DNA of 64,000 nucleotides. Origin: an uncultured Prevotellaceae bacterium (lineage in GTDB: Bacteria; Bacteroidota; Bacteroidia; Bacteroidales; Bacteroidaceae). Shown piece after piece: positions 1 to 64,000 of this stretch. A program made the position numbers and the translations under genes. How positions within the stretch are numbered: the stretch's first letter is position 1; each line of letters opens with the position of its first letter. The stretch is taken from NCBI GenBank assembly GCA_902762565.1, contig CACWOS010000006.1, forward strand, positions 1-64,000, read 5' to 3'. The notes under the pieces were generated by a model. That model saw only the letters and a program-made list of their open reading frames with translations. It made no database searches and had not been told where the DNA came from.

Positions 1-1
1 G

Positions 2-133
2 CCTGGTGATAACGTTGAGATCACTGTTGAGTTGATCTACGCTGTTGCTCTGAATAAGGGTCTGCGTTTCGCTATCCGTGAAGGTGGCCGTACCGTTGGT
101 TCTGGTCAGATCACTGAGGTATTCGAGGACTAA
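2..133 (+). CDS. tuf: Elongation factor Tu, C-terminal fragment
   Basis: The window opens inside this gene; only the last 43 codons and the TAA stop are present. The residues match the end of EF-Tu domain 3, including the near-universal [14 protein letters not shown] segment. EF-Tu is the GTPase that delivers aminoacyl-tRNA to the ribosome. Its position just before tRNA-Trp, secE and nusG is the conserved Bacteroidota order. The start and the GTPase domain lie outside the window. Confidence 0.97.
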
Positions 134-145
134 TCCTCAAGAACC

Positions 146-180
146 TCTAGACCATCTAGACTATCTAGAAATACTAGATA
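146..180. repeat. CTAG array with 9-bp period, copy A (4 units)
   Basis: CTAG tetranucleotides start at 147, 156, 165 and 174, exactly 9 bp apart, with the unit consensus nCTAGAnnn. The array sits between the tuf stop and its terminator, so it is in the tuf 3' untranslated region. The same 9-bp architecture occurs before rpoB and before the sugar transporter gene. Confidence 0.9.
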
Positions 181-184
181 AACA

Positions 185-212
185 AAGCCCCCGCTTATGG
201 GTGGGGGCTTTC
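185..212 (+). terminator. Intrinsic terminator of tuf
   Basis: An 8-bp perfect stem (185-192 with 203-210, AAGCCCCC/GGGGGCTT) closes a 10-nt loop and is followed by a short T-containing run. It ends 4 bp before the tRNA-Trp gene. Confidence 0.8.
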
Positions 213-214
213 AT

Positions 215-287
215 ACGGGAATAGCTCAGTTGGTAGAGCATCGGTCTCCAAAACCGAGGGTCGTGGGTTCGAGTCCTCCTTCCCGTG
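215..287 (+). tRNA. trnW: tRNA-Trp (anticodon CCA)
   Basis: A full cloverleaf is visible: acceptor arm ACGGGAA (215-221) pairs with TTCCCGT (280-286), the anticodon stem TCGGT/ACCGA closes loop CTCCAAA, and the anticodon CCA is at 248-250. The T-arm GTGGGTTCGAGTCC is typical. G287 is the discriminator and CCA is not encoded. It lies 18 bp before the secE start; tRNA-Trp upstream of secE is a common Bacteroidota arrangement. Confidence 0.97.
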
Positions 288-305
288 CTAAATAAAGAAG
301 AAAGT

Positions 306-503
306 ATGAACATTATTAAGACATTTATCAATTATTGCAAAGCTTGCTATGACGAGTTGGCCCACAAGACAACGTGGCCTACCTACAAGGAGCTGACTCA
401 AAGTGCTGTGGTAGTACTGACAGCTTCATTGGTAATTGCAGTGGTAGTATGGCTGATGGACGTAGTGTTCAAGGCAGTCATGAGTTCGATTTATCCTAAT
501 TAA
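306..503 (+). CDS. secE: Preprotein translocase subunit SecE
   Basis: This 65-residue protein is the small SecE form with one transmembrane helix (residues about 34-58). The cytoplasmic amphipathic stretch before it carries the family motif ELxxKTTWPTYKEL. SecE clamps SecY in the inner-membrane translocon. I chose the ATG at 306; a GTG at 285 in the same frame lies inside the tRNA gene and is not credible. nusG follows after 21 bp, the usual secE-nusG pair. Confidence 0.96.
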   Translation: MNIIKTFINYCKACYDELAHKTTWPTYKELTQSAVVVLTASLVIAVVVWLMDVVFKAVMSSIYPN

Positions 504-524
504 TAAAGTAGAGATAGCAAAGAA

Positions 525-1073
525 ATGGCCGATACAACGGGAATGAAGTGGTATGTTTTGCGTGCCGTAAGTGGAAAAGAAGCAAAGGTTAAGGAGTATA
601 TCGATGCAGCTAAGAAGCTGAACGATGTGCTCGCTACTCACGTTGGTGAGGTGCTGCTGCCCACAGAAAAGTACGCTATGCTCCGTAATGGCAAACGTGT
701 CATCAAGGAGAAGCTCTTCTTGCCTGGCTATGTTTTGGTACAGGCTTCTCTCCAAGGTGAGGTAACTCACATGTTGCGCTTTATACCCAATGTATTAGGG
801 TTCTTAGGTGGCATGGATAATCCTCAGGTGGTGCGTCAGTCGGAGGTGAACAGAATTCTGGGAACAGCTGAGGAGACAACCATTGAAAATGTAGAGCTCA
901 ATATTCCTTACGAGGTCAATGAGACCGTGAAGGTTACTGATGGACCGTTCAGCGGATTCAGTGGTGTTATCGAAGAGGTGAACACTGAAAAACGTAAGCT
1001 GAAGGTAATGGTTAAGATTTTTGGTCGTAAAACCCCACTAGAGTTAGCATTTACACAAGTAGAGAAAGAATAG
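525..1073 (+). CDS. nusG: Transcription termination/antitermination factor NusG
   Basis: The 182-residue protein has the NGN domain ([20 protein letters not shown] at the start, LFLPGYVLV around residue 70) and a C-terminal KOW domain ([19 protein letters not shown], from about residue 126). NusG binds RNA polymerase and couples transcription to Rho or ribosomes. It lies between secE and rplK, as in most bacteria, and its length is normal. Confidence 0.97.
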
Positions 1074-1171
1074 GGCACAATTGTTACGGTGTGTCCGATT
1101 CTATATACGGTCATGAGAGGCTTCCACTCTCTGGCTTATATAACAATCACTATTAATATTAAAAAACAGAA
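1074..1171 (+). promoter_or_regulatory. Leader of the rplK-rplA genes, possible L1-binding region
   Basis: This 98-bp spacer between nusG and rplK contains a small hairpin (GAGAG 1115-1119 with CTCTC 1127-1131). In many bacteria ribosomal protein L1 represses its own operon by binding an rRNA-like structure in this leader. I see the hairpin and the position only; an L1-site fold is inference. Confidence 0.3.
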
Positions 1172-1612
1172 ATGGCTAAAGAAGTTGCTGGATTAATCAA
1201 ATTGCAGATTAAAGGTGGCGCTGCGAATCCCTCACCCCCCGTTGGACCTGCACTGGGTTCTAAGGGTATTAACATTATGGGATTCTGCAAAGAGTTCAAC
1301 GCCAGAACCCAGGATAAGGCAGGTAAGATTCTTCCTGTCGTTATCACATACTATGCTGACAAGTCATTCAGTTTTATCATTAAGACTCCTCCCGCAGCAG
1401 TACAGCTGTTGGAAGCTGCAAAGGTAAAGGGTGGTTCTGCCCAGCCTAATCGTAAGAAGGTGGCTAGCGTTACTTGGGATCAAGTTCGCGCAATCGCTGA
1501 AGATAAGATGGCTGACTTGAATTGCTTCACCGTTGAGTCTGCAATGAAACTGATTGCTGGTACAGCTCGTAGTATGGGTATCACTGTTAAAGGGGACTTC
1601 CCTGGTAAATAA
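1172..1612 (+). CDS. rplK: 50S ribosomal protein L11
   Basis: The 146-residue protein carries the L11 N-terminal pattern ([21 protein letters not shown]) with the flexible proline hinge, and the C-terminal 23S rRNA-binding domain ending in [11 protein letters not shown]11 forms the GTPase-associated centre with 23S helices 43-44 and L10. It is first in rplK-rplA-rplJ-rplL, and rplA follows after 21 bp. Confidence 0.98.
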
Positions 1613-1633
1613 TAAATAACTTCAATTAGAACA

Positions 1634-2326
1634 ATGAGTAAACTGACAAAAAATCAAAAGTTGGTAGCTGATAAGGTTGAAGCAGGGAAAGCATACTCTT
1701 TACGTGAGGCCGCTGAGTTGGTGAAGGAAATTACTACCACCAAGTTTGAGGCTTCTGTAGATATCGACGTACGCTTGGGCGTAGATCCTCGTAAGGCCAA
1801 CCAGATGGTACGTGGCGTTGTGTCACTTCCCAATGGTACAGGTAAGGTTACACGAGTGCTCGCTCTCTGTACTCCCGATCAGGAAGAAGCTGCTAAGGAA
1901 GCAGGTGCCGACTATGTTGGTCTCGACGAGTATATCGACAAGATCAAGCAGGGTTGGACAGATGTTGATGTAATTATTACAATGCCCTCATGCATGGGTA
2001 AGCTGGGTCCCCTCGGGCGTGTCCTGGGTCCCCGTGGCTTGATGCCAAACCCCAAGAGCGGTACTGTAACTATGGACGTTGCTAAGGCAGTTAAGGAAGT
2101 TAAGCAGGGTAAGATTGACTTCAAGGTAGACAAGGCTGGTATTGTACATACCTCAATTGGTAAGATTACCTTTACTCCAGAGCAGATCTACGGAAATGCC
2201 AAGGAGTTCCTGCAGACCATTATTAAGCTGAAGCCGGCTGCTGCCAAGGGTACATATCTGAAGAGTATCTTTATCTCCAGCACTATGAGCGCTGGTATCA
2301 AGGTAGATCCTAAATCAGTTGAATAA
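1634..2326 (+). CDS. rplA: 50S ribosomal protein L1
   Basis: The 230-residue protein has the two-domain L1 fold signature: an N-terminal segment with [20 protein letters not shown], and the motif [20 protein letters not shown] near residue 125, which lies at the rRNA-binding face. L1 forms the mobile stalk at the ribosomal E site and commonly autoregulates its operon. Length and order are standard. Confidence 0.98.
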
Positions 2327-2345
2327 CTCGTAAAAGTTTAGTAAA

Positions 2346-2861
2346 ATGAAAAAGGAATTAAAAGATACTATCGTAGTTGAACTTGGACAGAAGCTGACCG
2401 AATATCCTCATTTTTATCTGGTAGACGTTACCGGATTGAACGCTGAGCAGACCAGTAACCTGCGTCGCAAGTGTTTCAAGAGTGAGATTAAGATGGTCGT
2501 TGTGAAGAATACGCTTCTCCACAAGGCTTTCGAGGCTTCGGAAATCGACTTCTCACCACTCTATGACAGTCTGAAGGGTAACACAGCTGTAATGTTCACA
2601 CAGCAGGCAAACGTTCCCGCCAAGCTGTTGAAAGAGTACAAGAAGGAAGGTATCCCCGCACTGAAGGCTGCTTATGCTGAGGAAGGTTTCTTCGTAGGTG
2701 CCGATAAGCTGGAAGAGCTCGTATCTATCAAGAGCAAGAACGAACTCATCGCCGATGTTGTGGCTCTTCTCCAGTCACCAGTCAAGAATGTTGTGTCTGG
2801 TCTGAACGCTGGTGGTAAGATTCACGGACTGCTGGACGCTATCGCTGAGCGTAACAAATAA
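2346..2861 (+). CDS. rplJ: 50S ribosomal protein L10
   Basis: This 171-residue protein has an N-terminal RNA-binding domain (LNAEQTSNLRRKC..., KMVVVKNTLLHKA) and a C-terminal helical extension that normally binds L7/L12 dimers. L10 is the base of the ribosomal stalk. That helix (from about residue 135) looks intact, which matters because the partner gene just downstream lacks most of its L10-binding domain. Confidence 0.97.
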   Translation: MKKELKDTIVVELGQKLTEYPHFYLVDVTGLNAEQTSNLRRKCFKSEIKMVVVKNTLLHKAFEASEIDFSPLYDSLKGNTAVMFTQQANVPAKLLKEYKKEGIPALKAAYAEEGFFVGADKLEELVSIKSKNELIADVVALLQSPVKNVVSGLNAGGKIHGLLDAIAERNK

Positions 2862-2912
2862 GCGAACAATAAGTAACATTAACATTAAAAAACAATTAAA
2901 ATTTTAAATAAA

Positions 2913-3230
2913 ATGGCAGATATTAAAGCTATTGAGTATGGAATCGAGCCCGCCGCTGCAGCTGTTGCTGTTGCTGCTGGTCCCGCTGCTGGTGGCGCTG
3001 AGGCTGCCGCTGAGGAGAAGACTTCTTTCGACGTTGTTCTGAAGGAGGTTGGTGCTGCTAAGCTGCAGGTAGTTAAGGCCGTTAAGGAAGCTTGCGGTCT
3101 GGGTTTGAAGGAAGCTAAGGATCTCGTAGATGGCGCTCCTTCTACTCTGAAGGAAGGCCTGTCTAAGGACGAGGCTGAGAACCTGAAGAAGGCTATCGAA
3201 GAGGCTGGTGCCGTAGTAGAGCTGAAGTAA
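2913..3230 (+). CDS. rplL: 50S ribosomal protein L7/L12 with truncated N-terminal domain
   Basis: The C-terminal domain is complete and canonical (EKTSFDVVL..., KVVKAVKE-type helix, [16 protein letters not shown]). The protein is only 105 residues, whereas the family is usually about 120-125. The first seven residues, MADIKAI, run straight into [16 protein letters not shown], which normally begins after about 20 more residues. The missing piece is most of the N-terminal helical domain that dimerises L7/L12 and docks it on L10. The reading frame is kept. It may be a genuine in-frame deletion or an assembly error; see findings. Confidence 0.93.
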
Positions 3231-3253
3231 TTCAGAATTCAACAATAACAAAG

Positions 3254-3300
3254 TGGTTGGGAGCTCTCCAGTAGAGGGTTCCCGACCATTTTCTTGTCTT
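3254..3300 (+). terminator. Attenuator-like hairpin between rplL and rpoB
   Basis: A 9-bp stem (TGGTTGGGA 3254-3262 with TCCCGACCA 3280-3288, one G-T pair) contains an inner CTCT/AGAG stem and is followed by a T-rich stretch. Bacteria often place a leaky terminator here so that L7/L12 is made in excess over RNA polymerase. Because rpoB has no obvious separate promoter, partial readthrough is the simplest reading. Confidence 0.65.
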
Positions 3301-3303
3301 TTA

Positions 3304-3357
3304 ACTAGATTTTCTAGATTCTCTAGATGATCTAGGAGTACTAGAAACTCTAGAAAA
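3304..3357. repeat. CTAG array with 9-bp period, copy B (6 units), in the rpoB leader
   Basis: CTAG starts at 3305, 3314, 3323, 3332, 3341 and 3350, each exactly 9 bp after the last. The array ends about 14 bp before the rpoB ATG, so it is the rpoB translation leader. Unit consensus is nCTAGAnnn, with one CTAGG. Confidence 0.92.
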
Positions 3358-3367
3358 ACAATAATAT

Positions 3368-7180
<3,813 letters not shown>

Positions 7181-7186
7181 AGTGAG

Positions 7187-7215
7187 TTAAGAGTTAAGAA
7201 TTAAGAATTAAGAGT
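7187..7215. repeat. Heptamer repeat in the rpoC leader
   Basis: TTAAGAR units start at 7187, 7194, 7201 and 7208, exactly 7 bp apart, filling most of the 47-bp gap between rpoB and rpoC. This parallels the 9-bp array before rpoB. Confidence 0.85.
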
Positions 7216-7227
7216 TATATATAGAAT

Positions 7228-10200
7228 ATGGCTTTCAAGAAAGATACAAAAGTAAAGACAAACTTTACCAAGATAACCATCGGACTGGCTTCGCCTGAAG
7301 AGATTCTCGATAGTTCGTATGGTGAGGTTACCAAGCCTGAGACCATCAACTACCGCACTTATAAGCCTGAGCGTGACGGTTTGTTCTGCGAGCGCATCTT
7401 TGGTCCTACCAAGGACTATGAGTGTGCCTGCGGTAAGTATAAGCGCATCCGTTACAAGGGTATCGTCTGCGACCGTTGTGGTGTTGAAGTAACTGAGAAA
7501 AAGGTACGTCGTGAGCGCACTGGTCATATCGAACTGGTTGTGCCCGTAGCACATATTTGGTACTTCCGTAGCCTGCCTAACAAGATAGGCTATCTGCTCG
7601 GTCTTCCCACCAAGAAGCTCGATGCTATCATCTATTACGAGCGTTATGTTGTTATCCAGCCAGGTGTGTTGGCTGGCAAGAAGGATGCCGAAGGTAATCC
7701 TGCTTTGGGCTCTCAGATGTACGACTTGCTGTCCGAGGAAGAGTACAATGAGATCGTAGACAACCAGCTCTCGGAGGATAACTATTATCTAGACGATAAC
7801 GATCCCAATAAGTTCATTGCTAAGATGGGTGCAGAGGCTATCTATGACCTGTTGCTCAAGCTTGACCTCGACTCTTTGTCTTATGAACTGCGTGATCGTG
7901 CCAACAGTGATTCTTCTGTTCAGCGTAAAAACGAGGCTTTGAAGCGTCTGCAGGTTGTTGAAGCTTTCCGTTCAAGTGTAGAGAAAGGTGTCAATCGTCC
8001 AGAGTGGATGATTATGAAGATTATTCCTGTTACTCCTCCAGAGTTGCGTCCTCTGGTTCCTCTGGATGGTGGTCGCTTCGCAACATCAGACTTGAACGAT
8101 CTTTATCGTCGTGTCATCATTCGTAACAACCGTTTGAAGCGCCTGATGGAGATTCATGCTCCTGAAGTCATCCTGCGTAATGAGAAGCGCATGCTGCAGG
8201 AGGCTGTCGACTCATTGTTCGACAACAGCCGTAAGTCAAGCGCTGTAAAGAGCGACTCGAATCGTCCTCTGAAGTCACTGTCTGACTCTCTGAAGGGTAA
8301 GCAGGGTCGTTTCCGTCAGAACTTGCTCGGTAAACGTGTGGACTACTCAGCCCGTTCGGTTATTGTTGTAGGTCCTGAGTTGAAGATGGGTGAGTGCGGT
8401 CTGCCTAAGTTGATGGCTGCCGAACTCTACAAACCATTTATCATCCGTAAGCTCATCGAGCGTGGCATCGTGAAGACTGTGAAGTCGGCTAAGAAGATTG
8501 TCGACCGTCGCGAGCCCGTTATCTGGGATATTCTGGAGAACGTGATGAAGGGTCACCCCGTTCTGTTGAACCGTGCACCAACACTGCACCGTCTGGGTAT
8601 TCAGGCCTTCCAGCCTAAGCTCATCGAGGGTAAGGCTATCCAGCTGCACCCACTGGCTTGTACTGCATTCAACGCCGACTTCGACGGTGACCAAATGGCT
8701 GTCCACCTCCCACTGTCTAACGAAGCTATTCTGGAGGCTCAGATTCTGATGCTCCAGAGCCACAATATTCTGAATCCTGCCAATGGTGCTCCTATCACCG
8801 TTCCTTCACAGGATATGGTGCTCGGATTGTACTATATCTCTAAGATTCGTCCAGGTGCCAAGGGTGAGGGCCTGACCTTCTACGGTCCTGAGGAGGCAAT
8901 CATTGCTCACAATGAGGGCAAGTGTGACCTGCACGCACAGGTGAAGGTGATGGTTGATGACATCGTCGACGGCAAGCCTTGCAAGCACATGGTTGAGACC
9001 TCTGTAGGTCGTGTCATCGTGAATGGTATTATTCCTAAGGAAGTTGGCTATGTCAACAAGATCGTGTCTAAGAAGAGTCTGCGCGACATCATTGCCGATG
9101 TAATCAAGAACGTAGGTTTCGCTGAGGCTTGTGAGTTCCTCGATGGTATTAAGAATCTTGGCTATCGCATGGCATACGAAGCAGGTCTGTCGTTCAACCT
9201 CGATGACATCATTATCCCTGAGTCTAAGAAGGATTTAATTGAGAAGGGTAATGCCGAGGTACAGCAGATTACTGAGAACTATAACATGGGTTTCATTACC
9301 GATAATGAGCGTTACAATCAGGTTATCGATACATGGACACACGTCAACAACGACCTTGGTAACGTGCTGATGAAGGAGATGACGGAGGCTGATCAGGGCT
9401 TCAATGCCGTATTCATGATGCTTGACTCTGGTGCCCGTGGTAGTAAGGACCAGATTCGTCAGCTCTCTGGTATGCGTGGTCTGATGGCCAAGCCCCAGAA
9501 GGCAGGTGCCGAGGGTGCTCAGATTATTGAGAACCCCATTTTGTCAAACTTCAAGGAAGGTATGTCGGTGCTGGAGTACTTCATCTCTACGCACGGTGCC
9601 CGTAAGGGTCTTGCTGATACGGCCATGAAGACGGCTGACGCCGGTTATCTGACTCGTCGTCTGGTTGACGTATCTCATGACGTGATTATTAATGAGGAAG
9701 ACTGTGGTACACTGCGTGGCTTGGTTTGCACTGCTCTGAAGAATGGTGATGAAGTTATCTCTACACTGTACGAGCGCATTTTGGGCCGTGTATCAGTTCA
9801 TGATATCATCCATCCTTCTACTGGTCAACTCATCGTGGCTGCTGGTGAGGAGATTACCGAGCCTATCGCACAGGCTATCGAAGACTCTCCTATCGAGAGT
9901 GTTGAGATTCGTTCAGTGCTCACTTGTGAGTCGAAGCATGGTGTCTGCATGAAGTGTTACGGTCGTAACCTCGCCACCCGTAAGATGGTTCAGAAGGGTG
10001 AGGCTGTTGGTGTGATTGCCGCTCAGGCTATCGGTGAGCCGGGTACTCAGCTGACACTGCGTACGTTCCACGCCGGTGGTGTGGCTGCTAACGCAGCAGC
10101 AAATGCCAGCATCGTGGCTAAGAACGACTCGAAGATTGAACTTGAAGAGGTTCGTACTGTTCCGTTCGATGAGGATGGTCGTGATTGCGAGATGGTTGTA

Positions 10201-11556
10201 AGCCGTCTGGGTGAACTCCGCTTTGTCGACGTCAACACAAAGATTGTGCTGTCTACAGTCAACGTTCCTTATGGTTCGTCACTTTACTTCAAGAATGGCG
10301 ACGTGGTGAAAAAGGGCGACAAGATTGCTCAGTGGGATCCCTTCAATGCCGTCATCGTTACTGAGTATGCTGGTACGCTGAAGTTCCACGATGTCATCGA
10401 AGGTGTCACCTTCCGTGCTGAGACCGACGAAACCACAGGCTTGACTGAAAAGATTGTCACTGAGTCACGCGATAAGCTGAAGGTTCCTACCTGCGATGTG
10501 ATTGACGCTAATGGTGAGGTTATCGGTACATACAACTTCCCTGTAGGTGGCCACGTCGTTGTTGAGGATGGCCAGACAGTCAAGACTGGTGAGACCCTCG
10601 TGAAGATTCCTCGTGCTGCAGCCAAGGGTGGTGATATCACTGGTGGTCTGCCTCGTGTCACTGAGCTCTTTGAGGCTCGTAATCCATCGAACCCCGCTAT
10701 CGTATCTGAAATCGACGGTGAGGTCACTATGGGTAAGGTAAAACGTGGTAACCGTGAAATTATCGTTACCTCTAAGACAGGTGAGCAGCGCAAGTACCTT
10801 GTATCGCTCTCGAAGCAGATTCTGGTACAGGAACACGACGCCGTGCGTGCCGGTACACCACTCTCTGACGGTGTCATCACACCAGCCGACATCCTTGCCA
10901 TCAAGGGTCCCACGGCTGTACAGGAGTACATCGTCAACGAGGTACAGGATGTGTATCGTCTGCAGGGTGTGAAGATTAACGACAAGCACTTTGAGATTAT
11001 CGTTCGTCAGATGATGCGTAAGGTACAGATCAACGATCCGGGCGACACCATTTTCCTCGAGCAGGAAATTGTTGATAAGCTTGACTTCGCTGAGGAGAAC
11101 GATCGTATCTGGGGTAAGAAGGTGGTTACCGATGCTGGTGACTCTGAGAACTTACAGAAGGGTCAGATTGTGACAGCTCGTCGTCTGCGTGACGAGAATT
11201 CCAGCCTGAAGCGTCGAGACATGAAGCTCGTTCAGGTTCGTGATGCCGTGCCTGCTACGTCTACTCAGATTCTGCAGGGTATTACCCGTGCAGCTCTTCA
11301 GACCAAGTCGTTCATGTCGGCTGCATCGTTCCAGGAGACCACGAAGGTGCTCAACGAGGCTGCTATCCGCGGTAAGAGCGACAACTTGGAAGGCATGAAG
11401 GAGAACGTGATTGCCGGTCACCTCATTCCTGCTGGAACAGGTCTCCGTGAGTTCGACAAGATTATCGTCGGCTCTAAGGAAGAATACGAGCGTATGCAGG
11501 CTAATAAGAAGAACGTCCTCGACTTTGCTGAGGAACCTGTTCTTGATGAGCGTTAA
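7228..11556 (+). CDS. rpoC: DNA-directed RNA polymerase subunit beta prime
   Basis: The 1442-residue protein contains the N-terminal zinc site (CACGKYK...CDRCG, about residues 67-90), the catalytic magnesium motif [10 protein letters not shown] near residue 481, and a second zinc cluster ([11 protein letters not shown], about 900). It forms the active centre of RNA polymerase with RpoB. It is the last gene of the block and is followed by a terminator. Confidence 0.99.
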
Positions 11557-11580
11557 GCAATTGTAAATACTAATGATATT

Positions 11581-11626
11581 GAGAGGACATGTTCTCGCCT
11601 GCAATGGTGAATATGTCCTCTCTTTC
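11581..11626 (+). terminator. Terminator after rpoC
   Basis: GAGAGGACAT (11581-11590) pairs with ATGTCCTCTC (11613-11622), followed by TTTCT. The loop can form a further small stem. It lies 25 bp after the rpoC stop. Confidence 0.75.
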
Positions 11627-11644
11627 TATTAAAACAATATTCAT

Positions 11645-13402
11645 ATGAAAAAACTCTTAATCCTTGCTATTATTGCCATGTCATCGCTGGACGTTTCTGC
11701 CTATCAGTTGAAGCGTGTGAGTGTCCATGATCCTAGCATTGTGTGGGAACCAACGTCCCAGACTTACTATATCTTCGGTTCTCATCGTGCCAGTGCCAAG
11801 AGTAAGGACTTGATGAGTTGGACTTCGTTTACAGCACCTTGGCAGACGGCTACTAGCAACAATGCGTCTAATGCCTCTGCTTTTACTACACCACAGGTAA
11901 CTAAGGTCAGGAAAGGTGGAGTTGAAGTCGATCTCCCGATTTTCAATGCTGTTGCTTGGTCTGCACGTGGTGGCAATGGCTACAATGTCAATGGGAATAT
12001 GTGGGCACCTGATGTCATTTGGAACAAGGTGATGCAGAAGTGGTGCATGTACCTTAGTATCAATGGCAATGATTGGTACAGCAGTATCATTATGCTTACG
12101 GCCGACAATATAGAAGGTCCCTATCGCTATCAAGCCCCTGTTGTCATCAGTGGATTCAAGAAAGGTACTGAGTATAAGAATACCGATTTAGAGTTGGTGA
12201 TTGGTACGCAGAGTACGTTACCCAATCGCTATGCTGAACCCTGGGCTTCTACTGGAAAGGCTAGTATGCCAAACAATATAGACCCCTGTGTGTTTTATGA
12301 CGAAGAGGGTAATCTCTGGATGAGTTACGGTTCGTGGAGTGGGGGCATCTTTATGTTGGAATTGGATGAGACGACAGGTTTGCGAGACTATGATGTTACT
12401 TATCCATTGTCAACCAACAGCGATCCCTATTTTGGCAAACGTATTGCTGGCGGATACTATGTCAGTGGCGAGGCTTCTTATATTGAGTATATTGGTGGCT
12501 ACTATTACCTGTTTGTGAGCTATGGTGGACTAGCAGCTGGTGGCAATCCTGACGATTATAATAATGGTGGCTACCAGATGCGCGTGTTCCGTTCTGATAA
12601 GCCAGACGGGCCCTACAAGGATGCCAGAGGTAATAATGCTGTATATTCATCGTTTACGGTGAATTTTGGCACCAGTGATACAAGCAATCGTGGCATTAAC
12701 ATCTTCGGAGCCTATGGTGAGTGGGGCAATCAGGCAAATGGTAACTATGGTGAGCGTTCGCAAGGACATAACAGTATTATTGCTGCAGAGGACGGTCGCA
12801 CGTATCTAGTCTATCATACACGTTTTCAGAACGCTGGTGAAAGTCATCAGGTGCGTGTCCATCAGGTATTCCAGAATGCGAAAGGATGGCTGGTGGTTGC
12901 GCCTTTCGAGTATACTGGTGAGACGGTGACGAGTGCTGATGTCACTAACAGTCAGCAGGTGTCCACCAATCGTATCGCAGGCACTTATCAATTATTGATT
13001 CATCGCTATAAACTTGATCATACAAAGAAGGAACAGGCAACACCCGTAGAGATTCAATTGAATGCCGACGGCACTATCAGTGGTGCCTTGTCTGGCAACT
13101 GGACTATCCATGAGGGTACCTCTTATATTGATATCAAGTTGGGAAGCGTTACCTATCAAGGTGTGATGGTTGAACAAACACTGGAACCGACCACCACGAC
13201 AACGATAGCCTTTACTGCCGTGTCGACTTCTGGTGTCAGCGTGTGGGGTTATCAGACGGCAAAGGCATCAGCAATTCATAAGATGAATGCTGATGCCTTG
13301 AATATTGAGACGCCTGTTTATGACTTGTCGGGGCGTTATGTCAGTAGCATCAACCGAAGGGGTATTTATATCCAAAAGGGCCGAAAATTGCTGACTCGAT
13401 AA
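11645..13402 (+). CDS. Secreted GH43 family glycoside hydrolase (arabinanase-like) with T9SS-type tail
   Basis: This 585-residue protein starts with a signal peptide (about 19 residues, ending VSA). A five-bladed propeller GH43 domain follows, with the HDPSIV catalytic-base motif near residue 28, a second DPCVFYDEEG motif near 212, and SGEASY near 275 as the likely general-acid region. Closest in feel are endo-1,5-alpha-L-arabinanases, which cut pectic arabinan. A beta-sandwich region lies after about residue 440. The last 25 residues (YDLSGRY...RRGIYIQKGRKLL) match the T9SS sorting tail style. It stands alone after the rpoC terminator; substrate is inference. Confidence 0.85.
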   Translation: MKKLLILAIIAMSSLDVSAYQLKRVSVHDPSIVWEPTSQTYYIFGSHRASAKSKDLMSWTSFTAPWQTATSNNASNASAFTTPQVTKVRKGGVEVDLPIFNAVAWSARGGNGYNVNGNMWAPDVIWNKVMQKWCMYLSINGNDWYSSIIMLTADNIEGPYRYQAPVVISGFKKGTEYKNTDLELVIGTQSTLPNRYAEPWASTGKASMPNNIDPCVFYDEEGNLWMSYGSWSGGIFMLELDETTGLRDYDVTYPLSTNSDPYFGKRIAGGYYVSGEASYIEYIGGYYYLFVSYGGLAAGGNPDDYNNGGYQMRVFRSDKPDGPYKDARGNNAVYSSFTVNFGTSDTSNRGINIFGAYGEWGNQANGNYGERSQGHNSIIAAEDGRTYLVYHTRFQNAGESHQVRVHQVFQNAKGWLVVAPFEYTGETVTSADVTNSQQVSTNRIAGTYQLLIHRYKLDHTKKEQATPVEIQLNADGTISGALSGNWTIHEGTSYIDIKLGSVTYQGVMVEQTLEPTTTTTIAFTAVSTSGVSVWGYQTAKASAIHKMNADALNIETPVYDLSGRYVSSINRRGIYIQKGRKLLTR

Positions 13403-13951
13403 CTAAATAGTGTCGCAAATCTTCTCGTTAGAGAATCGGCACTCCGGATTCTCTTCCATGAATGTCTTGGCATAGGCCACGTAGTGCTCAGCGTTATCCG
13501 TCTGACCAGGGCGCGTGGGCTTGATATACTTAGCAGGTACACCGCCCCATATCTCGCCAGCCCCCACTTTTGTATTTTGCAGTACCAAAGCGCCAGCCGC
13601 TACGATAGCCCCTTCGCCAATCTCACAACCGTCGAGTAGGGTAGCACCCATGCCGATGAGTGCATGGTCGTGGATGGTGCAGGCATGCACTGTGACGTTG
13701 TGGCCGATGGTAACATAGTTGCCGATGTGCGTTGGGCCAGTTTCGTGGGTAACGTGGACGCATGAACCATCCTGTACGTTCGAACAGTTGCCGATGGTGA
13801 TAGGCGCTACGTCACCGCGTACCACAGCATTAAACCAGATGGAGCAGTTATCGCCCATCTTCACGTCGCCCACAATGGTAGCGTTCTCGCTGAAGTAGCA
13901 GTCTTTACCCCATTGGGGCTTCAATCCTTTATAACTCTTTATCAATGCCAT
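13403..13951 (-). CDS. Gamma-carbonic-anhydrase/hexapeptide-repeat family protein
   Basis: The 182-residue protein is a left-handed beta-helix with hexapeptide repeats (SCVHVTHE, IGHNVTVHACTIHDHALIGMGA). The histidines in these repeats correspond to the zinc ligands of gamma-class carbonic anhydrases; many relatives (YrdA/PaaY type) have weak or unknown activity. I use the ATG at 13951; a longer in-frame start at 14128 would run through the divergent promoter region and has no family match. Its stop abuts the GH43 stop tail to tail with no gap. Confidence 0.87.
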   Translation of the reverse strand: MALIKSYKGLKPQWGKDCYFSENATIVGDVKMGDNCSIWFNAVVRGDVAPITIGNCSNVQDGSCVHVTHETGPTHIGNYVTIGHNVTVHACTIHDHALIGMGATLLDGCEIGEGAIVAAGALVLQNTKVGAGEIWGGVPAKYIKPTRPGQTDNAEHYVAYAKTFMEENPECRFSNEKICDTI

Positions 13952-13975
13952 AATTCTTTTCGTGTTTATTAGTTG

Positions 13976-13983
13976 CAAAGGTA
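13976..13983 (-). promoter_or_regulatory. -7 box for the carbonic-anhydrase-like gene
   Basis: On the minus strand this reads TACCTTTG, a perfect Bacteroidota -7 box (TAnnTTTG), 24 bp before the start codon. I see no clear TTTG -33 box. Confidence 0.55.
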
Positions 13984-14068
13984 ACACTTTTCCGGATAAT
14001 TCCTCGTGTTTTTCGTGCCATTTTTCGTAATTTTGCACAGAAAACGAAAAAAGTTCGAGAAAGCGCGG

Positions 14069-14095
14069 GATATTTTCCTGAACTTGTCGTATAAC
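14069..14095 (+). promoter_or_regulatory. Predicted ECF sigma promoter of the sigma operon
   Basis: GATATT (14069-14074), nine bases, then TTGTCGTATAAC (14084-14095). The identical arrangement lies before the outer-membrane protein gene (16904-16930). The CGTA core is typical of ECF -10 elements. A possible housekeeping -7 box, TAATTTTG, is at 14028-14035. The ECF motif ends 19 bp before the sigma start codon. Confidence 0.75.
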
Positions 14096-14114
14096 AAATA
14101 GAACAGGACGAAAG

Positions 14115-14675
14115 ATGAGTGCTCTCACGGAGACAGAAATCGTGACAGCCGTCCGCAGTGGGCGGCGCGAGGGACAGACAGAAATGGTCTGTCGCTATGC
14201 ACAGCGCGTCTTCGCCATGATTGTAAGACAGGTGACTGACGAGATGGACGCTCAGGGACTGACACAGGACACCTTCATAAGGGCCTTCAGCCACATTGAC
14301 GGTTATGATTCCAATAAGGCATCGCTCTCCACATGGCTCTGTCGTATCGCCTATCATCTGACGCTTGACTTCCTGAAACGGCGACGCCCAATGATAGTCT
14401 CAATGGAGGACAATGCAGTCTGGAAGACGGACATCAGCGACGAGGCATTAGAGGCCGAGCTCTCTACAGGACGCGAGGAACGCATTGAGCAACTGCAGGT
14501 CGTAATAGACCAACTGCCCGATGACGAACGAATGCTGCTAACGCTCTACTACTTCGAAGACCGGCCACTGACGGAGATTGCCTATATCACGGGTGTTGAG
14601 GCGAAGACACTGGCCAACCGATTGTACAGAACACGTAAGAAACTCTATAAAAAACTGACATATAACAATGAATAA
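14115..14675 (+). CDS. ECF-type RNA polymerase sigma factor
   Basis: The 186-residue protein has sigma region 2 (TQDTFIRAFSHIDGYDSNKASLSTWLCRIAYHL split over residues 50-85) and region 4 (LPDDERMLLTLYYFEDRPLTEIAYITGV, about 135-165, with the helix-turn-helix). ECF factors direct polymerase to small stress or surface regulons and are usually held by an anti-sigma factor encoded next door. The next gene overlaps by 8 bp and encodes a single-pass membrane protein that fits that role. The upstream promoter repeats before a nearby outer-membrane gene, which suggests autoregulation and one local target. Confidence 0.93.
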   Translation: MSALTETEIVTAVRSGRREGQTEMVCRYAQRVFAMIVRQVTDEMDAQGLTQDTFIRAFSHIDGYDSNKASLSTWLCRIAYHLTLDFLKRRRPMIVSMEDNAVWKTDISDEALEAELSTGREERIEQLQVVIDQLPDDERMLLTLYYFEDRPLTEIAYITGVEAKTLANRLYRTRKKLYKKLTYNNE

Positions 14676-15582
14676 ATATAAAGACACAGACCTGCGCGAG
14701 GCATTGCACCGCAAATATGCCAACGAGCCACAACTGCCTGCCGACTTTATGGCAAAGATGGAGCAGCGGACGAATGTGCCAAACGGCAATGCTGCAGGAA
14801 ACAAACGCCGTCCGCTTTGGCGCTGGGTGGCCGCTGCAGCCTGCTTCTTATTGATAATCGGTGTTGGTATGACATTAGTGCCCACTGACCAGCCGCCGCA
14901 GTCAGAACCCCAAATTGCTCAAAAAGTGGAACCTCAATCAAAAGCAGAGCAGCCCTCTGATAGCAATATGCCGAGTTACGATGAGCAACAGGCCGAGTTG
15001 CTAACAGAGAAAAGCCGAGTTGCTGATAGTGGCAAGCAAGCTGTATCGGAGCTTATGCCAATTAAGGAGCAGAAAGTAACGGAGAAACACGACGACCCGA
15101 TTACTGTTCAAGTCGCCAATCTTCACTATGCTGCTCTCATCGAGACCGATGATACGGTAAAATATCAGGCTCCGAGTCGTGTGGACGATTTCATCGCTAA
15201 GATGGCCGAGTATAACAAGGTGAAAGAATCGGAACTGACATGCTCGACACCGCTGGACAGCAACGTCGTGTCGAGAGTGTACGTTTTCCCGGACAAGCAG
15301 GAGATTGACGTCTTCGGACGCCTGCTACAGGTGGCTTGCAGCTATTCGGACGCGACGCCCGGCTATCACCTTTACTTCTCGCACCTACAGTTCTTCTTCG
15401 AACTGCAGGACGTTCGCAAGCATTTGCAGTATCGCTGGATAGCCGAGCGCGTCAACGGCAAGATTCTGCTCTACAGCACCAACGCGCCCCTCGGCGTCAA
15501 TACCTCGTCGGCATGCTATCAAGAGTATCGCGACGAGCTGATGAATACGAAGATTATTAACACTAAAACGAAAGAAATATGA
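14668..15582 (+). CDS. Putative anti-sigma factor, single-pass membrane protein
   Basis: This 304-residue protein has a charged cytoplasmic N-terminus (about 48 residues), one transmembrane helix (RWVAAAACFLLIIGVGMTLV, about 51-70), a low-complexity glutamine/proline/serine linker, and a C-terminal domain I do not recognise. The topology and the 8-bp overlap with the ECF sigma gene are what is known for anti-sigma factors. I see no classical zinc-binding anti-sigma motif, so the role comes from context. Confidence 0.65.
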   Translation: MNKYKDTDLREALHRKYANEPQLPADFMAKMEQRTNVPNGNAAGNKRRPLWRWVAAAACFLLIIGVGMTLVPTDQPPQSEPQIAQKVEPQSKAEQPSDSNMPSYDEQQAELLTEKSRVADSGKQAVSELMPIKEQKVTEKHDDPITVQVANLHYAALIETDDTVKYQAPSRVDDFIAKMAEYNKVKESELTCSTPLDSNVVSRVYVFPDKQEIDVFGRLLQVACSYSDATPGYHLYFSHLQFFFELQDVRKHLQYRWIAERVNGKILLYSTNAPLGVNTSSACYQEYRDELMNTKIINTKTKEI

Positions 15583-16757
15583 AAAGGATGATGATTATTT
15601 GCCTCGTGGCACTGGTTTGTCTGGTTACGCAGGCGCAGAAGAAGTCGACGGTCGTTACCAGCCGTCAGGAAGTGAAAGTACTGGCTAAGTGCGATGGAAT
15701 CTACATGGCAGGCACCCCAGAGTCGACGGTGGACAAGAAGACCAAGAAGTCGACCGTGGTGTGGCACGACACTGAGAATAATTCGTGGCATGAGGACATG
15801 GGCTTTGTGGGTTCGGTCCCCACGGTTGACAACATAGAAGACCTCTTTCCGAGTCTTGCCAATGTGCCAAAAGACAGGCCGTACAGCCCCGTAGTGTGGC
15901 AACTGACTGAGGAGAACCAAGAGACCGTCCTGCACTGTTACTTCCGCATGCCCGCCGATATCGTCAAGAATTTCTGGCTATGCAGCGACGAGTGCGTCAT
16001 CCTTGATAAGGCGACTGGAACTATCTATCGCTGTCGTCGAACTGTGCCCGACTGCTATGGCAAGGTGTTCAGCTTTAAAGGCAAGGAGGGTACGACGGTC
16101 GATTTCCAGATTATTTTCCCCAAACTGGCCGATACGGTCGACGAGATAGCTATTTACGGTGTGCCCAACTGGTACATGCGAGGTATGGACGTCAGCCTTG
16201 TCAGCAAGTCAGGACACTTCTGGCAGGACTATTGCGGTGCCGAGGCATACGACACCATTCCACAGTTCCACAAACCACACTTGGTCTCTGAGGCCAAGCA
16301 GTACAACAAGGATGACCACAAGACGTGGGCAGTCTACGACGACGCCCATCTCATTAAACCCGTTAAGGACGGCACATACGCCATCTGGCAGACCCCTCAG
16401 GCTACCTATCTGGCTGAGGCATGCGAAATGAACTGGATGCGCGAGTACTTCGGTCGCGGTGGTGACGAAATGCTCATAGATCAGTCCGGTCATCGATACA
16501 AGTGTAAGGAAATATTGGGCTACCCCAACGACCTACTGTTCTGGAACGAAGGCATCACTGGTGACCACTTCGCCATCGTCCACGTCTTCGAACCGTTGCC
16601 CTTGGAAATAGAGACCGTTACGCTTGTCGTGCCCGAAGGCGAACCCTTCGCCATGTGGGGTGCCAACTGGAGTGGCAAGGTTCAACCGCTCAACCTCAAA
16701 GAACTGCGCCAGAACCAGCCCCTCTTCCAGTATCATGCCCGCCAAGTCGTCAAATAA
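15579..16757 (+). CDS. Secreted protein of unknown function, third gene of the sigma operon
   Basis: The 392-residue protein begins with a signal peptide (MKRMMIICLVALVCLVTQAQ) and is otherwise aromatic-rich with no motif I recognise. Its ATGA start overlaps the stop of the putative anti-sigma gene, so the three genes are translated together. A strong terminator follows. It may be a periplasmic sensor or effector of the ECF system; that is inference from position only. Confidence 0.75.
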   Translation: MKRMMIICLVALVCLVTQAQKKSTVVTSRQEVKVLAKCDGIYMAGTPESTVDKKTKKSTVVWHDTENNSWHEDMGFVGSVPTVDNIEDLFPSLANVPKDRPYSPVVWQLTEENQETVLHCYFRMPADIVKNFWLCSDECVILDKATGTIYRCRRTVPDCYGKVFSFKGKEGTTVDFQIIFPKLADTVDEIAIYGVPNWYMRGMDVSLVSKSGHFWQDYCGAEAYDTIPQFHKPHLVSEAKQYNKDDHKTWAVYDDAHLIKPVKDGTYAIWQTPQATYLAEACEMNWMREYFGRGGDEMLIDQSGHRYKCKEILGYPNDLLFWNEGITGDHFAIVHVFEPLPLEIETVTLVVPEGEPFAMWGANWSGKVQPLNLKELRQNQPLFQYHARQVVK

Positions 16758-16771
16758 CAAAAGGAATGAAG

Positions 16772-16799
16772 GTCTGAGTTTACCGCAGTAAACTCAGAT
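16772..16799 (+). terminator. Terminator of the ECF sigma operon
   Basis: TCTGAGTTTA (16773-16782) pairs perfectly with TAAACTCAGA (16789-16798) around a six-base centre. The tract after it is only modestly T-rich. Confidence 0.65.
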
Positions 16800-16903
16800 C
16801 TTACCATTACTAAATTTAGAATTAAGTGTCAGTAAACTCAAAGCCATTAGCTTATATCAACATAATGTTCCTTGATTAAGAATAATTAACATATAGATTG
16901 CAA

Positions 16904-16930
16904 GATATTATATTGGTATTGTCGTATAAC
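16904..16930 (+). promoter_or_regulatory. Predicted ECF sigma promoter of the outer-membrane protein gene
   Basis: GATATT (16904-16909), nine bases, then TTGTCGTATAAC (16919-16930), the same sequence and spacing as before the sigma operon. It ends 38 bp before the start codon. No TAnnTTTG housekeeping box is evident here. Confidence 0.75.
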
Positions 16931-16968
16931 GAATAAAATGGTTTTTTGTTAAAGTTAATAGGTAAGAC

Positions 16969-19911
16969 ATGTCATATACAAAATCAACCCAGGGAACAGC
17001 ACGGAGCGCAGCGATGCGCCCCGTGCTGTGTTTCCTCTTAGCCATCATAGCCATTACAGGTTTTGCACAGACACAACAGCAGGATACAACAAAAGTCAAG
17101 AACGAAAAGAAAGAGAAGAAACTCTATCTGTGGGGCTACCTGTCCGATTCGTTCACTCGAACGTACATCCCCGACGTGAAGGTCGTGGTGCTGAGGCCCG
17201 ACTCGTCGCTAGTCGACTCAGCACAGATTAGCAACGGCTACGGCAGTTTCAAGTCTTCGGAATACTATGTACAAGTACCAGCTAAGTCAGCCAAATACAT
17301 CATCAAGGCCACCCATCCCGACTATGAGACGACCTACAAAGACTACGAAATCAAGTATGTCGCCCGCAACCGCGACTTCGAGGTACCGTCCATTCGCATG
17401 CGTCGCATCCAGCGCAGCAACTACGATAAGGAAGGCGGTACGTTACAGGAAATTGTCGTCAAGGCCACGAAAGTCAAGATGGTCTATAAAGGCGATACCA
17501 TCGTCTTCAATGCCGATGCCTTCAACGTGCCAGAGGGTTCGATGCTCGACGGACTCATCAAGCAGTTGCCAGGCGTGGAGCTGAAGGAGGACGGCGAAAT
17601 CTTTGTCAATGGTAAGAAGATTGAGAACCTGACGCTGAACGGTGCCGACTTCTTCAAGGGCAAGAACAAGATCATGCTGGAGAACCTGCCGCACTATACG
17701 GTGAAGAATGTGCAGGTGTTCAACAAGCGCACACCCAAGAGCGAGTTTCTAGGGCGCGATGTGGAGGACAAGGAATACACGATGGACGTAGTGCTGAAGA
17801 AGGAATACAGGGTAGGGGGTACCGTCAACTTAGAGGCTGGCTACGGTACTGACAATCGCTACAAGACTCGTGGCTTCGGACTGCGTTATACGGACCAGAC
17901 ACGCGCGGTACTTTTTGGCGGCATGAATAACCTGAACGAATACATAGACTACGACCGCGAGGGTAACGAACGCGACCGAACGCAGGCTTCCGGCGACCGC
18001 GACCTGAAGAGCATTGGCGGCATGTGGGCGTGGCATGCTCCCGAGGAGCGTATCACTGATAATCTGGAGTTCCGCCTGAACTGGCAGGATGTCCATAACG
18101 AGAACGAAAGCAATAGCGAGAACTTCCTCGCTGGTAAGAGTACCTTCGGACAGTCGAACTCGATGAGCGATTACCGTCCCTTTGCGCTGACGGCACGCAA
18201 CACGTTCTACATCCGTAAACCCATCTATGTGTATTCGTGGGTCAACTTCGAATACAATCGTGGTAATAGTCGTGGTGAGAGTTGGTCGCTGACAGCCAAC
18301 GACCAATTGCTGAAGGACTCGGTAAACCACACGTGGAGCATCTATAGTTCGAAAAACAACAGCATGCAACTGAGTTGGAATACCAATGGTGAATTCAAGT
18401 TACCTTGGGGCGACGAGTTGGAGTTGGACGTCGATATGAACTGGAACCGTCAGTGGAGCGACGGTAATTTTTCGCAGAACCGCTATACCTTGTTTAATAC
18501 GGGGACTGTCGACCAACGCAACCAATATACCGACAGCCCTTACAAGAACTATGGTATCGGCGGACAACTGTCCTATCGGTTGCGACTGACCGAGAACTTC
18601 TCCATATCTCCAAGGTTCGGTATCAATTACAACTACAATACTAACGACAACCACATCTATCGGCTAGACTGGTTGGGACCGCAGTGGGCCGTCGATGGAC
18701 CGAATCCCATGGGTTCGCTGCCTGTTGCCGACCAACTGGCGCTAGCCCTCGATGCTCCCAACTCGTCGGAGCAAAGCAACCGGGAAAACCAGTATAGTGC
18801 AGGCATGATGCTGAACTTCAGCAAGTCGCTGGAGAATAACAATGGCTATATATATTATTACGCCGTGCTGTCGAAGCAGTTCCATCGCAAGCACATGTCA
18901 TATGACAGCGATGCACTGCATACCATGATGAACAGTAACTATGACTATCTGAAGCTGAACTTCCACTTCAACTATAGTTTTGACAAAAGCCATAAGTCTA
19001 TCTATGCTTACGGCCAGAACTCTGTCTCGCTGCCCAGCATCGGACAGTTGGCCGACATCACCCAGACCAACAATCCACTATACATCCGCAAGGGTAATCC
19101 CGACCTGAAGCCACAGACCTACTGGTGGTTCAATGCCAGCTACCAGTCAAGGGTGGATAGCACTAACCAGCACTTCAATATCAGCATCAGTGGTAACATC
19201 CAGCACAACGCCATGGCTACCGCCTATACTTACGACCCCGCCACCGGTGTTCGTACAACGTGGACAGAGAATATCAACGGCAACTGGAATATGAACGGCA
19301 GCATCGACTTCGGCCGTGCTTTGGACAAGAAGAAGTTTTGGTTCATTGGCGCTAACCTCGGTGGCGGCATTGGTCAGAGCACTGACCTCTCCTCCGTCCA
19401 GTCTGCTGCCACCACACAGCAACAGACCTTGGAACCCCAGCGTAACCGTGTCACCAGCACGAGCCTCTCCTTCGCGCCTAACCTCCGTTTCCAGAAAGAA
19501 AAGTTGACGCTTACATTCAAGGGCGATGTCACTTGGCGCCACTTTCACCGCAGCATCGAGGTCAGCGAGTTGCCCACCAATATGTATGACTTCGGCTATG
19601 GCTTCAACGCCAACTACAAGCTCCCTTGGAACTTCGTCATCGATACCGACCTACAGATGCATTCGCGCCGAGGCTATGCTGACGAACAGATGAACGATAA
19701 CCGCCTCTACTGGGATGCTACGCTCACCAAGTCGTGGAAGCAGGGCCGTTGGGTTGCTAAGTTGAAGGGTTACGACCTGTTGGGTCAGGTCACTCAGTGG
19801 CAGTACTACGTCTCTTCACAGGGTCGAACAGAATATTGGACCAACAACATGCGCCGCTATGTCCTGCTGTCGTTAGCCTACCGGTTCAGCCTGACGCCTA
19901 AGAAAAAATAA
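16969..19911 (+). CDS. TonB-dependent-receptor-like outer-membrane beta-barrel protein
   Basis: The 980-residue protein has a signal peptide (best fit beginning at the internal Met, codon 16, 17014), a carboxypeptidase-regulatory-like beta-sandwich (about 50-145), a plug-like region (LQEIVVKATKVKMVYKGDTIVFNADAF..., about 160-260), and a long C-terminal barrel rich in alternating aromatic strands ending RFSLTPKKK. This is the architecture of the OMP_b-brl_3 family, relatives of TonB-dependent receptors. No SusD partner is adjacent. Its promoter motif matches the ECF operon just upstream, so it is probably that sigma factor's main target. Confidence 0.85.
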   Translation: MSYTKSTQGTARSAAMRPVLCFLLAIIAITGFAQTQQQDTTKVKNEKKEKKLYLWGYLSDSFTRTYIPDVKVVVLRPDSSLVDSAQISNGYGSFKSSEYYVQVPAKSAKYIIKATHPDYETTYKDYEIKYVARNRDFEVPSIRMRRIQRSNYDKEGGTLQEIVVKATKVKMVYKGDTIVFNADAFNVPEGSMLDGLIKQLPGVELKEDGEIFVNGKKIENLTLNGADFFKGKNKIMLENLPHYTVKNVQVFNKRTPKSEFLGRDVEDKEYTMDVVLKKEYRVGGTVNLEAGYGTDNRYKTRGFGLRYTDQTRAVLFGGMNNLNEYIDYDREGNERDRTQASGDRDLKSIGGMWAWHAPEERITDNLEFRLNWQDVHNENESNSENFLAGKSTFGQSNSMSDYRPFALTARNTFYIRKPIYVYSWVNFEYNRGNSRGESWSLTANDQLLKDSVNHTWSIYSSKNNSMQLSWNTNGEFKLPWGDELELDVDMNWNRQWSDGNFSQNRYTLFNTGTVDQRNQYTDSPYKNYGIGGQLSYRLRLTENFSISPRFGINYNYNTNDNHIYRLDWLGPQWAVDGPNPMGSLPVADQLALALDAPNSSEQSNRENQYSAGMMLNFSKSLENNNGYIYYYAVLSKQFHRKHMSYDSDALHTMMNSNYDYLKLNFHFNYSFDKSHKSIYAYGQNSVSLPSIGQLADITQTNNPLYIRKGNPDLKPQTYWWFNASYQSRVDSTNQHFNISISGNIQHNAMATAYTYDPATGVRTTWTENINGNWNMNGSIDFGRALDKKKFWFIGANLGGGIGQSTDLSSVQSAATTQQQTLEPQRNRVTSTSLSFAPNLRFQKEKLTLTFKGDVTWRHFHRSIEVSELPTNMYDFGYGFNANYKLPWNFVIDTDLQMHSRRGYADEQMNDNRLYWDATLTKSWKQGRWVAKLKGYDLLGQVTQWQYYVSSQGRTEYWTNNMRRYVLLSLAYRFSLTPKKK

Positions 19912-19938
19912 AAGACTGAAGATGAAGTTCAGTCTTTT
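19910..19938. terminator. Bidirectional terminator
   Basis: AAAAGACTGAA pairs with TTCAGTCTTTT around a 7-nt loop. A and T flanks on both sides let it serve the barrel gene (+) and the convergent GH5-GH43 gene (-). Confidence 0.8.
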
Positions 19939-19975
19939 ATGCCACTTTGAGTTATAAGTGTCTCCAACAGCTCGT

Positions 19976-22900
19976 TTAGCGTATAACAGTCTTTTTGCCG
20001 TTGACGATATATAGACCAGGCTTCAGACGAATGTCTGAAGGTAGACGTCGGCCCTGCAGATCATAGATTGCATCAGACACTGGGGTGTCAGTTAAGATGC
20101 CTTCTATTGCTGTAGGTTTTGAATAGTCGCTATTGTTGGTCAGATACATGTCATTGACTTTGATGTCCTGATTGCCATTACCCCAGAATGCCACGATGTG
20201 AATGTCCTTTGTGTCGAGAGCCTGTCCTTTCTTATCACTGTCGTTGGTATACTTCGCTGTCTGCAAGTTTACCACAATTTGCGTCTTTGAACCGAAGTCA
20301 GCTGTAGAGTAGCATGCTGACCAGATGCTGTTTTGTGTGAAGATGTTCAGGTGAGAACTGCTGCTCGCCGAAGACAGTTTGATGACGAGATATTTATAGG
20401 CAGACATGTCTGCTCCGTTAGGATACTCCCAACCCATCTGTCCCCATTGTCCGGGACGGAAGGTGTGGGTAGACTCGGTGTATGTACCGTTTGCAAAGAA
20501 GTCGGTCTTGATGAACTGTTTGCCGAAGGGGAAGAAGGTGGAGCGTACGGTGAACTTCTGTGTCAATTCGTGTCCCAGCGGATCGGTATAGTAGACGCTA
20601 ACGTTGGCGCTGCCCTCGGTAATACCGTAGATGCGTCCGTTGCGAATCTCGATGATGCCATCGCTGTCGGTCTCATAGCGTGCCTGTGCTGCAACGTTCT
20701 CAGAATGACCGTCGCGGAAAGTGGCCGTAACATCGAGCTGACCACTGTTGCCCACCATCAACTCAGAGGCTGTGGCCGACAGTGTTAGCGACTCAGCGGT
20801 GAGCATATCCTCGCTGAAGCCAGTAAATTCGGCGGGATAGTAGGTGGCCTCGTCGTAGCTTTCCTCGGTCGAGAACCAGTCAAAGTCGGCGTAGCCGTCA
20901 CTACTGTCCTCGGTGGCCATGCAGAATAAGCCATAGCGGGCACCAACAAAGACGCTGAGATTGAACGAAAGCACTGTCTCCTTTCCTGTTTTTGTAAATG
21001 TCTTGTTGTCGGTGGAATAGTAGAAACAGGCCTTGCCTGACTTGTATATGGCGGCGCGAAGATAGATGGTATCCTTGACGGCTACCGTTTCAAGCACCTG
21101 TTCGTCGGGTGTAAAGTCATCATTCGTGCGGAGCTGATCCTGACGCCATACAAGTTGTAACTTACCGTTCTTCTTCTCTACTGCCAAGTAGGCATAGGGA
21201 TCCTGGAAGATACAGATGCCGGCACGGTCGCCCTCAGCCAGTTTGCTGGCATCCATGCAGACGGTACCCTTCGTCAGCGAGGTTTCCTTACCATGGGCGA
21301 TGAAGATGCGTTGGGTGAGCATGTTGCTGGCCGAAGTCAGTCGGTCGACTTTACCTGAGGTCTTCAGACGGAGCCATCCCGGTCGTTCGAACAGAGTCCA
21401 GGTGCCATTGTTGGGATTATGGTTCCACTCCCACTGCATTCCCAATGGGTAGTTGCGGAAATTGTCGTTCGTCGGCAGGGCCTTACGGGGCTGTACAGGC
21501 AGTGCAGGCTTAGCATAAGTGGCATTGGTGCCAACGGCACCTATGGGAGCGACAGGTTTACCATTTTTGCCGATGACAGGCCACTCGTCGACCCATGTCA
21601 CAGGCTGTAGGTTTGGTACGCGGCCCAGTGCGCCTATATCTTCTTGCAGAATAGTCCACCACTCTCCTTCAGGTGTATCGATAAGTGCCCCCTGATGAAT
21701 GGTGTTGGCTTTGTTGTTGATGGTTTTTTCGAGGAGTACCTTTCCTTCGTATGGTCCGAAGATGTTCTTTGAGCGGTAGACGGACTGCCCGGAGGGCCAG
21801 CCGCCATTGGTGGCATAAATGTAATAATAGTCGCCAATCTTATAAAGGTGGGAACCCTCGAGTCCCTCTACGTCATTGATGACATCCTCTTCACGGATGA
21901 AGTTGAAGTCCTCGTCGAGTTCACACATCTTGATATTGGTGATGCCACAGGCAATGTAAACCTTGCCATTGTCAAAGAGCATACCCGGGTCGTAGTAGAT
22001 GCGCGACAGTTTCTTCTTCTCCCATTTGCCTTCGGGGTCAGTAGCCGTCAGCAGCCAGCCGCCGGCATCATTGCCATTGATGAGCAGGTAGAATAGTCCG
22101 TTGTGGTATTTCATGGAGCAGGCCCACATGCCTTTACCGTATGCATCCTCGCCGTTTTCCAAGTTGTAGTTAGGCGTAGAAGCCAGTTCGGTCAGCGGCT
22201 GAGCGCAGTACTCCCAGTTGACCAGATCCTTTGACTTGAGGATGGTGGCGCCTGGGAAGTGATGCATGGTCGTAGATACCATGTAATAAGTGTCGTCAAC
22301 ACGGATGACATCGGGATCTGGGAAGTCGGCAAAGACAACAGGATTCTTGTATTTGCCGTTGCCTTGGTCGCTAACGTAGAAGTTCTTGAAGTCGGCATGT
22401 GCCCAGTCCTTCGTATAGTAGTCGGCATACCAGTCCATGCATGCTTTGCCGCAAGCCTCTGGATTGCCGTCAAAAGCAGGCTCGATGGTGCCTTGCAGCA
22501 TCTTGTCGAGGTCGATGTACTCATGAGGGTGGGTCAGCGTCATGGAGATGTTGCCGAACTTGTCGAGTACCGCTTTGAAAGCTTTACCCCACTTTGATGT
22601 AGAACCAGTAGCCCATGTTCCGAGATTCTCATACACAATCTGTCCCATCTCATTGTATTGGATAGAACCATCCTGATTCTTCTTGGGCGTCTTGGGCTCC
22701 TTCACCGGACTCCAGTCGACCTCAGTGATGATAATGGGGTTGGTATCTACAACTGGTACAGCGTCGTGGAAGCTGTTGATCTTATTCGTAGGACTGGGAT
22801 TGTCATCACTACTGTTATACCAGCCAGGATAATCGTGAACAGCATAGCCGATGTTATAGCCCTCGATAGGCCATGAAGCATAGCTGCGGTAGTTTGACTG

Positions 22901-23641
22901 ATAACCCGTACCAGGAATCCAGATGATACCAGTGAAGCCATTGGCACGAATCTTGTCCACGATAGGTTGGAAGTAGTCATGTAATGCCTTGGCATCGTCC
23001 TGATCATTGGCATTCTTTACGTTGACCGGCTCGTTAGCCAACTCGAGGCTGATCTGACCGGCATTTTTCAGGATGGTTGTATTTTGGGTGACGATGTCCC
23101 AGACTTCTAACAGGTACTTCTGGTAGTAGTCGCCTACCTTCAGGTTATGGGGACAGACACCCGGCGGACGCACCACGACATACTGGCGATGATTGATGGC
23201 TTTCGTCATTAGGGGTACATAAAGCGATTCCAGATAAGTCTTCAGTCGGTTGGGATTGAAGTGCCTGATATCGGCCTCGCCTTGAGCCTCGCTCGCAGGC
23301 TGGTCTATACCGTTAGCATAGGTATAGTTGTCATCGTTGGTCCATGCAGGTTCCAGATGCAGTCGGAACACGGTACACTTTGTGCTCTCGTATGCAGTGA
23401 AGCACTTCTCGAAATAGTCTAGGCAGCGCTGTCGGCCTGCATCATCGTAGCTCCAGCCCCAACGTCCGCCATTGAACCATGCACTAGGTGTGTCCATCAC
23501 GCCATGCAGCACTACGTGGTTGCCATGCTGGTCTACCAGCCAACGGCCTTCTACATGCAGAGAAGGCAATGGTTTTACGCCCTGTGCCCACGTCAAGGTG
23601 ACCATCATCAGGACTGTACACACAAGAATAAGTCTTTTCAT
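19976..23641 (-). CDS. GH5-GH43 bifunctional glycoside hydrolase with T9SS-type tail
   Basis: This 1221-residue secreted enzyme has a signal peptide (1-19), a GH5-like TIM barrel (about 20-405) with acid/base Glu in LELANEP (about 204) and nucleophile Glu in IIITEVDW (about 307), then a GH43 propeller (about 430-740) opening with FADFPDPDV. A concanavalin-like beta-sandwich (about 745-950), an Ig-like Big_2 domain (about 975-1050), a further beta domain and a YDLQGRR...KPGLYIVNGKK tail follow. It probably attacks xylan or a similar backbone and its arabinose or xylose side groups. I use the ATG at 23641; a TTG nine bases upstream is in frame but less likely. It has its own promoter. Confidence 0.87.
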   Translation of the reverse strand: MKRLILVCTVLMMVTLTWAQGVKPLPSLHVEGRWLVDQHGNHVVLHGVMDTPSAWFNGGRWGWSYDDAGRQRCLDYFEKCFTAYESTKCTVFRLHLEPAWTNDDNYTYANGIDQPASEAQGEADIRHFNPNRLKTYLESLYVPLMTKAINHRQYVVVRPPGVCPHNLKVGDYYQKYLLEVWDIVTQNTTILKNAGQISLELANEPVNVKNANDQDDAKALHDYFQPIVDKIRANGFTGIIWIPGTGYQSNYRSYASWPIEGYNIGYAVHDYPGWYNSSDDNPSPTNKINSFHDAVPVVDTNPIIITEVDWSPVKEPKTPKKNQDGSIQYNEMGQIVYENLGTWATGSTSKWGKAFKAVLDKFGNISMTLTHPHEYIDLDKMLQGTIEPAFDGNPEACGKACMDWYADYYTKDWAHADFKNFYVSDQGNGKYKNPVVFADFPDPDVIRVDDTYYMVSTTMHHFPGATILKSKDLVNWEYCAQPLTELASTPNYNLENGEDAYGKGMWACSMKYHNGLFYLLINGNDAGGWLLTATDPEGKWEKKKLSRIYYDPGMLFDNGKVYIACGITNIKMCELDEDFNFIREEDVINDVEGLEGSHLYKIGDYYYIYATNGGWPSGQSVYRSKNIFGPYEGKVLLEKTINNKANTIHQGALIDTPEGEWWTILQEDIGALGRVPNLQPVTWVDEWPVIGKNGKPVAPIGAVGTNATYAKPALPVQPRKALPTNDNFRNYPLGMQWEWNHNPNNGTWTLFERPGWLRLKTSGKVDRLTSASNMLTQRIFIAHGKETSLTKGTVCMDASKLAEGDRAGICIFQDPYAYLAVEKKNGKLQLVWRQDQLRTNDDFTPDEQVLETVAVKDTIYLRAAIYKSGKACFYYSTDNKTFTKTGKETVLSFNLSVFVGARYGLFCMATEDSSDGYADFDWFSTEESYDEATYYPAEFTGFSEDMLTAESLTLSATASELMVGNSGQLDVTATFRDGHSENVAAQARYETDSDGIIEIRNGRIYGITEGSANVSVYYTDPLGHELTQKFTVRSTFFPFGKQFIKTDFFANGTYTESTHTFRPGQWGQMGWEYPNGADMSAYKYLVIKLSSASSSSHLNIFTQNSIWSACYSTADFGSKTQIVVNLQTAKYTNDSDKKGQALDTKDIHIVAFWGNGNQDIKVNDMYLTNNSDYSKPTAIEGILTDTPVSDAIYDLQGRRLPSDIRLKPGLYIVNGKKTVIR

Positions 23642-23687
23642 ATGATGCAATTTCTTTAGTTAATAATATTCTGTCAGAATTCGGCGG

Positions 23688-23719
23688 CAAAGATACAAAT
23701 AAATATAGAGAAAAGCAAA
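23688..23719 (-). promoter_or_regulatory. Promoter of the GH5-GH43 gene
   Basis: On the minus strand TTTG (23716-23719), exactly 20 bp, then TATCTTTG (23688-23695): a full Bacteroidota promoter. The start codon is 46 bp downstream. Confidence 0.85.
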
Positions 23720-23745
23720 AGAAAACTTTTTTTTCTTTTGCTTTT
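23711..23745 (-). terminator. Terminator after susB
   Basis: AAAAGCAAAAG (23711-23721) pairs with CTTTTGCTTTT (23735-23745). It lies 30 bp after the susB stop in the minus direction and overlaps the -33 box of the next gene. Confidence 0.6.
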
Positions 23746-23774
23746 AGTATATTGTTATAATAAGAAAGAGCACG

Positions 23775-28470
<4,696 letters not shown>

Positions 28471-28493
28471 AGTTCAATCGTGTTTTTATTATT

Positions 28494-28516
28494 TTACCTT
28501 TTTACTTTTTTACCTT
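28494..28516. repeat. Octamer repeat at the transporter-malQ junction
   Basis: On the minus strand GGTAAAAA/AGTAAAAA units recur at an 8-bp period (TTAC on the plus strand at 28494, 28502 and 28510). They span the transporter stop codon and lead towards malQ, which starts 30 bp further on. Confidence 0.7.
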
Positions 28517-29806
28517 TATAATCGTCACACATGCAGCACCAATCAAGAGACTTATGCCGGCAACCAGCATCATCGTGCTTTGTGCTGAACCTACCAATGT
28601 GAGGATGGTGCCGCCAAGGGCAGCGGCAATGATTTGCGGCACACAGATGGTTCCATTAAACAATCCCAGATAGGCACCCATGTGACCGTAGCCCTGTAGG
28701 GCGTTGGTGACTAGTGCAAATGGCATGGCCAGCATGGCGGCCCAAGCACAACCAATCAGAATAAAGGGTACAAAGAGCAGATATTGGTCGTGGATGAAGG
28801 GCACCATCGCAAAGCCAATACCTCCTAAGATGAGGCTGAGCGCATAGGCGAACTTGGCGTTCTTAAATTGCGTCAATACGGCAGCCCATACCACTGACCC
28901 GATAGCCTGAACGGCAAAGAGGATTCCCACCCAGTCGGCAGCGTCCTGATAGTTCTTGCTGGCAGTATCAGTGGTATTCCATACGGTATCGGCAATGGTG
29001 CCGGCAGTGTATGTCCACATATACATAAAGGCTACCCAGCAGAAAAACTGTACTAGGCCCACCTTCCAGAATGCTGATGGTGCATTCTTCAAAAGGGCAA
29101 TCCAGTTGCCACCTGTCTCTTCTTCCTCGTTCACAGTTCCGTTATACTCTGCATACTCCTGCGGATTCCACTCTTTTACTTTGGTCGTGGTGTAGATGAC
29201 GCAGCCAATCAGAATGGCGGCGCCGATATAGAACGACCAGATGACGCTATCGGGAATGACGCCCTTGGCAGCCACATTGCTGATGCCTACAAAGGCAAAG
29301 ACGTATGGGAATACATAGCCCACCACACTACCAGCATTGCAAAGGAACGACTGGATGCTATAGGCTTTGGCCTTTTGCTCCTCGTTGACCATGTCGCCTA
29401 CCAGCATCTTGAAGGGTTGCATGGCCATGTTAATGCTGGTGTCGAGGAACATTAGTGCCACAAGTCCGAAGATGAGTGCTGCACCGATGGTCAGTCCGAA
29501 TGACCCGGAGTTAGGCAGCAGGCACATCACCAAAACGGCAACGGCAGCACCGACAAACAGGTATGGAATACGGCGTCCCCAGCGGGTCCAAGTCTTATCG
29601 CTCAGCGTTCCGACAATCGGTTGCACAAGAATGCCCATCAATGGTGGCAGTATCCAGAAATAACTCAGCGAGTGTGGGTCGGCACCCAACGTCGCAAAGA
29701 TGCGCGAGATGTTGGCCGACTGCAAGGCATAGGCAATCTGCACACCAAAGAACCCAAAGCTCAGGTTCCATAGACTCCAAAACGGTAAATTCGGTTTTTG
29801 TTTCAT
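28502..29806 (-). CDS. MFS sugar transporter, maltose-type
   Basis: The 434-residue protein has about 12 hydrophobic helices and resembles the GPH/SLC45-like maltose and sucrose transporters (N-terminus LPFWSLWNLSFGFFGVQ, loop SDKTWTRWGRRIPYLFVG). It sits between the LacI-type regulator and malQ, so it most likely imports maltose or maltodextrins across the inner membrane. The C-terminal codons and stop are made from the 8-bp repeat tract. Confidence 0.88.
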   Translation of the reverse strand: MKQKPNLPFWSLWNLSFGFFGVQIAYALQSANISRIFATLGADPHSLSYFWILPPLMGILVQPIVGTLSDKTWTRWGRRIPYLFVGAAVAVLVMCLLPNSGSFGLTIGAALIFGLVALMFLDTSINMAMQPFKMLVGDMVNEEQKAKAYSIQSFLCNAGSVVGYVFPYVFAFVGISNVAAKGVIPDSVIWSFYIGAAILIGCVIYTTTKVKEWNPQEYAEYNGTVNEEEETGGNWIALLKNAPSAFWKVGLVQFFCWVAFMYMWTYTAGTIADTVWNTTDTASKNYQDAADWVGILFAVQAIGSVVWAAVLTQFKNAKFAYALSLILGGIGFAMVPFIHDQYLLFVPFILIGCAWAAMLAMPFALVTNALQGYGHMGAYLGLFNGTICVPQIIAAALGGTILTLVGSAQSTMMLVAGISLLIGAACVTIIKVKK

Positions 29807-29818
29807 ATTTAATAATTT

Positions 29819-29881
29819 TCTAGTTATTCTAGTTGCTCTAGATTTTCTAGATATTCTAGGTGGTCTAGTTTATCTAGTCGT
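29819..29881. repeat. CTAG array with 9-bp period, copy C (7 units), in the transporter leader
   Basis: CTAG starts at 29820, 29829, 29838, 29847, 29856, 29865 and 29874, with no deviation from 9 bp. On the minus strand the units read nCTAGAnnA. The array begins in the final codons of lacI (the stop TAA is within a unit) and ends about 13 bp before the transporter ATG. Confidence 0.93.
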
Positions 29882-30895
29882 TCCCCTTATTACAAGCCTG
29901 GTTCGGACCACGCGGCGCTGGGGTTTGTCGCGAGGAATGATGCCCTCTACCTGACTAATCAGTATGTCGACAGCCTCCTCACCCACTTTGATGCCACGCT
30001 GTTCTACGGTGGTCAGCATGGGGTCACAGGCTACTGCCCGCTGTCCGTTAGTGAAGCCACAGATGCTGATGTCGTTAGGAACATTGAATCCCATGTGCTT
30101 GGCAGTATAGAGGATGCCAATGGCCGTATCATCGTTGACGGCAAAGAAACCGTCTGGTCTTGGCTCGTTCTTCAGAACCTCTGGAGTAATGGCTTCCGCA
30201 TCTGCACGGTTGTCACAAATGTATGTCAGCCCCTCATCGTATGTCAGTCCATGTTTCAGCAATGCATCCTTGTAACCGTTAAAGCGGTTCTTCGATATCT
30301 CCAAATTCATGGGCGATCCATAGAAAGCAATATTGCGACATCCCGTCTCAATCAGGTATGACACAGCATTATAGGCTCCCATATAGTCGTCTACCACCAC
30401 ACGGCTTGCATTCACGCCCGTACATATTCTATCATAGAAAACAAGAGGCAGCCCTGCATCCATCAGTCGTTGGAAATGGTCATACTGATGTGTGTCCTTG
30501 GCCTGACTGACAATGATGCCACAGACCTTGTTCTCGTAGAACGACTGGCATATTCTTACCTCACGCTCATACTGCTCATTGCTCTGGGCCACCATGATAC
30601 GATAGCCATGTGCTGACGCCTCTTCCTCAATACCAGCCAGTACTGACGAGAAGTAGAAGTGGGTAAATTCCGGTATGATGACACCAATGACCTTTTGTGG
30701 TTTTATCCTTGAATGACGCAGCGACTCGGCTATCACGTTTGGCGTGAAATTGTGTTCGCGTGCATACTGCTGAATGGCAGCCCGACGTTCTGCCGAAATG
30801 CGTGGCGAGTCTTTCAAGGCTCGCGACACCGTTGCCACGGAGATACCAAACTCGCGGGCAATGTCCTTCATCGTTAATGGGGCTGTTTCTTTCAT
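29870..30895 (-). CDS. LacI/GalR family transcriptional regulator of the starch locus
   Basis: The 341-residue protein has the LacI helix-turn-helix (MKDIAREFGISVATVSRALK, from about residue 9), the hinge helix (PNVIAESLR) and a periplasmic-binding-like sugar domain. It is first in the minus-strand operon with the transporter, malQ and susB and divergent from susC. Classical Bacteroides sus loci use the membrane regulator SusR instead. The palindrome at 30976-30993 and its near copy at 39172-39185 are the likely operators. Their placement far upstream of the -7 boxes suggests activation. Confidence 0.92.
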   Translation of the reverse strand: MKETAPLTMKDIAREFGISVATVSRALKDSPRISAERRAAIQQYAREHNFTPNVIAESLRHSRIKPQKVIGVIIPEFTHFYFSSVLAGIEEEASAHGYRIMVAQSNEQYEREVRICQSFYENKVCGIIVSQAKDTHQYDHFQRLMDAGLPLVFYDRICTGVNASRVVVDDYMGAYNAVSYLIETGCRNIAFYGSPMNLEISKNRFNGYKDALLKHGLTYDEGLTYICDNRADAEAITPEVLKNEPRPDGFFAVNDDTAIGILYTAKHMGFNVPNDISICGFTNGQRAVACDPMLTTVEQRGIKVGEEAVDILISQVEGIIPRDKPQRRVVRTRLVIRGTTR

Positions 30896-30915
30896 TCAGT
30901 TGTTAGTTATGCATG

Positions 30916-30923
30916 CAAAGTTA
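30916..30923 (-). promoter_or_regulatory. -7 box of the lacI-transporter-malQ-susB operon
   Basis: On the minus strand this reads TAACTTTG, a perfect TAnnTTTG. There is no TTTG at -33. The centre of the LacI-type palindrome is 61.5 bp upstream of its first base. Confidence 0.65.
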
Positions 30924-30975
30924 TGGAAAAGTTTGTCATGCTGTTCTTTTAATATCTTATTTGTTAATAAAACAC

Positions 30976-30993
30976 AATGCAAACGTTTGCATT
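30976..30993. promoter_or_regulatory. LacI-type operator, perfect 18-bp palindrome
   Basis: AATGCAAACGTTTGCATT is a perfect palindrome with the central CG typical of LacI/GalR operators. Its centre (30984.5) is exactly equidistant (61.5 bp) from the -7 boxes of the two divergent operons. Confidence 0.88.
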
Positions 30994-31026
30994 AACTATA
31001 TAACGTTTTATACCCTAAAAAAGTAT

Positions 31027-31053
31027 AACGTAACAAAATTATCTTTACTTTTG
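31027..31053 (+). promoter_or_regulatory. susC promoter
   Basis: The -7 box TACTTTTG is at 31046-31053. A TTTG -33 box is absent; instead AACGT is at 31027-31031, the same offset (19 bp before the -7 box) as in the amylase promoter. The transcribed leader is about 75 nt. Confidence 0.7.
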
Positions 31054-31132
31054 CAGCAGATTTAAATCATTTCGTTAATTCGAATACGCTAAAACCAATT
31101 TTTTTATAACTAGTAACTTTAAAGATTAAAAG

Positions 31133-34100
31133 ATGAAGCAGGTAAACATTAAGATGCCTATTAGGATGCTTGTCCTCATGTTAGGACTATTCCTATCGGT
31201 AGGAGCCTTCGCGCAAATCAACGTGAAAGGCCATGTTAAGGATGCTCAGGGTGAACCTATCATCGGTGCCACCGTACGTGTAGCGAACACACAGACCGCT
31301 ACCATCACGGACTTCGACGGTAACTTCACGCTGAAAGCTAATGCAGGTGCTGACCTCGTTGTCAGCTACATCGGTTATCAGAACGCTACTGCCAAGGCTG
31401 CTCCCAATGTGGAGATTGTGCTGCAGGATGACCAGGCTCTCTTGAACGAGGTTGTGGTCATCGGTTATGGTGTTGCCCGTAAGAACGACCTGACCGGTTC
31501 TGTGACGGCTATCAAGCCTGATGAGAAGAACCATGGTTTGATTACCAATGCCCAAGACATGATTCAGGGTAAGATTGCCGGTGTGAACGTAACGACGGGT
31601 GGTGGTACCCCAGGTGGCGGTGCAACAATTCGTATCCGTGGTGGTTCGTCACTGAATGCCTCTAACGACCCGTTGATCGTTATTGACGGTCTGGCTCTGG
31701 ATAATCAGGGTATCAAGGGTGCTGCCAACCCATTGTCAATGGTGAACCCCGCTGATATTGAGAGCTTCACGGTTCTGAAGGATGCTTCTGCTACCGCCAT
31801 CTATGGTAGCCGTGGTTCTAATGGTGTTATCATCATTACCACCAAGAAGGGTCGTAAGGGTCAGAAACCCAGCATTACTTATAATGGTAATGTCTCTTAT
31901 TCGTTCAAGACCAAAGACTTTGACGTGTTGGGAGCTGACGAGTATCGTAACTTCATCAGGTCATATTATGGCGCTGGTTCCGATGCAGAAGCTTTGTTAG
32001 GCGATGCCAATACTGACTGGCAGGACGAAATTTTCCGTGGTGCCTTCGGTACTGACCATAATGTAACTCTTGCTGGCGGCTTGAAGAACATGCCTTATCG
32101 TGTCAGTGTAGGTTATACCAATCAGGATGGTATCCTTTCGGGTTCTCATTTCGAGCGTACAACAGCCAGTTTGACATTGAATCCGTCATTCTTCGACGAC
32201 CATCTGAAGTTTAATATCAATGGTAAGTTCATGCACTCTTTTAACCGCTATGCCAACGAAGGTGCTATTGGTGAAGCTGTTCGCATGGATCCTACACAAC
32301 CTGTCTATGACTATAGCAGTGCGTTTGGTAACTATCGCAACTTCTTCGCATGGACTGATAGTGGTTCGTCTTTGAAGGATGATTATTATCCTACTACTCA
32401 GAATCCCAATGCTGCCAAGAACCCCGTGGCCCTGCTGAAGGAAAAGGATGATTATGCCAACTCATTCGACTATATGGGTAATGTGGAAATCGACTATCAG
32501 ATTCATGGTTTCGAAGATCTCCGTCTGCATGCCAACCTCTCAGGTGACTGGGCTAATGGTAAGCAGAGAACGAGATATGCCAACTGGGGACCGTCAAGTT
32601 TCTACTATGGTAATGATGGTTATACGAAGGAGAGCAAATATAATCTGACGCTGTCTACTTATGCTCAGTATTATAAAGACTTCCTAAAGACTCAGCACTT
32701 CGACATCATGGCTGGTTACGAATGGTCGCACAAGAAGTATTGGGGTGATAAGGCATACGCAGGACTCTATCCCTTGACGACCAAACAGACTGACGATGAT
32801 GGTAATAGCCTGGCAGGTAAACCTTATAAGCCAAGCGAATCAGAATGGAAACAGGAGAGCTACCTGGTATCATTCTTCGGACGTGCAAACTATATTGCTT
32901 TTGATCGCTACATGCTGACCTTCACTGTACGTCGTGACGGTTCGAGCCGCTTCAAGGAACACTGGGCAACATTCCCATCAGCTGCTTTTGGTTGGAAGAT
33001 TAATGAGGAGCCATTCCTGAAGAAGGTCAAGGCACTCAGCGAACTGAAGCTTCGTCTGGGCTGGGGTAAGACTGGCCAGCAGGATGGTATTGGTAACTAT
33101 AACTATTTTGCTTCTTATAATGTCAACACTTCCAACAAGGATGGTCGTTATATCATTAAGGGTGTCAACGACGAAGGTATCCTCTATCGTCCAGATGCAT
33201 ATAACGTTAATTTGAAGTGGGAGACAACAACGACTTATAACATTGGTTTTGACTTTGGGCTCTTCAATAACCGTATTAGCGGTAGCGTAGATTTGTACAA
33301 GCGTAAAACGACCGATTTGATTAATTATGCAGATATTTCTGCTGGTTCCAATTTCCGCAATAGTGTGTTGTCAAACATTGGTTCTTTGGAGAATAAGGGT
33401 ATAGAGGCTGCTCTGACCGTTCGTCCTATCGTAACTGATGACTTGACATGGGAGGTGACAGGTAACTTTACCTATAACAAGAATGAGATTACTGAACTGA
33501 CTGGTGAATCTTCTATCGTTATGACTGGTGGAATTTCTGCCGGTACTGGTAACCAGGTACAGGCACAGGCAGTTGGTCATCCCGCCAATTCCTTCTATGT
33601 TTATCAGCAGGTTTACGGCCAGGACGGCAAACCTTTGGAAGGTGTTTTTGTAGATCGTAACGGTGATGGTCAGTTGACCGATGCAGACCGTATCTTCTAT
33701 AAGAGTCCCGCAGCTCCCTATACCGCAGGCCTGAGCTCTCGTCTCCAGTATAAGAACTTCGACTTCGGCTTCTCACTGCGTGCAAGCTTTGACAACTATG
33801 TATATTGGGATAAGCAGGCAGGCTATTCTAACATTGCAAAGCGTTACGACAGCTCGTTCAACTATCTGCAGAATGCTACACCTGTAGCAGTACGCAATAG
33901 ATGGACGACCTACGATAAGGTCATCACTGACTACTTTGTACACAATGCTTCGTTCCTCAAGTGCGACAATATCACACTGGGTTACTCATTCAAGACATGG
34001 GATGAGTTCCTGAGCGGTCGTGTCTACGTCAGTGCAACCAATGTCTTCACAATCACCAAGTATGATGGTATTGATCCTGAGGTTGGTGGTGGTATCGACA

Positions 34101-34156
34101 ATGGTATTTATCCACGTCCGTTCACTATCCAGATGGGTGTGAACCTCAACTTCTAA
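31133..34156 (+). CDS. susC: SusC-like TonB-dependent maltooligosaccharide transporter
   Basis: The 1007-residue protein has a signal peptide, a carboxypeptidase-regulatory domain (NVKGHVKDAQGEPIIGATV, about 30-105), the SusC/RagA pattern NEVVVIGYGVARKNDLTGSV, a plug domain and a 22-strand barrel ending MGVNLNF. It imports starch oligosaccharides across the outer membrane with SusD as lid. susD follows after 28 bp. The divergent LacI operator region controls it. Confidence 0.96.
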   Translation: MKQVNIKMPIRMLVLMLGLFLSVGAFAQINVKGHVKDAQGEPIIGATVRVANTQTATITDFDGNFTLKANAGADLVVSYIGYQNATAKAAPNVEIVLQDDQALLNEVVVIGYGVARKNDLTGSVTAIKPDEKNHGLITNAQDMIQGKIAGVNVTTGGGTPGGGATIRIRGGSSLNASNDPLIVIDGLALDNQGIKGAANPLSMVNPADIESFTVLKDASATAIYGSRGSNGVIIITTKKGRKGQKPSITYNGNVSYSFKTKDFDVLGADEYRNFIRSYYGAGSDAEALLGDANTDWQDEIFRGAFGTDHNVTLAGGLKNMPYRVSVGYTNQDGILSGSHFERTTASLTLNPSFFDDHLKFNINGKFMHSFNRYANEGAIGEAVRMDPTQPVYDYSSAFGNYRNFFAWTDSGSSLKDDYYPTTQNPNAAKNPVALLKEKDDYANSFDYMGNVEIDYQIHGFEDLRLHANLSGDWANGKQRTRYANWGPSSFYYGNDGYTKESKYNLTLSTYAQYYKDFLKTQHFDIMAGYEWSHKKYWGDKAYAGLYPLTTKQTDDDGNSLAGKPYKPSESEWKQESYLVSFFGRANYIAFDRYMLTFTVRRDGSSRFKEHWATFPSAAFGWKINEEPFLKKVKALSELKLRLGWGKTGQQDGIGNYNYFASYNVNTSNKDGRYIIKGVNDEGILYRPDAYNVNLKWETTTTYNIGFDFGLFNNRISGSVDLYKRKTTDLINYADISAGSNFRNSVLSNIGSLENKGIEAALTVRPIVTDDLTWEVTGNFTYNKNEITELTGESSIVMTGGISAGTGNQVQAQAVGHPANSFYVYQQVYGQDGKPLEGVFVDRNGDGQLTDADRIFYKSPAAPYTAGLSSRLQYKNFDFGFSLRASFDNYVYWDKQAGYSNIAKRYDSSFNYLQNATPVAVRNRWTTYDKVITDYFVHNASFLKCDNITLGYSFKTWDEFLSGRVYVSATNVFTITKYDGIDPEVGGGIDNGIYPRPFTIQMGVNLNF

Positions 34157-34184
34157 TAATAACAACATATTAAGGAATAAAATT

Positions 34185-35828
34185 ATGAATTCAAGATATA
34201 TTAAACATATAGTTCCCGCAGCAGCACTTCTGCTGGCTGTCGGACTGAATTCCTGCACCAAAGACCTTGATGTGACCCCCATCGATCCCAGTACGACAAT
34301 GACTGTCGATGAGGTTGGTCTGTACACCAAGTGCTATGCTAATATGGCACTGGCTGGTAATACAGGTGCTGAAGGTGACTGTGATATTGATGGACTAGAT
34401 GGAGGTACGACCGGTTTCGTACGTCAGCTTTGGAATGCCAATGAGTTGACTACCGATGAGGCTATCTGTGCATGGGGTGACCCGGGTGTTCCCGATTTCA
34501 ATTTTAACCAGTGGGATGCTAAGCATCCAATGCTTCAGGGTTTTTACTATCGTCTATATGGTGGTATCAACTTCTGTAACCACTATCTGGATGCCTGTAA
34601 GGGCGTTGATGGCACACGTGAGGCAGAGGTTCGTTTCCTTCGTGCACTCTATTACTATCATCTGATGGACTGCTATGGCAATGTACCTTTCTCTACAGTG
34701 GTCTCTACCGAGAGTTCTTCACCTCTGGAGTCACGTACAGCTTTGTTCAACTGGATTGAGTCTGAGTTGAAGGAAGTCGTTGGCTCTATGCTGGCTCCCG
34801 CAGTTCGCAAGAGTAGCGACAATGGTTATGGTCGTGCCGATCAGGATGCAGCCAACCTGTTGCTGGCTCGTATGTATCTGAATGCTCAGGTGTATACTGG
34901 TACAGCCCGTTGGGAGGATGCCAAGACCTATGCTGAGAAGGTCATCAATGGTCCTCACAAGCTTTGGGAGGGTTATACGGTTGACGGAAAGAAGCATAGG
35001 AGTGAAAATGGCAAGTGGAGTGCTTACCAGATGTTGTTTATGGGCGACAATGGTGAAAATGGTTCTTCGCAGGAAGCTATTCTGCCGCTCTATCAGGATG
35101 GTATCACTACAACCTCTTGGGGTACTACTCTCTTCCTCATGGCTTCTACTTGGAAGGCTGATATGGATACGAATAAGGATTATGGTACCGATCAGTTCTG
35201 GGCTGGTAACCGTGCCCGTTCGCAGCTGCTTGCTAAGTTCTTCCCCAATAATAACGCTCCAGATAGCACTATTGCCGGTATGGTACTTACTGCTGGTGAC
35301 GATCGCGCTTTGTTCTTTGGCAAGGGCCGTGAACTGGTCGTAAAAACTCCTACTGAATATACTTCTGGTTATGCTGTAGGCAAGTATCGTAACACTTATT
35401 CAAATGGTGGCAATCCTCACAACTCTAAGTTTGTGGACACCGACTACTTCTTGATGCGCTCTGCTGAGGCTTACCTGATTGCTGCTGAGGCTGATGCCCG
35501 TCTGAATAATGGTACGACTTCAACAGTTGGCACTGGCTATATCAATGCCCTTCGTGAGCGTGCCAATACGAATACTATTTCACAGTATTCTTTGAACCAG
35601 ATTCTGGACGAACGTGCCCGTGAGCTTTATCACGAAGGCTTCCGCCGTACTGACTTGATACGTTATGGATATTTTGGTGGTCCAAATAGTAGTCAGTATC
35701 TCTGGGACTGGAAGGGTGGCTCTGAAAAAGGTGTAGGTTTTGCTGCCTATCGCAACCTCTTTGCTATTCCTGCTAAGGATATAAATGCTAACCCGAATTT
35801 GAAGGATAAGCAGAACACAGGCTATTAA
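34185..35828 (+). CDS. susD: SusD-like starch-binding outer-membrane lipoprotein
   Basis: The 547-residue lipoprotein has a lipobox (LNSC, Cys about 25) and the SusD/RagB fold: LWNANELTTDEAICAW near the N-terminus, TPR-like helices (EAEVRFLRALYYYHLMDCYGNVPF), and RELYHEGFRRTDLIRYGYF near the C-terminus. It caps SusC and binds the helical starch chain. Its nearest relative in this window is the C-terminal half of the DUF285 fusion at 60.7-64 kb. Confidence 0.96.
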   Translation: MNSRYIKHIVPAAALLLAVGLNSCTKDLDVTPIDPSTTMTVDEVGLYTKCYANMALAGNTGAEGDCDIDGLDGGTTGFVRQLWNANELTTDEAICAWGDPGVPDFNFNQWDAKHPMLQGFYYRLYGGINFCNHYLDACKGVDGTREAEVRFLRALYYYHLMDCYGNVPFSTVVSTESSSPLESRTALFNWIESELKEVVGSMLAPAVRKSSDNGYGRADQDAANLLLARMYLNAQVYTGTARWEDAKTYAEKVINGPHKLWEGYTVDGKKHRSENGKWSAYQMLFMGDNGENGSSQEAILPLYQDGITTTSWGTTLFLMASTWKADMDTNKDYGTDQFWAGNRARSQLLAKFFPNNNAPDSTIAGMVLTAGDDRALFFGKGRELVVKTPTEYTSGYAVGKYRNTYSNGGNPHNSKFVDTDYFLMRSAEAYLIAAEADARLNNGTTSTVGTGYINALRERANTNTISQYSLNQILDERARELYHEGFRRTDLIRYGYFGGPNSSQYLWDWKGGSEKGVGFAAYRNLFAIPAKDINANPNLKDKQNTGY

Positions 35829-35855
35829 TGTCTAATAAAAATGATGAGAAAAGAT

Positions 35856-37118
35856 ATGAAAAAGATATATTCATCAGCCCTACTACTTCTTATGGGTGTA
35901 GTAGCACTGACATCGTGCAAAGATGACAGAGATTCTAATCCTGTTATCTCGCAGCCGAGTGAGTTTAATCTTAATGCGCCTGCCACAGCCAGTGGTAATG
36001 TCGACTTGAAAGAGTCGAATACCGTGCAGTTGACATGGTCGCAGCCCGTTTTCAATAATTTCAATGCTCCCGTCATTCCGACCTACACTGTTCAGATTTC
36101 TCATGTAGGCACATTCGCCAAGGAGTATGACGACAATGCGGATGACAATACTGGTGCTGACTTTATTTCACTGCCCGAGACATTCAATACTTGTCGTGCT
36201 GATGTCAGCACAGAAAGCATTGACCGTGCTCTGATGAAGTTGACAGGCTGGGATGAAACACAGATACCTGCCGCACTGGCTCTGACAGTCCGTGTTAAGG
36301 CTGCTGTTCAGGATGCTTCATTCAACGAGTATATGGCAGTAAATTCTAACACTGTTCTTCTGAATACCATACCTTATTATATTGAACTGATGCCTGCTGA
36401 TCCTGAAACTTGGTGGCTGATTGGTGCTGATATCGCTGACGGCACATGGGGTAGTGACATTGGTAAGTGTGTTATTCCAATGAATTATGTCAAGGACTTT
36501 GAGTATGACAAGAAGAATGGTCAAGGCGAGATTTATTGGATTGGCTACTTAGGCGGCAATGGATTCAAGTTGCGCGGCTCTATGGAAGATGAGTGGAAGA
36601 CACAGATTGGCCAAAAAGATGAAGGTAAAGATAATTTTGGTAAATTTGTCAAGAACAATGGTGGTTCAAAGAATATTACCGTTCCTGAGGCAGGTCTCTA
36701 TAAGATTACTCTCAATACGACCAAATTAGCAGGAATTGCTGATGAGGGAGATTGTACTGAAGCGATTAAGATAGAGAAGTATACAGAGGCTGCTCCTGTC
36801 TACGCAAGCATCTCTATCGCAGGCTCTTGGAAATCAGACTGGAGCGATAATATTGCCTTTACCCCATGCTCTGCTGGTTGGGAGAATCACGACTGGTATC
36901 TGTTGCACGAGTTTGATGCAGGTATTGAGTTCAAGTTTAAGCAAGCTGATTCTTGGGACTACAATAGCGGCGGTTCGTTCGTGGTTTATTCTCAGGGTCT
37001 CTATGGATTTGGTGTTCAGAGCGGTGACAACCTGAAGATTGAAGAGAAGGGCAAGTACCTCATCCTCTACAATGACATCACTCGCTTCTTCCGTCTCATC
37101 AAGCAGACGGCAGAGTAA
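35856..37118 (+). CDS. susE: SusE-like surface starch-binding lipoprotein
   Basis: The protein (420 residues from this start) has a lipoprotein signal (MKKIYSSALLLLMGVVALTSC), an N-terminal Ig-like SusE domain (QPSEFNLNAPATASG..., VQLTWSQPVF) and two further beta domains rich in Trp and Lys like SusE/SusF starch-binding modules. An in-frame ATG at 35841 adds five residues and is an alternative start. SusE holds starch at the cell surface. It lies between susD and susF. Confidence 0.9.
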   Translation: MKKIYSSALLLLMGVVALTSCKDDRDSNPVISQPSEFNLNAPATASGNVDLKESNTVQLTWSQPVFNNFNAPVIPTYTVQISHVGTFAKEYDDNADDNTGADFISLPETFNTCRADVSTESIDRALMKLTGWDETQIPAALALTVRVKAAVQDASFNEYMAVNSNTVLLNTIPYYIELMPADPETWWLIGADIADGTWGSDIGKCVIPMNYVKDFEYDKKNGQGEIYWIGYLGGNGFKLRGSMEDEWKTQIGQKDEGKDNFGKFVKNNGGSKNITVPEAGLYKITLNTTKLAGIADEGDCTEAIKIEKYTEAAPVYASISIAGSWKSDWSDNIAFTPCSAGWENHDWYLLHEFDAGIEFKFKQADSWDYNSGGSFVVYSQGLYGFGVQSGDNLKIEEKGKYLILYNDITRFFRLIKQTAE

Positions 37119-37146
37119 AGTTAAACGTCAATAAATCGATACAACT

Positions 37147-38544
37147 ATGATTAAGAAAATATTTTTATCACTGACTTGCGTAGTTGCTCTTGTGGCATGT
37201 ACAGAGGACTACAAAGATTGGACTACACCTGCCAAAGTAGAACAGCCTGCCGCTGCAACTTTTACTGATGGTACTGTGGCTACTACAGGTGTCTCAATCA
37301 ACTTGAATACGCTTCCCGCTGGTCAGGACAGCGTACAGGTTGTCAACATTACGACTGCTCCTACTGCTTCTGATGCAGCCTATGCTCCTGTCTATACTAT
37401 CAATCTTGGTGACTTTGAGTATGATGTAGATGCTACGGGCCGTATGGCTGCAGCAGATCTCCAGGAGTATATTGCCCAGACATTTGGACGTAATCCGAAT
37501 ATTCTCCGTACGTTTAATGCAACGCTGAATATGTGGGTGTCTAATGGCGGTACGAACATAAAAACTGGCACTTCGGCTCCTTTCCAGATTCAGGCTTATG
37601 CCAAGGCTCCGTTCATCGAACAGAAGTATTATATCACAGGTAATATTAACGGTTGGAATAATGGTAATAAGGATTACGAACTGACAAATGACGGTTCAAG
37701 TCCTTATGATAATCCAACGTTTACATGTCGTGTTCCTGTCACTGATGACGCAGTGAAAGATGGCATCATCAAGTTTAAGGTTACTCCTGAATCAAAGATT
37801 GGTACTGGCGATTGGAACAGCTGTTTGGCTGCAGGCGAAAAGGGAACTTTTAACTACGATAATCAAGGTTCAGACTTTGTCGTAGAAATTGAGAAGAATG
37901 CAAAGTTCTATGACCTGACTTTCAAGATGCTGGATCAGACATGGGAAGCTAAGGCAGTCAAGTTCAATGAATACATTTATGAGATTGGTAACAGTCACGG
38001 ATGGAGCAGTTCTATGCCACTTCGCAGCCCGTCGTTCGATGGTAAGTACCAAGGTTACTATTATTTGGATGGTGGATTCAAGTTCAAGCCCAATGCTGAC
38101 AACTGGAATGATGACTGGGGACAGGATCCAAACGGTGAAGAAGGAAAACTGGTTCAGGAAGGTGAGAAGGACTGTAATGCCGCAGCAGGCTTCTATCAGA
38201 TTGACGTTGACCTCTCTGCAATGAAATGGTCTATTACTAAGGTTAATAGTATCAGTATCATCGGTACTGTCAACGGTAATTGGGACACCGACACCGATTT
38301 GACCTATAACAAGGAAACTGGTGCATGGGAGGGCACTACAGCCCTGTCAGCTGGTGCAATGAAGTTCCGTATGAATCATGATTGGACTATTAGCTGGGGT
38401 GGTGCTAACGGCGATCCTACTGCTTTCGACAATCTTACGCAGAATGATGGTAAAGACCTTACTTTAGCAGAGGCTGGTACATATAAGGTTCAGCTCTACA
38501 TTGCTTATGAAGGAAACAACAAAGTCGTAGTTACAAAGCAGTAA
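37147..38544 (+). CDS. susF: SusF-like surface starch-binding lipoprotein
   Basis: The 465-residue lipoprotein has lipobox VVAC. It has an N-terminal SusE/F-type beta domain and tandem starch-binding modules with repeated motifs YYITGNINGWNNGNKDYEL, YEIGNSHGWSSSMPLRSP and SIIGTVNGNWDTDTDL. Each carries the WN/WS aromatic pattern that stacks on glucose rings. It is the last gene of susCDEF and is followed by a terminator. Confidence 0.9.
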   Translation: MIKKIFLSLTCVVALVACTEDYKDWTTPAKVEQPAAATFTDGTVATTGVSINLNTLPAGQDSVQVVNITTAPTASDAAYAPVYTINLGDFEYDVDATGRMAAADLQEYIAQTFGRNPNILRTFNATLNMWVSNGGTNIKTGTSAPFQIQAYAKAPFIEQKYYITGNINGWNNGNKDYELTNDGSSPYDNPTFTCRVPVTDDAVKDGIIKFKVTPESKIGTGDWNSCLAAGEKGTFNYDNQGSDFVVEIEKNAKFYDLTFKMLDQTWEAKAVKFNEYIYEIGNSHGWSSSMPLRSPSFDGKYQGYYYLDGGFKFKPNADNWNDDWGQDPNGEEGKLVQEGEKDCNAAAGFYQIDVDLSAMKWSITKVNSISIIGTVNGNWDTDTDLTYNKETGAWEGTTALSAGAMKFRMNHDWTISWGGANGDPTAFDNLTQNDGKDLTLAEAGTYKVQLYIAYEGNNKVVVTKQ

Positions 38545-38565
38545 ACTCTGACAAATAGTCATTTT

Positions 38566-38595
38566 CAGGCGGACATCAGCAATGGTGCCCGCCTG
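38566..38595 (+). terminator. Terminator of the susCDEF operon
   Basis: CAGGCGG (38566-38572) pairs with CCGCCTG (38589-38595), followed by ATTGTTTGT. It lies 22 bp after the susF stop. Confidence 0.75.
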
Positions 38596-38699
38596 ATTGT
38601 TTGTGACTTATTCAGTACACTACAATATGAGGGAAAACGGGAAAAGTATGCTATGAGTGCTACAATCGGTGTAATTTATTTATTATCACACTGTTATCT

Positions 38700-38749
38700 G
38701 TAGCATAGTTTTAAAAAACTATGCTACAAGTGTGCTACAACTATGCTAC
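38700..38749. repeat. Perfect inverted repeat with GCTAC repeats at 11-bp spacing
   Basis: GTAGCATAGTTT (38700-38711) and AAACTATGCTAC (38716-38727) form a perfect 12-bp stem with a 4-nt loop. GCTAC then recurs at 38723, 38734 and 38745, exactly 11 bp apart. This is non-coding DNA in the susF-amylase spacer; 11 bp is half the 22-bp period seen nearby. Confidence 0.85.
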
Positions 38750-38780
38750 TATTTTACGATGCAAAAAATCGGGCAAAGAT

Positions 38781-38868
38781 TTTGCGTGTACCCGCAAGGC
38801 GTTTTGCGTATACCCGCAAGGCGTTCTGCGTATGCCCGCAAGGTGTTTTGGGCAGGCCCGTAAGGTTG
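38781..38868. repeat. 22-bp tandem array (4 units) in the susF-amylase spacer
   Basis: Units begin at 38781, 38803, 38825 and 38847. The anchor CCCGCAAGG recurs at 38791, 38813 and 38835, and as CCCGTAAGG at 38857. Within the first two units TTGCG and CGCAA flank a 6-nt loop. Short open frames over this array follow the repeat and are not genes. Confidence 0.92.
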
Positions 38869-39017
38869 AGAAATGGCTTATCGCACCCTGCGCAAAGGCG
38901 CGTCGTACCTGGCGTGCAGGCTTGTAAACCCCTGCGAAGTCCTTTCGGAAGGGCGAAGAGGTACTATCTGGTGCACCTCGAAAGGAAAGATACGTCATCT
39001 TTGGGTCTTTCCGCAGT
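38869..39017. other. Repeat-rich spacer between two 22-bp arrays
   Basis: No credible gene is present. A weak 22-bp spacing continues near the end: GTCATCT at 38994 recurs at 39016. The stretch includes short inverted repeats such as CCTT-TCGG-AAGG near 38941. Nothing else is evident. Confidence 0.5.
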
Positions 39018-39149
39018 CATCTTCAACTCGAAGATGACTTAGTTTGTAGCCGTTCCGATATTACTTTGCCCCCCTAAAGTGACTTCGGAACAGGTCGTAG
39101 ATGACTTCGGAACGAGTGGAAACCAACATCGGAACGACCTGAAAGTGAC
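39018..39149. repeat. 22-bp array before the amylase gene
   Basis: Read in 22-bp steps from 39018, the first unit is a perfect hairpin: CATCTTC, 5-nt loop, GAAGATG, 3-nt spacer. CGGAAC recurs at 39086, 39108 and 39130, exactly 22 bp apart, and units end in GTGAC, GATGAC or CCAAC. The GGAACGA core is shared with the 51.3-kb array. The array ends 22 bp before the LacI-type site. Confidence 0.85.
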
Positions 39150-39171
39150 ATGTCTTTAGAATACGGTATAA

Positions 39172-39185
39172 TGCAACCGATTGCA
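39172..39185. promoter_or_regulatory. Second LacI-type operator, before the amylase gene
   Basis: TGCAACCGATTGCA has the same arms (TGCAA/TTGCA) and central CG as the lacI-susC palindrome TGCAAACGTTTGCA. Its centre is 62.5 bp before the amylase -7 box, against 61.5 bp at the other two promoters. Confidence 0.75.
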
Positions 39186-39221
39186 CATATAAGTGAAAAC
39201 TATTCTATAGAGTAGGGGAAC

Positions 39222-39248
39222 AACGTGTGTTTTTTCTTCGTATCTTTG
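39222..39248 (+). promoter_or_regulatory. Amylase promoter
   Basis: The -7 box TATCTTTG is at 39241-39248, with AACGT at 39222-39226 in place of a TTTG -33 box, exactly as in the susC promoter. Transcription would begin about 15 bp before the ATG. Confidence 0.7.
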
Positions 39249-39270
39249 CACCGGATTAAACTATAACTTG

Positions 39271-41016
39271 ATGAATATGAAGAAATTTATACTTTCACTG
39301 ATAACGATGCTGGCCTCGTTGTCCATGCTGGCACAGGGATGGCCTTCACAGTATGAGGGCGTGATGTTGCAGGGATTCTACTGGGACTCGTACACAGATA
39401 CGAACTGGGCAAACTTAGAGTCGCAGGCCGATGAAATGTCGCAATTCTTCGACCTCATCTGGGTGCCTAACTCAGCATACGCCAACGCGTTGACCATGAA
39501 TATGGGCTATCATCCCGTCTATTGGTTCGACCACAAGAGTGCTTTCGGTACAGAGGCACAGCTACGCTCGATGATCAATACCTTTAAGGCAAAGGGTACG
39601 GGCATTATTGAGGATGTCGTTATTAACCATCGTGCCAGTGTTGACGGCAACTGGTTGCATTTCCCTGCTGAGACATATAAAGGTGTGACCTATCAGCTGA
39701 CGGCTGCAGACATCTGCAGAACCGACGAGGCAAAAGACAATGGTTACAATCCTACAGGAGCCAATGATACTGGTGATAATTGGGGCGGTGCACGCGACTT
39801 AGACCATACAGGCGCTAATGTTCAGAAGAATGTGAATGCCTATCTCGACTTCCTGCTCAACGATTTGGGTTATATAGGTTTCCGCTATGACTTCGTAAAG
39901 GGTTTTGCCGCCAAGTATGTGGGGCAGTATAATGTGACCGCTAAGCCCAAGTTCTCCGTAGGCGAGTGCTGGGACGGCAATAAAACGGTGGTGACCAACT
40001 GGATTAACGGCACCAAGCAGGACGATGTCATCCAGAGTGCAGCCTTCGACTTCCCGCTGAAGTACTATATCAACGATGCTTTTAGCGGTGGCAAATGGAG
40101 CCGGTTGAAGGATGGCTGTCTGTCTGACGATGACAACTACAAGCGCTATGCCGTGACGTTTGTCGACAACCATGATACTGGACGTCAGGGCGAATGTCCG
40201 CTCTATGCCAATGTGGAAGCTGCCAATGCCTTTATCCTCACGATGCCTGGTACCCCCTGTGTATGGCTGAAACACTGGCAGACGTACAAGACGACAATTA
40301 AGAAGCTTATTCTAACGCGTAAAGCCGTAGGTGTGAACAACGAGAGTAACATTATCTCCATGCAACCAGAGGCAACAGGCTGCACTGTTATGGTACAGGG
40401 CAAAAACGGAAAGATGCTTCTGCTGTTAGGCGATGTAACCAATGGTGGCAACAGCAGCGATTTAAAAGTTGCAGTTCAAGGTACAAACTTTAAATTGTTG
40501 GTTAGCGACAATATTGACCTATCGGCACTCGACAATATCAAGGAGAACGAGTTTATTGCTCCTGATTGCTGCCAAGTGGAAGAAGGTGAGGTATGTGCTT
40601 TCTTCGAGGCACCCACCTCATGGAGTGTCGTGAAATGCTGGGCATGGGACTCGAAGAATAACTATACTGGAGGTTCATGGCCTGGTGCTGCCTGTACAAA
40701 GGTCGGCACGAATAATGGTAAGAACGTGTGGAAATGGAGCTATAGCGGTATGCTGACAACACAGCCCACCTTTATCATATTTAACAACAATAATAACGGA
40801 CAGCAAACTGCTGACCTTAACTTTAAGAACGGCGGCTACTACAATGAGGCTGGTGCACTGCAGGGACAGGTGACAGGCATCGACGACGCTTTGCGTCTAA
40901 ATGATAAAGAACAAATGATAAATGCTAAGTGGTACGACCTCAGTGGTCGCCGACTCAACGGTCAGCCGACGAAGAAAGGCCTGTATATCGTCAATGGCCG
41001 AAAGGTCATAAGATAA
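39271..41016 (+). CDS. GH13 alpha-amylase with CBM26-like module and T9SS-type tail
   Basis: The 581-residue secreted enzyme has an SPase I-type signal peptide, with no lipobox. Its GH13 barrel shows nucleophile Asp in GFRYDFVKG, acid/base Glu in SVGECWDG and the third acid in VDNHDTG. A starch-binding module (KCWAWDSKNNYTGGSWPG, about 450-535) resembles CBM26. The tail YDLSGRR...KKGLYIVNGRK fits T9SS sorting. It takes the place of SusG, which in Bacteroides is a lipoprotein. The ATG at 39271 follows the promoter; a TTG at 39268 is in frame. Confidence 0.9.
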   Translation: MNMKKFILSLITMLASLSMLAQGWPSQYEGVMLQGFYWDSYTDTNWANLESQADEMSQFFDLIWVPNSAYANALTMNMGYHPVYWFDHKSAFGTEAQLRSMINTFKAKGTGIIEDVVINHRASVDGNWLHFPAETYKGVTYQLTAADICRTDEAKDNGYNPTGANDTGDNWGGARDLDHTGANVQKNVNAYLDFLLNDLGYIGFRYDFVKGFAAKYVGQYNVTAKPKFSVGECWDGNKTVVTNWINGTKQDDVIQSAAFDFPLKYYINDAFSGGKWSRLKDGCLSDDDNYKRYAVTFVDNHDTGRQGECPLYANVEAANAFILTMPGTPCVWLKHWQTYKTTIKKLILTRKAVGVNNESNIISMQPEATGCTVMVQGKNGKMLLLLGDVTNGGNSSDLKVAVQGTNFKLLVSDNIDLSALDNIKENEFIAPDCCQVEEGEVCAFFEAPTSWSVVKCWAWDSKNNYTGGSWPGAACTKVGTNNGKNVWKWSYSGMLTTQPTFIIFNNNNNGQQTADLNFKNGGYYNEAGALQGQVTGIDDALRLNDKEQMINAKWYDLSGRRLNGQPTKKGLYIVNGRKVIR

Positions 41017-41031
41017 TAATAATTTGATACA

Positions 41032-41817
41032 CTATTTTAGGAACGCGCGAATGAAAAACCACGCATGCATGGCCAAAGTGGTCAGCAGACCATAGTGGCG
41101 GCGCATGACGTGAAAGCGTTCCTTCAGCGATTCGCTGTGATGCTGAGTGGTAGCCCCTTCCTCTGTGTAGTTGGCTACCACCATTTTTGTATTGCAAAGT
41201 GTCAGGCCCATGCGTTCACTCTCGCGCATGACACGGATACACCAGTCGACATCGGCTGAGAAACGGTAACGGGTGTCGTACTGGGTGTTCTTGGCGATAT
41301 CGGTACGGGCATAGAAAGCCTGGTGGCATACTAGCATGCCGTGGCGGAACGATTTCCAAGTAAGCTTTGCTGGTGGCTGTAGTCGACGGGGATGCAGAAA
41401 ACGTCCCTCGTTGTCCACGATATTGGTGTTGCCATACAGCACACCAGGCAACTCGTTTTCAGGATATTGGTTCAGTCGGCTTTGGTGCACGATTTCTTCT
41501 AAAGTATGCGCATCAGGAAGACAATCGCCCGCATTCAGGAAAACGATATAGTCGCCCGAGGCCTGTGTCAGTCCTTTGTTCATGGCATCATAGATGCCGT
41601 GGTCAGGTTCTGACAAGATGATGACCTTATGGCCATTCTCTGAGGTATCGTTTTGTTCCTTATAGCGTTCTGCCATCAGTAGCGTGTTATCTTTCGACGC
41701 CCCGTCGACTATCAGGTGCTCCACACCTTCGTAGGTCTGATGGAGCACACTATTGAGCGTACGCTCTAAAACTTTCTCAGCATTATATGTTATTGTGACG
41801 ATGGAGAATCGTATCAT
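41032..41817 (-). CDS. Family 2 glycosyltransferase
   Basis: The protein (261 residues) has the GT-A fold start (FSIVTITYNAEKVLERTLNSV), the DGASKDNT segment, and a DAMNKG...GDYIVFLNAGD region that supplies the metal-binding acidic pair. I use MIRFSIV (41817), where family homology begins; it overlaps the upstream glycosyltransferase by 35 bp. The acceptor is unknown; with the GT4 gene it may build surface polysaccharide or glycosylate proteins. Confidence 0.88.
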   Translation of the reverse strand: MIRFSIVTITYNAEKVLERTLNSVLHQTYEGVEHLIVDGASKDNTLLMAERYKEQNDTSENGHKVIILSEPDHGIYDAMNKGLTQASGDYIVFLNAGDCLPDAHTLEEIVHQSRLNQYPENELPGVLYGNTNIVDNEGRFLHPRRLQPPAKLTWKSFRHGMLVCHQAFYARTDIAKNTQYDTRYRFSADVDWCIRVMRESERMGLTLCNTKMVVANYTEEGATTQHHSESLKERFHVMRRHYGLLTTLAMHAWFFIRAFLK

Positions 41818-43054
41818 AGATTTCAATATATTTGTTGGCAACACTCTGTTGTGAATAGTTGTGAGCCACTTTCTGCACACAACTGCTGCTCAGCGCTTGT
41901 TGGTCAGCCTCGTCCAGCACGTAATGAATGCCTTTGGCTAAGTCCTCTGCGTCTTGGAAGTTGGCGACATAGCCATTGGACAGGTGGTCTATCATCTCTG
42001 GGATGCCACCCACACGGAATCCTACGCAAGGCACACCGCAAGCCATGGCCTCCATAATGGTGTTAGGCAGGTTCTCCGACAGTGATGGCAGCACAAAGAC
42101 GTCGGCTGCGTTATAGACGTTAACGATGCGTTGTTCGTCATTTACATATCCTAAAGCGTGGGTAGGGAAGGGTAGCAAATGAGCTATCTCTTCAGCATGC
42201 CCGCCCAAGATAGCAACTGATGTATTCTCACGACAATCTGGATGTTCACTGGCTATCAACTTGCACGCTTCAATCAGGTATTTCATGCCTTTGTTCGGAT
42301 TCGTGACGCGTTGTGAGGCAAATAGAATGATATGTCCATCCTGTGGCAACCCTAGCGACTGACGGGCCTTCTTCTTGTCAGCAGGACGATAGCGATGGGT
42401 GTCAATAGGGTTGGGAATGACGGTGATGTCTTGCTTATTGAGCAGAGCACTCTTTGCAGCTTCGCTACCCAACCATTGGCTGCATGTAACGATAGAGACA
42501 CGTCTTCCTTCCAGCATTTGCTGCTTCCGTTTCCATATACGGGTTGACAGGTCGTTTGCAGAACCTCCACCAGGCAACAGGCGGCAGTTCTGACATTGAG
42601 TTTCGAAATGGCGACAGCCCATCGTCAGGTGGCAGATGGCTGTGGCTGGCCAGATGTCGTGCATGGTCCATACCACAGGTTTGCCCGATTCTAAGATTTT
42701 GCGGATACCTTTCAGCGATAGCATACCTTGGTTGATCCAATGTAAGTGGATGACATTCGCTTCTTGAAATTCTGGTAGCTGTGTGATATCGGTACCGCAG
42801 TTGGCAATGTCTATTTCAAAAAGATGCGTGCGTTTCAGTCGAAGATGCCACCAGATGCAGAACCGTTCCCACAGGAAATGCCATCGGAGCTGCCAGGTCT
42901 GGGGTAGGGCACAGACCGACAGATGGTTTGTTTCCTTATCTCGTACCAGCATCTTGGCTTTGACGCCGTTGTTGTTCAGTGCTTCCATCAGGCGATTGGC
43001 TGCTACGGCCGCCCCACCTGTTCTCTCACTCGTATTGACAATGAGTACTCTCAT
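41783..43054 (-). CDS. Family 4 glycosyltransferase
   Basis: The 423-residue GT-B enzyme opens with MRVLIVNTSERTGGAAVAANRL, has the mid-domain TPNPIDTHRY-like segment (IPNPIDTHRYRP) and the C-terminal donor-site motif SLSENLPNTIMEAMACGVPCVGF with the EX7E glutamates. It transfers a sugar from a nucleotide donor to an unknown acceptor. It is co-transcribed with the downstream GT2 gene and has a full promoter. Confidence 0.9.
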   Translation of the reverse strand: MRVLIVNTSERTGGAAVAANRLMEALNNNGVKAKMLVRDKETNHLSVCALPQTWQLRWHFLWERFCIWWHLRLKRTHLFEIDIANCGTDITQLPEFQEANVIHLHWINQGMLSLKGIRKILESGKPVVWTMHDIWPATAICHLTMGCRHFETQCQNCRLLPGGGSANDLSTRIWKRKQQMLEGRRVSIVTCSQWLGSEAAKSALLNKQDITVIPNPIDTHRYRPADKKKARQSLGLPQDGHIILFASQRVTNPNKGMKYLIEACKLIASEHPDCRENTSVAILGGHAEEIAHLLPFPTHALGYVNDEQRIVNVYNAADVFVLPSLSENLPNTIMEAMACGVPCVGFRVGGIPEMIDHLSNGYVANFQDAEDLAKGIHYVLDEADQQALSSSCVQKVAHNYSQQSVANKYIEIYDTILHRHNNI

Positions 43055-43075
43055 ACCTTAATATAAATGATGGTA

Positions 43076-43107
43076 CAAAGGTACGAATAAGTGAGCAAAA
43101 AGCCAAA
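43076..43107 (-). promoter_or_regulatory. Promoter of the GT4-GT2 operon
   Basis: On the minus strand TTTG (43104-43107), 20 bp, then TACCTTTG (43076-43083). The start codon is 22 bp downstream. Confidence 0.85.
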
Positions 43108-43243
43108 TTTATTTGAGCTTTTTCGAATTCTTAAAAGCCATTCACAATTGGCGATAAATGTGTTAATATCTGTTGTTTTCGCGCACAACACTTGATTTAA
43201 ATCAAGAATAGAGTGCTTTTTTACACTTATTCCCCTCAAAATA

Positions 43244-43274
43244 TTGCAAATGATAGAAAAACGTTGTACCTTTG
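43244..43274 (+). promoter_or_regulatory. Promoter of the candidate non-coding RNA
   Basis: TTG (43244-43246), 20 bp, then TACCTTTG (43267-43274), a consensus Bacteroidota promoter with no open reading frame downstream before a strong terminator. Confidence 0.8.
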
Positions 43275-43279
43275 CATCG

Positions 43280-43589
43280 TCAAACAAAGACAACGCTTGA
43301 CTAAGTGAAGTCGAGTAATGGTTAATAGATTGTTTTAGGTTAGTAGTAATATTTATAGTTTTAGGTTTTTAGTTATTGGTAATAAGAAAGTTTTAAATGT
43401 GTTAGGATAACAGTGGTCGTCGCGAGACGCTCATAACTTTCTTTTTAAAGCGAAAAGGTTAGTATTAGTTATATATGCTGTCTGAGGACAGCCCTCCAGT
43501 CGAAAGACTGGATTATATTGGAAAAGGATTTTTAGTTAAACATAGGCTTTTGAACGTTGCCGCTCGATGATGAGTAGCAACGTTTTTTT
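43280..43589 (+). ncRNA. Candidate structured non-coding RNA, about 310 nt
   Basis: The stretch has a promoter, no credible reading frame and a terminator. Visible helices are a 9-bp stem (43384-43392 with 43435-43443) enclosing a CGTC-GCGA-GACG GNRA hairpin (43418-43429), GCTGTC-TGAG-GACAGC (43477-43492), TCCAGTC-GAAA-GACTGGA (43495-43512) and the terminator stem. I see no RNase P, tmRNA or SRP signature. It could be a 6S-like RNA or one of the Bacteroidales RNA motifs, or be undescribed. Confidence 0.7.
43553..43589 (+). terminator. Terminator of the candidate RNA
   Basis: AACGTTGC (43553-43560) pairs with GCAACGTT (43577-43584), with an inner CTC/GAG pairing, and runs into seven T residues. 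Confidence 0.88.
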
Positions 43590-43612
43590 GTATCCAAACT
43601 TCTCTAACTTCT

Positions 43613-44089
43613 TTAACTTCTCTCTATCAATGCCACGGCGTACGCACTGATACCCTCCTGGCGTCCTGTAAATCCGAGTTTCTCTGTTGTGGTGGCTTTG
43701 ATGCTAATCTGGTCAGGGTCGCACCCGATGACGTTAGCCATGCATTGTTGCATGTCAGGGATGTGCGGATTCATCTTAGGCTTTTCTGCGCAGATGGTAG
43801 CGTCGATATTCACCAGTTGATAGCCTTTGGTAGCTATCAGCTCGATGGTCTTCTTCAGGATGATCTTGCTGTCCATCCCGTCTGTCTCTGCCGAGGTATC
43901 TGGGAAGTGATAGCCGATGTCGCGCATGTTTGCTGCCCCCAGAATGGCATCACAGATGGCATGAATCAGTACGTCGGCATCGCTGTGTCCCAGCAAGCCT
44001 AGCTCATGTTCCAACTTGATGCCACCCATCCACAACTCGCGACCTTTCACTAACTGGTGGACGTCATAGCCCATTCCTACTCTTATCAT
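43613..44089 (-). CDS. ispF: 2-C-methyl-D-erythritol 2,4-cyclodiphosphate synthase
   Basis: The 158-residue protein has the IspF signature throughout: MGYDVHQL (zinc ligands Asp and His), LGHSDADVLIHAICDAILGA, and KATTTEKLGFTGRQEGISAYAV at the C-terminus. It makes the cyclic diphosphate in the non-mevalonate isoprenoid pathway and forms trimers in the cytoplasm. It is the last gene of the FAH family-porU-porV-ispF run; no functional link to secretion is known to me. Confidence 0.97.
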   Translation of the reverse strand: MIRVGMGYDVHQLVKGRELWMGGIKLEHELGLLGHSDADVLIHAICDAILGAANMRDIGYHFPDTSAETDGMDSKIILKKTIELIATKGYQLVNIDATICAEKPKMNPHIPDMQQCMANVIGCDPDQISIKATTTEKLGFTGRQEGISAYAVALIERS

Positions 44090-44095
44090 GTTTTC

Positions 44096-44137
44096 CTTAT
44101 TTCGTTATTTCGTTATTTCGTAATTCCGAGATCCCGA
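44096..44137. repeat. Octamer repeat between porV and ispF
   Basis: CG dinucleotides recur at 44103, 44111, 44119, 44127 and 44135, an exact 8-bp period, in ATTTCGTT units that drift to ATTCCGAG and ATCCCGAT. The tract fills the 49-bp gap. The ATTCCG form matches the repeat inside porU. Confidence 0.85.
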
Positions 44138-44138
44138 T

Positions 44139-45362
44139 TTATTTCTTGAAGAGGTCCTTGATACCATCCATATCGAATGACAGGGTGAAGCGCAGCGTTT
44201 GGTCAAGCGGGTTACTCTTGGCAGTAGCAATGACGTAGCCCACATCGAGCGAAAAGACGTTCATGCGGAAGCCGCCACCCACGGTGAAGTAGGTACGGTT
44301 ACCCTTGTTCTCTGATTCGTGGTGATAACCTGCACGCAGCGAGAACTGGTCGTGATACACGTATTCGGCACCGATGCTCCATTGGATCTCCTCCAGCTCT
44401 TCCTTGAAGCCACCTGGTGCGTCAGTAAAGCTCTTGAAGATACCCGATATCGAGCTGACGTCGTAGTACTTCTCCATAGCGTAGGCATCCAGACTGCCCC
44501 ATTTCGTGCTGTCAGGATCCTCGGCGCGCCACATCTCCTTGGTTGGAGCCATTGGTACTAACAGCTTGTTGGCGTCGGCGGCAATGGTGAAACGGTTGTA
44601 CTCGTCGACGGGAATCATCAGCGAGGCACCTATACGCAGGTTGGCAGGCAGGAACTGTGAACGGTTATCACCAAAGTAGGTAATCTTCGAACCCACATTC
44701 GAGAGGCTTAGACCCAAGCCCAACTGACATTCGCGCTGTCCGATGTTCAGATAGTTCTGATAGTAGCATGCCAAGTCGGCAGCAAAGGCTGAGGCCGGCG
44801 ACGCATCCTCCGTATAGTCGTAGCGCAGGTCGCTATAGATCCAGCGCAGGGCGGCGGCAATAGAGAATTTCTCACTCAGCATCAGCGAGGCACCTACGTC
44901 CAGTGACATCTCGTAGGGTTTCACCGTCATCGCATTCTCTTCCAGCGAGGTGTACACCTCACCCAGCGAGAAGTAACGCAGCGAACCGCTGATGGCCGCA
45001 TAGTCACCAATACGATAGTAACCAGCCAAGTATGCCAGGTCGATGTCGTTCACCAACTGACGCAACCACGGGGTGTAGTTCAGGGATACACCTGCCTTGC
45101 TGATACAGAACGGATACTTGGCAGGATTCCAGAACTGCGAGTTGACGTCAGGGTCAGTGGCAGCACCTATATCACCCATACCGGCACTACGTGCATCAGG
45201 AGCGATGGTCTGCGAGATGACAGCGTGGTCGATAGGACGGAACTGGCTCTTGGCGTCTTGCGCAAACCCTGTTAAAGGTAAAAAGGTAAAAAGGTAAAAA
45301 GGTAAAACCTTTCTTACCCAACCAATTACCTTACTATTCATTCTTTTCTTCATATCTTTCAT
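44139..45362 (-). CDS. porV: Type IX secretion outer-membrane protein PorV (LptO)
   Basis: The 407-residue protein has a signal peptide ending GFAQ and the PorV pattern SQTIAPDARSAGMGDIGAATDPDVNSQFWNPAKY, followed by a 14-strand barrel (FadL-like) ending FTLSFDMDGIKDLF. PorV shuttles T9SS cargo from the translocon to the sortase PorU; the two are adjacent here as in Porphyromonas gingivalis. The ATG three codons in (45353) is an alternative start. The signal peptide is encoded in part by an 8-bp tandem repeat. Confidence 0.93.
   Translation of the reverse strand: MKDMKKRMNSKVIGWVRKVLPFYLFTFLPLTGFAQDAKSQFRPIDHAVISQTIAPDARSAGMGDIGAATDPDVNSQFWNPAKYPFCISKAGVSLNYTPWLRQLVNDIDLAYLAGYYRIGDYAAISGSLRYFSLGEVYTSLEENAMTVKPYEMSLDVGASLMLSEKFSIAAALRWIYSDLRYDYTEDASPASAFAADLACYYQNYLNIGQRECQLGLGLSLSNVGSKITYFGDNRSQFLPANLRIGASLMIPVDEYNRFTIAADANKLLVPMAPTKEMWRAEDPDSTKWGSLDAYAMEKYYDVSSISGIFKSFTDAPGGFKEELEEIQWSIGAEYVYHDQFSLRAGYHHESENKGNRTYFTVGGGFRMNVFSLDVGYVIATAKSNPLDQTLRFTLSFDMDGIKDLFKK
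45274..45305. repeat. Octamer repeat inside the porV signal-peptide codons
   Basis: AAAAGGTA recurs with GG at 45277, 45285, 45293 and 45301, exactly 8 bp apart. On the coding strand it encodes the FYLFTFLPLTG part of the signal peptide. Gain or loss of one unit shifts the reading frame. Confidence 0.88.
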
Positions 45363-45373
45363 ATATTTTATTT

Positions 45374-45409
45374 TTACCTTTTTACTTTTTTACCCTTTAC
45401 CCTTTACTT
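45374..45409. repeat. GTAAAAAG/GTAAAGG repeat at the porU-porV junction
   Basis: On the plus strand TTAC-type units recur at 8, 8, 7 and 7 bp (AC at 45376, 45384, 45392, 45399 and 45406). The tract runs from the last porU codons into the porV leader. Confidence 0.75.
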
Positions 45410-48400
45410 GTTCGTCAGCACAATCAGTTTCTTAGCTTTCGATACATACGAGCTGCCTTCGCTGCTCAGTTGTACGCGATAGAGATAGACACCAGTACCC
45501 AGGCGACTGCCTCCACCTGTGGTCAAGTCCCAGTCGATGGTCAGCGTGTTGCCGCTATAGGTGTCCGACTCGTTGTGCGTCCATAGATGGCGTCCAGAGA
45601 TGTCGAAGATGTCGATGATGACGTTCATCTTGCTGTCAGCACGGTCGTGGACGATGCGGAATGTCGTCTTCGTCGTTGCAGGATTCGGCGTGCAGTCCAT
45701 ATCGCTGAACAGCGGCTCTACACCTTTCACCACGTTGAAGTCGAACTCTGCCGTCGACGAGTTGTTCAATACGTCCCAGGCACGGAACAGCAAGTGGTGT
45801 TTGCCGTAGTCCAGTGCAGGGATGCTGTAGCCCAGCTTGCCGCTGGTATAGCTGCCGAAGTCGTACTGGAAGTATTCATTCAGCGAGTAGGTCTTGTTCA
45901 TCTCACCGTCGATGATGAGTTGCAGGTCATGTCCGATACCGTTACCTGCCGCATTGATACCATCCTCGTCGCTTATTTCTGCCACGAAGTAGGGCGTACT
46001 GTTCACGTTGCCGCCATTGACGAACGACGTGCTGTTCAGATAGCAGTAGATGTTTGGTCCCTGCTGATTGTCGCTGCCTTCGCCTTTGCCGTTCATCACG
46101 AGATTCTCGAAGCGTCCGTTTGCCGTCTTCGTCTTGTCGCTGTTGACGGCAAAGAGGTTGATGATGCCCTGCTGGTCTGAATATGAGATGTCCTTGGGCA
46201 CGACGAAGGTAAAGGTGAAGCGTCCTTGTCTGACGCTGTCGTTACCATTGAAGATCGTGCTCGTCCTGTCATAGTAGACGAAGGGCTCGTCGGCCTCCGA
46301 GGTGTCGTTCAACTTGCAGACAATCTTCTCTTTTGCATCGCGCACCATCGCATTCACCGTTCCGTAGAACCCTGTGTCTGTCTCGTTATTGCTGTTCAGC
46401 ACGCGTCCGCTGACAGTGGCTGTCGTGCCAGCCTTCAGCGTCAGGATGTCGCTGCTGACAGCAGCATGGTTGATGCTGTCCACCACGATGGTGGCTGTGG
46501 GCAGTGCCAGACGAATGGCTGGGTCGCCCAATAGCGTGTATTGCAGCTTGTTTTCCGATTTGTCGCTCGACCAGATAGGTCTCAGGTTGCCCTGAGCATC
46601 CTTCTGGTATCCGATGATGATACCTGTCGTCACCAGTTCCGACTTGGCCCGTCTCACGGCCTCGCCGATAGGCATCATCTGTCCGCTCTCGTCACGACTC
46701 AGCACCTGACGGGTAAAGGCGACATTCATCAGCTTGTTCTGCGGCTGATAGACGGTGCGCGTCGTGCCGAAGAAGGCGATGGCGCCACCTTTTGCGTTGA
46801 AGAGGGCCGTCTCTCCGATGTTGTCCTCCTGTCCGTCGAAGGGCATGATGTCGCACGATGCCGTCATCCACAGCGGCAGTCGCATGGCTGATGACAGGTT
46901 GTAGTCTGTCAGTGTCAGCACGTATTCGTGGCTGATGGCGTCGGCACGTCCGTGACCTGAATAGTTCATGATGAGTGCACCCTGCTGCATCTGTTGGCGT
47001 ATCAGTCTGGTGACGTCAGGATAGCGGTTGCCCGTTGCTGTCGTCACGCGTGTATAGGCATCCCACATGACGCGTTTCACCTGTAGGTTGGGGTGCAGCA
47101 GTTCCGTCAGATGGGCCACTGAGTCGGCATCTTCCATGTGGCAGTTCTGGTTGCCGTCGTCACCCATCACGAAGACGGTGTTCTGCCAGATGCCTGCCTC
47201 CTTATTATTGATATAGTTGTCTATCTTGTCCACGACAATCTCTGCATCGCCATTCGAACGTGCCGTGATGCGTCCTACGGCGATGTCCGTCTTTTCTGTC
47301 AGCAAGCTGGCACCCTCGTTGTCGTCCAACAGCCCAAAGTAGTCGTCGCTCACATAGCAACTCGTGTGACTGTATGAGTTCTCGCTCTCGTAGCATAGCA
47401 GGAAGTCGTCTGGCGACGTGTTTGCCCATTCACTACAGCGCATGCGGTTGTCCCATGCTGCGTCGCCCAACAGCAACAGGTATTTGGGCATGTCCTCTTC
47501 CGTCTCAGCCCTGTCGTATAGCATCTTGACGTAGCGCCTGTAGGCGTTGGCATCAGGCGTACCACTCGAGAACTCGTTGTAGAGCTCGTCGGCAGGTACG
47601 ATTCTCACGCGGAGCGTGTCGTGTGCCTCGTGCAGTGCCTTGATACGCTCGGCTTGCTTCATCAGCTTCTGCGTGGTTGGTATGATGATGACCATGTCCA
47701 CTGCGGTATCGGCATGATGGTTCTGATTCGTGATGTGGTAAAGGTATTCAGGCGTGCCGAAGCTACCACCCTCCAAGTCAGGTGCGCTCTGAGGTTGCTC
47801 AGCGTATATGGAGATATAGTCCAAGCGGGTGGTGCCGCTGCTGGCACTTGTCGTTACACTCACCGTATTGCTGGCCTGCAGATTGCTGACGATGAAGGTA
47901 CGCGTTGATGTCAGCATAGATTCATATTCGCCTTGTTTGGGTATCGTCATCGTGCCCAGCGTCTCACCATTCAGCGCCACTGTGATACCAGCTCCGCCAT
48001 AGGCCGTCAGCACGATGGTCAGCTGTCCTCGACCAGTCCCTCTGGCACTGATAGTGTAGCTCTTCGTGGTGCCAGCCTGTATCTCTGTGGCGTCATACAG
48101 GTTGCGTCCACCATGAAACCAGGCATAGTCGTCCACCTCGTACAGCGTGCAGTAGTCGTCGCGCAGTGGATAGTATGCTTTCAAAAATTCCTCCTTTTCA
48201 ACGGTCAGTGGCGTGCTGTCGTCTTCTGTCAGGAAGTAGTAGCCGTAGTCGGAATAGTTGTTGCGGATGCGCTTGTAGCTACTGTCCCACGTGACGGGTC
48301 CTACAGCGTAGAACAGGCGTCGTCCGTTTACGGTGCAGGTGGCCAACTCCTTTAAATCGTCGGTTTCAACGAGATAGTCGGCTGTCAGCTGTTCAGGCTG

Positions 48401-49045
48401 ACGACCACCACCATAGCCGTATATCTTTACCTTATTAATGTCGTTGAAACCGGCCTTTTTGATTAAATCGTTCGTCAACTGATAGATGCCAGATACAGGC
48501 ACGCGGATCTTGGCCCACGAGCCTGACCTTAATACGGAGTTGTCTGCATAGCGCTGCGACGCAGCCCTTCGTGATGTTGTTATTCCGTCATTCCGTAATG
48601 TCGTTATACCGTCATTCCGTGATTCCGTGATTCCGTGACTCCGAATTCCCAATTTGAAGCTCACCAGCTTCTGATACTGTCCGTCGCGATAGACTAGGGG
48701 AATGAAACCAATGTGCAGCGTACCCTGCTTACGGTCGACGCTGATGGAATGGGCAATTTCTGGCATCGCAGGCAACTCCTCATTCCTCATGCCTGATTCT
48801 TCATTCCTAATTTGATGGAATCTTTCAATTTCGGCCGATTCCATCGGAACAAACTCAGGATATTCTATCGTAACCTCATAGGTGGAGTCCGCATAGTTGG
48901 GCCCTAACGGATAGGCATAGTTGAAGACGGGTAACAGCGTGTCAATCCTGACTTCATCAGCAGTCAGGTTGAAGAACCTTTGCGCGTTGGCTGTCAAGCC
49001 AACAAGCATTAACAGTACACATGTTATCGTCTTCTTAAATGTCAT
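45404..49045 (-). CDS. porU: Type IX secretion system sortase PorU (C25 gingipain-like)
   Basis: The 1213-residue protein has a signal peptide (about 1-21), a propeptide-like beta region (about 22-430) and a C25 peptidase domain with YLLLLGDAAWDNRM, catalytic His in NYSGHG and catalytic Cys in WMTASCDIMPF. It ends in an Ig-like domain and a tail with FDISGRHLW...GVYLYRVQL. PorU cuts the C-terminal signal from T9SS cargo and attaches it to A-LPS on the cell surface. Its start overlaps the FAH gene (ATGA). An 8-bp repeat lies within codons about 134-154. Confidence 0.95.
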   Translation of the reverse strand: MTFKKTITCVLLMLVGLTANAQRFFNLTADEVRIDTLLPVFNYAYPLGPNYADSTYEVTIEYPEFVPMESAEIERFHQIRNEESGMRNEELPAMPEIAHSISVDRKQGTLHIGFIPLVYRDGQYQKLVSFKLGIRSHGITESRNDGITTLRNDGITTSRRAASQRYADNSVLRSGSWAKIRVPVSGIYQLTNDLIKKAGFNDINKVKIYGYGGGRQPEQLTADYLVETDDLKELATCTVNGRRLFYAVGPVTWDSSYKRIRNNYSDYGYYFLTEDDSTPLTVEKEEFLKAYYPLRDDYCTLYEVDDYAWFHGGRNLYDATEIQAGTTKSYTISARGTGRGQLTIVLTAYGGAGITVALNGETLGTMTIPKQGEYESMLTSTRTFIVSNLQASNTVSVTTSASSGTTRLDYISIYAEQPQSAPDLEGGSFGTPEYLYHITNQNHHADTAVDMVIIIPTTQKLMKQAERIKALHEAHDTLRVRIVPADELYNEFSSGTPDANAYRRYVKMLYDRAETEEDMPKYLLLLGDAAWDNRMRCSEWANTSPDDFLLCYESENSYSHTSCYVSDDYFGLLDDNEGASLLTEKTDIAVGRITARSNGDAEIVVDKIDNYINNKEAGIWQNTVFVMGDDGNQNCHMEDADSVAHLTELLHPNLQVKRVMWDAYTRVTTATGNRYPDVTRLIRQQMQQGALIMNYSGHGRADAISHEYVLTLTDYNLSSAMRLPLWMTASCDIMPFDGQEDNIGETALFNAKGGAIAFFGTTRTVYQPQNKLMNVAFTRQVLSRDESGQMMPIGEAVRRAKSELVTTGIIIGYQKDAQGNLRPIWSSDKSENKLQYTLLGDPAIRLALPTATIVVDSINHAAVSSDILTLKAGTTATVSGRVLNSNNETDTGFYGTVNAMVRDAKEKIVCKLNDTSEADEPFVYYDRTSTIFNGNDSVRQGRFTFTFVVPKDISYSDQQGIINLFAVNSDKTKTANGRFENLVMNGKGEGSDNQQGPNIYCYLNSTSFVNGGNVNSTPYFVAEISDEDGINAAGNGIGHDLQLIIDGEMNKTYSLNEYFQYDFGSYTSGKLGYSIPALDYGKHHLLFRAWDVLNNSSTAEFDFNVVKGVEPLFSDMDCTPNPATTKTTFRIVHDRADSKMNVIIDIFDISGRHLWTHNESDTYSGNTLTIDWDLTTGGGSRLGTGVYLYRVQLSSEGSSYVSKAKKLIVLTNK
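48583..48643. repeat. Octamer tandem repeat inside porU (about 8 units)
   Basis: CCG/TCG anchors recur at 48585, 48593, 48601, 48609, 48617, 48625, 48633 and 48641, an exact 8-bp period of ATTCCGTN. Translation gives drifting RNDGITT-like peptides because 8 is not divisible by 3. It lies in the N-terminal pro-region, before the catalytic domain. Confidence 0.9.
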
Positions 49046-49659
49046 TTACAATTAAATTCCAATACTTTCCGCTCTTCCAACCACCCTTCCAGGTGGTCGT
49101 TAATCTTCACTGGTCCCACACCCACAGGTGTTCCTGTATACAGCAGGTCGCCCGTCTTCAGCGTGAAGAACTGCGAGATGTAGCTCACCAGTTCGTCAAT
49201 CTTGTAGAGCATGTCGCTCGTACAACCCTCTTGCACCGTCTGTCCGTTGATGTCCAGATGGAAGTGCAGCGCCTGCACGTCGCGAAATTTCTCCTTCTCC
49301 ACCCACTGGCCAATGACTGCCGAGCCGTCGAAACCCTTACAGATTTCCCAGGGCTGTCCCTTCTCGCGAGCCTCTCGTTGCCAGTCGCGTGCCGTAAAGT
49401 CGATGCCCACGGTCACAGCGTCGTAATAACGGTGGGCAAAGCGTTCTGGGATGCTCTTACCCAGTCGGCAAATCCTCACCACCAGCTCCGTCTCATAGTC
49501 CACCTGCGTGCTCCAGTCAGGTATGAAGAAGGGCTTGCCATCCTTCAACAGTGCCGAGTCCGCTTTGGTGAATATCACGGGCCTCTCTGGTTTATATAAC
49601 GCGCCATCCAGCTCTTTATTGTGCTGGATATAATTCATTCCTACTGCAAATATCTTCAT
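49042..49659 (-). CDS. Fumarylacetoacetate hydrolase family protein
   Basis: The 205-residue protein is the short FAH-fold type: MKIFAVGMNYIQHNKEL, KADSAL, DYETELVVRI with acidic metal ligands, AVTVGIDFTARDWQ, and LLYTGTPVGVGPVKINDHLEG. Members hydrolyse or decarboxylate beta-keto acids such as acylpyruvates or oxaloacetate; the exact substrate cannot be read here. It is the first gene of the run with porU, porV and ispF and has a good promoter. Confidence 0.9.
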   Translation of the reverse strand: MKIFAVGMNYIQHNKELDGALYKPERPVIFTKADSALLKDGKPFFIPDWSTQVDYETELVVRICRLGKSIPERFAHRYYDAVTVGIDFTARDWQREAREKGQPWEICKGFDGSAVIGQWVEKEKFRDVQALHFHLDINGQTVQEGCTSDMLYKIDELVSYISQFFTLKTGDLLYTGTPVGVGPVKINDHLEGWLEERKVLEFNCK

Positions 49660-49685
49660 AGTCCCTGTTTTTAATGTTCAGTCTG

Positions 49686-49716
49686 CAAAATTACACATTA
49701 TTCTTTATTTAGCAAA
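49686..49716 (-). promoter_or_regulatory. Promoter of the FAH-porU-porV-ispF run
   Basis: On the minus strand TTTG (49713-49716), 19 bp, then TAATTTTG (49686-49693). The start codon is 26 bp downstream. It is divergent from the promoter of the RAYT-like gene. Confidence 0.85.
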
Positions 49717-49730
49717 AATATGACCGCATA

Positions 49731-49762
49731 TTTGGTCGTTTTGTGTAAAAATGCTACTTTTG
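49731..49762 (+). promoter_or_regulatory. Promoter of the RAYT-like transposase gene
   Basis: TTTG (49731-49734), exactly 20 bp, then TACTTTTG (49755-49762). The first good ATG (49772) is nine bases after the -7 box, so the transcript would have almost no leader. This also rules out a start upstream at 49751. Confidence 0.85.
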
Positions 49763-49771
49763 CCTGTTGTT

Positions 49772-51055
49772 ATGAGCAGAAAGCGTGAAGAAGCAATTGC
49801 CGCAGGCATACACGTGAATGACATTCAGCACACGATGAAGCGTCGAACCCCTTCCCATAATTATTGTGATAAGGGTACATATATGCTGACATTGGTGGTC
49901 GATGGACGCATGCCGCTATTTGGTACGTTGAAAGGCAACGTACGCTTGCCGTTATCTGGTACGTTGAAAGGTGACGGCCGCATGCCGTTATCTGGTCCGT
50001 TGAAGGGTGACGAGCGCATGCCGTTATCTGGTCCGTTGAAGGGTGACGAGTTGGCATCATCAGCAACGGCTGATGCGCCTAGGGTCGTCTTGTCGCCATT
50101 GGGCGAGGCCATCCGCGACAAGGAGATCGCTAAAATCTCTGCAGTCTATCCGATGGTCGAGGTCTGGAAGCTCTGCATCATGCCTGACCACCTGCATATC
50201 ATCGTCAGGGTCAAGGAGAAGCTGCCTGAAGGCAAGCACCTAGGACATGTGGTTAGTGGCTTTATGACGGGCTGCACAAGGGCGTGGTGGGCGCTGGTAG
50301 AGGAGGGGAAGATGCCGCCCTTCGGAAAACCGAAGGGGACAGAGGGCTCCGCTTCGCCTCCTGGGGGCTCTGTCTCGCTTTCCCCTGCCTCCGCCTTGGT
50401 TGCTGGTGGCTCCGCTCCGCCTTTGGGGGCCTCCGTGCCCGCTGGTTCTCCAGCGGGCGGTGCTTCCGCTGCCCCTCGTCCGTCCCTCTTCGAAAAGGGC
50501 TACAACGACAAGATCCTTCTTCGTCCTGGACAGCTTGACAACTGGAAGCGCTACCTCGACGACAATCCTCGCCGTTTGGCCATCAAGCGCCAGTGTCCTG
50601 ATTACTTCACCATTATGCAACATATCACCATCGGCGAGTGGTCCTGTCAGATGGTAGGCAATCGCTTTCTGCTCACTGTCCCTGATCGCGCTGCCGTTAT
50701 TGTCCATCGTGCCGATAGCGATCAGGAGTTCGCACAGAAGAAAGCTCGATGGCTAGCTTTGGGTGAGATGGGTGGTGTGCTCGTCAGTGCTGCCGTTGCT
50801 ACCAGGGAGAAAGAGGTGATGCGCGAAGCGATGGACAGGGGCTATCGTCTGATTCTGCTTCGAGAAAATGGCTTTCCGCCCCTTTATAAGCCTGCTGGCG
50901 AGTCGTTCATGGCCTGCAGTGAAGGCCGCTTGCTGCAAATCAGTCCGTGGGAGTATCATATGCAGCGTAAGACCATCTCGCGCGAACAGTGTCTCATTCT
51001 CAATCGTTTGGCAGAAGAAATTGCAGGGGAAAATTATGACGACCTTGGGGGCTGA
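49772..51055 (+). CDS. HUH (Y1/RAYT-like) transposase-family protein with in-frame repeat insertions
   Basis: The protein (427 residues) has the HUH signature in LCIMPDHLHIIVRV (about residue 140) and a YLDDNPRRLA segment like the YIxxNPxxAG of REP-associated transposases. A C-terminal part (about 285-427, EMGGVLVSAAVATREKEVMREAMDRG) is not in classical RAYTs, and I do not recognise it. Two repeat blocks interrupt the domain: four 12-residue units (G/ERMPLSGPLKGD) and a Gly/Ala/Ser/Pro-rich block starting GKMPPFGKPKG. RAYTs nick hairpin-forming REP DNA; a 22-bp hairpin array lies just downstream. No IS ends are evident. Confidence 0.8.
   Translation: MSRKREEAIAAGIHVNDIQHTMKRRTPSHNYCDKGTYMLTLVVDGRMPLFGTLKGNVRLPLSGTLKGDGRMPLSGPLKGDERMPLSGPLKGDELASSATADAPRVVLSPLGEAIRDKEIAKISAVYPMVEVWKLCIMPDHLHIIVRVKEKLPEGKHLGHVVSGFMTGCTRAWWALVEEGKMPPFGKPKGTEGSASPPGGSVSLSPASALVAGGSAPPLGASVPAGSPAGGASAAPRPSLFEKGYNDKILLRPGQLDNWKRYLDDNPRRLAIKRQCPDYFTIMQHITIGEWSCQMVGNRFLLTVPDRAAVIVHRADSDQEFAQKKARWLALGEMGGVLVSAAVATREKEVMREAMDRGYRLILLRENGFPPLYKPAGESFMACSEGRLLQISPWEYHMQRKTISREQCLILNRLAEEIAGENYDDLGG
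49904..50047 (+). repeat. Four 36-bp in-frame repeats within the RAYT-like gene
   Basis: Four units of exactly 36 bp (12 codons) with core ATGCCGTTATCTGGT and CGTTGAAAGG. The first unit boundary holds a perfect hairpin, GTACGTTG-AAAGG-CAACGTAC (49923-49943). The third and fourth units are nearly identical, so the expansion is recent. Confidence 0.92.
50306..50470 (+). repeat. Palindrome-rich in-frame insertion within the RAYT-like gene
   Basis: The segment codes GKMPPFGKPKGTEG and then a low-complexity run. It starts with ATGCCG and a GAAGGG end as in the 36-bp units, and includes two perfect 8-bp hairpins: CCCTTCGG-AAAA-CCGAAGGG (50318-50337) and CCCGCTGG-TTCT-CCAGCGGG (50438-50457). It is markedly GC-richer than its surroundings. 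Confidence 0.85.
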
Positions 51056-51087
51056 TTTTTCACTCGTCGCAAAAAATGTCAAAAACT

Positions 51088-51177
51088 AACGTCAAACGTC
51101 ATAATCGCACTTAAATGGTTGTAGAATAAAGAGTTAGGCTATGACGTTTAGTGTTTTGAAACGTCATACTAACGTCA
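51088..51177. repeat. Cluster of AACGTCA motifs after the RAYT-like gene
   Basis: AACGTCA occurs at 51088, 51095, 51160 and 51171, and inverted as TATGACGTTT at 51140. TATGACGTTT (51140-51149) and AAACGTCATA (51159-51168) form a perfect 10-bp stem with a 9-nt loop; the same arm can pair with 51094-51103. Confidence 0.85.
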
Positions 51178-51261
51178 TTTTTGGCCTTTTTAGGGGCCTT
51201 TTTGGGTGCCTGAACCGTCTAAGCGCCTCGTTTACAGGCAGTTCGCAATCACATCGCTACG

Positions 51262-51509
51262 TGGGAACGAACCGTTCCCACGGCGGGAACAGTCCGTTCC
51301 CACGATGGGAACGGTTTGTTCCCATGTGTGGAACAGGTGGTAACCATCATCGGAACGACTGGTTACCATGAAGGGAACAATGGGTTACCACGAAGGAAAC
51401 AAAAGGTAACCATGAAGGGGGCACTTCACGCGAAGTAAGCAGAGCCCTTGCGCGAAGGAAGCGGAGGCCTCGTCCGAAGGAAGCGGAGCATGTGCGCGAA
51501 GGAAGCGGA
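51262..51509. repeat. 22-bp hairpin-unit array (11 units in register)
   Basis: Units start every 22 bp from 51262 to 51482 without a register break. Units 1-7 follow GGGAAC-N5-GTTCCCA drifting to GGTTACCA: a 7-bp stem, 5-nt loop and 3-nt spacer. Units 1 and 3 are perfect stems. Units 8-11 change to AGCGGAG...GCGCGAAGGA. No open reading frame is credible here. The array begins about 200 bp after the RAYT-like stop. Confidence 0.93.
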
Positions 51510-51822
51510 CGAGGGCTTTGGTGCTTTCGGACGACACAGATGATACTTTTGGAGGGCAGCAGGAGATGACGAAGGTTGCCAAAGGGTACGGAAAATGTTT
51601 CACGGACTTTCGAATTTGTGTTATTTTGCTGTTTTTGGTAAAATATAGGTGCATTTGTTTGGTAATCTCATGCTGATTGCTTAATTTTGTCCCCATCATC
51701 TTTTTATCACTAATTTGTGGTCGTACTATTCAATTACGGTATTTACTAACCCATTGATGTGATTACTAACTTGACAACGTGTTTTATTTGTTTTATTAAT
51801 ATAACTAACTAAAGTTTTAATT
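51510..51822. other. Spacer with no recognised gene
   Basis: The first part decays out of the 22-bp array; the rest is AT-rich and probably holds the promoter of the next gene, but I see no perfect TAnnTTTG pair. No structured element stands out. Confidence 0.4.
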
Positions 51823-53724
51823 ATGAGAAAATTTACTAAATCGATTCTGGCATTAGCAGCACTATTTATTGCTGTTGGTGCAAATGCAAAGACAGAAAAG
51901 GTGCATGCTACCTTTGCGAGTCCAAGTAACACGAATACAACATGGACACCTGATGGAACAGGTGCAACTCTGGGTACATTCACCTGGTCAACCACTTATT
52001 ACAACCAGCTGCGTAACATCGGTCTGCCCAGTGGCGATATTACGAAGTACAAGAAATTGGTTGTTGATTGCAAGATTAACAGCGGTGAACAGTTCCGTAT
52101 CCTGTTCTATAAGGGCGGTTCTAACTTGACCCTCTATGCCAGCAACGGTGTGAACGAGTTCATTCTGGCTGATACCCTCGCAAAAGTTTCTCCCAATGAT
52201 TATAATGAGTACTTGCTGGCTTGTGATGAGATTTGTCTTTCTGGTAATAATGGTGCTGCTCCTGGCGAGGCTGTCATTAACGATGTATATTTGGAGACTT
52301 ATGACGATGAGGGCCAGAAGGTTTATGCAACCTTTGCGAGTCCAAGTAACACGAATACGACATGGACACCTGATGGAACAGGTGCAACTCTGGGTACATT
52401 CACCTGGTCAACCACTTATTACAACCAGCTGCGTAACATCGGTCTGCCCAGTGGTGATATTTCAGGTTATAAGAAACTGGTTGTTGATTGCAAGATTAAC
52501 AGCGGTGAACAGTTCCGTATCCTGTTCTACAAGGGCGGCTCTAACTTGACCCTCTATGCCAGCAACGGTGTGAACGAGTTCATTCTGGCTGATACCCTCG
52601 CAAAAGTTTCCCCCAATGATTATAACGAGTACTTGTTGGCTTGTGATGAGATTTGCCTCTCTGGTAATAATGGCGCTGCTCCTGGCGAGGCTGTCATCAA
52701 GAGTGTTTATCTGGAGACCTATCCTGAGAATGAGCAAGTAGATATACCTGATATTGTCTATGAGGAAGATCCCGGTAAACCCTCTGGTGACTATGTAGAC
52801 TTTACTACTGCATTCCCCAGCCTCCAGCCTAGAATTGGTATTGGTCAGGACACTCATCCTATTGTGCTTGGTAATGGTGATGTTGTTGTTGGTGCAAGAA
52901 GCAAGAATGTTATTGCAGATCTTTCTCCATACAGCAAGATAACGTTTGTGACCTCTCCCAACTTGAAGCTAGTGCTTTACATGAATCATGAGGTTGATGC
53001 TCAGCAGAATGCTGGTGACTATGCCGAGGGTGATGCTGGTAAATATGTATTCCTGAATACTCAAGCAGATGAGAATGGTATTATTGAAGTTGACCTGACT
53101 GCTTATAACAAGCAGGATTTGAACTGTATTGCTCTACCTTGGGACAATTCTAACAAGGGTACTGTATGGTATATCCTTCTGACAAAGGCTACTGGTGCTA
53201 ATGTAACTATTGGTAGTTCTGGTTATGCAACATTCTCTTACACAAAGCACGTTGAGATTCCTGATGGTGTAGAAGCATTTGCAGCACAGGTTCAGGGTAA
53301 TAAGGTTATTCTTAATAAGGTTGATGTGGTTCCTTCTAACAATGCAGTTATTCTTAAGGCTAATGCAGGTAATTACTCACTGCCATTTGCTGTGAGTGCG
53401 TCTGCTATTGCTAACAACGACCTGCTCGTTTCTGATGGTAATGTTACTGGCGACGGTACTATCTATGTACTGGCTGATGGTAAGAATGGCGTTGGCTTCT
53501 ACAAGCTCACAAGTGGCCAAAAGGTTCCTGCTGGTAAAGCATACCTGACGATTGGGTCTGGTGCAGCTCCTGAGTTCCTCGGCTTCGGAGGTGATGCTAC
53601 TGGCATCAATGAGGTTAAGGCTGTTGAGGCTAAGGGCGAGTTCTTCAACCTTGCTGGTCAGCGTGTGGCTAAGCCTGCTAAGGGTCTCTACATTGCGAAT
53701 GGTAAAAAAGTTATCGTTAAGTAA
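51823..53724 (+). CDS. Secreted repeat protein with T9SS-type tail, unknown function
   Basis: The 633-residue protein has a signal peptide (ending GANA) and two almost identical 140-residue beta-rich repeats (about 26-305; each contains ATFASPSNTNTTWTPDGTG). A third beta domain follows, then a region resembling surface adhesin stalk modules (YATFSYTKHVEIPDGVEAFA, about 465-590), and a C-terminal tail FNLAGQRVAKPAKGLYIANGKK. The repeats look like carbohydrate-binding or adhesive beta-sandwiches, but I do not recognise a family. A small peptide gene follows. Confidence 0.85.
   Translation: MRKFTKSILALAALFIAVGANAKTEKVHATFASPSNTNTTWTPDGTGATLGTFTWSTTYYNQLRNIGLPSGDITKYKKLVVDCKINSGEQFRILFYKGGSNLTLYASNGVNEFILADTLAKVSPNDYNEYLLACDEICLSGNNGAAPGEAVINDVYLETYDDEGQKVYATFASPSNTNTTWTPDGTGATLGTFTWSTTYYNQLRNIGLPSGDISGYKKLVVDCKINSGEQFRILFYKGGSNLTLYASNGVNEFILADTLAKVSPNDYNEYLLACDEICLSGNNGAAPGEAVIKSVYLETYPENEQVDIPDIVYEEDPGKPSGDYVDFTTAFPSLQPRIGIGQDTHPIVLGNGDVVVGARSKNVIADLSPYSKITFVTSPNLKLVLYMNHEVDAQQNAGDYAEGDAGKYVFLNTQADENGIIEVDLTAYNKQDLNCIALPWDNSNKGTVWYILLTKATGANVTIGSSGYATFSYTKHVEIPDGVEAFAAQVQGNKVILNKVDVVPSNNAVILKANAGNYSLPFAVSASAIANNDLLVSDGNVTGDGTIYVLADGKNGVGFYKLTSGQKVPAGKAYLTIGSGAAPEFLGFGGDATGINEVKAVEAKGEFFNLAGQRVAKPAKGLYIANGKKVIVK
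51898..52737 (+). repeat. 420-bp tandem duplication within the secreted protein gene
   Basis: Two consecutive copies of 420 bp are nearly identical at DNA level (for example CTTTGCGAGTCCAAGTAACA at 51912 and 52332). Most differences are at third codon positions or near the unit ends (ITKYKK against ISGYKK). Confidence 0.93.
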
Positions 53725-53788
53725 TTAATGAGTCATTCATGGTGAATTAATGGTAATTTCTGTTAAACATTAAAAGAAAATAAACAAT

Positions 53789-53980
53789 ATGAAGAAAACA
53801 TATATGCATCCAGAAATGGAGATTGTAGAGATTAAGTCACAAGTGTTGTTGGCTGGCTCAATGGAGGTCTTTAACGATGAAGTAGGAGGTGGCGACGTTC
53901 TGGCTCCTGAATTCGAGGAGATTCCTGGTCTGAATATTGGCCCCAGCATTCCTGGACTCAATATTCCTGGCGGACTCTAA
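53789..53980 (+). CDS. Small protein of the MKKxYxxPExEIVEI...LLAGS type
   Basis: This 63-residue protein has a conserved-looking N-terminus (MKKTYMHPEMEIVEIKSQVLL), a break AGS at residues 27-29, and an acidic then Gly/Pro/Ile-rich C-terminus with repeated PGLNI. I believe such small proteins are common in Prevotella and Bacteroides and have no known function. The leader-like half ending in small residues and variable core would also fit a processed peptide, but no modification or export enzyme is adjacent. A strong terminator follows. Confidence 0.75.
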   Translation: MKKTYMHPEMEIVEIKSQVLLAGSMEVFNDEVGGGDVLAPEFEEIPGLNIGPSIPGLNIPGGL

Positions 53981-54002
53981 ACATCAGAGATATGTCATAT
54001 TT

Positions 54003-54047
54003 TCAGGCGAGGCCCCGATCCATCGGGTGTCTCGCCTGATATTTTTT
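54003..54047 (+). terminator. Terminator after the small protein gene
   Basis: TCAGGCGAG (54003-54011) pairs with CTCGCCTGA (54031-54039), the loop adds a CCCGAT/ATCGGG stem, and a run of six T follows. Confidence 0.92.
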
Positions 54048-54056
54048 CTGAAAAAG

Positions 54057-54088
54057 TTTGGAATATTTAAAATTAATCCCTACCTTTG
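54057..54088 (+). promoter_or_regulatory. Promoter of the DUF6722 gene, likely leaderless
   Basis: TTTG (54057-54060), exactly 20 bp, then TACCTTTG (54081-54088). The ATG is only four bases further (54093), so transcription would start at or next to the start codon. Confidence 0.88.
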
Positions 54089-54092
54089 CAGC

Positions 54093-54299
54093 ATGAAAAA
54101 AGAATTTGGGAAATGGCTAATGGATATAGCCAAATATATGGTTACGGCATTATTGCTGTCGACAATCTTTGCAGACATGCATGAGCCTATCATTATTTAT
54201 ATGGTGGTGATTATGTCTGTAATCGTTCTCGGTTTTGGATTGTATTGGGTTAATGAAGGTGAAACTACTGAACAAAAGAAAAATAAGAAGAAAAAATGA
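54093..54299 (+). CDS. DUF6722-like small membrane protein
   Basis: The 68-residue protein has two transmembrane helices (about 13-27 and 33-50) and a lysine-rich tail; the start MKKEFGKWLMDIAKYMVTALLLS fits the DUF6722 family as I know it from Bacteroidota. Function is unknown. I use the ATG at 54093 because the promoter lies directly before it; longer in-frame starts run through the terminator. The next gene overlaps by ATGA. Confidence 0.85.
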   Translation: MKKEFGKWLMDIAKYMVTALLLSTIFADMHEPIIIYMVVIMSVIVLGFGLYWVNEGETTEQKKNKKKK

Positions 54300-54409
54300 A
54301 TACGATAATTGTTTCTGTTTCTATTGTATTAATCGCTGTAGTAGGAACTATATTGCTTAAATATCATGACTGGCAGGAAGAGAAGCATCATTCTATTTCT
54401 GCGGAGTAA
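54296..54409 (+). CDS. Very small membrane protein (37 residues)
   Basis: This reading frame starts in the ATGA overlap with the DUF6722 stop. It encodes one hydrophobic helix (IIVSVSIVLIAVVGTILLK) followed by a short polar tail (HDWQEEKHH). The tight coupling and partner-like topology suggest a real small protein. No family is recognised. Confidence 0.6.
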   Translation: MNTIIVSVSIVLIAVVGTILLKYHDWQEEKHHSISAE

Positions 54410-55394
54410 TGAAAGATTATTACTTGTCCTGCTGCTTTTGATGCTGACGACGGTGCTGCGTGCACAGTCGGAGGCTGACCCACGATGCCTGCAGTTGATG
54501 GGCATACCGTTGGAGGGACCGGTGGACAGCGTGAGCCAACGGCTGACGGAAGCGGAGTTTGCAGAGTGGGGCAGGAGCGACGATGGCGAGGACTACTACT
54601 TTCGTGGAAAATTCTATGGCATCAGGGCGAAACTGCTGGTGAGCACCAATGCCAAGACGCACTTCGTGGAGTCGGCCTACATCACGGTGGGCCCCTACAG
54701 CACGAAGTCGATGTTCGAGAGGAACTTCCAGTATTTCTTTTATAAGCTGCAGAAGGACTATGGCGAGTTTACCCAGCGCGATGGTGCGTGGTACTACATG
54801 GACGACTACGGCAGCGTGAAGATATCCGAGGTGCAGAACGAGAATGGGTCGCGCGACATCCGCGTGTTCTACTATCCTACTGCGGCTTTCTATAAGGATG
54901 CGATGACTATGGGACTGCATGGCCCTGTGCAGGAGGTCGTGACGGAGAATGCCGTATCAGAAGACCAGTTTCTGCGCTTCTCGCAGGACGGACAACTGGA
55001 GAATCCTGACCTCGTAAATCGCGAATACGACCGCTACGGCTATCTGCGACATGCCCGCATGACGGAAAAGCAGGGCTTTAGCGACGTGGAATATACCTAC
55101 GACAGCCGCTACAGGCTGGTGAAGCGTACGCTGACCAACCAAACGGCTAACATTCGCTACGTGAACGAATATACCTATAACGACCAAAACGAAATCATGT
55201 CGCAGAACCAGAAGGTGTTCGACAAGACAGGACAATGCGTGATGACCATCAACATGCACAACTCGTACCTGACGCGTGACGACTACGGCAACTGGACGTC
55301 GAACTCGATGACGCTATCGTACTGGGAGGAGGGTAGCCAGAGCCAACAGACCACTGTGCTGCAGAAGCGCGTCTTGGAGTATTGGGAGGACTAA
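54366..55394 (+). CDS. Secreted protein of unknown function with YD-like repeats
   Basis: The 342-residue protein has a signal peptide (RLLLVLLLLMLTTVLRAQ, about 17-34) and no lipobox. Its C-terminal half has YDRYGYLRHARM, YTYDSRYRLVKRTL and YTYNDQNEIMSQ, reminiscent of short YD/RHS-like beta repeats. It starts inside the preceding small gene in another frame (44-bp overlap), so the precise start is uncertain. Function is unknown. Confidence 0.78.
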   Translation: MTGRKRSIILFLRSNERLLLVLLLLMLTTVLRAQSEADPRCLQLMGIPLEGPVDSVSQRLTEAEFAEWGRSDDGEDYYFRGKFYGIRAKLLVSTNAKTHFVESAYITVGPYSTKSMFERNFQYFFYKLQKDYGEFTQRDGAWYYMDDYGSVKISEVQNENGSRDIRVFYYPTAAFYKDAMTMGLHGPVQEVVTENAVSEDQFLRFSQDGQLENPDLVNREYDRYGYLRHARMTEKQGFSDVEYTYDSRYRLVKRTLTNQTANIRYVNEYTYNDQNEIMSQNQKVFDKTGQCVMTINMHNSYLTRDDYGNWTSNSMTLSYWEEGSQSQQTTVLQKRVLEYWED

Positions 55395-55481
55395 AAGTGT
55401 TAAAAGTGGGCCAAAAACCACAGATTTTGAGGAAAAACGAAAAAAAAAGGGGAAAAATGATACGAAATTAAATAAATTTTG

Positions 55482-55489
55482 TAAATTTG
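55482..55489 (+). promoter_or_regulatory. -7 box before the transglutaminase-like gene
   Basis: TAAATTTG matches TAnnTTTG, 43 bp before the start codon. A TTTG -33 box is not clear. Confidence 0.5.
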
Positions 55490-55532
55490 CAACCAGTATA
55501 GCCTAAAAAGTATAAACAAAACAATCAGAACA

Positions 55533-57218
55533 ATGAAAATAGAATCGTTTACAAACAGTCTAGTGAAGATGGTAAACAGCCGCATGATGCTGTTGCTGTT
55601 GGCATTGGTATGTGTGAATGGCGCCAGTGCACAAGACGACGAGGATGATCCTCGCGAGAGTTTCAAGAAGGCACGCGCTGCCATGCAGAAGGACTATGAC
55701 GACTTCCGCAAGCAGGCGCTGGCCGAGTATAGTGAGTTTGTGCGCCAAGCTTGGAAGAAGTTCAACGCCGAGCCTGCCGTCCCTGCCCCCAAGGAGCAGG
55801 AGATACTGCCACAGCTAGCCCCAGGTGCCGACCAGGAGACAGCTTCGTGGTTTGGCAAGCAGATGTCGAAGTTAGGCGACCTGTTCAAGAGCAAGAACAG
55901 AAAGGTGCCCGATCAGCTGCAGCCCAAGCAGGAACCCCAGGCCAAAGCTAAGAAGAAGGAACAGAAGCCCGTGGTACACGTACAGGCCACTGTCCAGGAG
56001 GTCATCAAGCCCGAGGCTCCTACGCCACAGCCCCAACCGCTGGCTGAGGTGAAGGAGGAGACCTTCCGTCAGAACAACTACATGAAGTTCTATGTGTTTG
56101 GCACGGAGTGTAAGGTGCGTATTGGCGAGAATTGCCGCTTTAAGATGAAGGACGTGTCGTCGGACGTCATTGCCGACCTGATTCGCGACGAGTTCCCTAA
56201 GACACAGTATGACAACATGTTGTACGACTGTCTGCAGGAGCGCAAGCGCCACGACTTCTCGGACTGGGCCTACTACCAGATGCTGTACACCCTGACACAG
56301 CAGTTCTATGGCGAAGGTACCAACGAAGCCGTGCTGGCACAGGCATTCCTCTATTCGCAGTCAGGCTATAAGATGCGTCTGGCCCACGACGAGAGCCACC
56401 TGTACATGCTGGCTGCTACGCGCCACTTCATCTATAACAAGCTGTTCTACTCGATGGATGGCGACTGGTACTTCATGCTCGAAGGCAAGCAGAGCAGCTC
56501 GCTGGGCATCTGTCAGGCTTCGTTCCCCAAGGAGAGCTCACTGTCGCTGCAGATCTCTACGGCTCAGCGTCTAGCCATGAATCCCTCGAACGAGCGTACC
56601 ATCACCTCGACGAAGAATCCCGACTTCTCGTTCACCATCCACTCGAACAAGAACTACATCGACTTCCTGAGCACTTATCCGTCGTCGATGGTCAACAATA
56701 ACTTCATGACACGCTGGTCGATGTATGCCAACTGTCCGTTGGAGGAGGACATCCGCAACCAGTTGTATCCGCAGATGAAGGAGAAGCTGGAGGGCAAGAC
56801 GGAGCTGCAGTCCGTACAGGAGCTGCTGTGGTGGTTGCACGGCAATATCGATCTGGAGGGTGTTATTCAGGATTCTAACTGCTTCCTCTATCGCTATGAC
56901 GAGGATGTATGGGGTACCGACCGTGCCTTCTTTGGCGAAGAGACCCTGTTCTATCCGTATTGCGACTGTGAGGACCGCTCGATTCTGCTGTCTCACTTCG
57001 TTCGCGACGTCGTTGGACTGGACTGTGTGCTGGTGTACTATCCTGGCCACCTGGCTATGGCTGTCAACTTCAACGAACCTGTGGAGGGCGACTACGTGAT
57101 GTGTGAGGGACGTAAGTTCATCATCTGTGACCCAACGTATATCGGATCGCGCGTAGGCGAAACGATGCCGATGGTGCAGAACGAGCCGACAACAGTCATC
57201 CTTCTGCAGAGAGGTTAA
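55533..57218 (+). CDS. Secreted transglutaminase-like cysteine protein
   Basis: The 561-residue protein has a signal peptide (ending ASAQ, about 34), a charged coiled region with many K, E and Q and a PxP linker (about 40-170), and a C-terminal domain. That domain has the order Cys (CDCEDRSILLSHF, about 480), His (YPGHLAMAV, about 507) and Asp (FIICDPTYIG, about 532), the catalytic triad order of the transglutaminase-like fold. It may be a periplasmic peptidase or crosslinker; target unknown. Confidence 0.78.
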   Translation: MKIESFTNSLVKMVNSRMMLLLLALVCVNGASAQDDEDDPRESFKKARAAMQKDYDDFRKQALAEYSEFVRQAWKKFNAEPAVPAPKEQEILPQLAPGADQETASWFGKQMSKLGDLFKSKNRKVPDQLQPKQEPQAKAKKKEQKPVVHVQATVQEVIKPEAPTPQPQPLAEVKEETFRQNNYMKFYVFGTECKVRIGENCRFKMKDVSSDVIADLIRDEFPKTQYDNMLYDCLQERKRHDFSDWAYYQMLYTLTQQFYGEGTNEAVLAQAFLYSQSGYKMRLAHDESHLYMLAATRHFIYNKLFYSMDGDWYFMLEGKQSSSLGICQASFPKESSLSLQISTAQRLAMNPSNERTITSTKNPDFSFTIHSNKNYIDFLSTYPSSMVNNNFMTRWSMYANCPLEEDIRNQLYPQMKEKLEGKTELQSVQELLWWLHGNIDLEGVIQDSNCFLYRYDEDVWGTDRAFFGEETLFYPYCDCEDRSILLSHFVRDVVGLDCVLVYYPGHLAMAVNFNEPVEGDYVMCEGRKFIICDPTYIGSRVGETMPMVQNEPTTVILLQRG

Positions 57219-57221
57219 GAA

Positions 57222-57284
57222 GTGATGAGTGAGAAGTGATGAGTGAGAAGTGATGAGTGAGAAGTGATAAGTGATAAGTTAAGA
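57222..57284. repeat. Heptamer repeat before the PEGA protein gene
   Basis: GTGAT starts at 57222, 57236, 57250, 57264 and 57271. The tract is a 7-bp array alternating GTGATGA and GTGAGAA, ending GTGATAA twice. It fills most of the gap to the next start codon. Confidence 0.92.
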
Positions 57285-57305
57285 AGATACCAAAATTTAT
57301 ACGAT

Positions 57306-58859
57306 ATGAAGAAAAGACTAATAGTACTAACCTTATTCTGCCTGACAGTGGCCACACAGATGATGGCACAAGGCATGAGAGTGGTGGAGTTCAAATTGTT
57401 GGAAAACGATTTGACAGCTAACACCCGAGGTACAGAGAAAATGGACCAGAACGGCGAACGTGCCGCCCTGATCAAGATTCAGACCCCAGAACGCGGATTC
57501 ACCTTCGATGGTGGTTCGCTGGGTATAGTAGCCACTGAGGAGCATGCAGGCGAGATTTGGCTGTATGTGCCTCGTCGTGCACAGAAGCTCATCGTGCAGC
57601 ACCCTGCTTTCGGTGTGATGCGCGACTTCTTCTATCCTATTCCCGTATCAGGCGGACGTACCTATGAGATGCTGATTGACATAGGTACTGGTCGCTATAC
57701 GAACATCACCTCGCAGGTGGCTGGATCAATTATCTATGTAGACAACGAGCGTCTGGGCGAGGCTCCTATCTACAACAAGTACTTGAACTTCGGTAAGCAC
57801 AAGATTGAGGCCAAGAAAGACCGCTACGAAGGTGAGGTAGAGGTATGGGTAACCACTGAGGACGACACGAAGCAGAACAAGATGGTCAACGTGGAGCAGC
57901 GCGACATGAGCGACCACTTCGGCGATGTGAACGTCACGGTGGAGAACAAGGCCGACATCTGGTTTGAGGGTCAGAACATGGGTAACGGCTTCTGGCAGAC
58001 GCAGTTGCGCGAGGGCACCTACGTCATCGAGACACGCAAGGCCGACTGCGACCCTGAGAAGACATCGTTCACCGTTGTGGCACAGCAGAAAAACAACATC
58101 ACGGCTGTACCACCCACGCCACATACTGGTCGACTGAGCATCTATACCCGTCCGCGTAATGCACAGGCATTGTTGAACGGACAGGACGAGATAGACCTGA
58201 CGGAGACACACACACTGCCCGTAGGTACCTATCAGATCTCACTGACGCGTAAGGGCTATGTACCCATGAGCGGACTGGAGTATACGGTACGTCATAACGA
58301 GACGACACGTGACACCGTGACGATGGAGAAGGTGAAGTACATCAAGCCTCGGACCTTCTACTTTGGTGCAGGCTACACCATGCGTCAGCTGGGTGGTATC
58401 ACAGCGTTGGCTGGTGCTACCTACAAGAACTTCGACCTGCAGGCCAGCTATACCTTTGGCCTGAATGCATCGGATCCTGTGCACTGGTACTCGACTGACG
58501 GCACAGATACCTACCTGAGCTCGATGACCTACAAGCGCTCGACGATAGCCGTTAAGGCTGGTTATCAGTTTGAACTGACGGAGCGTCTGGGTATCACCCC
58601 ACAGCTGGGATACGAGATAGAGCGCCTGTCAGGTACGGTGGATAAGGGTACGAACGCCTATGGCGACGGTGCTACTGCCAACTGCATCAGCGTAGGTGCC
58701 AAACTGGTGTTTGCGCCGATGGAACGCTTCTATGCCTTCTTCAATCCGGCATTCTCTGTGGCTGTCAGCAAGGACAACAACTTCACACGCATTGTTGACA
58801 ATAGCAACATTACTGCTGGCGGATTCATGGTGACACTGGGTGCCATCTTCAATTTCTAA
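57306..58859 (+). CDS. PEGA-domain protein with C-terminal outer-membrane barrel
   Basis: The 517-residue protein has a signal peptide (MKKRLIVLTLFCLTVATQMMAQ). Three PEGA-like domains follow (GSIIYVDNERLGEAPIYNKYLNFGKHKI near 145, VNVTVENKADIWFEGQ near 208, GRLSIYTRPRNAQALLNGQ near 270). The C-terminal part (about 345-517) has alternating strands, such as FYFGAGYTMRQLGG and ending MVTLGAIFNF, like a small porin barrel. PEGA domains are typical of surface-layer-associated proteins. I use the ATG at 57306 for the clean signal peptide. Confidence 0.82.
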   Translation: MKKRLIVLTLFCLTVATQMMAQGMRVVEFKLLENDLTANTRGTEKMDQNGERAALIKIQTPERGFTFDGGSLGIVATEEHAGEIWLYVPRRAQKLIVQHPAFGVMRDFFYPIPVSGGRTYEMLIDIGTGRYTNITSQVAGSIIYVDNERLGEAPIYNKYLNFGKHKIEAKKDRYEGEVEVWVTTEDDTKQNKMVNVEQRDMSDHFGDVNVTVENKADIWFEGQNMGNGFWQTQLREGTYVIETRKADCDPEKTSFTVVAQQKNNITAVPPTPHTGRLSIYTRPRNAQALLNGQDEIDLTETHTLPVGTYQISLTRKGYVPMSGLEYTVRHNETTRDTVTMEKVKYIKPRTFYFGAGYTMRQLGGITALAGATYKNFDLQASYTFGLNASDPVHWYSTDGTDTYLSSMTYKRSTIAVKAGYQFELTERLGITPQLGYEIERLSGTVDKGTNAYGDGATANCISVGAKLVFAPMERFYAFFNPAFSVAVSKDNNFTRIVDNSNITAGGFMVTLGAIFNF

Positions 58860-58885
58860 CCTACACCTTATTATATATATTATTA

Positions 58886-58919
58886 AGGTAAAGAAGTAAA
58901 AAGGTAAAAAAGTAAAAAG
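58886..58919. repeat. Octamer repeat before the BACON lipoprotein gene
   Basis: GTAAA recurs at 58888, 58896, 58904 and 58912, exactly 8 bp apart, in the gap before the start codon. The unit AAGGTAAA is the same as in porV and at the malQ junction. Confidence 0.88.
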
Positions 58920-58930
58920 GAAGAAACGAT

Positions 58931-60610
58931 ATGAAGACAAGAAATATAATCGCATTATTAGTCGCCCTGCCCCTGATGGCCGGACTGACAGGATGTAAGT
59001 CTGACGACGAACTGACAGCAAAGCCTGCCAAGGAGATGCTGCGAGTGTTGGGTGGCGACATTGAGATACGTGCCATTGACGAGACGACCGTGGTGAATGT
59101 CTCGGCCGACTGTCACTGGAAGGTGCAGGACCTGGATACGGGTGATTTTGGCATAACGCTGAGTATACAGCCTCGTGAAGGCGACGGTGACGGATCGCTG
59201 GTCATCGGTACAGACCAGAATGAGACCAAGTCGGACCGTACGGCTTCGTTCACGCTGGTGTCTGATGCCGGACTGAAGCAAAAGGTCACCATTCGTCAGA
59301 CACCTGCTGCTGGTGCCTTGAACCTGAGCAGTACCAGCTTCACGTTTACTGCCGACAAAAAGTCGATAAAAGACGAAAGCAAAGAATTTGAGACGCTAAA
59401 CATCAGAGGTAACAGTACGTGGACCATCAAACTGCCTGATGGTGTCAACTGGCTGCATGTCAGCAAGACATCAGGCGGTACGGCAGCACAAAGCTCTGAG
59501 TCCGTCAATATTAGCGTGGACAACGCTGTTAGCGATGCTTCGCGTACGGCTGTCTTCGAGGTGATTTCTGAAGGTAACGTCGTCGAGGTTCAGGTGACTC
59601 AGGAAGGCGTGAAGGACATCTTCCTCAGAGCACCAGAACAGCTGGATAAGATAGAGTATCGCGGTGGCGAAAGGATGTTGCGCATTGAGAGTAATGCTGA
59701 GTGGCATGCCTATATCCCCTCATCAGTCAATTGGCTGCATTTCGAGGCAGCTATGGACTCTACTGGCACTTCGCATGGGTCAGGAAACAGCATATCAGGT
59801 GTCGGTAATGGTGAGATTCGTCTCTATTGTGAAGAGAACAATACGACACGCGACCGTCTGACAGCTGTCGTCATCATTGCTGGTACGAAGAATCCTCAGC
59901 AGGCTATTACGCTCATTGAACAGGCAGCCAACGGTTCGGCACAGCCCTTGCAGACGTCAATTAGTCTGAGTGAACTGAGTGTGGCTCGTCAGTCGGCTAA
60001 CTTCCTCATCAATATTGCCTCTGAACAGGTGGTAGGTGAGTTTGGTTTTGTCTACACGGAAAGTGGTAACGTACCAACAGTCACTAACGGCAAAGTTGTC
60101 AAGGTTGGCAACGGTGGTACATCGCGTGGTCTGGCTTACGAATTGACAGGCTTGCAAGAGAATACGCGCTACATGGTTCGCGCTTTCGTCTACAAACAGA
60201 ATTCGCAGGAGGTGATCTATAGTGAACCAATAGAAATCACGACAAAAGCCAGCATGTTGAGCATCGGTGAACTGACATCACTCTATGTTGGCAATACATC
60301 GGCTGAGTTCCGCTACGGCTTCACATCAGATACGGATGTCATCGACTATGGTCTTGTCTATAGTGCCACAAAACCTGAGCCGACTCGTGACGACGAAATC
60401 TTAACGATTGGTCGTGGTGGCACGGGTGGTAACGTCATGGGTACCATTACCAACCTGCAGGATAATACTACCTACTACGTACGAGCCTACGTGCTGACAG
60501 AGCGTGGCCATTCATATGGTCCTAATGTGGTGACTATCAAGACATCACCGTCGCAGCACGAGCCTGGAGAGAGCGACAATCCAGACCCGCAGCTGGCTCC
60601 GAAGCATTAA
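58931..60610 (+). CDS. BACON-domain lipoprotein
   Basis: The 559-residue lipoprotein has lipobox LTGC (Cys about 21), then three BACON-type Ig-like domains (about 35-125, 128-225 and 230-335; typical cues WTIKLPDGVNWLHVSKTSGG and RTAVFEVISEGNVVEVQVTQEG). Two fibronectin-like repeats follow (about 340-530; YELTGLQENTRYMVRAFVY, ITNLQDNTTYYVRAYVL). BACON domains bind glycans or mucin-like surfaces or act as spacers. The gene follows the PEGA gene and ends at a strong terminator. Confidence 0.87.
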   Translation: MKTRNIIALLVALPLMAGLTGCKSDDELTAKPAKEMLRVLGGDIEIRAIDETTVVNVSADCHWKVQDLDTGDFGITLSIQPREGDGDGSLVIGTDQNETKSDRTASFTLVSDAGLKQKVTIRQTPAAGALNLSSTSFTFTADKKSIKDESKEFETLNIRGNSTWTIKLPDGVNWLHVSKTSGGTAAQSSESVNISVDNAVSDASRTAVFEVISEGNVVEVQVTQEGVKDIFLRAPEQLDKIEYRGGERMLRIESNAEWHAYIPSSVNWLHFEAAMDSTGTSHGSGNSISGVGNGEIRLYCEENNTTRDRLTAVVIIAGTKNPQQAITLIEQAANGSAQPLQTSISLSELSVARQSANFLINIASEQVVGEFGFVYTESGNVPTVTNGKVVKVGNGGTSRGLAYELTGLQENTRYMVRAFVYKQNSQEVIYSEPIEITTKASMLSIGELTSLYVGNTSAEFRYGFTSDTDVIDYGLVYSATKPEPTRDDEILTIGRGGTGGNVMGTITNLQDNTTYYVRAYVLTERGHSYGPNVVTIKTSPSQHEPGESDNPDPQLAPKH

Positions 60611-60623
60611 CCTAACGATTATC

Positions 60624-60672
60624 AAGCATTTGTGTCTTCCTCTCAGTGCAGAGGATGACACAAGTGCTTTTT
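60624..60672 (+). terminator. Terminator after the BACON gene
   Basis: AAGCATTTGTGTCTTCCTCT (60624-60643) pairs with 60650-60669 with two mismatches around a 6-nt loop, followed by T residues. Confidence 0.92.
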
Positions 60673-60695
60673 CTAAATAACTAAAACAAGCTATT

Positions 60696-63600
60696 ATGAA
60701 TAAAATATTATCAACATTATTCCTCATATTGTCAGTATTGATGTCTGCTAATTTGTGGGCACAAGAACCCTACATTGTGTTGGATAGTGGCGACAAGCTA
60801 ACAATGACATACTACTATGATGCCAACAAGAGCAGTCATACAAGCGGATATGTCGTTGACTTCGAAAACAGGATGTCGGATAATGTCTATACGAACAATC
60901 GCGACTATGTAGAAGAGATATACATTGATAGCACATTTGTCAATTATCCCCTGACCACTGCGAATGCTCTATTTAGTAACTTTACGGCCCTTACTGCTAT
61001 TTACGGCTTAGGGAATCTGAATACGAGTAATGTCGAAGATATGTATGCGATGTTTGCTGTTTGTACCAAACTGACGAGTCTTGATGTGAGTGGGTTAAAC
61101 ACGGCCAATGTGAAGTACATGGGAAGTATGTTCGAAGAATGTACCAGTTTGACAACACTCGATTTGAGCAACTTCAATACGGCCAATGTCACAAAAATGT
61201 CGTATATGTTCTATCACTGTTCCAGCCTGATGACTATATACGTCAGCAGCCTATGGAGTACGGCAAATGTAACATCTACAAATGGTGCTACGTTATTCAC
61301 AGCTTGCAATAATCTCGTCGGTGGTGCAGGCACAACCTATGATGAAGAACATCAGAATGTAGACTATGCTCATATCGACGGTGGTCCAGATAATCCTGGC
61401 TACCTTACTAGTAGTGGCGAAACCCCGAATGTTGTAGCTCCTGAGGCTTATGCTGTTTTGAGTGGAGATAATACAACGCTGACATTCTACTATGATGACC
61501 AAAAAGTTGCACGCAATGGCATGGATATTGGGCCTTTCGCATATTTGGAACATGGTTTTGGTGAATCCCAACGTCCTTGGCATGACGTCCGTGAAAGTAT
61601 TACTGACGTAGTATTTGATAGTTCTATGGCTAATGACACTACGCTGATTAGTACTGGATGGTGGTTCTATGGCTGTACCAATTTGAAGAGAACAAGTGGC
61701 TGGCAGTATCTTCCTACAGCCAATATTGTCGATATGTGGGGAATGTTTGAAAACTGTTCGTCGCTGTCTAGCAATCCTGTTGAAGGAGGTCCTGACTTTA
61801 GCGCTTTCAATACAGCCAGTTTGAAGCGTACGTGCTATTTGTTCCATGGATGCACCAGCATGACCAGCATTGACTTGAGCACCTTCAATACCGCCAATGT
61901 CACAGAAACTGAGGGAATGTTCAAAGATTGTGCGGCACTTACCACTATCTACGTTGGCAGTGGCTGGACCATGACGAATGTAAGCGGCAATTGGGAAGAT
62001 GATATGTTTTCAGGAAGTACCTCTCTCGTCGGTGGAGCTGGTACAACCTACGATGCTAGCAACATAGGTGTTTCTTACGCCCACATTGACGGCGGTCCTG
62101 ATAATCCAGGTTACCTTACCAGTAATGGCGACACTCCGTATGTTGTTGCCTCTGAGGCTTATGCAGTACTGAGTGACGATGATGTAGTGCTGAGCCAATC
62201 GGCGACAAACATTACCTATGGCAAAAAGCTGACCTTCTACTATGATAATCAGAAGTCTGCACGCAATGGTATGAGTGTTGACTTTACTGACAGTATGCTG
62301 CGAGAATGGAACAGCAGTAGCTCCATGATAACGTCAGTGGTATTTGACTCTTCATTTGCCAATGACACGACATTGACAAGCACCGCATGGTGGTTCTATA
62401 ATTTAGGTAATCTGACAACTGTTACAGGTATCGAGAATCTGAAGACCAATAATGTTACGAACATGCACATGATGTTTAATGGCTGTTCTAAGCTGACAAG
62501 CCTTGACGTGAGCAGCTTTAAGACGGACAACGTGGTAGGCATGTATGGTATGTTTTCTGAATGTACAGGTCTGACGAGCCTCGACTTGAGTAGCTTTAAT
62601 ACTGCCAGTGCTACGGATATGGGCTCTATGTTCAGCGGATGTAATAGTCTGACGAGTCTTGATGTAAGCAGTTTCAATACTGCCAATGTGACGAACATGG
62701 CTGCGATGTTTATGAACTGTACCGGTTTGACAACTCTTGACTTGAGCAGTTTCAATACGGCGAAGGTGGAAAACATGGATAACATGTTTTGTCAAAATTC
62801 ATTGACCACTATTTATGTTGACGGAACGAAATGGAGTACGGCAGCAGTAGCGAGCTCAACTTCAATGTTCTATATGTGTCCCAACCTCGTTGGTGGAAAG
62901 GGCACGACATACGATTCCAACCATGTTGATGCCTCTTACGCCCACATTGACGGTGGCATGGCCAATCCTGGTTATTTCACTGCCAAGGGCGGACTGGCCG
63001 ACCCCTTGCTGGCGCGGCTCTACGATAATCTGGCACTGACGACAACTGACGGCAATGCCGATGGCGGAAACAACGACCTGAGTGGCAGCATAGACGCAGC
63101 ACAGACCTCACTCGTGCGCGCTATGTGGAATCTGCAGGAACTGCCCACCGACGAGAGCTACTGTGTCTGGATGGACGCAGGCATTCCTGCACTGAACACC
63201 AATACATGGAGTGATTCGACACAGACGCAGTCGATGAGGGGACTCTACGCCCGCCTCTACCACGGCATCATACTCGCAAACAACTATTTGGCTAACCAGC
63301 ATGACGGCGATATGGGTAAGCAGGCTGAGGCTCGTTTCTTGAGAGCCCTGCAGTACTACTATCTGATGGACCACTTCGGCAACGTGCCCTTGTTGACCGA
63401 CACCATCGACCGACAGCCTCTTCCTGTCTGGGAAGCCACACCAAGTGACATCGAGTTGTTAACCCGTGAGGAAATGTTCAGCTACATAGAAAATGAACTG
63501 CAGGAGAGTCTCAACAGCCTGCCCGCTACCAACAGCTACGGACGCGCCACGGCGACAGCCGCACGGCTGCTCTTGGCCCGTCTCTACCTCAACTCAGAGG

Positions 63601-64000
63601 TGTATACCGGCACCGCCCGTTGGCAGGAGGCCCGCAGCTATGCAGAGAGCGTCATCAACGGTGGTACGTTCCAACTGGCACCGATCTACCGCAACCTGTT
63701 CATGGGTGACAACGACAGTAACGGCGCACAGCAGGAAATCATCCTGCCGGCTATCTATGATGGCAACACGCGTACCGACTATGGTGGCACTACTTTCCTC
63801 GTGGCCAGCTCATTTACGAATGGTGAAGGTGACAATGGGACGACACAGGTTTGGGCAGGAAACGTAAGCAAGCCGGACTTCGTCAATAAGTTCTTCACCC
63901 AAACGGCCGACATCCCTTATGCAAGTCCGGAGCAGACGGCATCAGCCGCCGGCGACGACCGCGCCCTGTTCTACGGCATCAACCACAGTTATGAACTGAG
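60696..64000 (+). CDS. DUF285 (BspA-like) repeats fused to a SusD domain, cut by the window edge
   Basis: One frame stays open from the ATG at 60696 to the edge (1101 codons plus two bases). A signal peptide ends LWAQ; there is no lipobox. Three DUF285/BspA-like modules follow (about 25-245, 250-485, 490-765), with repeats such as MFEECTSLTTLDLSNFNTANVTKM; each ends LVGGxGTTYD...YAHIDGG...NPGY. From about residue 765 the chain becomes SusD/RagB-like (LVRAMWNLQELPTDESYCVW, AEARFLRALQYYYLMDHFGNVP, ARLLLARLYLNSEVYTGTARW), parallel to the susD gene here. The SusD part appears GC-richer. The stop lies outside. Confidence 0.88.
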   Translation, partial: MNKILSTLFLILSVLMSANLWAQEPYIVLDSGDKLTMTYYYDANKSSHTSGYVVDFENRMSDNVYTNNRDYVEEIYIDSTFVNYPLTTANALFSNFTALTAIYGLGNLNTSNVEDMYAMFAVCTKLTSLDVSGLNTANVKYMGSMFEECTSLTTLDLSNFNTANVTKMSYMFYHCSSLMTIYVSSLWSTANVTSTNGATLFTACNNLVGGAGTTYDEEHQNVDYAHIDGGPDNPGYLTSSGETPNVVAPEAYAVLSGDNTTLTFYYDDQKVARNGMDIGPFAYLEHGFGESQRPWHDVRESITDVVFDSSMANDTTLISTGWWFYGCTNLKRTSGWQYLPTANIVDMWGMFENCSSLSSNPVEGGPDFSAFNTASLKRTCYLFHGCTSMTSIDLSTFNTANVTETEGMFKDCAALTTIYVGSGWTMTNVSGNWEDDMFSGSTSLVGGAGTTYDASNIGVSYAHIDGGPDNPGYLTSNGDTPYVVASEAYAVLSDDDVVLSQSATNITYGKKLTFYYDNQKSARNGMSVDFTDSMLREWNSSSSMITSVVFDSSFANDTTLTSTAWWFYNLGNLTTVTGIENLKTNNVTNMHMMFNGCSKLTSLDVSSFKTDNVVGMYGMFSECTGLTSLDLSSFNTASATDMGSMFSGCNSLTSLDVSSFNTANVTNMAAMFMNCTGLTTLDLSSFNTAKVENMDNMFCQNSLTTIYVDGTKWSTAAVASSTSMFYMCPNLVGGKGTTYDSNHVDASYAHIDGGMANPGYFTAKGGLADPLLARLYDNLALTTTDGNADGGNNDLSGSIDAAQTSLVRAMWNLQELPTDESYCVWMDAGIPALNTNTWSDSTQTQSMRGLYARLYHGIILANNYLANQHDGDMGKQAEARFLRALQYYYLMDHFGNVPLLTDTIDRQPLPVWEATPSDIELLTREEMFSYIENELQESLNSLPATNSYGRATATAARLLLARLYLNSEVYTGTARWQEARSYAESVINGGTFQLAPIYRNLFMGDNDSNGAQQEIILPAIYDGNTRTDYGGTTFLVASSFTNGEGDNGTTQVWAGNVSKPDFVNKFFTQTADIPYASPEQTASAAGDDRALFYGINHSYEL

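Follow-up and report, generated by a model that had tools for sequence, protein, structure and literature searches.

REP/BIME elements are described as short extragenic palindromes that are species-specific, alternate in orientation and recur at regular spacing (PMC2817692, PMC3733652; see also PMC5771137). The TnpA-Y1 classification includes a Bacteroidetes subclass of RAYT/TnpA-REP enzymes, 2.6, which has other motifs and is associated with atypical structures that do not carry the GT[AG]G consensus (PMC6006769). In the order to which the DNA considered here belongs, BrickBuilt, a MITE-like minisatellite of Porphyromonas gingivalis, is reported to have a tandemly arranged 23-nt unit that is always intergenic (PMC4596501).

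The window analysed here is a stretch of 64,000 nucleotides from an uncultured Prevotellaceae bacterium, the genus of which appears to be Prevotella. It contains a RAYT-like gene followed by an array of 22-bp units, and the original prediction joined the two into a REP/RAYT system. Both components were recovered, namely a RAYT-like protein and a REP-like array of dispersed extragenic palindromes, but their pairing was not supported. The preferred reading, to which a probability of about 0.7 is assigned, is that gene and array are two separate neighbours: genus-wide palindrome lattices on the one hand and, on the other, a predicted HUH-DprA gene that is not needed for the lattices.

The HUH gene and the arrays of the window

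The features of the window are as follows.

49772-51055, + strand: HUH/Y1 (RAYT-like) gene encoding 427 aa, with a predicted DprA-like C-terminal domain
49907-50050, + strand: four copies of an in-frame 36-bp repeat, in the first variable linker of the HUH protein
50180-50197, + strand: HUH motif MPDHLH, whose two His residues do not vary in the 22 rows of alignment A1 or the 27 rows of alignment A2
50552-50569, + strand: YxxxNP motif (YLDDNP), Tyr invariant in A2 and present in at least 90% of A1
50552-51052, + strand: C-terminal stretch of 167 aa, modelled alone with a predicted DprA-like fold (pLDDT 90.6)
51264-51505, no strand assigned: 22-bp array of 11 units in exact register, starting 209 bp past the HUH gene stop
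38780-38866, no strand assigned: another array of period 22 bp, its dyads in an 11-bp lattice; the called genes on its two sides are 37147-38544 and 39268-41016
49673-54463, no strand assigned: segment of about 4.8 kb (ends approximate) absent from the corresponding place in relatives

The array had been described at the outset as 11 units in exact 22-bp register about 200 bp past the stop codon, and it was found as described. Its lag-22 scores are 52.6 and 30.4, whereas none of 300 dinucleotide shuffles of positions 50901-52000 exceeded 10.0, and its dyad lattice, called from 51216 to 51403, scores 50.8 against a shuffle maximum of 14.0. Units 1-3 (51264-51329) are perfect palindromes of the form TGGGAAC-N5-GTTCCCA separated by a 3-nt spacer, and it is for these three that the arrangement originally given for the early units (7-bp stem, 5-nt loop, 3-nt spacer) holds. 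The arms of units 4-7 (GGAAC or GAAAC with GGTAACC/GGTTACC) match only in part and are partly decayed, while units 8-11 have a different common core, CGAAGTAAG or CGAAGGAAG, so that the term hairpin is apt only for the first part of the array. Folding of positions 51258-51420 as single-stranded DNA gave a z value of -6.9, with none of 200 shuffles being equally stable. The 15-mer GGAACAGTCCGTTCC is present in six copies at five places of the window's genome, which indicates that the units are dispersed. Between positions 51241 and 51520, GTAG is absent from the + strand and occurs once on the - strand (51257-51260), at the left edge of the array and on the 3' side of the first hairpin; GTGG (51261, 51328 and 51337) and CCAC (51278, 51300 and 51388) fall within arms and form no regular foot. 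A gene flanking the second array of the window is poorly conserved.

The reading frame of the HUH gene has a further ATG upstream, at 49751. Both motif segments named in the original prediction were located, MPDHLHII from 50180 and YLDDNPRRLA from 50552, and the His, His, Tyr, Asn and Pro residues of the two motifs are all invariant in A2. The Tyr of YLDDNP is presumably the nucleophile, an assignment carried over from TnpA/RAYT work. The W[EQ] motif ahead of the Tyr motif is absent, its place being taken by LF in most of the 22 members in A1 and by LW or other residues in the rest. Two variable linkers characterize the family, and 30 in-gene tandem arrays were found at 73 loci, with periods that are multiples of three. 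At the sequence level, the Pfam Y1_Tnp model matches all 27 of 27 family members at E<=1; for the window protein the match is weak (E 0.047; 14.3 bits, below the cut-off of 23), and its 21.9 bits against the NCBIfam model NF047646 (REP_Tyr_transpos) do not reach the curated cut-off of 80. Among the Foldseek matches of a compact member (L046, modelled with a pLDDT of 88.3) are the IS608 and ISDra2 transposases (TnpA) at E 3e-6 and up, the RAYT 4er8 at E 2e-5, and DprA and ShosA.

The extra C-terminal domain, which the original prediction had singled out for structure prediction, is predicted to adopt a DprA-like fold. Foldseek ranks 1-14 for the 167-residue model are all DprA or ShosA chains (ShosA is taken here to be DprA-like), and the comparison with HpDprA 4ljk gives E 1.6e-5, a TM score by query of 0.56 and an rmsd of about 5. 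The 12 Pfam families that the HUH family matches at E<=1 include no DprA model, and a profile search of solved structures returned no DprA chain; the likeness is thus without a match at the sequence level. On the basis of these models, the window protein is predicted to combine a Y1 HUH enzyme of RAYT-like type with a DprA-like domain. Judging from the fold and the intact active-site residues, such an enzyme would most likely cut and rejoin single-stranded DNA at hairpins, with the DprA-like part holding the strand. If the combination is confirmed, the cutting of single-stranded DNA would be coupled to its protection, or to RecA loading, within one chain.

In the window's genus, a family profile built from 22 members has matches in 48 of 80 genomes and in 21 of the 42 high-quality ones, some of these matches being partial. 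The 32 family loci in GTDB genomes are mostly in MAGs labelled Prevotella, Prevotellaceae, Bacteroidaceae or Bacteroidales, and the nearest named relatives of the window protein belong to Prevotella or Prevotellaceae, P. communis included. No match was obtained when phages and plasmids were searched with the HUH protein at E 1e-5, nor in PADLOC and PHROGs searches.

The segment 49673-54463 comprises the HUH gene, the array and one more gene (51823-53724), and an FAH-like gene (49045-49659) lies upstream of the HUH gene. The gene ending at 55394 has its orthologue next to the FAH-like gene, or no more than 1.5 kb from it, in five relatives: G032 (about 130 bp away), G034, G097, G060 and G078. 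The approximately 4.8 kb therefore look inserted in the window's lineage. No HUH gene was present beside the FAH-like gene in 29 relatives, for which mostly 1.5 kb of the adjoining stretch was examined (0.13-1.2 kb in L208, L224, L229, L232 and L234).

Palindrome lattices in the genus

The lattices share one geometry: the arms are 6-7 bp long, successive dyad centres are separated by 11 bp and the tandem unit is 22 bp. Outside the HUH genes of the 73 loci, 21 arrays have a period of 22 (12 near and 9 far, one of them counted twice, as L036 and L095 are identical DNA), compared with 1, 1, 7, 2 and 6 arrays at periods of 19, 20, 21, 23 and 24. When 13 genomes of the genus were surveyed over 1.547 Mb in all, 40 arrays had period 22, five had period 21 and one had period 23, while periods 19 and 20 were not represented. 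Dyad-centre spacing, a count that is independent of repeat identity, peaks at 11, 22, 33, 44 and 55 (58, 33, 32, 30 and 22, against 1-3 in neighbouring shuffled bins), and no such peak was seen in other families. A lattice scan gave 93 at spacing 11 versus 7-40 at 13 other spacings (40 at 10.5), and 9 after shuffling.

At the strict threshold, 49 lattices were called in 1.61 Mb of the genus, window included, and none in 321,484 bases from ten other families of the same order. Under a lax threshold these families gave six lattices at spacing 11, which is not above other spacings, and their 321 kb contain one period-22 and one period-23 array. Seven other genera of the window's family (8 genomes, 120 kb) have one lattice and two period-22 arrays, so the feature thins out beyond the genus without a sharp stop at its boundary.

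The lattices are located almost exclusively between genes: 48 of the 49 are mostly intergenic, though about 74% of the scanned DNA was called coding by our own simple caller (pooled training). Where both neighbours were called (42 lattices), 25 are in tandem, 12 in convergent and 5 in divergent context, with null expectations of 46, 29 and 25%. This placement bears on the suggestion that the lattices act at the RNA level, as hairpin arrays serving as terminators, mRNA 3'-end stabilisers or small-RNA clusters. Their scarcity between divergent genes (5 of 42, where such spacers make up 25% of intergenic length), the shorter distance of the 25 tandem-context lattices from the upstream stop (median 170) than from the downstream start (345) and the stable folding of the window array, albeit folded as DNA, would all be in keeping with such a role. 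However, arm mismatches in the sense strand of the same 25 lattices are no more often G.T (89) than A.C (91), Rfam yielded only two tRNA matches at gathering score in 144 kb (window, L201, L202, L195 and L127), and hairpins acting in RNA would not require an exact 11-bp dyad grid. The RNA-level explanation is accordingly given a low probability.

While the geometry is constant, the sequence is not. Unit consensus sequences are common within genomes, not between them, and are partly specific to the locus; an identity of at least 17/22 is reached by 22% of 103 within-genome pairs and by none of 1073 between-genome pairs, and the mean within-genome identity was reached by none of 2000 label shuffles. 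The two arms of a palindrome nevertheless change together: in shuffles that keep the kinship among neighbouring units, 2075 paired cells were obtained (maximum of 300 shuffles, 2117) against 2242 observed, and two-sided arm changes numbered 129 (maximum 151) against 183 observed. Co-varying arms and the lack of a G.T excess together point to maintenance of palindrome symmetry at the level of DNA.

Growth of a lattice in place may be seen in a single pair of loci, in which L062 holds an 85-bp array of about four units (lattice score 16.5, below the strict threshold) and L047, judged by eye, has one unit-like copy at the same place between flanks that are 91-93% identical. Growth of this kind would also be expected if the lattices were neutral palindromic minisatellites, functionless products of slippage or template switching, and numerous other tandem repeats are present in these genomes. 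Although this is the strongest of the rival explanations, it is considered unlikely, since it leaves unaccounted for a single exact period maintained across species despite unrelated sequences, the complementarity of arms kept through sequence change, and the presence of one motif at several loci of a genome.

The flanks of the 49 lattices, compared over up to 300 bp per side, contain no general leader or tail. Inverted left-right matches of 34-158 bp flank five of the 49, one other match of 30 bp is direct, and a few lattice pairs in G025, G078 and G084 have common flank sequence, the flanks being otherwise mostly unrelated. The inverted matches of the five lattices are what a mobile element might show. 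These flank matches and the intergenic tandem arrangement would suit a MITE-like mobile minisatellite of the BrickBuilt kind, yet the unit varies by species, the period is 22 instead of 23 and a general leader or tail is missing; apparently shared ends in L145 were rejected, as the 100% matches are overlapping stretches of identical DNA. A BrickBuilt-like element is regarded as the least probable of the alternatives.

Lattices and the HUH family

The original prediction held that the array is the substrate of the HUH protein, and enrichment of the units in gene-carrying genomes had been set beforehand as the test, with equal numbers in genomes lacking the gene named as refutation. That refuting outcome was observed in the sample examined, and the proposed link is not supported; lattices are about as numerous without the gene: 28 in 851 kb from genomes without a HUH family match and 23 in 860 kb from genomes with one, that is, 32.9/Mb (8 genomes) versus 26.7/Mb (6 genomes; rank test p = 0.60). 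The counts, as lattices per kb scanned, are as follows.

No family match: G003 0/40, G009 5/80, G023 5/200, G025 6/60, G084 7/200, G098 1/71, G099 2/100, G034 2/100
Family match: G000 7/260, G015 6/200, G033 2/80, G068 4/200, G078 3/100, G082 1/20

Sampling was not fully random: G000, G078, G033 and G082 were sampled on contigs carrying HUH genes, one of the five G034 stretches (L277) was picked at known unit matches (27 in 831 kb without it), and it was for its array that the window had been selected (when it is excluded, the gene-carrying set has 21 in 796 kb). Evenly spaced stretches from two pairs of single- or two-contig genomes gave 12 lattices in 400 kb without the gene (G023, G084) and 10 in 400 kb with it (G015, G068).

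The unit type of the window leads to the same result. Among 16 genomes searched for GGAAC-N5-GTTCC (reversed control in brackets), the close relative G034 has 15 (6) and the window's own genome, G000, 12 (7), three of them in the window array; G079, which is 62% complete and has no HUH match, has 10 (4), G032 has only 2 (6) despite four HUH matches, and the other twelve genomes have 1-5 (1-10). G034 matches neither the HUH family profile nor NF047646, and arrays occur in G023 and G025, which match neither of these nor Y1_Tnp. With similar density and the same units in genomes that lack the gene, the lattices do not need the HUH protein, and the window array is probably not its own substrate. 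A caveat is that loss of the enzyme may have been recent in the genomes without the gene.

An association with the gene is nevertheless visible locally. Within 1 kb of HUH-DprA genes, 15 arrays in 42.7 intergenic kb give a density of 0.351 per kb, compared with 0.167 (11 in 66.0 kb) further out at the same loci (p = 0.07) and 0.153 (62 in 405 kb) in other Prevotella stretches (Poisson p = 0.003; 0.007 when the window is excluded); in this count L036 was left out because its genome is shared with L095, the near set mixes genera and some of its arrays are hardly palindromic. An approximately two-fold excess near the gene thus remains unexplained and counts against the verdict of independence. 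Together with the short distance between gene and array, the Y1/RAYT-like fold with intact HUH and YxxxNP motifs, the dispersal of GGAACAGTCCGTTCC, and the overlap of some unit arms with GTGG, a variant of the GT[AG]G foot, this excess would favour a REP/RAYT system whose non-autonomous substrate would be the 22-bp units, with the HUH protein binding, cutting and spreading them. The independence of lattice density and of unit type from the gene, the near-absence of GTAG around the array and the finding that arrays beside different family genes consist of unrelated units argue against it, and such a system is judged improbable.

Two further candidates were examined and rejected. Arrays of 7-bp units in HUH-rich genomes were considered as a HUH-linked repeat, but HUH-less G034 has 10 in 100 kb. 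A gene pair in G006 was considered as a transposed element, but the two copies agree at 99.97% over all 5845 bp of the stretch and are probably an assembly duplicate.

Possible roles and comparison with known systems

Under the reading of two separate neighbours, the window array would belong to a set of REP/BIME-like extragenic palindrome lattices of the genus, thinner in the rest of the family. The lattices would lengthen in place by duplications of 22 bp, and the units would spread within a genome. A candidate host DNA-binding protein, dimeric or filamentous, would read the repeated two-fold site, by which symmetry would be kept and the lattices might acquire a BIME-like role. As no reader protein was found, function is something that we infer for the lattices; a geometry that stays fixed across the genus while every species has its own sequence suggests that spacing and symmetry are what the reader measures. 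Prevotella, a major genus of gut and rumen, would then possess a BIME-like chromosome layer, which could be tested by ordinary pull-downs.

A bolder and rather doubtful extension is that the intergenic lattices, on the order of a hundred per chromosome by extrapolation from 49 in 1.61 Mb, serve as landing platforms for a DNA-binding protein that polymerises along the DNA at a two-fold pitch of 11 bp. The protein would co-evolve with the motif, which would be particular to each species whereas the spacing would stay constant. If so, the lattices would form a system for organising or silencing the chromosome, in which the ruler is conserved and the code drifts.

With respect to known systems, the predicted protein is closest to RAYT/TnpA-REP enzymes, especially Bacteroidetes subclass 2.6, with which it has the HUH motif, the YxxxNP motif and the Y1 fold in common; compared with the motifs given in the classification, it has DHLH in place of NH[LIV]H and YLDDNP in place of YIH[QN]NP (PMC6006769). 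The family further differs in that the W of the WQ motif is mostly F, in its long repeat-rich linkers and in the DprA-like C-terminal domain; the term DprA does not occur in that classification (PMC6006769). What the window protein has in common with DprA and ShosA is the predicted C-terminal fold, which here lacks a sequence-level match and is placed behind a Y1 HUH domain. The combination is unusual and was not met in the literature searched: in CC-licensed literature, a scope outside which most subscription journals fall, no earlier description was found of a HUH-DprA fusion, nor of 22-bp lattices in Prevotella.

The lattices resemble REP/BIME elements in the properties outlined at the beginning, but they have a fixed 11-bp dyad grid and a 22-bp unit with free sequence, the units of the window are without a regular GTAG foot, and lattices are present in G023, G025 and G034, in which no RAYT was detected. 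BrickBuilt of P. gingivalis is the nearest published repeat met in the order, being likewise an intergenic tandem array with a unit of about 22 bp. BrickBuilt has one species-wide unit with a leader and a tail (PMC4596501), whereas the lattices have a common geometry and differing units.

Linkers of the HUH-DprA protein and neighbouring genes

The RAYT-like HUH-DprA protein, which carries a predicted DprA-like C-terminal fold, contains two linkers, and different in-frame repeats were found at the same linker positions in its relatives. The repeated or low-complexity stretches at this locus of the window are as follows:

49907-50050, first linker, in-frame 36-bp repeats
about 50300-50480, second linker, low-complexity
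51898-52722, 420-bp tandem duplication (93 % matches) within the gene at 51823-53724, which lies 3' of the 22-bp array

Period variants and repeated flanks of the lattice

When the lattice, a mostly intergenic palindrome array with dyad centres 11 bp apart, was scanned for by spacing, a second peak appeared at 10.5 bp (40 versus 12 at 11.5), and 21-bp arrays are seen in some species, as in L204 (3191-3273) of genome G003 and L072 of G021. A long array with a 44-bp period occupies 1167-1666 of L248, from G105, which represents a different genus of the same family; an 11-bp dyad lattice was found at the end of this array, the period of which is possibly a doubled 22-bp unit.

Three lattices lie within 1.2 kb in L145 of G068 (11464-12700), with an inverted repeat of approximately 160 bp (77 %) between them, and the trio may be one larger element. 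In G023, two single lattices, at L108 13797 and L114 10170, each have a left and a right flank that form an inverted match, 102 bp long at the first and 71 bp at the second, as if each lattice were embedded in a longer imperfect palindrome.

Heptamer arrays

Tandem arrays of 7-bp units are present in L273-L277 of G034, a close relative without an HUH-DprA family match, and at two sites in the window:

7184-7217, heptamer array
57218-57279, heptamer array

Such arrays are dense in G000, the genome of the window (21 per 260 kb), G034 (10 per 100 kb), G078 (8 per 100 kb) and G033 (4 per 80 kb), whereas they are sparse in the remaining sampled genomes of the genus.

An ordinary RAYT beside an HUH-DprA paralogue

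G000 also encodes an ordinary RAYT (G000:C4:47370-47837, in L094), which scores 95 bits against the curated RAYT model NF047646, above its cut-off of 80 bits; 3 kb from it lies an HUH-DprA paralogue with a TGA stop inside its frame.
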